A DNA stretch of 36,495 nucleotides. It comes from a virus. Each line of letters starts with the position of its first letter. Position 1 is the stretch's first letter. The notes under the pieces are model-generated. The model had not been told where the DNA came from, did not search any database, and worked only from the letters and a program-made list of their open reading frames with translations. This document shows, piece after piece, positions 1 to 36,495 of this stretch. The stretch spans positions 1 through 36,495 of IMG/VR virus record IMGVR_UViG_3300009593_000055. One strand, given 5' to 3'. The position numbers were made by a program, and so were the translations under genes.

Positions 1-165
1 ACTACCAAGAGCAGATTAAATGCTTTGTGTGATTATTTCTGTGTTGCTGGTGAAGGAGTTTTTCAGAAAGATTTCGCTTGGTTTGTGAGAAAGTTCACCG
101 GTCAAATGGGCACCGAAAAAGTGTTCACAACCGAGGCATTCTCCAACGGTTATGTCTTTGCTTGA
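1..165 (+). CDS. 3' end of an unidentified phage gene
   Basis: Frame 1 is open from the first base of the window to a TGA at 163-165, giving 54 residues of a C-terminus. The beginning of the gene lies outside the window. The segment is rich in aromatic residues (motifs FCVAGEGVFQKDFAWF and EAFSNGYVFA) and ends without a charged tail, consistent with a small soluble protein. I do not recognise the family. A short GC-rich hairpin follows the stop, which supports this being a true gene end. Function unknown; coding assignment is moderately sure because the composition is protein-like and no competing frame fits as well. Confidence 0.6.
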   Translation, partial: TTKSRLNALCDYFCVAGEGVFQKDFAWFVRKFTGQMGTEKVFTTEAFSNGYVFA

Positions 166-167
166 GT

Positions 168-178
168 CCCCTTCGGGG
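168..178 (+). terminator. small UUCG-type hairpin after the first gene
   Basis: Two bases after the TGA there is CCCC-TTC-GGGG, which can form a short stem closed by a stable UUCG tetraloop. There is no T-run directly after it, so it is either a weak terminator or an RNA-stabilising 3' hairpin. Confidence 0.3.
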
Positions 179-222
179 TAAGCGCAAGCGCCTAATCTTC
201 ATTCTTTCACTAACACAAAACC

Positions 223-354
223 ATGCGTATTTTCTTCTCTGCCATTATCATCATCCTAGGTGCAAATCTCTTGATTGATATACTTGACTCTGATATGATA
301 GACATCATTGAAGAGAGACAAAACACAATCGAAAGACTCATCAATGAGGGGTAA
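223..354 (+). CDS. 43-aa single-pass membrane peptide
   Basis: ATG at 223 and TAA at 352 encode 43 residues. Residues 3-18 are a hydrophobic run (IFFSAIIIILGANLLI) after one Arg, then comes an acidic, amphipathic C-terminal half (DMIDIIEERQNTIERLIN). This is the layout of a small inner-membrane peptide with a cytoplasmic or periplasmic helical tail. The stop codon lies inside the loop and stem of a strong intrinsic terminator, so the gene end and transcript end coincide, which supports a real transcribed gene. There is no clear Shine-Dalgarno motif. I do not know the family. A holin-like or superinfection-related role is possible but nothing in the sequence shows it. Confidence 0.5.
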   Translation: MRIFFSAIIIILGANLLIDILDSDMIDIIEERQNTIERLINEG

Positions 355-371
355 AATAACCCCTCTTTTTT
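346..371 (+). terminator. intrinsic terminator overlapping a stop codon
   Basis: GAGGGGT (346-352) pairs with ACCCCTC (359-365) around a 6-nt AT-rich loop, followed directly by six T (366-371). The TAA of the 43-aa gene (352-354) begins on the last base of the left arm and runs into the loop. It is the clearest Rho-independent terminator in the window and should insulate the downstream leader from upstream read-through. Confidence 0.85.
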
Positions 372-475
372 ATGTCTATTCATAGTAGTAAGTAACAGAT
401 AGTAGCGAACGGTTAATAACACTATTTGGTATAAGTTGATACAGAAAGTATTAAAAAAACGTTTTAAAATGGTAT

Positions 476-483
476 TATAAATA
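476..483 (+). promoter_or_regulatory. T4-type late promoter box TATAAATA
   Basis: This is an exact match to the T4 late promoter consensus, read by the phage gp55 sigma factor with gp33 and gp45. It stands 290 bp before the next gene, so a transcript from here would have a long leader. That distance lowers confidence that it is used. Confidence 0.5.
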
Positions 484-603
484 TACTTCCGTTTTTTATC
501 TTATTGAGAATAGTTCTCTGGATAGTATCCAATAATACCTGATAAAGTGTTAGTAATGTGCTGATAATTGTGTCTCTTAAATGTGCCGAGACCTAGTGAT
601 TTT

Positions 604-625
604 AGCGTGCTTATTATAACACGCT
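604..625 (+). other. hairpin of unknown role
   Basis: AGCGTG (604-609) and CACGCT (620-625) form a 6-bp stem around a 10-nt AT-rich loop. No T-run follows. It could be a transcript-end hairpin or a protein-binding site. Confidence 0.3.
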
Positions 626-636
626 CTCTCCCAATA

Positions 637-675
637 TGTCAACCCCCCGCTGATAAGTTTTTTGAGGGATTGACA
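637..675 (+). repeat. inverted repeat before the promoter cluster
   Basis: TGTCAACCC (637-645) can pair with GGG-A-TTGACA (666-675), a 9-bp stem with one bulged A and a 20-nt loop containing six T. The right arm is itself a TTGACA hexamer. It lies 22 bp before a late box, which is too far for a normal -35/-10 pair. A role as an operator or RNA structure is inferred only. Confidence 0.35.
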
Positions 676-697
676 TTCAAAAAGTATCAGTGACCCT

Positions 698-705
698 TAT
701 AAATA
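698..705 (+). promoter_or_regulatory. T4-type late promoter box TATAAATA
   Basis: Exact late-promoter consensus 71 bp before the 58-aa gene at 776 and just upstream of an early-type promoter. The pair would allow expression both early and late. Confidence 0.65.
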
Positions 706-717
706 CGGTCAGACAGA

Positions 718-746
718 TTGACAATAAAGCACTCCCATCTTATAAT
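718..746 (+). promoter_or_regulatory. perfect sigma70-type promoter
   Basis: TTGACA at 718-723 and TATAAT at 741-746 are separated by exactly 17 bp. Both hexamers match the bacterial housekeeping consensus without error. Initiation would fall near 753-755, about 22 bp before the ATG at 776. This is the form expected of an early phage promoter used by unmodified host RNA polymerase. Confidence 0.8.
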
Positions 747-775
747 AACAAAGTAACACTCACGGACCTCCAATC

Positions 776-952
776 ATGTCAGTCACTTATCAACAAGCAC
801 AGAAGCAGCGTTATCGTATTACGTTGGAATTGGAGACGTTGGAAGACTTTAATCCTCACAATATTAACTGGGAGGAGTTATTTGAATTGGAAGGATCAGA
901 GAAGGTTATTGACAGCTACGTGGAGGATCTGAGTGTACCTTTGCGGTGGTAA
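776..952 (+). CDS. 58-aa conserved cyanophage small protein
   Basis: ATG 776 to TAA 950 gives 58 residues. The first part is basic and polar (SVTYQQAQKQRYRITLELE), then comes an acidic middle with an FNPHNINWEELFEL motif and a C-terminus ending SVPLRW. From memory, short proteins of this pattern (QKxRYRxTLEL ... HxINWxxLFEL ... RW) are common in T4-like cyanophages and have no known function. It sits about 22 bp after the predicted start of a perfect sigma70-type promoter, so it is probably an early gene. The leader is short and has no evident Shine-Dalgarno sequence. A longer ORF in another frame starts at 690 but lacks this family resemblance. Confidence 0.7.
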   Translation: MSVTYQQAQKQRYRITLELETLEDFNPHNINWEELFELEGSEKVIDSYVEDLSVPLRW

Positions 953-1022
953 AGTGCATGGGTATTAATGTTACTCACCACTAAAGTGTCCCTATAGTGT
1001 AGACATCCAACACCCTCGAATT

Positions 1023-1124
1023 ATGAACCGCGATCTGATGCTTGGTCTTCTCAATCGTGCTGCTAATGGTGAAGAACTCTTGGCAGTCCTCGATGTTATC
1101 GCAGAGGATTATAAGCAGTCGTAA
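1023..1124 (+). CDS. 33-aa small protein
   Basis: ATG 1023 to TAA 1122 encodes 33 residues, mostly one predicted helix (MNRDLMLGLLNRAANGEELL, then AVLDVIAEDYKQS). I recall very short ORFs of this type beginning MNRD in related cyanophages, but function is unknown. It lies 70 bp after the 58-aa gene and is followed 14 bp later by a GC-rich hairpin, which fits a short early unit of two small genes. With 33 codons the statistical support is weak, so the call rests on family memory and context. Confidence 0.5.
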   Translation: MNRDLMLGLLNRAANGEELLAVLDVIAEDYKQS

Positions 1125-1138
1125 GTGTTAATCAGTGT

Positions 1139-1163
1139 GGGGCAGTTGTTGACACTCTGCCCC
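1139..1163 (+). terminator. probable terminator-like hairpin after the small early genes
   Basis: GGGGCAG (1139-1145) and CTGCCCC (1157-1163) form a perfect 7-bp GC-rich stem with an 11-nt loop. Flanking T1138 and A1164 add one pair. Only a short T-containing stretch (ATTTCT) follows, so termination may be partial. The loop contains a TTGACA hexamer with a poor -10 (TAGACT) 17 bp on. Confidence 0.5.
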
Positions 1164-1272
1164 ATTTCTGATAGACTCTGATAACACCTTCGTGGGACAG
1201 TATTGGGGGCGTTCGTTGTTATTATGGCGGGCGGCGTGGCTAAAAACGCTTAACTACCCTAACCTACAGAGG

Positions 1273-1308
1273 TGACAATTCGAGAGACATATATTATTTG
1301 CATTGTCA
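1273..1308 (+). repeat. inverted repeat upstream of the 68-aa gene
   Basis: TGACAAT (1273-1279) and ATTGTCA (1302-1308) are exact reverse complements separated by 22 bp. The AT-rich tract that follows (1311-1330) leads into the ribosome binding site of the gene at 1345. It might be an operator or a 5' leader stem. No function can be shown. Confidence 0.3.
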
Positions 1309-1344
1309 TTCTAAAATATATAAAAAAAATTCCCCAGGAAAAAA

Positions 1345-1551
1345 ATGACTCCAAAGGAAAAGGATAAAATTTACCACATATATGCAAAGAACAAGTGCAT
1401 ATTTCCAAATATTAAAGAGGAAGAATTCAGAGTAACATGGAACACCCTCAAGGGTATGGTAGGTCTAATGCAGACTGATTATACTCTTGAGGATTTGTCA
1501 TATGAGGAGGTTGAGAGATCTCCATATACTACTGAAGAAAACTCTTATTAG
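1345..1551 (+). CDS. 68-aa hypothetical protein
   Basis: ATG 1345 has a clear AGGA ribosome binding site at 1336-1339 with five bases of spacing, one of the better sites in this window, and this fixes the start. The product of 68 residues is charged, with a basic N-terminal helix (TPKEKDKIYHIYAKNKC) and an acidic C-terminus (LEDLSYEEVERSPYTTEE). It has two Cys/Phe-flanked segments but no recognisable domain. Its TAG ends four bases before a perfect sigma70-type promoter for the next gene, so the two are transcriptionally separable. Function unknown. Confidence 0.7.
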   Translation: MTPKEKDKIYHIYAKNKCIFPNIKEEEFRVTWNTLKGMVGLMQTDYTLEDLSYEEVERSPYTTEENSY

Positions 1552-1554
1552 ATA

Positions 1555-1583
1555 TTGACAACTTATACATACTACGATATAAT
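1555..1583 (+). promoter_or_regulatory. perfect sigma70-type promoter for the glycosyltransferase
   Basis: TTGACA at 1555-1560 and TATAAT at 1578-1583 are separated by exactly 17 bp, again a faultless housekeeping promoter. The predicted start near 1590 leaves a leader of about 17 nt before ATG 1607. It marks the glycosyltransferase as a probable early gene. Confidence 0.8.
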
Positions 1584-1606
1584 TGACCTGAAGGTTATTC
1601 AAAACT

Positions 1607-2374
1607 ATGGCTAAAGGATTTACGGTTAAGGCAAATGCGCCCACAAAGAAAAAAGAAGAGTGGGACATTGAAGCAATCAAAGAAAGGATGCGCGGCAAGG
1701 CAATTGTTTTTTGCCTTCCAGGTCGTGGGTGTTCTTTCACATTTCTGAAGAACTTTGTACAGTTGTGCTTTGATATGGTACAGAATGGTATGAGTATTCA
1801 GATTAGTCAAGATTATTCATCAATGGTTAACTTTGCACGGTGCAAGTGCCTTGGTGCTAATGTGTTGCGTGGACCCAAGCAGATTCCATGGGACGGTAAA
1901 TTGACTTATGACTATCAGTTGTGGATTGATAGTGACATTGTATTTGACACTAATAAGTTCTGGCAATTATGTGATCTTGCAGTACCTGCAGAGGGAGAAG
2001 AGGCAGAAGTTGCTGCTGGTTGGTATGCTACTGAAGATGGGCACACAACTTCTGTTGCACACTGGTTAGAGGAGGATGATTTCAGGAAGAATGGTGGAGT
2101 GATGAATCACGAGACTGTTGAAACGATGTCAAAACGTAAGAAACCATTCACGGTGGATTACACTGGTTTTGGATGGGTTATGATTAAGAACGGTGTATTT
2201 GAGAATTTGGAGTATCCTTGGTTTGCTCCGAAGATGCAAGTCTTTGAATCTGGCAATGTTCAAGATATGTGTGGTGAGGATGTCTCATTCTGTCTTGATG
2301 CAAAGGAAGCAGGTTTTGATATTTGGTGCGATCCTCGCATTCGTGTAGGACATGAAAAGACTCGTATCATTTAA
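1607..2374 (+). CDS. GT-A fold glycosyltransferase
   Basis: 255 residues, the normal size for a single-domain GT-A enzyme. After a basic leader, a beta strand near residues 32-40 (AIVFCLPGRGC) opens the nucleotide-binding half. A DxD metal/sugar-nucleotide motif is at D108-S109-D110 (LWIDSDIVFD). The second half has the typical acidic E224-D225 (CGEDVSFCLDA) followed by AGFDIWCDPRIRVGH, whose H249 is the usual third metal ligand. It would transfer a sugar from a nucleotide donor in the cytoplasm. The acceptor is unknown: host surface glycan, phage DNA or virion protein are all possible. It is driven by its own consensus promoter, and its 3' end overlaps the next small ORF by 23 bp. Family call is firm; substrate is not. 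Confidence 0.85.
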   Translation: MAKGFTVKANAPTKKKEEWDIEAIKERMRGKAIVFCLPGRGCSFTFLKNFVQLCFDMVQNGMSIQISQDYSSMVNFARCKCLGANVLRGPKQIPWDGKLTYDYQLWIDSDIVFDTNKFWQLCDLAVPAEGEEAEVAAGWYATEDGHTTSVAHWLEEDDFRKNGGVMNHETVETMSKRKKPFTVDYTGFGWVMIKNGVFENLEYPWFAPKMQVFESGNVQDMCGEDVSFCLDAKEAGFDIWCDPRIRVGHEKTRII

Positions 2375-2528
2375 TATTCTATATGACGGAGAGGTCATTC
2401 ACACAGACCTCTCTGCAGAAGAGTGTACTGAAGTATTACAGAAGTACACAGAGAGGTATTATGAGAGTACCTCAGAAGGTAAAGAGATTAATTTAAGTTT
2501 ATTGACACTGGAGGAAACTCGGCTATGA
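2352..2528 (+). CDS. 58-aa small acidic protein overlapping the glycosyltransferase
   Basis: The ORF begins with ATG 2352 inside the last codons of the glycosyltransferase in another frame and ends with TGA 2526. It is acidic and contains a YDGEVIHTDLSAEECTEVLQ core that I recall from short conserved cyanophage proteins (pattern YDGEVxHTDLxAEEC). The conserved core lies downstream of the overlap, so the frame is real even if the exact start is not certain. No other ATG is available in frame before the core. The stop overlaps the next start (ATGA at 2525-2528), indicating translational coupling. Function unknown. Confidence 0.7.
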   Translation: MKRLVSFNILYDGEVIHTDLSAEECTEVLQKYTERYYESTSEGKEINLSLLTLEETRL

Positions 2529-2659
2529 TGATGAAAGGCGGAACTTATGTTAAGGGTAAACCAAAGAAGACTCGACAAGGACAATCACAATATACACTCC
2601 TTTCGGCAACCTCTCGTAATAATAAAAAGAAACGTTATCGGGGACAAGGTAGAGGATAG
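2525..2659 (+). CDS. 44-aa highly basic peptide
   Basis: Three consecutive ATG codons (2525, 2528, 2531) precede a basic peptide ending with TAG 2657. The sequence GGTYVKGKPKKTRQGQSQYT, then RNNKKKRYRGQGRG, has 16 Lys/Arg in 44 residues and no hydrophobic core, suggesting nucleic-acid or ribosome binding. I recall nearly the same KKTRQGxS ... KKRYRGQG pattern from many cyanophages. It is translationally coupled to the preceding ORF through ATGA. The exact first Met among the three is undecided; MKGG at 2531 is the form I remember best. Confidence 0.7.
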   Translation: MMMKGGTYVKGKPKKTRQGQSQYTLLSATSRNNKKKRYRGQGRG

Positions 2660-2684
2660 ATAGTAGAGTTATATTAATTTTACT

Positions 2685-3401
2685 ATGGCAGCATTAATTT
2701 GTAACCTTCCTGCTGTTGAGGTATGGGTACGTAAAGAATACTTAACCGACCATCAAAGTGGTCATGGTGAATTTGTAAAGGGCGTCTGGGTATCGGCAAA
2801 GTCGATTCCTGGGCGTGCTTTTTATTTTGAGACGTATTTGCCTGAATATGCAGCAATGTATGACAAACTACCTATAAGCGCGTTTCTCTCGTCTCCGGAC
2901 CTTCCAGACCCTGATATGGACCTTCCTAACTTACAGTTCTGGAACTGTATGGATTATGGTGTTGTGCTATCTACAAAGCAATTTATTGGTAGTATGGACT
3001 ATGAATTATATACTCGCGATCATGGTATTCAAAAGGGCACATATATTTGTACTTTAGATAACTATCACCAGGATCCTGATGTGGTTGATTATTCAACAAG
3101 TGAGAATCCTGCCGAACATAAATCGCATAATTTGATTGAACTAGATAATGGACAATATGCATTATATCCAAATAATAGAATGCGTATCTTTGATAATAGT
3201 TTGACCCCTGTTGAACCCAAAAAACCTGATTTTAAGGTTTCTACTCAGTATTATACTGTTGAAAATGGATTTGAACGCCTTGGAATGGGGCGTGAAGATG
3301 AATATTTCTGGAAAACAGCAAAAGAACGTGAAGAAGTAGTTGCTGATATTGATGATCAGTACTCACATCACTTTGAAAACCCAAAAATGGAGGAAAAATG
3401 A
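2685..3401 (+). CDS. conserved T4-like phage protein, probably virion associated
   Basis: 238 residues beginning MAALICNLPAVEVWVRKEYL. The protein has many aromatic and Pro residues, conserved-looking segments LPEYAAMYDKLPISAF, QFWNCMDYGV and AEHKSHNLIELDNGQYALYP, and an acidic C-terminus. I recall homologues in T4-like marine phages just upstream of baseplate genes, annotated as hypothetical. No catalytic motif or signal peptide is visible. It is followed by an ATGA overlap with the next small gene and then gp25, so a structural or assembly role in the baseplate region is plausible but inferred from position. No good ribosome binding site precedes ATG 2685. Confidence 0.75.
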   Translation: MAALICNLPAVEVWVRKEYLTDHQSGHGEFVKGVWVSAKSIPGRAFYFETYLPEYAAMYDKLPISAFLSSPDLPDPDMDLPNLQFWNCMDYGVVLSTKQFIGSMDYELYTRDHGIQKGTYICTLDNYHQDPDVVDYSTSENPAEHKSHNLIELDNGQYALYPNNRMRIFDNSLTPVEPKKPDFKVSTQYYTVENGFERLGMGREDEYFWKTAKEREEVVADIDDQYSHHFENPKMEEK

Positions 3402-3586
3402 CCAAAAATCACGATTTTTTAGACAATTTAGCAAATCATCAACATCAAAAGATGCTTCGTGAGATTGCAAATGATGATAAAACTCCCAAAAAGACGGATT
3501 TTGTCAAAGAAACTGAAATTTTCATCGAAAATGAAGAAATTGATGAAATTTTGACTATTCCAAACGTAAATCTTAACGAATTTTAG
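3398..3586 (+). CDS. 62-aa acidic hypothetical protein
   Basis: It starts in an ATGA overlap with the stop of the 238-aa gene (3398-3401), so it is translationally coupled, and ends with TAG 3584. The N-terminal half is polar and basic (HDFLDNLANHQHQKMLREIA) and the C-terminal half strongly acidic (ETEIFIENEEIDEIL). It is likely largely helical or disordered. No family recognised. It is the last gene before the gp25 late promoter. Confidence 0.65.
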   Translation: MTKNHDFLDNLANHQHQKMLREIANDDKTPKKTDFVKETEIFIENEEIDEILTIPNVNLNEF

Positions 3587-3598
3587 TTAAAAATACAA

Positions 3599-3606
3599 CA
3601 TAAATA
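3599..3606 (+). promoter_or_regulatory. late promoter box CATAAATA for the baseplate operon
   Basis: One mismatch from TATAAATA, in a 48-bp intergenic gap and 28 bp before the gp25 ATG. The spacing is right for a late promoter driving gp25-gp6-gp7. Confidence 0.6.
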
Positions 3607-3634
3607 AAATATAAGTCTAATATAACGTTGGTCC

Positions 3635-4036
3635 ATGCCTTTAGAGCGAATTAGTCGCGGTTTTAAAGATGTTAGTATGACATTTCAGATTAATCCTCTG
3701 AATTATGATCTTGTGGCATTAAAAAATACTAGTTCAATTTCCAGATCAATCCGTAATATTATTTTTACGGCACCTGGGGAGAAGTATTTTGAACCAACTT
3801 TTGGATCTAGAGTATCACAGATGCTCTTTGAAAACATGGATGAATTAACTGCACTATCACTACGTGATGAAATTGTAAGTTCAATCACTAGATTTGAGCC
3901 AAGAGTTACTTTGGGAAAAGTTAACGTAAATCCAAATTTTGAATCAAATCAATATGATGTTGTGATCAATTACACTGTTATTGGCGCAGATGTTTTAGGG
4001 CAACAATTAGAATTCGTTTTGCAACCAACAAGGTAA
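3635..4036 (+). CDS. gp25: gp25-like baseplate wedge protein
   Basis: 133 residues, matching T4 gp25 (132 aa). This is the small wedge protein that nucleates sheath assembly with gp6 and is shared with type VI secretion baseplates (TssE). Visible family features are SISRSIRNIIFTAPGEKYFEP near residues 31-52, with the FGSRVSQMLFE segment following, and the FEPRV motif (the EPR core) near residue 88. The C-terminus forms the expected beta strands (YDVVINYTVIG ... LEFVLQPTR). The stop TAA abuts the gp6 ATG directly, so the two are co-translated, as expected for stoichiometric wedge partners. Confidence 0.95.
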   Translation: MPLERISRGFKDVSMTFQINPLNYDLVALKNTSSISRSIRNIIFTAPGEKYFEPTFGSRVSQMLFENMDELTALSLRDEIVSSITRFEPRVTLGKVNVNPNFESNQYDVVINYTVIGADVLGQQLEFVLQPTR

Positions 4037-5971
4037 ATGCCACTTCTAAATTTTAGTAATCTGGATTTTGACCAGATTAAAACCTCTCTAAAGAAAATTC
4101 TTAGAGCAAATGACAACTTCACCGATTATGACTTTGAAGGATCAAACCTTTCAAGTATTATTGATCTGCTTGCGTATAACACATATCTAAACTCATATAA
4201 TGCAAACATGGTTGCAAATGAGGTATTCATTGATAGTGCAACTTTGAGAGAGAATGTTGTTGCACTTGCAAAGAATATTGGATATACTCCAAGGTCAAGA
4301 AAAGCATCTAGGTGTCTTATTGATTTTTTTGTTGATCTTTCTGATTTAACATCATCACCACCTTCAGTTACATTAAAGTCTGGTCCTGTTGCTTCTACTA
4401 CAAATCAATTTGGCAATCAATCATATGTTTTTAATGTTTTAGAAGATACGACTGTAACGGTATCTAATTCGCAAGCATTATTTAGTGGTTTGGAAGTTAT
4501 TGAAGGAACAAAGATAACACAGACTTTTACATACTCTGCACAAAATCCAAATCAACGTTTTACTCTTAATAATGCAGGAATTGATACAGATACAATATTA
4601 GTTCAGGTAAAACCATCAGCATCTTCAACAATTAAAGTAAAATATGATCTTACAAATAATTTAATAGATCAAAAAATTAATAATGTTATAAATTCATCAT
4701 CTACGATTTATTTTCTACAAGAAGTAGAGGATGAAAGATATGATATTGTCTTTGGTGATGGAATATTTGGCAAAAAACTTGAAGATGGAAGCGTTATAGA
4801 AATTTCTTACTTGGTTTGCGATGGGGCAAATGCAAATAGAGTTAGCACTCTTGATTTTAGTGGTAGATTAGTTTATATTTCAGATAGTACTGAAAACCCT
4901 ATCACGGGTGGTATTTCGATTGTTTCAACACAGTCACCGTCTTCGGGTGGTGCTGCAATCGAAAGTGTTGCATCAATTAAAAAGTATGCTCCTCAAGTAT
5001 ATGGAACACAAGATCGTGCTATAACGGCAAATGATTATGAGGTTCTAATACCTAACAAAATTTATCCAGAAGCAGAATCAATATCAGTTTTTGGAGGAGA
5101 AGAATTAATTCCTCCAAGATTTGGAAAGGTTTTTATTAGTATTAAACCAAGAAATGGTGATTTTGTTTCGCAGGGAATTAAACAAAATATAAAAAGAGAA
5201 TTGAGGAAGTATTCCGTTACTGGAATTGTTCCCGAAATATTAGATTTAAAATATTTGTACATTATTACCAGTAGTAAAGTCTACTATAACACTAGAACGA
5301 TTACTGATGTTGCTGCAGTTTCTTCTAGAATTCAAAATAATATCCAATCCTATGCTGATTCTGCGGAGTTAAATAAATATGGAACTCGGTTCAAGTATAG
5401 TAAATTTTTAGGAATAATTGATCAAAGTCATCCATCAGTTACATCTAACCTCACTTCTGTTCAAATGAGAAGAGATTTGAGAATTGCAACTAATCAATTT
5501 GCAGAATATGCAATTGATTTTGGTAATCATATGCATGTTCAATCCATGAATGGATTTAATATAAAATCCAGTCCTTTTAAGGTGCTAGATATAACAGATG
5601 ATGTTTACCTTTTCGATACTCCTAATGATACAAAAACAGGAGTTATCTCATTATATTCTTTGCAATCACCAGGATCATCAACACCTGTTGTAAGAAGAAG
5701 AAATGTAGGTGTGATCAATTATATGACCGGTCGCATAACATTGAATCCTATCAATATTGTATCAGGTAAGGATAAAGATGGAATTCAAATTATGGAAATA
5801 TTTGCAGTTCCACATTCAAATGATGTAATTGGTTTACAAGACCTTTATTTGCAATTAGATGCGTTCAATATTGAAATGATTGTTGATGATATTTCTTCCG
5901 GATCTGACCCATCAGGTTCAACATATAAGAGTTCATCAAGTTACTATGATGTTAACAACAATCCATATTAA
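4037..5971 (+). CDS. gp6: gp6-like baseplate wedge protein
   Basis: 644 residues against about 660 in T4 gp6. gp6 dimers make the inner ring that joins the six baseplate wedges and are related to the phage P2 gpJ/TssF fold. The N-terminus carries the hallmark LLAYNTYLNSYNANMVANE segment followed by VFIDSATLRENVVALAKNIGYTPRS (residues about 45-90). A central FGDGIFGKKLEDGSVIEISY element (about 240-260) and a KKYAPQVYGTQDRAITANDY element (about 315-335) are typical of the gpJ-like family. It starts immediately after gp25 and is followed after 25 bp by the giant gp7-like gene. Confidence 0.95.
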   Translation: MPLLNFSNLDFDQIKTSLKKILRANDNFTDYDFEGSNLSSIIDLLAYNTYLNSYNANMVANEVFIDSATLRENVVALAKNIGYTPRSRKASRCLIDFFVDLSDLTSSPPSVTLKSGPVASTTNQFGNQSYVFNVLEDTTVTVSNSQALFSGLEVIEGTKITQTFTYSAQNPNQRFTLNNAGIDTDTILVQVKPSASSTIKVKYDLTNNLIDQKINNVINSSSTIYFLQEVEDERYDIVFGDGIFGKKLEDGSVIEISYLVCDGANANRVSTLDFSGRLVYISDSTENPITGGISIVSTQSPSSGGAAIESVASIKKYAPQVYGTQDRAITANDYEVLIPNKIYPEAESISVFGGEELIPPRFGKVFISIKPRNGDFVSQGIKQNIKRELRKYSVTGIVPEILDLKYLYIITSSKVYYNTRTITDVAAVSSRIQNNIQSYADSAELNKYGTRFKYSKFLGIIDQSHPSVTSNLTSVQMRRDLRIATNQFAEYAIDFGNHMHVQSMNGFNIKSSPFKVLDITDDVYLFDTPNDTKTGVISLYSLQSPGSSTPVVRRRNVGVINYMTGRITLNPINIVSGKDKDGIQIMEIFAVPHSNDVIGLQDLYLQLDAFNIEMIVDDISSGSDPSGSTYKSSSSYYDVNNNPY

Positions 5972-5996
5972 TCATAAATTTGTGTAAGAGAATCAA

Positions 5997-8900
5997 ATGC
6001 CGAAAAATACTGTAAAAATTTATCATCTGCTGGAGAGTCAGTTAGCATCTTATATAAATGACGAATTTCCTTTAATTCAGGAATTTTTCTCCCAGTATTA
6101 TGGTGGGTTGGAGTATCAAGGTGGGCCACTTGATTTAATTAGTAATATTGATTCGTATATAAAGTTAAACGAAAATACTAACACTGTTAGTGAAACAATG
6201 TTAGCATCTCCTGTTGATGTCGGTCAAGATTTTATTGACGTATATAATGCTGATGGATTTCCAGATACATTTGGTATTATACAAATAAATGATGAAATTA
6301 TTGTATATCAACTAAAAGTTGGTAATAGATTTCTCTTCTGCAATAGAGGTTTTGTTGGAGTAACATCATATCAACCAGGAAATAATTCCGAAGACTGTAT
6401 ATTTGAAGAAACTTCTGCGGATAGCCATGCATTCCAGGATACTGTAAAGAATCTTAGTGTTTTATTTTTACAAGAATTTTTAACAAAGATAAAGGGGCAA
6501 TTTTTACCTGGTCTTCAGTCAAAGATGATGACTCCAGGTTTAAATGAAGCATCCTTTATTAGACAATCGAGAGATTTATATTCAACAAGAGGAACAGAGT
6601 CATCATTTAAAATTTTATTCAAAGCTTTATATAATGACGATGTAGAACTGATAAGACCCCAAGATTATCTTATTAGTCCTTCAGATGCAGAGTTTCAACT
6701 TACTAGAGATTTAATTGTTGAACCGGTTGAAGGAGATCCAGAAAATTTAATTAACACCACATTATTTCAAGATCCAACAGGGTCTATTCAAAGAGCATAT
6801 GCCCCAATATCACATGTTGAGAGGATCTCTGTAGGCATTTTAACCGATGCTTATTATAAAGTAAGTATTGATTCGTCATTTAACAAATATGATGGTTCTC
6901 AAGAGCTCTTATACGGAACTTTTAGTACTCATGGCAAAACAATTGCTATTAATAAGGTTGGTGTAGGTCAAACTTACATTGATGTAGACTCTACACTAGG
7001 ATTTGAAAAATCCGGATCTCTTACAATTACCTATAATGATGGAACCACTGGCATTGTAACTTATACTGACGTTCTCAATACTCAATTTATAGGTATTGAT
7101 GATGACAATATAGCAAAAGAAATTTTAGATAAAACTATTATTGATCAAAACATATATGCATATGGATATGATCCAGAAACTGGAGTAAATGATGGCATTA
7201 AGGTAAAAATTAGATCCGTCTTACAAGATCTTCAAAAACCAACTGATGCATATTATCAATTAGAAGATACCAAAATTAAAATTAAATCTTTAGGCAAAAT
7301 TCAATCAGATACTAGGTCTAATAATTGGGTTTTTAATACTGCACAATACTATGATGTAGAATCCTTGGTTTTAGAGGATGGCGGCAATGATATTTACAAA
7401 TTAACAACCAAAGACGATCATATTTTTAGAATTGGAGATAGTGTAGAATTAACCAACTCAAATAATGAGAAAACATCATCTGATTTAATCGTTACTGATA
7501 TTTTTGGTCCTAAAAGACTTTTGATAAGAGGAAGTGGTTTATCTAATATATCAGATATTACAAAAGTATCAAAAAGAATAACAAAATTCAGATCTGATTT
7601 ATATTCTAACATATCTACTTTTAATGCAAACGTTAATAATGTATATGTTGATAATGGTAAAGTTTTAGTTTCTTCCAACTCTTTACCTTCATACAATGAC
7701 ACCAAAGTAAATCCAAAAAAACAAAAATTCTTTATTAATGGAACTTATTCTTTAGGTGACGAAAATATTTTAGTTTCTTTAGGTCTTGATCATAATTTCT
7801 TTACTGGTGATGTAATTTATTATACACCAGAAAAATACGTAGCACAAATTGATCAACCTAATGGTAGTGTAATTTTAAGTGAGGTAATTAAAAGTTTTCT
7901 TTTTCCAGAAGGAAGATATGTTGTAAAAAGAGTTGATGAAAATCATATTAAACTTGCTAAAAGTGCAGCAAACTTGTATGCAGGAAAGTTTGAATCAGTA
8001 ACCCCTCCAGGAGGAGCAGATTCTACAGTAATCACTGGCAACACTATAGAGAAAGAAGAATTTAAAGGAAAAGAAGTTGAACCTCAAAAATTATATAGAG
8101 AAATATCTCAACCTGTAGGTGATTCTTCAGTTAGTAGAAATGATCAAAGATATTCGGGAATTTTCCTTAATGGCGTTGAAATATTAAATTATAAATCAAA
8201 AGATATTGTATATCATGGAAAATTAAATTCTATTGAAGTAACTTCCGGGGGTTTTGATTATGATGTTATTAATCCTCCAACTGTTCATATAGAAGATAGT
8301 GTTGGAACAGCTGCGACTGGAATTTGTGGTGTAACTGGTGGTTTTAAAGAAATTAGGATTTTAGATCCAGGATTTGATTATATAGAAACTCCAGTTATAA
8401 AAATTACTGGCGGTAATGGAGTAGGTGCTAGAGCTGAAGCAAACATGGTTTCATCTCCCAATGAGTTATCATTTAATGCTGCAGGAATTTCTACGACTGC
8501 AACTGGAATTGGTGAAATTGGTATTGGTACAACAGTCTCTACAATTGGATTTACAACTCATCATAGATTTAAAAACGGCGAAAGGGTAGTTTATAAAACT
8601 TTTGGAGAAAAAGCAGTTAGTGGTTTAAATACAGATGCTACTTACTATGTTTCGGTAAAATCCCCCTATGTTGTACAATTACACACTAATTTAAGTGATG
8701 CTGTTACTGGGGTTGGGACCATTTCTCTTACAAGTGAGGGAACAGGAACTCATCAACTTAGTTCTTTAAATAGTAAATTAGTAATTGGGTCAATAAGTAT
8801 TATTGACCCTGGTGTAGGATATGAGAATAAGCAGAGAACGTGCGCTCCTGCTGGAATTAACACCGCACTTAATTTGATTAACATTCCTAGTCATGGATAT

Positions 8901-11900
8901 AAGAGTGGGGAGATTATTAAATATTCAGTTCAAGGAACTTCAATTGGAGGATTATCTGCAGAGACGGATTACTATGTAACATCTCTTGATACTGATTCAT
9001 TTAGATTAAGTGCAATAGGTATAGGATCAACCGCGAAGGATTTTTATCATACAACAAATCAATATCAAGAACTTTCAAATATTGGAGTAGGAACTCATAG
9101 TTTTAATTATCCACCTATTTTAGTTGAAGTTGTTGGTAAAGTTGGTATTGCATCTACTGGTAATCGGGATTATAAAGCAGAAGTTCAACCAATAGTTAGA
9201 GGTCAAGCAACATCAATCTATCTAACAAATACTGGAGTTGGATATGGAGTATCTGATGTTATTAATTTCAATAGAGAACCTGAAGTAACATTACGGTCTG
9301 GAACTGGAGCACAGTTGGAGACAATCATTTCTCCTAACGGACAAATATCAGATGTAGTTGTTAATAGATCTGGTCAGGAATATAATTCACCTCCAGAGTT
9401 GAGAGTTATTGGAATTGGTAGTGGAGCAAAATTAACCCCAAGACTCTCTAATGGATCTATCACTGGTGCAGAAGTTATTAGTGCTGGTGTTGGTTATGGA
9501 TCTTCTACCACAACAGTTGAGATTATACCAGCAGGAAAGGATGCCCAGTTTATTACCAATATCCAAACTTGGACTATTAACAATGTCAAAAGAAATCACA
9601 ATAACATAGTTGCTGATGATGTTTTTATATCAGAATCTAATAATGGATATGATCAATTACAACTGTCTTATGCATATGCACCCAGATCTTTAAGAAAAAT
9701 TATTTTTTCTCTTGATAGTGATGGATCCATGCTTTATGGCAAAAAAGATATTCAATTTGTTAATAATGAGGAAATAACAAATAGCGACCACTCTGGAATA
9801 CTTGGTTGGGCGTATGATGGTCATCCAATTTATGGTCCGTATGCGTATGAAAATGCTACGGGAGGAAACATAACTCAGATGAAGTCTGGTTATGTTGTAG
9901 ATTTAAAAGATAATAGACCATCATTAATTGTTTTCCCACAAGAATTTTTCCTTGAAGACTTTACATGGGTTGAATCAACAAGTGATTCAGTTTTAGATAG
10001 AAATAATGGAAGATTCTGTGTAACCCCAGATTTTCCAAATGGAACTTATGCATACTTTGCAACTATAGATTCTACAGCATCCGCTGATGGCATATTTAAA
10101 GGATTTAAGAAACCAATATTCCCATATTTGATTGGTGAGTCTTTTAATTCTAAACCAAATTCATTTAATTTTGATATTAATTCAACTGAAGATAATTATG
10201 ATGTAACTAAGCATAATTGGAGAAGAAATACTTTTCCATATGCTATGAATAAAAATAATAGTGGATATGATTATTTGCAAAAACCATTTGAGTTTGTAAA
10301 TTCAGATTCAATTATTAAAACAACGGAAAAGGGTTATATTGATTCTGTTGGCATTATAACTGGAGGATCTAACTATCAAGTTAATGATCGTATTGTTTTT
10401 GCAAAAGATGATTCTACAGACTTTTTTGCTGCATCTAGAGTATCTAAAGTTAAAGGCAAAGAAGTAACTAATGTAAGCGCTGCTAGAACTAGTATATCTA
10501 ATATCGAATTCTATCCAATAGGAAATGATTCATTTATAGGTATTGTGAGTGCTACTCACAATCTTAAAAATAGCGATATTGTAAATATATCTGGTATTTC
10601 AACAACTTCTGCTTTACTTGCAGGAACCTATCAGGTTGGCATCAATACAAATACATTGAAGGTATCTCAGTTCATTGGCACAGCAGTTGCTACAGGGATT
10701 GTTACCTATATTAATGTTTCTACAAGAAATTTTGAATATCCTCAGATACAAGAAAATGACATTTTAACAATTGGAACCGAAACTGTTAAAGTTTTAAATA
10801 TTGACAAAGCATCTTCCAGACTAAGAGTTTTAAGATCTCAAAATGGAGTAGTTGGAGTATCTCATACAATAACCACACCTATAAAAGAAGATCCACGAAG
10901 ATTTACTGTAAATGTAGGATATAAAACAACTTACAGTGGTAGAAGAAATAGAGAATATTATTTTAATCCAGTAGAATCTTTAGGAATTAGTTCATCGACT
11001 GCAACTGGCGCTGGATCAACAGTAACCTTCTCAAATCCTGGTTCTGGTGCTACTTCTAAGTTTATCTTGGCACAGCACTTATATCTACCAAATCATGGAT
11101 TAATCACTGGAGATGAAGTTTCTTATCAACTCAATGGGGGTTCTCCTATCGGAGTTCAAACAGAAGCTACTGCTTTGGTTGGTATTATAACTGATGGGAC
11201 TAAAGTATTTGTTGCTAATCTTGGTGCAGACTTTATTGGATTGTCCTCTGTAAGGGTTGGATTAGGCAGCACAGGAACGTTTGTCGGTATTGCTGATACA
11301 ACTTCCCATTGTGGTCTATTATACTTTGTTGGGGTTGGAACTGGTGTGCATCACAGTTTGCAAACCTATCATGATGGTGTTGTAAAGGGGCAGATTGATA
11401 AGAATGAAGTTACTGTTTCTATTGCCGGAACACATGGACTTTCTAGAAATGATACGGTTTTTGTTGAAGTAGATCCAATACTAAGTGCCACACAAGTTGT
11501 TAAGTATAACACCAATAACAGAAAGATGTCTGTTGGTGAGTTGTCATTCACTCTTGCTGGCATTAGTTCAGATTCTGCTCTCAATATAACGGATCATGGA
11601 TTAGTTACTGGACAAAAAGTTATTCATACTGCAACAACTCCTGCTACAGGTTTAATTGATAATAAAGAGTATTATGTGTATGTTATCAGCAATAATAACG
11701 TAAAACTATGTGACACGATATATGAAACAAAACAACCAATTCCAAAATTTGTAGATATTTCAAATGATTCTTCAGGAACTCTTTTACCAGTAAATCCTCC
11801 ACTCAAATTCTATAAAGATACTAGTGTTAGATTTGACTTGAGCGACTCTTCTTTATCTTACGTTCAGAATACAACTACTTTACCTGCATTTGATCTTAAA

Positions 11901-14900
11901 TTCTATACAGATTCTAGTTATATTCATCCATATATCACTGAAGGCAAAACTACTGATTTTTCTGTACGTCAATTTGGCACTGTGGGAACTTCTGGTGCAA
12001 GAGTAGATTTAGATATAACTGAAAATACTCCCAAACTTCTTTATTATAGATTAGAACCTTTAAAAATTGAAGGAAATCCAACAGTTAACTTAGAAGCAGT
12101 TATAAGTGAAGATGTTAAGAATCATAATGAGATATCCGTATTGGAAAGTTTGTATAGTGGAAAGCATACACTTAGTGGAGTAACTACAAATACTTTCTTC
12201 TATAATTTGAATAAATTCCCAGAAGCAGTTTCTTACGCTAGTTCAACATCATCTTCTTTATCATATTCTACAAATGCATTATCTGCATATGGATCTATTG
12301 GTGAAATTGATATTAATGATAGAAGGAAAGGGTATTCCAAACTTCCAGGAATTGGAACAATAACAACTTCTTTAGGAAGTGGCGCAATTTTAAAACCATC
12401 TAGTACAAAGATAGGAAAAGTTGTTAGAACTGATTTGAAAAATATTGGATTCAATTATCCATCTGATCCAACTTTGGCACCAGAGGCACAACTTCCTCAA
12501 ATATTAGAGTTGACTACTTTCTTTAGGTTTGAGAGTATTGGTATTACCTCATTCGGTCAGGGATACACTGTACCTCCTGCTTTGGTTGTTATTGATGGAA
12601 CTACAGGGAAAAGAATCAAAGATCTTGACATACGATATAACATAGGTGATACAAAGGTTAGTATTCTATCTAATTCTCAAACTTTAAGCAATACTAATCC
12701 AATTATTTTACCTGCTAACAATCCGAATGGAATTAGGGTTTCTAATTTAGTATATAACGCTGCTGATCAAACAGTAACAGCAACAATGAAGGAAGAATAT
12801 AGTGAAAACTTCCCAATTGTAGTGGGAGATAATGTACTAGTAGAACATGCTAGTGTTGGTGTAGGAACAACAGCAAAAGGATTTAATTCAGAAAATTATG
12901 ATTATGCATTATTTGAAGTAATAGGTGTTCATGAGAGTCTTGGTGGAAATGTAGGTGTCGTCACTTACAGATTTGATAAACTAACTGAAAATGACACGAT
13001 GGGGACTCTTGATACTACAAATTCCACTATAACATTAACTCCACAAAAATATTTCCCAACATTTGAATATAAATTAGAATCAAATAATTTCCAGAAAGGA
13101 AATACTGTTGTTGCTGGAGAAGCAGAAGGTATTGTTTCCAACTGGGATGAAGTAAATCAACTACTTACGGTTGAAAGTAAAGATAATTTTGTAGTCGGAG
13201 AAATAATTGAAGAACCTTCAACTGGTTCTAAAGCAACAATTACCATGAATTATGATTTTGATGCGGAATATAACTTAAATTATTATTCTACAGTAGACAA
13301 TGGTTGGAAATCTGGTATTGGATTCTTAAATAAATTTGATCAAAAAATAGCAGATAATGATTATTATCAAAACTTCTCATATTCTATTAAATCAAAAGTT
13401 CCATTTGCGAAATGGGATGATGTTGTAAGTTCTTTACTTCATAGTGCAGGATTTAAAAAATTTGGAGATCTTCAAGTTGAATCTAATCTATCAAATAAAG
13501 ATAAAGAATCTTTAATAATTGATCCAATAGATGCTACAACTATTGAGATTGATATGATAAGTGTTGGTGATTTGGAATGTGTTAATAATTTTGACTTTGC
13601 AACTGAGAATTTCTTAAAACAGGATGTTGGTGATTTTTCTGACGAAATAACTTTTAAAACAAGACTTATTACCGATTATTCGGAATCTGTTAGTAATAGA
13701 GTTTTGGTTATTGATGATATAAGTGGTTTATTTAATAGTAATAAGAGAACAACTCCATATGAAGTTGTATCTAGACAACCATTATCAAAAGGTATTGCAC
13801 AAAAATTTGTGTGTCTCGCAAAAGACACAGTATTCACTCAAGAAAGACAAATTTCTTTAGTTACTGTAGTAAACAGTCCTTCTAATGGACAAGTAATGAT
13901 CAGTCAGTATGGTGATCTCTTTACTGTAGGAGATTTGGGAAGTTATGACTATGCAATTGAAGGTAGTGAAGGTGTACTACAGTTCTTCCCAACGAAGTTT
14001 AAACTTAATAGTTATGCTTTATCAATCTTCAGTTTTAATTTGAATAGATTGGGATTAAACACCGCAGTTGCTGGTCTCGGCACAGATAATATTGGAATCT
14101 CTACAGCATCTGGTTTCCCAGGATCTATTGTTAGTGTAGGAAGTTCAAATATTATTGTTTCTGGCACCACCAAGACGAATTTAATTACTCTTGCTGGTAT
14201 TGGAACAACAACATCAGGAACTAGGGCTGCAAAATTACTTGTTAGTGTCGAAAATTCAAATGATAAAACAGAATTTGAAGAACTTAGTATCATTCATGAT
14301 GGATCATCTGTCGAACTTCTTGAATATAATCAACTAACAAACCACACTCTTGATTCGATAAGTGGTTCTACTGGATTAGGAACATTTGGGGTAAATCTGT
14401 CTGGAAATGATATAATCGTAGACTACACTCCAATTGCAGGTCCATCAACCACCCATGTCAATGTTCTTTCTGTTGGATTCTCATCGGAATCATATGTTGG
14501 GGTTGGTAGTGATGATTATGCGTATGGGAGACTATCAGCAAATGGTGTTGATATAGCATCATCTGGAAGTCCAACCGCAACTATAGTGGGTAAATATGCC
14601 AATCCATCGGATATTGGTGTTGATGCTGCGTATGGAATAGTCGTTGTTACTGACAAAACGAATAATATTCATCAAATGTCAGAATTTACTGTCATTGATG
14701 ATGATTCAACTGTATCCTTAACTGAATTTGCAACTATTGATACAACAGATATTTCTTCTCCTGTTGGATTGGGAACTCTAGGTGCAGTTAGAAGTGGAAG
14801 TGTAACTGAAATTAGGTTTACTCCAAATCCTAGTATCAATGCTCATGTTAAAACTTTTATCACTAAATTAACTCCAGAGGCTTTCGATTCTGCACAATTT

Positions 14901-17900
14901 GATAAAGATTTGGTTAGTGCTTCCTTAAAATCTAACTTTGATACCTATACAGGAACTGAACTTACTATCAGAAGATCTTTCCCGCTTACTCATAACAATA
15001 ATACAATTTTCACTAAAGAATTTAATGGATCAGATTCTGCTGTTGTTAATTTAACTGATAATAGCATATTCTTACCTAATCACTATTTTGTTACTGGTCA
15101 AGAATTAGTATACGATACTCAAACTGGAATTAAGACAAACTTCATTTCAATTGCATCAACTAATGGTTTCCCTGGTGTTGGCGTAACAAATACGTTACCA
15201 AGAAGCGTCTTCTGTATTAAGGTTGCTGAAGATAAAATTAAACTCGCTACTAGTGCAGAAAATGCTCTTAAGAGGAATCCAGTTTCTGTTGGATTTACTG
15301 GAGTTGGACAAGCTGCTGGGCACTCCTTTACTGCTAAAGATGCAAATTCCAAGGTTATAGTTGGTATCGACAATATGATACAAGCTCCTATTGTTGCAAC
15401 ATCTGTAACTACTGGATTATCTACTGCGGTTCTTCCTTCTAAAGATATTATCTTCTTCACCGGAATTACATCATTCTTTGCTGGAGATTATGTAAAAATT
15501 GGTACTGAAGATGATGACGAAATTGTAAAAATTGTATCAATTGGAATAGGTACAACAAATGCAATTAAAGTTCGTCGTAACTGGTTTGGAACAGGGTTAG
15601 GAGCTCATCCTCAAGGAACAGTAGTTACCAAAGTAGCAGGCAATTATAACATTATTGACAATACAATTAATTTTGCGGAAGCTCCATATGGAAATAGACC
15701 TATAGGGTCTTTAACTGATCCGCCATCATTCAGAGATTGGACTGGTATAACAACTTCTTCTACTTTCTTCGGAAGGTCTTTTATGAGAAGTGGACCTCCT
15801 GGATCTAATGTTGAAACTTACACCAAGAATTACATTTATGATGATATTTCAGGATCATTTAATGGATTTACTAGAGAATTTACATTAACTTCAGAAAAAC
15901 AGAATATTTCTGGAATTACTTCATCAACCCTTATTTTTGTTAATGGTATTTTGCAGGGAGTGGGTGAGCAATACAATTATACGGTATCTCAAACAGGTAG
16001 TGCTAGTTCAATTAGTTTTACAGGAACCGCAAGTTCTGTAACTTATGATGTCAATAACGCGAACATCCCTGTTGGTGGTGTAATTGTTTCTGTTGCTTCG
16101 ACAACAGGATTTGGATATCAACCTCTTGTTTCTGCTGGCGGAACAGCAATTATTGCCAATACTGGAATAGTTACAAGTGTTTCTATAGGTAATAGTGGAT
16201 CTGGTTATAGGACTGGTATTCAAACAACTGTAAATGTTTCTGTTAAGAGACAGAGTTTAACAGGAGTTGATATAACAGGAATTGGAACTGCCGAAATTTC
16301 TGGCGGCAATATTATCGGAATTGCTGTTACTAATAATAAAATTTTCTACAAACCAGCAAATATTATCAATGTGGGTTATAGTTCCATAACAGGACTTACT
16401 ACAGTTACAACATCATTCCCACATAATCTGTCTATTGGTGATAATATTGTTCTTTCTGGTTTAGCATTTACTTGTGATTATGCTCCATCTGTTGGGGTAT
16501 TAACTGCTTCATATGATAATGCTAGCGGTATCATGACAGTCACAACAACCAGTGCTCATGGTCTTTCTGCTGCGCCTGGTAAGCAAAGTGATGTTATTCT
16601 GACTGGATTAGCATTCACTTGTGGATTAGGAGCTACAGTTCCTCACATTTATCCTAGAAACAGAGATGTATTCTTTGATACCGCAATTTCAGTTGCTTCT
16701 ACAACTGCAACATCAATTACTTTAGATGTTGGTAAATCTGGACCTAGAGATCAATATGCTCATACATTTGTAGGAGTTAGTACTGGTGCTGTAATTCAAG
16801 GTGGTAATTATACACATACATTCCAATATGCGTTAGAAAATTCAGTAACCACTGGTGTTGGAACTCAATTTACACCAACAAATGCTACATATAATCCAAC
16901 AAATGGTAATGTTGTATTAACAATTCCAAATCATGGATTAGATACAAACGTAGTTGTTGGAATCGCGACTAGTTCAATAGTCTTTAGATGTGATATGGAT
17001 CAGCAAGGTAGCGATCATCCATATCCAAGACCAACAGATCCTATTGCAGGAATTAATACTGCTATTACAGCAGCAGATGCTAATACCATCACTATCAATG
17101 TTGGTACATCTACTGCAGTATCCTATGATGTTAGTGCTGCTACATATGATCCAGCAACAGGAAATCTAGTTCTTACTATAGGCGCTCATACGCTACTTCC
17201 AAATAGAAATATTAAACTCAAGAATGAGTCACTTACGTTTACTTGCACCAAAAACGGCAATACAACGGAACACAGATATCCTAGACGTGGTGATTCCTAT
17301 TATGCAGGTAGCCCAGTTACTAATGTGGGGACTTCGACAGTATTTACCACTAATGTAGGAATTTCGACTGTTCCAACTCAATATGTCTCTGGTGGTAAGG
17401 TACAAGCAGCGATTATTGCTCCAAGACCCAATAACAATTCTGCAAGTAAGCAAGATTCTGCATATGAGGGAACAACGATTATTAGAGTTCTAGATTCAAC
17501 TTCTTTTGAGGTCAATACTGGAATTTCTACCAGAACTCATGAATATGCAAGAGGTGGTAAAGTAGATCAAAAACTTGATGTAATTATTGATGCTCCAGTA
17601 GCATATGAAAATATACCATTAACTTATACTAATGGTTCAACCGGCGAAGGTTCGTCTGCAGAAATTGATGTATTAGTAGGACAAGGATCAAGTGTAATTG
17701 AATTTAATATAGCAAATACTGGATTTGGATATGCGGTCGGTCAAACACTAACTATTGGTATTGGCGGAACAGTAGGAATTCCTACAGATCCAACTAAAAC
17801 GTTGAGGGAATTCCAGGTAACAATTGATAGAGTTGATGGTGATTCTTTCAATGCATGGTCTGTTGGAGAGATTGAAGCTTTAGATAATTTCTCCGAACTC

Positions 17901-19385
17901 TTTGATGGATCTAGAACTAAATTCCCAATCAAAAGGGGTGGAGAGTTCTTATCTATTGTTGCTGCTAAAGGATCAAATATTAATATTCAAGATAACCTTC
18001 TTATTTTTATTAATGACATCCCACAAATTCCTGGAAAATCTTATATATTTACAGGTGGTAGCAATATCAGATTCCTTGAAGCACCAAAAAGTGGCGATTC
18101 TGTAAAATTCTTCCTCTACAAAGGAACTGGGGAAATTGATGTTAGAGAAGTTGATGTTGTAGAAACTGTTAAAGTTGGCGATACTTTGAGATTCTCCAGT
18201 GGAAATCCACAGCAAAATCAAGACAAGAGAACCGTTTCTACGATTATTTCTGCAAGTTCAGTTAATACAAATGTATATCCTGGACCAGGATTATCCAAAG
18301 ATGAGAATGCAGAAAGACCTGTAAACTGGTGTAGGCAGAGAGATGATCTGTTAATTAATGGTAAAGTGATTGATAAGTCTCGCTCATTGTATGAACCAAA
18401 TATTTTCCCAACAGCATATATTATTAAATCTGTTGGTGTTGGTTCAACTGAGGTATATGTTGACAATGTAAGACCTATGTTCAATCCTGCCAATGAATCT
18501 CAACTTTCAGTAGCATTCCAAAATAAAGTTACTGTATTTGATAATAAGGAAAAAGTTGGTGCTGCTGGAACTGCTCTTGTTTCTATCGCTGGAACAATTT
18601 CTTCTATAATATTATCTGCAGGAGGCGTAGGTTATTCTGTAGCTCCAGATGTAACTATAGAAAATCCCGTTGGATTGGGAAGCACCCAGAGAGGAACAGC
18701 AACATCATCTATTACTGCAGGTGTTGTTACTAGTGTAACTATTTCTGCTCCAGGAACAGGATACACTACTATTAATCCACCAGTTGTACTCATAGGACCA
18801 CCAGCGTCCATGGTAACAGAAAATAATACCATACTTAGTTACAGTGGAGACTTTGGAGTTGTTACCGGACTTGGTACAACATCAGTTGGTATTGCATCTA
18901 CTGCAATTACATTTGACTTGGCAATTGAAGCAACGTCACCACTAAGAGCTAACAGTTCAATCACTGCCGACACTGGAATTAGTGGTATTGCAACTGGAGA
19001 CTATTTCATTGTTTATGATTCTAATGTTGGTAGTGGTGTTACTGCTCTTGATGAAAGTGGCAACATAATTGGCGTTGGTAATTCGTTCCTCGATAACATC
19101 TATAGAGTTGCTGATGTTTCTATTGCTAGTACATCTTCAATTGGAGTTGGAACAACAAGTGTTGCTAGAGTGACTGTTAGTATTGAAGATTACAATGGAT
19201 TTACCGCTGCTGGTTTAGCTGGTAGTAGCTTCTATGGAAAATATAGTTGGGGTAAAATGATCTTTAGTGAAAGAACTGGTTTCAAATCTTATAATGCTAT
19301 TACTTCTAATGGTGTAGTTGGAATTAAAACAGGTCCATATATAATGAGATCCACTGCAATGAAGTCAATAGGTTTTGTGACCTAA
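5997..19385 (+). CDS. gp7: giant gp7-like baseplate wedge protein with large insertions
   Basis: 4462 residues, more than four times T4 gp7 (about 1030 aa). The assignment rests on two separated matches to the T4 gp7 C-terminal region as I recall it. Residues 187-213 read FIRQSRDLYSTRGTESSFKI then LFKALYN, against the gp7 segment ending KGIEASYKFLFKVLYNEEVE. Residues 2456-2485 (YSIKSKVPFAKWDDVVSSLL then HSAGF) match the gp7 KSNLPSSRWKSDVIRFVHP-GF segment. The N-terminus is an adhesin-free wedge domain (HLLESQLASYINDEFPLIQE). Between the halves lie beta-rich modules: GxGY repeats, HGF-x-TGD-x-V-x-Y...YYV repeats and a YHYH-type domain (about 1269-1380). After residue 2490 come HDGS-x-V-x-L-x-EY modules, VNGILQ-type modules, four FTC...YPR units and a terminal SFYGKYSWGKMIF motif. 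No signal peptide. It lies between gp6 and gp8, exactly where T4 has gene 7. Confidence 0.85.
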   Translation: MPKNTVKIYHLLESQLASYINDEFPLIQEFFSQYYGGLEYQGGPLDLISNIDSYIKLNENTNTVSETMLASPVDVGQDFIDVYNADGFPDTFGIIQINDEIIVYQLKVGNRFLFCNRGFVGVTSYQPGNNSEDCIFEETSADSHAFQDTVKNLSVLFLQEFLTKIKGQFLPGLQSKMMTPGLNEASFIRQSRDLYSTRGTESSFKILFKALYNDDVELIRPQDYLISPSDAEFQLTRDLIVEPVEGDPENLINTTLFQDPTGSIQRAYAPISHVERISVGILTDAYYKVSIDSSFNKYDGSQELLYGTFSTHGKTIAINKVGVGQTYIDVDSTLGFEKSGSLTITYNDGTTGIVTYTDVLNTQFIGIDDDNIAKEILDKTIIDQNIYAYGYDPETGVNDGIKVKIRSVLQDLQKPTDAYYQLEDTKIKIKSLGKIQSDTRSNNWVFNTAQYYDVESLVLEDGGNDIYKLTTKDDHIFRIGDSVELTNSNNEKTSSDLIVTDIFGPKRLLIRGSGLSNISDITKVSKRITKFRSDLYSNISTFNANVNNVYVDNGKVLVSSNSLPSYNDTKVNPKKQKFFINGTYSLGDENILVSLGLDHNFFTGDVIYYTPEKYVAQIDQPNGSVILSEVIKSFLFPEGRYVVKRVDENHIKLAKSAANLYAGKFESVTPPGGADSTVITGNTIEKEEFKGKEVEPQKLYREISQPVGDSSVSRNDQRYSGIFLNGVEILNYKSKDIVYHGKLNSIEVTSGGFDYDVINPPTVHIEDSVGTAATGICGVTGGFKEIRILDPGFDYIETPVIKITGGNGVGARAEANMVSSPNELSFNAAGISTTATGIGEIGIGTTVSTIGFTTHHRFKNGERVVYKTFGEKAVSGLNTDATYYVSVKSPYVVQLHTNLSDAVTGVGTISLTSEGTGTHQLSSLNSKLVIGSISIIDPGVGYENKQRTCAPAGINTALNLINIPSHGYKSGEIIKYSVQGTSIGGLSAETDYYVTSLDTDSFRLSAIGIGSTAKDFYHTTNQYQELSNIGVGTHSFNYPPILVEVVGKVGIASTGNRDYKAEVQPIVRGQATSIYLTNTGVGYGVSDVINFNREPEVTLRSGTGAQLETIISPNGQISDVVVNRSGQEYNSPPELRVIGIGSGAKLTPRLSNGSITGAEVISAGVGYGSSTTTVEIIPAGKDAQFITNIQTWTINNVKRNHNNIVADDVFISESNNGYDQLQLSYAYAPRSLRKIIFSLDSDGSMLYGKKDIQFVNNEEITNSDHSGILGWAYDGHPIYGPYAYENATGGNITQMKSGYVVDLKDNRPSLIVFPQEFFLEDFTWVESTSDSVLDRNNGRFCVTPDFPNGTYAYFATIDSTASADGIFKGFKKPIFPYLIGESFNSKPNSFNFDINSTEDNYDVTKHNWRRNTFPYAMNKNNSGYDYLQKPFEFVNSDSIIKTTEKGYIDSVGIITGGSNYQVNDRIVFAKDDSTDFFAASRVSKVKGKEVTNVSAARTSISNIEFYPIGNDSFIGIVSATHNLKNSDIVNISGISTTSALLAGTYQVGINTNTLKVSQFIGTAVATGIVTYINVSTRNFEYPQIQENDILTIGTETVKVLNIDKASSRLRVLRSQNGVVGVSHTITTPIKEDPRRFTVNVGYKTTYSGRRNREYYFNPVESLGISSSTATGAGSTVTFSNPGSGATSKFILAQHLYLPNHGLITGDEVSYQLNGGSPIGVQTEATALVGIITDGTKVFVANLGADFIGLSSVRVGLGSTGTFVGIADTTSHCGLLYFVGVGTGVHHSLQTYHDGVVKGQIDKNEVTVSIAGTHGLSRNDTVFVEVDPILSATQVVKYNTNNRKMSVGELSFTLAGISSDSALNITDHGLVTGQKVIHTATTPATGLIDNKEYYVYVISNNNVKLCDTIYETKQPIPKFVDISNDSSGTLLPVNPPLKFYKDTSVRFDLSDSSLSYVQNTTTLPAFDLKFYTDSSYIHPYITEGKTTDFSVRQFGTVGTSGARVDLDITENTPKLLYYRLEPLKIEGNPTVNLEAVISEDVKNHNEISVLESLYSGKHTLSGVTTNTFFYNLNKFPEAVSYASSTSSSLSYSTNALSAYGSIGEIDINDRRKGYSKLPGIGTITTSLGSGAILKPSSTKIGKVVRTDLKNIGFNYPSDPTLAPEAQLPQILELTTFFRFESIGITSFGQGYTVPPALVVIDGTTGKRIKDLDIRYNIGDTKVSILSNSQTLSNTNPIILPANNPNGIRVSNLVYNAADQTVTATMKEEYSENFPIVVGDNVLVEHASVGVGTTAKGFNSENYDYALFEVIGVHESLGGNVGVVTYRFDKLTENDTMGTLDTTNSTITLTPQKYFPTFEYKLESNNFQKGNTVVAGEAEGIVSNWDEVNQLLTVESKDNFVVGEIIEEPSTGSKATITMNYDFDAEYNLNYYSTVDNGWKSGIGFLNKFDQKIADNDYYQNFSYSIKSKVPFAKWDDVVSSLLHSAGFKKFGDLQVESNLSNKDKESLIIDPIDATTIEIDMISVGDLECVNNFDFATENFLKQDVGDFSDEITFKTRLITDYSESVSNRVLVIDDISGLFNSNKRTTPYEVVSRQPLSKGIAQKFVCLAKDTVFTQERQISLVTVVNSPSNGQVMISQYGDLFTVGDLGSYDYAIEGSEGVLQFFPTKFKLNSYALSIFSFNLNRLGLNTAVAGLGTDNIGISTASGFPGSIVSVGSSNIIVSGTTKTNLITLAGIGTTTSGTRAAKLLVSVENSNDKTEFEELSIIHDGSSVELLEYNQLTNHTLDSISGSTGLGTFGVNLSGNDIIVDYTPIAGPSTTHVNVLSVGFSSESYVGVGSDDYAYGRLSANGVDIASSGSPTATIVGKYANPSDIGVDAAYGIVVVTDKTNNIHQMSEFTVIDDDSTVSLTEFATIDTTDISSPVGLGTLGAVRSGSVTEIRFTPNPSINAHVKTFITKLTPEAFDSAQFDKDLVSASLKSNFDTYTGTELTIRRSFPLTHNNNTIFTKEFNGSDSAVVNLTDNSIFLPNHYFVTGQELVYDTQTGIKTNFISIASTNGFPGVGVTNTLPRSVFCIKVAEDKIKLATSAENALKRNPVSVGFTGVGQAAGHSFTAKDANSKVIVGIDNMIQAPIVATSVTTGLSTAVLPSKDIIFFTGITSFFAGDYVKIGTEDDDEIVKIVSIGIGTTNAIKVRRNWFGTGLGAHPQGTVVTKVAGNYNIIDNTINFAEAPYGNRPIGSLTDPPSFRDWTGITTSSTFFGRSFMRSGPPGSNVETYTKNYIYDDISGSFNGFTREFTLTSEKQNISGITSSTLIFVNGILQGVGEQYNYTVSQTGSASSISFTGTASSVTYDVNNANIPVGGVIVSVASTTGFGYQPLVSAGGTAIIANTGIVTSVSIGNSGSGYRTGIQTTVNVSVKRQSLTGVDITGIGTAEISGGNIIGIAVTNNKIFYKPANIINVGYSSITGLTTVTTSFPHNLSIGDNIVLSGLAFTCDYAPSVGVLTASYDNASGIMTVTTTSAHGLSAAPGKQSDVILTGLAFTCGLGATVPHIYPRNRDVFFDTAISVASTTATSITLDVGKSGPRDQYAHTFVGVSTGAVIQGGNYTHTFQYALENSVTTGVGTQFTPTNATYNPTNGNVVLTIPNHGLDTNVVVGIATSSIVFRCDMDQQGSDHPYPRPTDPIAGINTAITAADANTITINVGTSTAVSYDVSAATYDPATGNLVLTIGAHTLLPNRNIKLKNESLTFTCTKNGNTTEHRYPRRGDSYYAGSPVTNVGTSTVFTTNVGISTVPTQYVSGGKVQAAIIAPRPNNNSASKQDSAYEGTTIIRVLDSTSFEVNTGISTRTHEYARGGKVDQKLDVIIDAPVAYENIPLTYTNGSTGEGSSAEIDVLVGQGSSVIEFNIANTGFGYAVGQTLTIGIGGTVGIPTDPTKTLREFQVTIDRVDGDSFNAWSVGEIEALDNFSELFDGSRTKFPIKRGGEFLSIVAAKGSNINIQDNLLIFINDIPQIPGKSYIFTGGSNIRFLEAPKSGDSVKFFLYKGTGEIDVREVDVVETVKVGDTLRFSSGNPQQNQDKRTVSTIISASSVNTNVYPGPGLSKDENAERPVNWCRQRDDLLINGKVIDKSRSLYEPNIFPTAYIIKSVGVGSTEVYVDNVRPMFNPANESQLSVAFQNKVTVFDNKEKVGAAGTALVSIAGTISSIILSAGGVGYSVAPDVTIENPVGLGSTQRGTATSSITAGVVTSVTISAPGTGYTTINPPVVLIGPPASMVTENNTILSYSGDFGVVTGLGTTSVGIASTAITFDLAIEATSPLRANSSITADTGISGIATGDYFIVYDSNVGSGVTALDESGNIIGVGNSFLDNIYRVADVSIASTSSIGVGTTSVARVTVSIEDYNGFTAAGLAGSSFYGKYSWGKMIFSERTGFKSYNAITSNGVVGIKTGPYIMRSTAMKSIGFVT
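9790..10140 (+). other. YHYH-type domain inside the giant gp7-like protein
   Basis: Residues 1270-1282 read GWAYDGHPIYGPY, the signature of the YHYH domain family. It continues with the NGRFCVTPDFPNGTYAYFAT segment (GTY at 1349-1351) and ends FPYLIG. The Tyr-His-Tyr-His tetrad that names the family is Tyr-Ala-Tyr-Phe here (1351-1354). The family has no settled biochemical function. It is placed among beta repeats, so a carbohydrate- or protein-binding role on the outer baseplate is possible. Confidence 0.75.
16437..17300 (+). repeat. four FTC...YPR protein repeats in the gp7-like C-terminal half
   Basis: Units begin near residues 3480, 3535, 3660 and 3745: LSGLAFTCDY, LTGLAFTCGL...HIYPRNRD, IVFRCDMD...HPYPRPTD and LTFTCTKNGN...HRYPRRGD. 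Each follows a strand-rich lead-in of the form YDxxxGxxxxTxxxHxL. Copies 2-4 share Cys-x(n)-His-x-Tyr-Pro-Arg. They differ too much at DNA level to be recent duplications. Confidence 0.7.
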
Positions 19386-19391
19386 TAAATA
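19384..19391 (+). promoter_or_regulatory. possible late promoter AATAAATA before gp8
   Basis: One mismatch from TATAAATA. The first two bases are the last two of the gp7-like TAA stop codon (19383-19385). It stands 18 bp before the gp8 ATG at 19410, a plausible though short distance. Confidence 0.4.
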
Positions 19392-19409
19392 ACTAAAAAA
19401 TTACGGAAA

Positions 19410-20960
19410 ATGTCTGCCATTATAACTGATCAGATCAGAATATTGAATGCGAAGAATTTCGTAGCCGGATTTAATACGACTACGAAATCCTACTACAGTT
19501 TTGTTGGACTTCCAAACCCAACATCGATTGATGCTGATTGGAATAACGATCCTCCGGCACCTACTGATAATTTTGCTAATGAAAATTCCACATGGGATAC
19601 TATTATAGCACTAAAAAAGATTACATCTGATGATGCTAATCAAGTGGTAAGAAAAAATGTTTGGGCGTCAGGAAAAACATATGATTATTACAGACATGAC
19701 TATAGTATAGATAATACTCCTCGCAATTCTAATGGCACTTCTCTATATTCTGCAAATTATTATGTTTTAAATAGTGACTATAGAGTTTATATTTGTCTTC
19801 AGAATGGAACAGATCCGGAAAATATAAATGGAAACCCATCATTAGATGAACCAAAGTTTACTGATCTAGAACCAAGAGCAGCAGGAACCAGTGGTGATGG
19901 GTATATTTGGAAATATTTGTTTACTATTAAACCATCTGATATCGTTAGATTTGATAGTACAGATTATATGCCAGTTCCATCAGACTGGGATACTAGTACA
20001 GATAATACTTCAGTTAGAGAAAATGCTGTTGATGGTGGACTTAAAACTGTAATTATTAAAAATCGTGGAGTTGGAATAGGAACTGCAAATAGAACTTATA
20101 CAAAAGTTCCAATTAAAGGTGATGGTGCTGGTGCAGAATGTACAATAACAATTAATAATGATGCAAAAATTGGTAGTGTTGTAGTTTCAAATCAAGGATC
20201 TGGATATACTTTTGGTAATGTAGATTTAATAGCAGGTGGTGTTCCTTCACCTAACGAATATCCTGTTTTAGACGTTATAATTCCACCTAGAGGTGGTCAT
20301 GGTGCAGATATTCTCAGAGAACTTGGTGCATCAAATGTTCTCCTATATTCTAGGATTGAAAATGATTCACAAAATCCAGATTTTATTACTGGAAATGAAA
20401 TTGCTAGAATTGGAATAATTGAAAATCCACTAGCATATGGCAGCGATCAAGTATTGTCATTGGATAAAGCAAGTGGAGTTTATGCTGTTAGATTGACTGG
20501 CGTTGGTTATAGTTCTGCAACGTTTACAGAAGATTCAATTGTTCAACAAACAATTGGAACTGGTGTTACTGCTATGGGTAAAGTTGTTAGTTATGATCAG
20601 GTTACTGGTGTTTTAAAACTATGGCAAGAAAGAACTTTTGCGGGATTCACTACAGTTGGAGTTGCAGTAACCAATCCTACATTTGGTTTCAATTTAAATA
20701 GGTTTACTGGTTCTCCAGGAACCGGTGGTGATCTAACACTTAGTGGCGGAAGTATCAATTTAAATATTGAAACAAACTTCACAGGTCTGTCAACGGTCAT
20801 AAATAATAGGACATATTATCTAGGTCAAACTTTTGCTAGTGGTGTCTCTGCTCCAGAGGTTCAGCAATTTTCTGGCAATATAATTTACACTGATAATAGA
20901 CCTGCTATAACAAGATCTTCAAATCAGAAGGAAGATATCAAAATCATATTGCAATTCTAA
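19410..20960 (+). CDS. gp8: gp8-like baseplate wedge protein
   Basis: 516 residues against 334 in T4 gp8. The C-terminus, FSGNIIYTDNRPAITRSSNQ followed by KEDIKIILQF, aligns well with the end of T4 gp8 (GEMIYMENRPPI ... EEINILFTF). The N-terminal half has RDGYIWKYLF-type elements (here GDGYIWKYLFTIKPSDIVRF, about residues 168-187) matching gp8 GDGYVWEYLFEIPP. gp8 dimers bridge the wedge to gp7 and gp10. The extra length lies in the middle and includes two GxGY-type beta repeats (about 217 and 255). The last 7 bp before the next gene hold no promoter, so the next gene is co-transcribed. Confidence 0.9.
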   Translation: MSAIITDQIRILNAKNFVAGFNTTTKSYYSFVGLPNPTSIDADWNNDPPAPTDNFANENSTWDTIIALKKITSDDANQVVRKNVWASGKTYDYYRHDYSIDNTPRNSNGTSLYSANYYVLNSDYRVYICLQNGTDPENINGNPSLDEPKFTDLEPRAAGTSGDGYIWKYLFTIKPSDIVRFDSTDYMPVPSDWDTSTDNTSVRENAVDGGLKTVIIKNRGVGIGTANRTYTKVPIKGDGAGAECTITINNDAKIGSVVVSNQGSGYTFGNVDLIAGGVPSPNEYPVLDVIIPPRGGHGADILRELGASNVLLYSRIENDSQNPDFITGNEIARIGIIENPLAYGSDQVLSLDKASGVYAVRLTGVGYSSATFTEDSIVQQTIGTGVTAMGKVVSYDQVTGVLKLWQERTFAGFTTVGVAVTNPTFGFNLNRFTGSPGTGGDLTLSGGSINLNIETNFTGLSTVINNRTYYLGQTFASGVSAPEVQQFSGNIIYTDNRPAITRSSNQKEDIKIILQF

Positions 20961-20966
20961 TCAACC

Positions 20967-23900
20967 ATGGCTCAACAAACCAATCTCAATGTTTCTCCAT
21001 ATTTTGATGATTTTGACCCTAATGACAATTACCATAGAGTCCTTTTCAAACCAGGATATCCAGTTCAAGCAAGAGAACTAACTGGTTTACAATCTATTCT
21101 TCAAAATCAAATTGAAAGGTTTGGACAGCACTTTTTTAAAGAGGGTGCCAAGGTTATCCCAGGAAATACTGCATATTCCAGGGATTATCATGCTGTTGAG
21201 TTAAATAACACTCATTTGGGAGTGCCAGTTGATTTTTATATTGAGCAACTGTTAGATAGAAAATTAATTGGTTTAACTTCCGGTGTAACAGCTTTTATAA
21301 AAAATGTAGTAAAATCAGAAAATTCTGATAGGGGTAATTTAACTCTTTATATTTCATATTTGTCTTCTGGAGTTCAAGATTCTGAACTGAAGACTTTTTT
21401 AGATGGAGAACTTTTAGCTACTGATGTTGATATTATTTCTGGTCCATTAGATAACCCATTCATTCCAATTGGGGAACCTTTTGCTTCTACTATCCCTTCA
21501 GATGCCACTTCGATTGGTGCAGCATTTTCTATATCAAATGGTGTGTATTTTATAAGAGGCAATTTTGTAAATGTTGCCGATGAAACGTTAATTTTATCAC
21601 AATATGAAAATAATCCAAGTGGTAGAGTTGGACTTAAAGTTTTAGAAGAGATTGTAAACTCAGATATAGATGAAAATCTTACAGATAATTCAAAAGGATT
21701 TAATAATTTTGCATCTCCAGGAGCAGATCGTTTAAAAATTAGTTGTTCTTTGACAGTTAAATCATTAGATGACTATAATGACTCTGATTTTGTTGAATTA
21801 GCTACCATTCGAGAGGGTTCTCTTGAATCTCAAACAAAAAATACTCAATATAGTATAATTGCTGATGAATTGGCACGTAGAACATATGCGGAGTCTGGTG
21901 ATTACACCATCATGCCGTTTAATGTGTCTGTTAGGGATTCTTTAGATGATGGTATTGGAAATAATGGAGTATATGAAGAGGGAAGATTTACTCAATCTGG
22001 TGGATTGGCATCTGAAGACCTTGCTTTATATGAAATTTCTCCTGGTAAGGCATTTGTAAAAGGTTATGAAGTTGAAACAATTAATACTACATATCTTGAC
22101 GTACCAAAAACAAGAACGAAGAAAAGGTTAGAAAATCAAGAGATTATTTTTAATACTGGGTCAACATTCAAAACCAATAATGTTTTTGGTGCTCCAACAA
22201 CTGGAATTGGTAATACTTATGTTTTAAGTTTAAGGGATAGAAGAGTTGGTTCTAGTGCAGAAACTTTAGTTGGAAAAGAAATTGGTTTAGCAAGAGTATA
22301 TGATTTTGCTTTAGAAAGTGGATCATACAGCGCAACTAACGCTCTTACTAATCAGTGGGATCTTCAATTATTTGATATTCAAACATTTTCTCATATTACA
22401 CTTAATGAACCAATAACATTAACAGTTCCAGTTCATGTTAAAGGAAAATATAGCGGAGCAACTGGATTTTTAAGAGAAAATGTTTCTGCTGGAGCAGCAT
22501 TAACGGTATATGAAAAGAAAGGTCAGTTTGCACTTAATGAACCACTTATTTTTGATGGCATAGAAAATTCTAGAGTTGCTGTTGCAGTAACAGCAACTGG
22601 AATATCTGATGTTAAATCTGTATATGGTGGACCAAGTTTAGGAAATATTGGCGCAGCAAAAACTTTTACTGCAGACACTGTACTGGATACTTTAGTCAAT
22701 ATCGGTATTTCTTCAATTACAGCAACGGTAGGTGCTGGTTCTGCTAAAATTACCGCACCTGCTAGTTCTAATTTACTAACCAAGGTTAAGGTTGGCAGTT
22801 TACTGCAGTTTACCGATACTGTATCTTCTCCTATTACTCCAATTGGGGCAAGAGTTACAAGCATCAACAGTGGTGATGTTACTGTTGTAGGAATTAATAC
22901 AGTTGCTGGTGTTCTGGATGGCAATTTACCCGAATCTGCAACAACGCTTAATGATCTCAAGATTATTGGAACTAAATTATCAGCAGCTACTGAAGATCTT
23001 GATGCGGAATCCTTATATACAAGGATGCCAAAACAGTTTATAAGTGATGTCGATTTAACTTCTTCCAATCTTGTAATTAGAAAAACATTTACTGTTAATA
23101 TTGCTACCAATAAACTTTCTTCTACAGTTTCTGCTGGAGCAAATGAAACTTTCTTACCATTTGATGAAGAGAGATATGCTCTTATTAGAGAAGATGGTAC
23201 TACAGAAGAACTAACTTCCGATAGATTCCAATTTACTAATGGTGGAAAAGAACTTCAAATTAATAATTTGGGTACTAATAGTACTGGATGTACTCTCTTT
23301 GCAACCTTGAGAAAATCAAGTCTTAAGGAAAAAATTAAGAGAAAGAATAGAGTAAGCACCTTAATTGTTGATAAGTCCAGAAATTCTGGTGCAGGGACAG
23401 GAACTACCACTTTAAATAATGGTCTCTCGTCGGGCAATTTCCCATTCGGCACTAGAGTTGAAGATGAAACAATTTCATTAAACAAACCTGATATTATCAG
23501 AATTTTGGGAATTTACGAATCTGTAGATACTTCAGCACCATCGGCTCCCCAAGCAACTTTATCTGCTTTAAGTGGGTTTAGTGGCAAAACTTCAGATTTA
23601 ATTGTTGGTGAATACTTGGTAGGCGAAGCTTCTGGAGCAAAAGCAGTATATACTGAAAGATTAACTGATACCCAAATTACCTATGTTCCTAGGACTGATA
23701 TAAACTTTATTGAAGGAGAGACTATAACTTTCTCTGAATCTAATGTTACTGCAACTCTATCTACTTTAAATACTCCAAGCAAAGCGATTGCAAGTCATTT
23801 TAAATTCAATAACGGACAAAATTCATCTACTTATGGATATGGTTTCCTCAAGAGAAAATCTGATGCAAGACAACCAAGCAGACAACTGAAGGTATATTTT

Positions 23901-26900
23901 GCATGTGCTTATTATGAAGATACTGATGATGGAGATATTACCACTAAAAATTCTTATGAATCATTTGATTATGATCTTGATGTTCAGACTGTTAATGGTG
24001 AAAGAAATACTGATTTGATTGACATAAGACCAAGGGTTTCTGATTATACTACCAGCGAAGGTTCTAGATCTCCATTAGAATTTTTGGGAAGATCTTATGA
24101 CGGTACTGGTAATTCAGCAGCAAATACACTAGCATCTGATGAATCAATCAATCTCGATTTTTCATTCTATCTAGGAAGATTTGATAGAATCTATATCACA
24201 AAAAATGGAAGACTTCAAGTTCAACAAGGTTCTCCATCAGAGAATAAAGAAAAACCAGTTCCACTTGATGATGCATTAGAAATTGCAACTGTATCTTTAG
24301 AACCTTATTTACTTGATCCTAGTGATGCTATTGTATCTTTCTTAGATCATAAGAGATATCGTATGTCCGATATCAAAAAACTTGAAGATAGAATTAGAAG
24401 TTTAGAATATTATACAACATTATCTCTATTAGAAGTCAATACTGAAAGTTTGTTTGTTGCAGACTCTGAAGGATTGAATAGATTTAAGTCTGGTTTCTTT
24501 GTTGATGATTTTACTACTCTGTTACCACAAGAAACTAATCTTGCAATAAAAAATTCTATTGATATTGAAAATAGAGAATTGCGTCCAAGACACTATACAA
24601 ACTCTATTGACTTAACAGTCGAACCTGTAGAGGGTGTTACGACAATGACTGATCTTGGGTTTACAGAACCCGATGGTGAAAATATTAAACGTTCTGCGGA
24701 TATCATTACTCTTGATTATGAAGAAGTTGAATGGTTGAAGCAAAACTTTGCAACAAGAACAGAAAGCATAACTCCTTTCTTAATTAGTTTCTGGCAATCT
24801 TCTATTGAATTAAGTCCATCGTCTGATACATGGGTTGATACTGCTAGAATTGAAGCAAAAATTATCCAAACAGAGGGTAACTATGCAGAGGAAATGGCAA
24901 AGGCTACTAGAAAATTTGGTAACCCAGATCCTCAAACTGGATTCTTCCCTATTCAATGGAATGCATGGCAAACCACATGGACTGGAACAACAAGTACACA
25001 GAGAAGTGGTGGAACTAGAACTGTAACCAGAGCTGGTGGTGGAGGTAGAAGAACCGTTTCTGGTGGAACTCGTCATATTCAAGGTCCAGGCGGCCGCGCT
25101 CGTCGTAGGGAGTGGACTGAATCATCAACTACAACTACCTTACAGGACACCATAACAGATACTTTTAGAGTTGGTACAGATAATAGATCCGGACAAAGAA
25201 CTATTATCACTGAAAGATTTGATAATAGTTCTATGGGTGATAGAATTGTTAATAGAGAAGTCATTAGTATAATGCGCTCTAGAAATATACAATTTGTTGG
25301 TAAGAAAGTAAGACCTCTTACAAAAATCTATCCATTCTTTGATTCCAGAGATGTAAGTAAGTTCTGTGTTCCAAAACTACTTGAAATTAGTATGTCCGCT
25401 GGTGCTATTTTCCAGGTGGGAGAAACTGTTGTTGGAAAAATGAACAACACTGGTTTGGGAAATCCAACAATAGCATCTCCAGAGATTAGATTTAGAGTTG
25501 CTACGGCAAATCATAAGGAAGGTCCATTTAATGCACCAACTAACATCTTTAGAAATAATCCATATCTTTCTCAAGTTGCTTCAACTGAAGTTGAAACTTT
25601 CTTAGGAACTCCAGGACAAGTTCAAGTTCCAGGACAAGCAAATGTTTTACCAGATACATATTCTTCAACATCAACCGTATTGAATGTCGATACTGCTGCA
25701 TTAGCAGCACAGGCACAAGGAGATTATTATGGTTATGTTGCTAAAGACATGGTTCTGGTTGGGCAAACAAGCGGAGCTCAAGCAGTTATTACAAATGTTA
25801 GACTTATGTCTGATCTTGGATCAACTCTGATTGGAAGTTTCTATATTCCTAATCCAAATATTGGTGGAAATCCAAGGTTTGAAACTGGGGAAAGAACTTT
25901 TACTTTAACTGATGATCCAAGCAATAATCAAGATGTTGCATCTACAATTGGTGAGCAGAAATATACTGCAACAGGAACTCTTGAAACAGTTCAGGAGCAA
26001 ATTGTTTCTGTTAGAAACGCAGAGATTCAAATTAAACAAGAATCTGATACAAGATCTGCAAGAGAATTTATTGGATCGTCATCATCTAGTAACGTAATTG
26101 ATTCTGTAACTACCACCAATAGAGTTATACAATGGTATGATCCATTGGCACAGTCTTTCCAAGTTTTGGATGAAACTGGTGTATTCATTACAAGTTGTGA
26201 TGTATTCTTCCAGACGAAGGATGATATGAATATCCCAATGACATTCCAAATCCGCACCATGCAAAATGGTGTTCCTACACAAAAGATACTACCATTCTCG
26301 GAGATTATTAAAGATCCTGCAGATATAAATGTTTCTGCAGATGGTACAGTTGCGACTACATTTAACTTTAAAGCACCAGTATACCTTGAAGGTGGTGGAG
26401 AATATGCAATCACTCTTGCATCTTGGTCTACGAAGTATAGAGTGTTTATCTCTAGAGTTGGTGAAGCTGATATTTTAACTGATGAATTTATTTCAAACCA
26501 ACCATATCTTGGATCCCTGTTTAAATCTCAGAATGCTTCTACCTGGGAACCAAGTCAATGGGAAGATCTTAAATTTGTTATACGTCGTGCAGACTTTGTT
26601 CAAAGTGGTTCGTTGGAAGTTTATAATCCAATTCTTGGAGAAGGTAATGGACAGATTCCAGTTCTTCAACCAGATTCAATTAACTTTAATTCCAAAAAAA
26701 TTAGAGTTGGTTTAGGAACTACAGTTCATGGTAATAATGCTTTAGAAATTGGCAATACTTTCTCTCAACAGCAAACAAATGCTACTGGCAACTTTGTTGG
26801 TTCTGCTGGATCGGGAACTGGTGCAATGACGATTGTTAATGCAGGAATTGGTTATACTCCAAGTGCAGCTGCTTTAACTTATACTGGTGTTGCTCTTACT

Positions 26901-28565
26901 AGCATTACTGGAACGGGTCAAAACTTAACTGCTAATGTTAGTGTTTCAAATGGTGTCGCTGTTGCAGCAACTATTGTTAATGGTGGTTCTGGTTATGTAA
27001 TTGGCGATGTTCTTGGAATCACTACTCTTGGGAATAACCCTGCTGGAAGAAATGCAAGATTCTCTGTTGTTTCACTTGCTAGTACAAATGAGATTATACT
27101 TGATAATGTTCAAGGTGATTTTGAAGTTGGAGCTGGAAAAACATTACAGTTTAGAAACAGCAGCAATGCATTAGTAACATTAAATGGAAATAATGGTAAT
27201 GTTACACCGACATCAATTAGAACAGTTGGTAACAATGATGGAATACACTTCACTGTTGATCATAAGAACCATGGAATGTATCATGAAAATAATCGTGTTA
27301 TAATTTCTAACGTAGAAAGTGATGTTATACCTACCAAACTCACTTCTCCTTATAATTCAGATTCTACATCAAATATTTTCGTTGCAGATTCTACTAACTT
27401 TAATACGTTTGAAAATGTTGGCGTAGGAACAACAACTGCCGGTTATTTGAGAATAGGTGATGAAATAATCACTTACACAGAGACTTCTTCTGGTACGATA
27501 GGTGGAATTACTAGAGGAGCAAATGCTAAAAATTATGTTGTAGGAACACCTGTTTACAAATATGAAATTGGAGGTGTTTCTCTTAGAAGAATTAATACCG
27601 TTCATGAATTTGGAGATGTTACTCTTGATAATCCAATATCATTTGATTCATATACAGTAAAAGTAGACATGTCTACAAATGGTAATGATAGAAGTGTTGG
27701 GACTAACTGGCCTGTTCTTTACTTTAATGAAACAAAATCTAGTGGTGGATTTAAAATTAGAGCCACGCAAAATATGCCATATGAAGCGATTGTTCCTTCA
27801 GTGCAAAATGTAACGGTTCCAGGAACCACGATTAGCGCAAGAATTAGAACAACTTCTGGTTCAAATCTTGGTGATGGTTCCGGTCAGAATTTACCAGTTC
27901 CATTCAATAATGAAGGATTTACTGATGTAACTATCAATGAAACAAATTATCTTTCTTCTCCAAGAATTATTGCATCTAGAACAAATGAAACAAACAGTGC
28001 TGTTTTACAGCAATTGCCAGGTGATCGTTCCTTTAATATGTCAATTTCCTTGGATTCGGCAGATTCCCGTTTAACTCCTATTATTGATGCACAAAGAGTT
28101 AGTGCAATCTTGATATCAAATAGAGTTGATAAACCGATCACAAATTATGTTGAAGATAATAGAGTGAATACAGTAGATGAAGATCCAAATGCTTTCCAGT
28201 ATATTTCTAACGAAAATACTTTAGAAAGTTCTGCAACAAGTATTAAGGTTCTCCTATCTGCTCATATTAACCAGTATAGTGATATTAGGGTATTCTATGC
28301 AATTGGAGAGGATCAAAACTTTGAACCAATCTTTGAAGCATTCCCAGGATACTCCTCATTAAATGACGGAAATCCTGATAGGATAGTTCCTCCTTCAAAT
28401 GCATCAGAAGGATTCTTATCTAATGATTTGACTTTTAAAGAATATGAATTTACTGCTGATGATCTACCTGCTTTTAAATCCTATCGCATTAAAATAATTG
28501 GTACTTCGACCAATCAAGCATATGCTCCAAGGATAAAAGAATTGAGAACAATAACTTTAGCATGA
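20967..28565 (+). CDS. giant DUF4815 virion structural protein (gp10 position)
   Basis: 2532 residues. The N-terminus (NVSPYFDDFDPNDNYHRVLF, PGYPVQARELTGLQSILQNQ) is the characteristic opening of the DUF4815 family found in T4-like cyanophages. A second conserved block at about 1720-1900 begins WYDPLAQSFQVLDETGVFIT and includes YLGSLFKSQNASTWEPSQWE. Between them, near 1346-1380, is a Gly/Arg-rich linker (GGGGRR, GGRARRRE) flanked by Thr/Ser-rich sequence. Two GxGY repeats lie near 1953 and 2001 and an InxE..RGxxGT-type module near 2140-2190. The C-terminus (FKSYRIKIIGTSTNQAYAPR then IKELRTITLA) is also family-typical. It occupies the place of T4 gene 10 after gp8 and probably forms the baseplate periphery and fiber attachment. 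That role is inferred. Confidence 0.8.
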   Translation: MAQQTNLNVSPYFDDFDPNDNYHRVLFKPGYPVQARELTGLQSILQNQIERFGQHFFKEGAKVIPGNTAYSRDYHAVELNNTHLGVPVDFYIEQLLDRKLIGLTSGVTAFIKNVVKSENSDRGNLTLYISYLSSGVQDSELKTFLDGELLATDVDIISGPLDNPFIPIGEPFASTIPSDATSIGAAFSISNGVYFIRGNFVNVADETLILSQYENNPSGRVGLKVLEEIVNSDIDENLTDNSKGFNNFASPGADRLKISCSLTVKSLDDYNDSDFVELATIREGSLESQTKNTQYSIIADELARRTYAESGDYTIMPFNVSVRDSLDDGIGNNGVYEEGRFTQSGGLASEDLALYEISPGKAFVKGYEVETINTTYLDVPKTRTKKRLENQEIIFNTGSTFKTNNVFGAPTTGIGNTYVLSLRDRRVGSSAETLVGKEIGLARVYDFALESGSYSATNALTNQWDLQLFDIQTFSHITLNEPITLTVPVHVKGKYSGATGFLRENVSAGAALTVYEKKGQFALNEPLIFDGIENSRVAVAVTATGISDVKSVYGGPSLGNIGAAKTFTADTVLDTLVNIGISSITATVGAGSAKITAPASSNLLTKVKVGSLLQFTDTVSSPITPIGARVTSINSGDVTVVGINTVAGVLDGNLPESATTLNDLKIIGTKLSAATEDLDAESLYTRMPKQFISDVDLTSSNLVIRKTFTVNIATNKLSSTVSAGANETFLPFDEERYALIREDGTTEELTSDRFQFTNGGKELQINNLGTNSTGCTLFATLRKSSLKEKIKRKNRVSTLIVDKSRNSGAGTGTTTLNNGLSSGNFPFGTRVEDETISLNKPDIIRILGIYESVDTSAPSAPQATLSALSGFSGKTSDLIVGEYLVGEASGAKAVYTERLTDTQITYVPRTDINFIEGETITFSESNVTATLSTLNTPSKAIASHFKFNNGQNSSTYGYGFLKRKSDARQPSRQLKVYFACAYYEDTDDGDITTKNSYESFDYDLDVQTVNGERNTDLIDIRPRVSDYTTSEGSRSPLEFLGRSYDGTGNSAANTLASDESINLDFSFYLGRFDRIYITKNGRLQVQQGSPSENKEKPVPLDDALEIATVSLEPYLLDPSDAIVSFLDHKRYRMSDIKKLEDRIRSLEYYTTLSLLEVNTESLFVADSEGLNRFKSGFFVDDFTTLLPQETNLAIKNSIDIENRELRPRHYTNSIDLTVEPVEGVTTMTDLGFTEPDGENIKRSADIITLDYEEVEWLKQNFATRTESITPFLISFWQSSIELSPSSDTWVDTARIEAKIIQTEGNYAEEMAKATRKFGNPDPQTGFFPIQWNAWQTTWTGTTSTQRSGGTRTVTRAGGGGRRTVSGGTRHIQGPGGRARRREWTESSTTTTLQDTITDTFRVGTDNRSGQRTIITERFDNSSMGDRIVNREVISIMRSRNIQFVGKKVRPLTKIYPFFDSRDVSKFCVPKLLEISMSAGAIFQVGETVVGKMNNTGLGNPTIASPEIRFRVATANHKEGPFNAPTNIFRNNPYLSQVASTEVETFLGTPGQVQVPGQANVLPDTYSSTSTVLNVDTAALAAQAQGDYYGYVAKDMVLVGQTSGAQAVITNVRLMSDLGSTLIGSFYIPNPNIGGNPRFETGERTFTLTDDPSNNQDVASTIGEQKYTATGTLETVQEQIVSVRNAEIQIKQESDTRSAREFIGSSSSSNVIDSVTTTNRVIQWYDPLAQSFQVLDETGVFITSCDVFFQTKDDMNIPMTFQIRTMQNGVPTQKILPFSEIIKDPADINVSADGTVATTFNFKAPVYLEGGGEYAITLASWSTKYRVFISRVGEADILTDEFISNQPYLGSLFKSQNASTWEPSQWEDLKFVIRRADFVQSGSLEVYNPILGEGNGQIPVLQPDSINFNSKKIRVGLGTTVHGNNALEIGNTFSQQQTNATGNFVGSAGSGTGAMTIVNAGIGYTPSAAALTYTGVALTSITGTGQNLTANVSVSNGVAVAATIVNGGSGYVIGDVLGITTLGNNPAGRNARFSVVSLASTNEIILDNVQGDFEVGAGKTLQFRNSSNALVTLNGNNGNVTPTSIRTVGNNDGIHFTVDHKNHGMYHENNRVIISNVESDVIPTKLTSPYNSDSTSNIFVADSTNFNTFENVGVGTTTAGYLRIGDEIITYTETSSGTIGGITRGANAKNYVVGTPVYKYEIGGVSLRRINTVHEFGDVTLDNPISFDSYTVKVDMSTNGNDRSVGTNWPVLYFNETKSSGGFKIRATQNMPYEAIVPSVQNVTVPGTTISARIRTTSGSNLGDGSGQNLPVPFNNEGFTDVTINETNYLSSPRIIASRTNETNSAVLQQLPGDRSFNMSISLDSADSRLTPIIDAQRVSAILISNRVDKPITNYVEDNRVNTVDEDPNAFQYISNENTLESSATSIKVLLSAHINQYSDIRVFYAIGEDQNFEPIFEAFPGYSSLNDGNPDRIVPPSNASEGFLSNDLTFKEYEFTADDLPAFKSYRIKIIGTSTNQAYAPRIKELRTITLA

Positions 28566-28566
28566 T

Positions 28567-28791
28567 ATGGAAGATTTAAAGGTAAAGGGTCATTCTGATT
28601 TAATCAGAGACCCTATAACAAACGCTATTATTAATACAAACAAAAATGGATATGAAGAGTATATTTCTCGTAGAGATATCAAGAGAAATGAAACTCAAAA
28701 AGTGAAAGATCTTGAAGATGAGTTATCATGTATAAAAGATGATCTAAATGAAATTAAGTCGTTACTACGGAGTTTAACAAATGGATCCTGA
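28567..28791 (+). CDS. 74-aa coiled-coil small phage protein
   Basis: The gene starts one base after the preceding TGA. 74 residues: a polar N-terminus (LKVKGHSDLIRDPITNAIIN), then a long charged helix (RDIKRNETQKVKDLEDELSC, then IKDDLNEIKSLLRSL) with clear heptad spacing of Ile/Leu, predicted to form a coiled coil. I recall small proteins of this pattern (GHSxLxRDxxTNAIxN plus a helix) between baseplate and neck genes in cyanophages and some other T4-like phages, without assigned function. It overlaps the next gene by 11 bp. It may be a minor virion or assembly factor. Confidence 0.75.
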   Translation: MEDLKVKGHSDLIRDPITNAIINTNKNGYEEYISRRDIKRNETQKVKDLEDELSCIKDDLNEIKSLLRSLTNGS

Positions 28792-28978
28792 ACAAATTGA
28801 ACTTAAAAATCTTTCTAAAAGTTTTGCTTATAACCAATTAGCAAATGAAATAGATAGTTGTGATGATCGTGAAGAACTTCGCAATATTGCAAAATCTTTT
28901 TGCAAACTTTATTATAAACAGCAAGAAACAATGTCACTAATAGGACTAGTCGATGGCAACCAAAAAGATAACATTTGA
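28781..28978 (+). CDS. 65-aa helical hypothetical protein
   Basis: Overlaps the previous gene by 11 bp and the next by 26 bp in different frames, a tight translational cluster. 65 residues, helical and mixed-charge, with core NQLANEIDSCDDREELRNIA and KSFCKLYYKQQETMSLIG. Conserved-looking Cys and Tyr positions recall short cyanophage proteins of the same locus. It resembles an NblA-like size class, but the hallmark NblA sequence is not evident, so I do not assign that. Confidence 0.65.
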   Translation: MDPEQIELKNLSKSFAYNQLANEIDSCDDREELRNIAKSFCKLYYKQQETMSLIGLVDGNQKDNI

Positions 28979-29345
28979 TCAAAACGCAGATTCATCTCCT
29001 GCTGCAAATTTTACGATTCTTGGTGGATCAAATTTTCATGGAGATTTTGAGGTAGTTACAACTTCAAATACAGCGTTTGATTTTACAGGTTACTCTGGGT
29101 CATCTCAAATGACTAAGAGTACTGCTATCGGGTCAACTGCTTTTCCTACAGCAACTTTTGTTGTTGGATTTACTAGTGCTGCTGCTGGAAAAGTTCGTAT
29201 CTCTCTTGGGGGCACAACAACTAAGTCTTTAACTGAGGGTCGATATGTTTATGACTTTATAGTGGGTTCTGGTAGCACCATATATACCTTAGTCAATGGT
29301 AATATTATTGTCCGTTCGGGTGTTTCATCCATAAGTTCCCTATAA
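28953..29345 (+). CDS. 130-aa virion-type beta protein
   Basis: ATG 28953 to TAA 29343. The product is beta-rich, with FDFTGYSGSSQMTKS followed by TATFVVGFTSAAAGKVRISL and a strand pair RYVYDFIVGSGSTIYTLVNG then NIIVRSGVSS. This is the layout of the immunoglobulin-like N-terminal domains of phage baseplate/receptor proteins (a shortened Ig-like or BppU-like fold). The final xxDFxVxxGSTxYxLVxGxIxVxxGV pattern is typical. The stop codon lies inside a perfect late promoter for gp13. A role as a head or tail decoration or fiber-associated protein is inferred. Confidence 0.65.
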   Translation: MATKKITFDQNADSSPAANFTILGGSNFHGDFEVVTTSNTAFDFTGYSGSSQMTKSTAIGSTAFPTATFVVGFTSAAAGKVRISLGGTTTKSLTEGRYVYDFIVGSGSTIYTLVNGNIIVRSGVSSISSL

Positions 29346-29348
29346 ATA
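29341..29348 (+). promoter_or_regulatory. late promoter TATAAATA for gp13, containing the previous stop
   Basis: Exact late consensus. The TAA stop of the 130-aa gene (29343-29345) is bases 3-5 of the box. The gp13 ATG is 22 bp downstream, with an AAGG ribosome binding element in between. Confidence 0.8.
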
Positions 29349-29370
29349 CTAAAAAGGTATTATATAATAA

Positions 29371-30216
29371 ATGGCACAACCATCTAGCCGATCAGAACTT
29401 ATTACTTATTGTAAGAGGCAATTAGGCGCTCCTGTTTTAGAAATTAATATCGCTGATGAACAGGTAGAGGATCTGGTTGATGATGCCTTGCAATATTTTC
29501 ATGAGAGACATTATGATGGGGTCGTTCAAACATATTTAAAATATAAAATTACACAAGAAGATATAGATAGGGGAAGAGGTAAAGCAGCTACCAATCCTAT
29601 CGGTATTGTCACAACAACTGCCTCCGCCAATATAGTAGGAAGTGCTACTACTTTTTCTTATGAAGAAAATAGTAATTATATTCAGATTCCTCCCGCAGTT
29701 ATTGGGATAAACAAAATTTTTAGGTTCGATGGTGCTAACACTGCAACTAGCAATATGTTCAGTGTTAAGTATCAATTATTCTTGAATGATATGTATTATT
29801 TCGGTTCAACCGAAATTTTGACATATGCCATGACTAAAAGATATCTGGAAGATTTAGATTTCGCTCTTACGACTGAAAAGCAAATTAGATTTAATCAAAG
29901 ACAAGATCGTTTATACTTAGATATTGATTATGAAAGTGTTATTGTAGATGATTACTTAGTTATTGATTGTTATAGACTTTTAGACCCAAATGATTTCTCC
30001 AGAGTATATAATGACTTTTTTGTAAAAAAATACCTCACTGCATTGATGAAGCGTCAGTGGGGAATGAATCTTATAAAATTCCAGGGAGTTAAATTACCAG
30101 GTGGGGTTGAGTTAAATGGTCGTCAACTATATGATGATGCTCAGCAAGAGTTAGACAAAATACAAGAACAAATGTCTAACACATATGAATTACCACCTCT
30201 CGACTTTATTGGATAA
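29371..30216 (+). CDS. gp13: gp13-like neck protein
   Basis: 281 residues against about 309 in T4 gp13. gp13 and gp14 form the head-tail connector ring that seals the filled capsid below the portal. Supporting segments are SRSELITYCKRQLGAPVLEI at the N-terminus, VEDLVDDALQYFHERHYDGV (about 31-50), and the KRYLEDLDFAL ... FSRVYNDFFVKKYLTALMKRQ segment in the second half. The last codon overlaps the first base of the gp14 ATG (TAATG at 30214-30218), so the two are co-translated. Confidence 0.93.
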   Translation: MAQPSSRSELITYCKRQLGAPVLEINIADEQVEDLVDDALQYFHERHYDGVVQTYLKYKITQEDIDRGRGKAATNPIGIVTTTASANIVGSATTFSYEENSNYIQIPPAVIGINKIFRFDGANTATSNMFSVKYQLFLNDMYYFGSTEILTYAMTKRYLEDLDFALTTEKQIRFNQRQDRLYLDIDYESVIVDDYLVIDCYRLLDPNDFSRVYNDFFVKKYLTALMKRQWGMNLIKFQGVKLPGGVELNGRQLYDDAQQELDKIQEQMSNTYELPPLDFIG

Positions 30217-31655
30217 TGGCACTTAATCCCTTCTTTTTACAGGGTTCCTCTGGGGAACAAAATCTTGTTCAGGATTTAATCAATGAGCAGTTAAGAATGT
30301 ATGGAGTGGAAGTTCACTTCATGCCTAGAAAATATGTGACAACAAATACAATTCTTAGAGAGGTAATAGAATCAAAATTTGATGATGCATATCCAATAGA
30401 GGCTTATGTTGAAAATTTTGATGGGTATGGTGATAATCCAACACTACTTTCAAAGTTTGGAATACAACAAACTAATGAGATAACTTTAATAATTTCAAAG
30501 GATAGATTTGAGAGTTACATCTCACCTTTGTTGAAAAATGAGTCAAATGTTAAAATTTCAAATAGACCAAAAGAAGGAGATTTAATTTATTTTCCTCTGG
30601 GTGATCGCATATTTGAAATTAAATATGTTGAACATGAAAAACCATTTTATCAGTTACAGAAGAATTACGTCTATGAATTAAGATGTGAACTCTTCCGTAT
30701 TGAAGATGAAATTATTGATACTGGAGTTGATGAAATTGATGATACCCTAGAGGGAATTGAGGGTGCAGATGGAGATACAATTTATGCTGGTATCGGCATT
30801 CAAAAACTAACTCTTGTTGGAACTGCATCTCAGGCAACTGCTGTCACCGGTATTGTTACCGGAGCAATTAGAAATATTGTTCTTACTAATAGGGGTTCAA
30901 ACTATATTGTTCCTCCAAGAGTTGCAATTTCTTCAGCTCCAAGTGGGGGAGTTACTGGTGTTGCAACTGCATTAACTAAGGGTGGAGTAGTTGTATGTAG
31001 TGGAGCAGCAAGTCCAGAGGGTAATCAACTTGTTGTTCAAAGTGTACAACTAATCAATCCTGGATCTGGTTACACAGTTGCTCCTAAAATTCAATTCTTC
31101 TCAAACAATGCTGATGGAACTGGATCTGGTGCTGCAGCAACTTCATTCCTCAGCAGTGATGGTCCGATCGGAATTGTAACTCTTACTTCAGGTGGTTCAG
31201 GATACACCACATCACCCACAATTACCTTCACAGGTATTTCTACTGTGTCTGCTGCTGCAACCGCTATTGTAAGCGCAGCAGGGACTATCTCAGCGATATA
31301 TGTTAGTAATGCTGGTGCTGGATATACAGTGGCACCAACAATCAGTATTGCGTCTCCAGGATCATCTGGAAGTGGAGACTTTAGTTTCAACGAAACTGTT
31401 ACTGGCGGAACATCCACTGCCACTGCAAGAGTTAGAAAATGGGATTCCTCTACAAGAGAGTTGGATATTTATGATGTTGATGGCATATTCCTTAAAGGTG
31501 AAACAATCACTGGTGCAACATCTGGAGCAACTAACCTAATCTTAGATGTAGGCACCGCTCCTGCAGATGATGGATTCTCTGATAATGACGATTTCCAACT
31601 AGAAGCAAATGAGATATTAGATTTTACAGAATCAAATCCATTTGGAACACCATAA
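30216..31655 (+). CDS. gp14: gp14-like neck protein with an inserted repeat domain
   Basis: 479 residues, nearly twice T4 gp14 (256 aa). Residues 1-190 match the family: NEQLRMYGVEVHFMPRKYVT, NFDGYGDNPTLLSKFGIQQT, then PKEGDLIYFPLGDRIFEIKY with PFYQLQ. A short C-terminal piece (FQLEANEILDFTESNPFG) resembles the gp14 end. Between them, at about 195-440, is extra sequence with four GxGY repeats and an ETVTGGTSTATARV module. gp14 joins gp13 to the tail completion ring. A late box overlapping the stop follows. Confidence 0.92.
   Translation: MALNPFFLQGSSGEQNLVQDLINEQLRMYGVEVHFMPRKYVTTNTILREVIESKFDDAYPIEAYVENFDGYGDNPTLLSKFGIQQTNEITLIISKDRFESYISPLLKNESNVKISNRPKEGDLIYFPLGDRIFEIKYVEHEKPFYQLQKNYVYELRCELFRIEDEIIDTGVDEIDDTLEGIEGADGDTIYAGIGIQKLTLVGTASQATAVTGIVTGAIRNIVLTNRGSNYIVPPRVAISSAPSGGVTGVATALTKGGVVVCSGAASPEGNQLVVQSVQLINPGSGYTVAPKIQFFSNNADGTGSGAAATSFLSSDGPIGIVTLTSGGSGYTTSPTITFTGISTVSAAATAIVSAAGTISAIYVSNAGAGYTVAPTISIASPGSSGSGDFSFNETVTGGTSTATARVRKWDSSTRELDIYDVDGIFLKGETITGATSGATNLILDVGTAPADDGFSDNDDFQLEANEILDFTESNPFGTP
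30864..31365 (+). repeat. GxGY beta-repeat array inserted in gp14
   Basis: Four protein repeats of pattern (V/I)xxxGxGYxxxPxxxI occur at about residues 218 (LTNRGSNYIVPPRVAI), 278 (LINPGSGYTVAPKIQF), 322 (LTSGGSGYTTSPTITF) and 362 (VSNAGAGYTVAPTISI). They are separated by Gly/Ser/Ala-rich linkers of about 40-60 residues. The neck core on both sides is family-typical, so the array is an insertion. Confidence 0.8.
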
Positions 31656-31658
31656 ATA
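31651..31658 (+). promoter_or_regulatory. late-type box CATAAATA before gp15
   Basis: One mismatch from TATAAATA. The gp14 stop TAA (31653-31655) is inside the box, and the gp15 ATG begins 22 bp after it. Confidence 0.6.
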
Positions 31659-31679
31659 TATTACACAGGATATCTAAAA

Positions 31680-32681
31680 ATGTTTGAGTATTTTTATAAC
31701 GAAATATTGAGGAAGACCATTATTTCTTTTGGTACTCTTTTTAATGGATTGGAGATACAGCATACAGACGCATCAGATAATACGACAAGCATCGTTAAAG
31801 TTCCTTTGGCATATGGGCCTACTCAAAAGTTTTTAGCAAGACTTGATCAAGTTGCTGATTTAAATAAATCAACAGCAATGTCATTACCCAGAATGTCATT
31901 TGAGTTTACTGGGTTGACTTATGATCCATCTAGAAAAGTAACTACCACTCAACAGTTTACAACTAAAGATCCTGTAACAGAAAAACTAACTAAAAAGAAT
32001 TATATGCCAGTGCCATATAATATGGCATTTGAATTGAGTATCATGACTAAATTAAATGATGATGCTCTGCAGATAGTTGAGCAAATTTTACCATACTTTC
32101 AACCTGCATATAATCTCACGGTTAATTTAGTTGGATCAATAAATGAAAAGAGAGATATCCCAATTATATTAGAAAATATAACAATGCAAGATGATTATGA
32201 AGGTGACTTTAGAACTCGTAGAGTTTTACTTTATACTATGAGATTTACTGCAAAGACATATCTATTCGGACCTGTTACAGATTCTACGAAACAAATCGTT
32301 CGCAGTGCAAAAATCAATTATATCACAGGAACAAATACTTCAAATACAGAAAGAGATATCACTTATACTGTCACTCCTAAAGCAGTAAAAAATTATACTG
32401 GAGATGTTCTTACCAATTTGACAGCAGATATTGTTTCCACAGATACTGTATTTGAAGTTGATAGTGGATCAGCGGTTACGGCTAAAACTAATATTGGTGT
32501 AGATAATGAGACAATGTTTGTGAAAGCAATTAGTGGCAATCAATTGACTGTTATAAGAGGAAGTGAGGGAACCACTGCTAATGATCATGTTAGAGGAGCT
32601 GCTATCAATTCGATTACTGCTGCTGATGATGATCTTATCCCTATGGGAGATGACTTTGGATTTGATGGTACGATAGAATGA
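31680..32681 (+). CDS. gp15: gp15-like tail terminator / sheath stabiliser
   Basis: 333 residues against 272 in T4 gp15. The product caps the tail tube and contracted sheath and makes the surface for head joining. Family hallmarks are MFEYFYNEILRKTIISFGTL at the start, and ELSIMTKLNDDALQIVEQIL followed by PYFQPAYN (about 117-145), almost identical in pattern to T4 SIFTRYEDDMFQIVEQILPYFQP. RDIPIILENI and RRVLLYTMRFTAKTYLFGPV follow. After about residue 240 comes an extra beta module (NIGVDNETMFVKAISGNQLT, then VIRGSEGTTANDHVRGAAI) of a type also seen in the gp7-like and DUF4815 proteins. The stop overlaps the next start (ATGA). Confidence 0.93.
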   Translation: MFEYFYNEILRKTIISFGTLFNGLEIQHTDASDNTTSIVKVPLAYGPTQKFLARLDQVADLNKSTAMSLPRMSFEFTGLTYDPSRKVTTTQQFTTKDPVTEKLTKKNYMPVPYNMAFELSIMTKLNDDALQIVEQILPYFQPAYNLTVNLVGSINEKRDIPIILENITMQDDYEGDFRTRRVLLYTMRFTAKTYLFGPVTDSTKQIVRSAKINYITGTNTSNTERDITYTVTPKAVKNYTGDVLTNLTADIVSTDTVFEVDSGSAVTAKTNIGVDNETMFVKAISGNQLTVIRGSEGTTANDHVRGAAINSITAADDDLIPMGDDFGFDGTIE

Positions 32682-33103
32682 AAATGACAAAACAATTTGA
32701 TGAATTAAATAATGAGTTTAATGTGACAAGTGATGTCGTTCAACCTGAAATTGTTAAAGAAAAAATTGAAAAGGTAAGAGAGTCTGTAGATGATGTAAAG
32801 AAAGACTATGAATATACTCGTGGCAATCTTTACAGTATTATTGAAAAAGGACAAGAAGCACTTAATGGTATTTTAGAATTGGCACAAGAAAGTGAAATGC
32901 CAAGAGCATATGAAGTTGCTGGTCAGTTGATTAAGAATGTCGCTGATGCAACTGACAAGTTAATGAAGTTGCAGAAAGAACTTAAGGACGTTAATGAAGA
33001 ATCTGCTAAAGGACCTACAAATGTTACCAATGCATTGTTTGTAGGGTCTACCGCAGATTTGGCAAAGTTATTAAAGAGTGAAAGTCAAAAGGACAATAAA
33101 TAA
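32678..33103 (+). CDS. gp16: gp16-like small terminase subunit
   Basis: 141 residues against about 164 in T4 gp16. The small terminase assembles as a ring, recognises packaging DNA and regulates the gp17 motor. The long central coiled-coil hairpin is clear: KEKIEKVRESVDDVKKDYEY, then TRGNLYSIIEKGQEALNGIL, and YEVAGQLIKNVADATDKLMK. The C-terminal KGPTNVTNALFVGSTADLAK segment is usual in the family. ATG 32678 overlaps the gp15 stop; a second in-frame ATG at 32684 (MTKQFDELNNEF) looks closer to other family starts and may be used. A gp17 gene would normally follow; it is not in this window. Confidence 0.88.
   Translation: MKMTKQFDELNNEFNVTSDVVQPEIVKEKIEKVRESVDDVKKDYEYTRGNLYSIIEKGQEALNGILELAQESEMPRAYEVAGQLIKNVADATDKLMKLQKELKDVNEESAKGPTNVTNALFVGSTADLAKLLKSESQKDNK
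33095..33102 (+). promoter_or_regulatory. possible late box AATAAATA before the coiled-coil gene
   Basis: One mismatch from TATAAATA. It overlaps the last codons of gp16 including its TAA stop (33101-33103), 42 bp before ATG 33145. Confidence 0.35.
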
Positions 33104-33144
33104 TCTGGGGAGAGAAATCCCAAAGTACTAAGATTACTAATAAA

Positions 33145-35106
33145 ATGTCTAGAGAAGACTTGCCTTCTATTGACGATTACATTGTAGATATAGAAAGTCT
33201 ACCGTCAGTTGAAGATTATATAACAGAAGAAGTAAATACAGAATTACCTTCTGTCGAAGATTTTATTGCGAAAGAGGAAGAAGAAGATGATTTTCGCAGG
33301 ATAGAGGAAGCAACTCAAACTATAGAAGATGTTGATGGTAATACGTTTGCAGAAGTAAAGGACATAATTCCACCATTTCCAGAATTAATTCGTCTGATCA
33401 ACGATGTCAGGAAGGACATCCCAGACATTCCAGAAATAAAGTATTACGATAAAGAATTAGAAAGTCTAACAGAGCAGATAAACCAGGTAAGAGAAGATAT
33501 ACCTGAAGTTAGATATTATGAAGCAGAAATAGAGGAAATCTGTGAGCAGATTGATACTTTAAAAGAAGTAGTAGATAACAATGCTGCAGATATACCTGAA
33601 ATAAAATATTATGATGAGCAGATTGAAAAATTAGAACTTCGCCTTGATCGGGTAAATCAAAACATTAATGAACTCCCTGAACCAAAATATTATGAGGAAG
33701 ATATTCAGTCTCTTAGAATATCAGTTCAAGAAGTACGAGATCAAATTCCTACATTCCCTAAGTGGGTCAATGAGGTAAATGAAGTCCCTGATTTCTCTTG
33801 GATTGGAAAAACTTTTAGTGTCATTGATGATGATTTTGTCAAAGTCCATGATGCTGTTGAGGGACTGAGAGGTAAGGTTGAATATGACCTGGATAGAATT
33901 GAAGAGCACTTTGATAAGAAAGAATTTGAAACTAGAACTGAGTTTAATGACCTAAGAGAGAGTATCAATACCAGGTTTGATACAGAGAAAGAAAAGATTT
34001 GGAAAGAAATCAAAGAGACCTCAATGCGTATGTGGGGTCATCACAAAGAGTTTAAAGATGATGATAGAAAATTAAAGAAGCAAATTCTTGGTGAGTATAA
34101 TCTTCTTAAACAGACACTTAAAAAAGATCTTAAAGAAGTAAACAAAGAAAGTATAAAAACTGATGAACTGCTTCTTGGATATTTTAATGATCTGAAGAAA
34201 GAGATTTCAGAGTTGCCTGAAGTAAAATATTATGATGAGCAGATTAGTGATGTAAGGGATGAATTTAAAGACGGACTTAAATCTTTAAAAGTCATAGTTG
34301 AAGAGATTAGAGGTAAACAAGAGGTCTTAAAAGAAGAGATAAACAATAGACCTGTTCAACCTGATCCTAGTGAGTCTAACATTGATCCTTTAACTCCAAC
34401 GGATCAAAACTTTGCTACACATGAAGATCTAGCAAAGCACTACAAGTTATTCATCAATAGAATTCAGCAGCAATTATATACCATCGGTGGCGGTGGTGCT
34501 GGATTTATCAAAGACCTTGATGATGTAAGTTTTGATGCCGGAATAGGCACAGATAAACTTTTAATTTACAATGGATCTCAATGGGTTGGAATTGCAAGCA
34601 CAGCACTCTCTGGTAGCGGAGAAGCTACATCATTAGCAGATGGTGCAACCGGAGTTAGTCTTACTCTTACTGGAAATCTAAGTGTTGGTGGAACAATAAC
34701 TTATGATGATGTAACTTATGTTGATTCAATTGGTATTGCTACTGCTAGAAGTGGTTTAGAGATTGGTGCTGGTAGTCAAACAACAATAATAAAACTTGAT
34801 GCTGCAACAGCAACTACCACTACAACATCAGAATCTAACATAGATACTTTTAGTGCAAGCGTCTTTAGATCTGCACAGTATCAAATTCAGATAACCCAAG
34901 GATCAGCGTATCATGTGACGACATTAAATGTTTTGCATGATGGAACTAATGTTTATCTGTCGGAATTTGGAACGATAAGAACAACAAATGACTCTCTTGC
35001 AACATTTGATGCTGATATCAATTCTGGTAATGTGAGAGTTAGAGCAACTCCAAGTTCTAGCACATCAACAGTATTCAAAATCTCAAAGACGCTAACAAAA
35101 GTATAA
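33145..35106 (+). CDS. 653-aa coiled-coil fiber-like virion protein
   Basis: The N-terminus carries three copies of a short motif, LPSIDDYI (6-13), LPSVEDYI (19-26) and LPSVEDFI (34-41). It is followed by acidic linker, then helical segments each opened by PExKYYDxxI (P96, P120, P151, P178 and P358). Residues about 230-400 are highly charged coiled coil (EIKETSMRMWGHHKEF, KKQILGEYNLLKQTLKKDL). From about 450 the protein becomes Gly-rich and beta: GGGGAGFIKDLDDVSFDAGI, then YNGSQWVGIAS, and a terminal module SAYHVTTLNVLHDGTNVYLS. This stalk-plus-tip layout suggests a trimeric fiber or whisker. It lies where gp17 would be expected after gp16. Function inferred. Confidence 0.7.
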   Translation: MSREDLPSIDDYIVDIESLPSVEDYITEEVNTELPSVEDFIAKEEEEDDFRRIEEATQTIEDVDGNTFAEVKDIIPPFPELIRLINDVRKDIPDIPEIKYYDKELESLTEQINQVREDIPEVRYYEAEIEEICEQIDTLKEVVDNNAADIPEIKYYDEQIEKLELRLDRVNQNINELPEPKYYEEDIQSLRISVQEVRDQIPTFPKWVNEVNEVPDFSWIGKTFSVIDDDFVKVHDAVEGLRGKVEYDLDRIEEHFDKKEFETRTEFNDLRESINTRFDTEKEKIWKEIKETSMRMWGHHKEFKDDDRKLKKQILGEYNLLKQTLKKDLKEVNKESIKTDELLLGYFNDLKKEISELPEVKYYDEQISDVRDEFKDGLKSLKVIVEEIRGKQEVLKEEINNRPVQPDPSESNIDPLTPTDQNFATHEDLAKHYKLFINRIQQQLYTIGGGGAGFIKDLDDVSFDAGIGTDKLLIYNGSQWVGIASTALSGSGEATSLADGATGVSLTLTGNLSVGGTITYDDVTYVDSIGIATARSGLEIGAGSQTTIIKLDAATATTTTTSESNIDTFSASVFRSAQYQIQITQGSAYHVTTLNVLHDGTNVYLSEFGTIRTTNDSLATFDADINSGNVRVRATPSSSTSTVFKISKTLTKV

Positions 35107-35109
35107 ATA
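35102..35109 (+). promoter_or_regulatory. late promoter TATAAATA, containing the previous stop
   Basis: Exact late consensus. The TAA of the 653-aa gene (35104-35106) is bases 3-5 of the box. The next ATG is 22 bp downstream at 35132 with AAAAGGA in between as ribosome binding site, the same geometry as before gp13. Confidence 0.8.
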
Positions 35110-35131
35110 TTAAAAGGATATTGTCATTCAA

Positions 35132-36495
35132 ATGAAAGAAGAGACTAATTACAAGTCTAGAGACAAAATCATGAAGAAGGCAAAACCTCTTCATAAGCAT
35201 CTATATAAGAACCTTCATAAGAAGGATATGACTGGTGATGTTAATGAAGCAAAGAATGGTCGTTGTCCCGCAGGACAATATTATTGCTATACTGACGAGA
35301 AATGTAAATCCATTCCTCGTGGATTTATGGTAGACCCCAAAGGAATGCTCCGTAAAGAAAATGGGCATTCAATAGATGATGATAAAAAGAAAAATGGTAA
35401 TGGAAACGGAAACGGAAACGGAAACGGCGCTGCGGTTTCGGAAGGGAACAAAAGTGGTGATAGTTCTTTGCGTGACTGGTTTGGCAAGAGTCGCTCTTCT
35501 GATGGGAAGCCTGGTTGGGTGCAACTTGGTGGCAAGTATGCAGGAAAACCCTGTGCCAAACAACCAGGACAAACAACAAAACCCAAGTGCGGTTCTTCAA
35601 AAATGAAGCGTGCTCTCTCTAAGGATGAAGAGGAAGCAGCATTCCGTCGCAAGAATCGTAAGGATCCAAATCCAGATAGAAAAGGGAAGGCAATTAACGT
35701 GAAGACAGAAGAAACAATTCGCGAAGGTGATTACTGGCATCCTGACCCCAAGAAAGATGCTCAAATCAGTGGTCAGGGCAATAAAGCGCGAGCCCGTGAA
35801 GATAGAGGAGGTTCTTCTCCATCTCCTTCATCATCAAAACCAGATCCTAAAAAACTTCGTAAGGGCGAATCCTATATTGATTATGCTAAGCGTCAGAAGG
35901 GTGGATCTTCTACACCTAAACCTAAAGAACGTAAGCGTGATAAAATTGGCAAACTTCTTGGTAAGGCAATTGATAAAGTTGGTGGTATTAAATCCGAAGA
36001 GACAATTTTAGAAAAAGCAGGAACTAAAGATGCTTGTTATCACAAGGTAAAGTCACGCTATAAAGTTTGGCCAAGTGCATATGCATCTGGTGCTTTAGTT
36101 AAGTGTCGCAAAAAAGGTGCTGCTAATTGGGGTAATAGCACCAAAAAGGAAGAGTTTCAAATGTCTGATTGGAGATCTGAGATTGATCTTGAAGAAGGTC
36201 AAAAGTGTTGGAAAGGATATGAGAAAAAGGGAACCAAAAAGATGTTTGGTAAGACCTATAATAATTGCGTGAAGAAGGAAGAACTTGGACTCATATCAAA
36301 AACTCCTTTAGACGAAAAGAAAGGTTGTATGCATAATCATAAAGGTGAAGAGTGTCCAGTACATGGTAAGAAAGAATGTCCTTCTGAAGTTTCAGAGGCA
36401 GTAAGAGTTCCTGCTCAAACAGGCAACATCATTAATGCATACTTTAAGTATAGAACTAATTACATCTCTCTGAAGATGTTCTTCCCACAAACATC
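35132..36495 (+). CDS. 5' part of a basic, Cys/His-containing modular cyanophage protein
   Basis: Open from ATG 35132 to the window end (454 codons, no stop), so the gene is cut by the window edge. It has a good ribosome binding site (AAAGGA at 35113-35118) and a perfect late promoter. The product is strongly basic and modular: GRCPAGQYYCYTDEKCK near 43-60, an Asn-Gly repeat at 88-99, a DUF5872-like block near 110-175 (LRDWFGKS, PGWVQLGGKYAGKPC, FRRKNRKDPNPDRKGK), a CYHKVKSRYKVWPSAYASGA module around W313, a CWKGYEKKGTKKMFGKTYNN module from C359, and a possible zinc site CMHNHKGEECPVHGKKEC (399-416). It ends in a YFKYRTNYISLKMFFPQ module. I recall these modules from cyanophage virion-associated proteins; function unknown. 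Confidence 0.8.
   Translation, partial: MKEETNYKSRDKIMKKAKPLHKHLYKNLHKKDMTGDVNEAKNGRCPAGQYYCYTDEKCKSIPRGFMVDPKGMLRKENGHSIDDDKKKNGNGNGNGNGNGAAVSEGNKSGDSSLRDWFGKSRSSDGKPGWVQLGGKYAGKPCAKQPGQTTKPKCGSSKMKRALSKDEEEAAFRRKNRKDPNPDRKGKAINVKTEETIREGDYWHPDPKKDAQISGQGNKARAREDRGGSSPSPSSSKPDPKKLRKGESYIDYAKRQKGGSSTPKPKERKRDKIGKLLGKAIDKVGGIKSEETILEKAGTKDACYHKVKSRYKVWPSAYASGALVKCRKKGAANWGNSTKKEEFQMSDWRSEIDLEEGQKCWKGYEKKGTKKMFGKTYNNCVKKEELGLISKTPLDEKKGCMHNHKGEECPVHGKKECPSEVSEAVRVPAQTGNIINAYFKYRTNYISLKMFFPQT
35402..35425 (+). repeat. GGAAAC hexanucleotide tandem repeat
   Basis: Four perfect GGAAAC units in coding frame, part of a six-unit Asn-Gly linker (residues 88-99). Gain or loss of units would keep the reading frame while changing linker length. 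Confidence 0.85.

Follow-up and report, generated by a model that had tools for sequence, protein, structure and literature searches.

In phage T4, fibritin (gpwac) combines a conserved N-terminus of ~50 residues, a segmented coiled coil and a variable C-terminus, as described in the accessible text of PMC3797505, and it binds gp13 according to the available portion of PMC12270204. Cyanomyoviruses are said to be without wac in the accessible sections of PMC2984593, which also report S-PM2 as collarless and treat as an open question what takes the place of the whisker and of the tail fibres seemingly missing in cyanomyoviruses. The fibre family described here is an abundant candidate, with a short anchor, for replacing structures that cyanomyoviruses seem to lack. 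Modular phage fibres are known, and it is the anchor of this one that is unusual.

The fibre gene and its neighbourhood

The window, that is, the whole stretch of 36,495 bases analysed here (virus record G000), is a piece of a T4-like cyanomyovirus genome according to its PHROG and Pfam matches, with the gene order gp25, gp6, gp8, gp13, gp14, gp15, gp16. Its closest relative is SynMITS9220M01 (gp13 identity 85.8%). The fibre gene is found between gp16 and a protein of the T4-GC 119 kind, in the gp16–gp17 interval of T4-like cyanomyoviruses. The initial annotation dealt with residues 1–402 of the 653-aa ORF (33145–35106), where it described a motif triplet and a series of repeats; its observation is confirmed, and its interpretation, a flexible anchor for several identical sites followed by a segmented stalk, is partly supported.

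29371..30216, + strand: gp13 neck protein (phrog_211)
30216..31655, + strand: gp14 neck protein (PF11649, phrog_460)
31680..32681, + strand: gp15 tail sheath stabiliser; extra domain at residues 247–333 (PF16724 on residues 4–246; alignment)
32678..33103, + strand: gp16 small terminase (phrog_445)
33145..35106, + strand: fibre gene, 653 aa, with anchor, stalk, hinge and tip (ORF; PHROG tail fiber phrog_28263)
35132..36493, + strand: conserved T4-GC 119-type protein of cyanophages, running off the end of the window (phrog_727, E 7.2e-118)

The last of these proteins contains CPAGQYYCYTDEKCK and matches the T4-GC 119 protein of S-SM2 at 46.0% over 452 aa. Elsewhere in the window are two very large ORFs, one of 4462 aa at the place of gp7 (5997–19385) and one of 2532 aa (20967–28565; phrog_358, S-SM2 VrlC match 53%). 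The stretch 33104–33144, before the fibre ATG, may be a conserved leader; it reads in frame ...EKSQSTKxTNxM in the window and in SynMITS9220M01, is similar in other relatives and also has a GGG...CCC pair.

Relatives of the fibre are encoded in 505 IMG/VR stretches, of which the best 80 (L001–L080, the best matches to a query containing the LPS motif) were examined. Among these best 80 of 505, and counting only loci with enough sequence, 74/77 have gp16 at most 300 nt upstream (in L072, L073 and L079 the gp16 match ends ~413 nt from the fibre), the GC 119 protein lies downstream in 39/39 and gp17 lies downstream in 12/12. Of 50,697 phage records, none but those of SynMITS9220M01 and AG-345-E15 (a single-cell virus) match the first 76 residues. 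The whole protein matches the phrog_28263 profile (E 1.1e-19), best over residues 345–464, which cover the stalk end and the hinge. A PDB sequence search with the whole protein returned nothing at E up to 1, and a PDB profile search gave two weak hits for the stalk part and nothing convincing for the tip.

The nearest described protein, SynMITS9220M01_093 (MT408532.1, a hypothetical protein of a Synechococcus phage), occupies the same locus with three LPS copies, five PExKYYD units and the hinge, and matches the window fibre at 83.8% over query residues 1–517; it differs in its length of 1167 aa, its other tip and the 110-aa gene that follows. SSM2_107 of S-SM2, a tail fiber-like protein at the same locus, has the GGGG-LDD hinge and a related tip but neither LPS nor PExKYYD, and carries FFSLIG and FRSLVG within its first 30 residues instead. 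The fibre of marine virus AG-345-O18 shares the locus, the YYD stalk, the hinge, the tip and the following small gene, whereas its anchor is of the type IRNPSDFF / IDAPKRHFGE. T4 fibritin resembles the window fibre in architecture (accessible text of PMC3797505) and in its neighbouring neck genes, but has no sequence similarity to it, and wac is upstream of 13 rather than after 16. The fibritin families phrog_1056, phrog_9687 and PF07921 gave no match to the window protein, although T4 wac itself hits them; by sequence comparison, the fibre is not a member of the fibritin family. As in fibritins, a conserved N-terminus is combined with a variable C-terminus in the window fibre family.

Putative N-terminal anchor and predicted segmented stalk

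The initial annotation placed LPS(I/V)(D/E)D(Y/F)I three times within the first 41 residues, and LPS[IV][DE]D[YF]I is indeed present at residues 6, 19 and 34 of the 653-aa protein.

33160..33183, + strand: anchor copy 1, LPSIDDYI, residues 6–13 (motif pattern; LPS invariant in 85/85)
33199..33222, + strand: anchor copy 2, LPSVEDYI, residues 19–26 (motif pattern; LPS invariant in 85/85)
33244..33267, + strand: anchor copy 3, LPSVEDFI, residues 34–41 (motif pattern; LPS invariant in 85/85)

When residues 1–41 were shuffled, 0 of 200,000 sequences had even one match to the pattern. Far from being absent in homologues, all three copies are kept, the L-P-S of each being invariant in 85/85 non-redundant rows between variable linkers, with a mean column entropy of 0.67 bits in the motifs versus 1.26 in the remainder of residues 2–49. 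Shuffles and conservation thus rule out chance or a low-complexity tail as the source of the motif. Fresh duplication is also ruled out, because the copies, compared pairwise, have 16–18 of 24 nucleotides in common and differ at 6–8. Three copies occur in 136 of the 145 unique N-termini of relatives, five in 8 and two in 1; L021 and L028, whose 5′ ends are incomplete, do not enter the motif counts. The copy-to-copy distance is 11–13 and then 15 residues (the second being 12 in 2/105).

The AlphaFold2 monomer, built on 83 rows, is a weak full model (mean pLDDT 58, pTM 0.24). Over residues 1–80, its pLDDT is mostly <50, with small helical turns within this low-confidence part, and the N-terminus is not predicted to fold alone, in keeping with the suggestion of a docking peptide rather than a folded domain. 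Taken as a set, residues 1–47 are amphipathic (period 3.55, 30/1000 shuffles).

A search for the motif in other phage proteins, as had been proposed, found none elsewhere in the whole SynMITS9220M01 genome, head proteins included, or outside the fibre in five LPS-type records of 42–79 kb, which rules out a general virion tag. A pattern scan requiring two copies 15 codons apart and a TCN serine hit this fibre in 119/119 loci among the matches listed, 8 of them ending at a contig edge. The LPS-type record G003 was missed, its copies departing from the pattern; of the non-LPS-type records, G007 gave one stray match and G006 none. A less strict tag, an N-terminal PS-D-F-F, was likewise rejected: in SynMITS9220M01 it is confined to this fibre and two doubtful ORFs. 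No description of the LPS motif was found in the mainly open-access literature searched, which included the accessible text of PMC10966104, PMC7029224, PMC7378029 and PMC6224464.

In the stalk, P-E-x-[KR]-YY-[DE] recurs at residues 96, 120, 151, 178 and 358, with spacings of 24, 31, 27 and then 180 residues.

33430..33450, + strand: stalk unit 1, PEIKYYD, residues 96–102 (pattern; helix from 97)
33502..33522, + strand: stalk unit 2, PEVRYYE, residues 120–126 (pattern; helix from 121)
33595..33615, + strand: stalk unit 3, PEIKYYD, residues 151–157 (pattern; helix from 151)
33676..33696, + strand: stalk unit 4, PEPKYYE, residues 178–184 (pattern; helix from 184)
34216..34236, + strand: stalk unit 5, PEVKYYD, residues 358–364 (pattern; helix from 364)

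The five units had been described as PExKYYDxxI; their number and their first three spacings stand, with small departures from that consensus: the last residue is E in units 2 and 4, R replaces K in unit 2, and L rather than I comes after unit 1. Whole-protein shuffles (20,000) contained at most one PExKYYD each. In the model, helices begin at the units or ~6 residues after them, and three further helices between units 4 and 5 are without a PExKYYD unit. With a hydrophobic period of 3.45–3.65, six of the eight stalk helices are reached by ≤28/1000 shuffles, whereas amphipathicity is not significant in helices 121–147 (53/1000) and 184–200 (102/1000), nor is periodicity when 97–200 is taken as one frame. 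The stalk is pictured by the model much as first suggested, as separate helices forming a predicted segmented amphipathic helix, and by likeness to fibres in general it would be a trimer. In homologues, successive units are mostly 20, 24, 27 or 31 residues apart, and the differences of 7, 3 or 4 between these spacings would correspond to a coiled-coil insertion pattern. A Pfam match to NPV_P10 was below the cut-off and was set aside as coiled-coil noise.

Hinge, tip and exchange of the distal end

34384..34524, + strand: conserved hinge, DPLTPxDQ...RxQQQL...GGGG...LDD, residues 414–460 (near-invariant columns)
34786..35103, + strand: tip beta domain, residues 548–653 (pLDDT ~84 over most; T4 gp9 fold match)

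The hinge is present in 13 of the 50,697 phage records. S-CAM7 (L082; also L204) has the GGGG hinge at two places, near 124 kb and 172 kb. By structure comparison, tip residues 548–653 match residues 169–284 of T4 gp9 (1qex_A; Z 11.6, rmsd 2.9, 105 aligned), ahead of 9f4a_LA (Z 9.9) and the tailspike 6e1r_B (Z 9.3), and the tip folded alone matches the gp9 C-terminal domain similarly (Z 11.4, rmsd 2.5, 101 aligned). The correspondence covers the C-terminal domain of gp9 only, with no match found to the other gp9 domains, and the PDB profile search gave no sequence hit to gp9. A gp9-like fold, matched here on a predicted structure, would not by itself indicate a function.

Tips differ between otherwise nearly identical genes. 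L144 and L188 share 98.4% DNA identity over 2118 nt of anchor and stalk, differ in their tips and return to 97.6% identity immediately past the end of the L144 gene; the tip is likewise swapped in L043/L045. Among 80 complete unique proteins (560–1284 aa), 16 pairs belong to different tip classes despite >90% identity over residues 1–400, the ends being gp9-like in 27, LPGM...ALDG in 29, FILALS/G in 18 and other in 6, two of which are gp9-like by eye. A gene of ~110 aa (phrog_1276; for example L081:15505–15837) follows the FILALS/G tip in 17/17 loci with enough sequence, two loci ending in FILALG being counted in this class, and follows other tips in 0/41; its product is perhaps a tip chaperone or cap travelling with the tip. 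Near-identical anchors and stalks with swapped tips, together with a tip-linked small gene, are as expected of an adhesin tip undergoing exchange, and it is this tip that would contact the host.

Proposed attachment to the virion

The protein is probably an adhesin-type virion fibre with a flexible multivalent linear-motif anchor, a segmented stalk and an exchangeable tip. In the proposed arrangement, residues 1–47 would be an unstructured acidic ribbon with three LPSxx[DE][FY] copies that hook onto sites recurring on the particle and so hold the fibre there, residues ~80–400 would form a segmented, probably trimeric coiled coil with the PExKYYD units as helix starts and joints, and the exchangeable tip after the GGGG hinge would probably contact the host. 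We infer both the virion location of the fibre and the docking of its LPS motifs onto the virion. A docking ring at the neck or upper tail and one at the baseplate seem about equally conceivable, each somewhat short of an even chance.

The neck proteins themselves bear on this choice. L024/L181, with an LPS fibre, and S-SM2, with another anchor and no LPS triplet in its genome, were compared: gp13 is 100% identical over 115 aa, gp14 95.0%, gp15 94.0% and gp16 96.2% over 79 aa. Near-identical neck proteins with two different anchors do not support a dedicated neck receptor. In the gp15 tree, where S-SM2 sits among LPS loci, anchor class requires 5 changes versus at least 15 in 200 shuffles, which mostly reflects lineage. 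The gp13 region matching domain III (fibritin attachment in T4) aligns and is divergent. An extra domain of gp15 (residues 247–333; gene 31680–32681), preceding the DDFGF end, accompanies a gp16-adjacent fibre in 5/5 named phages (window, SynMITS9220M01, S-SM2, Bellamy and P-TIM68) and is found in 0/7 without such a fibre (S-SM1, S-BM3, S-CAM1, S-PM2, ACG-2014f, S-RIM2 and ACG-2014b). As a dock it is ruled out, since 2/2 further phages, P-SSM4 and S-CAM9, have the domain yet no gp16-adjacent fibre.

Less likely than not is a neck fibre of the whisker kind, which would parallel T4 fibritin in being held by gp13/gp14/gp15 and would end in an adhesin tip. The gene adjoins gp13–gp16, the fibritin-like architecture and the reported lack of wac would suit such a role, but fibritin PHROG and Pfam families do not match (hhalign probability 0.2), near-identical neck proteins carry another anchor, and S-PM2 is the phage reported as collarless, though it has no such fibre at the gp16 locus. 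A tail fibre of the usual kind, mounted on the baseplate, is a possibility of some weight, still less than even; the gp16–gp17 interval, a known hot-spot according to the accessible part of PMC3037559, would then be no more than the place where its gene happens to be. The tip module recurs in cyanophage proteins annotated as tail fibres (54.4% to that of S-SM2 over residues 503–649), its fold is that of the gp9 C-terminal domain, and in S-SKS1, S-CAM7, S-B05 and S-PRM1 fibres with a related hinge or of the S-SM2 type are encoded elsewhere than beside gp16. No baseplate gene was seen to follow the anchor, however, and all LPS fibres in an independent set (below) are beside gp16.

T4 directs proteins into its proheads by short N-terminal signals, and the fibre gene neighbours packaging genes; on these grounds the LPS copies could have their role in assembly (targeting to scaffold or head, or binding of a chaperone) rather than in the finished particle. 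This is improbable, as a shared signal would be expected and no other SynMITS9220M01 ORF has the motif. There is similarly little likelihood that the copies fold back on their own trimer to cap the stalk: the amphipathic character of residues 1–47 and the helical turns in the model would agree with it, whereas model confidence is low over the N-terminus, and a copy number of 2 to 5 with changing spacing is hard to fit to a three-chain cap.

With the multivalent anchor retained as the preferred reading, other anchors at the same locus are informative. A motif-free query (the O18-type fibre) retrieved 80 loci, namely 44 LPS, 24 PS-D-F-F type, 9 unassigned and 3 open at the 5′ end, the PS-D-F-F and unassigned classes being set by our own rule. 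Among loci with at least 300 nt of upstream sequence, 44/44 LPS, 19/22 PS-D-F-F and 3/9 unassigned fibres are beside gp16, so that placing is tight for the LPS class. Some non-LPS anchors carry their own motif twice (IKSPTELFE/IKSPKEIFN, LNKPSDFFE/VSAPKEFFG); in most IRNPSDFF loci the pattern finds the first copy only, the second, IDAPKRHFGE, being recognised by eye. As several non-LPS anchors are thus also tandem, tandem short motifs may be a general mode of fixing these fibres. More tentatively, gp16–gp17 fibres of marine T4-like phages might use interchangeable tandem short motifs (two to five copies of LPSxx[DE][FY], or pairs of [ILV]xxP[SKT]x[FLI]F or of FxSL[IV]G), with modules swapped separately and avidity replacing a folded dock. 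Should the anchor be multivalent, a small peptide would suffice for fibre exchange. In fibres L254 and L279, a cysteine motif, CNDEQKCK, directly follows the LPS copies and is similar to CPAGQYYCYTDEKCK of the window protein 35132–36493.
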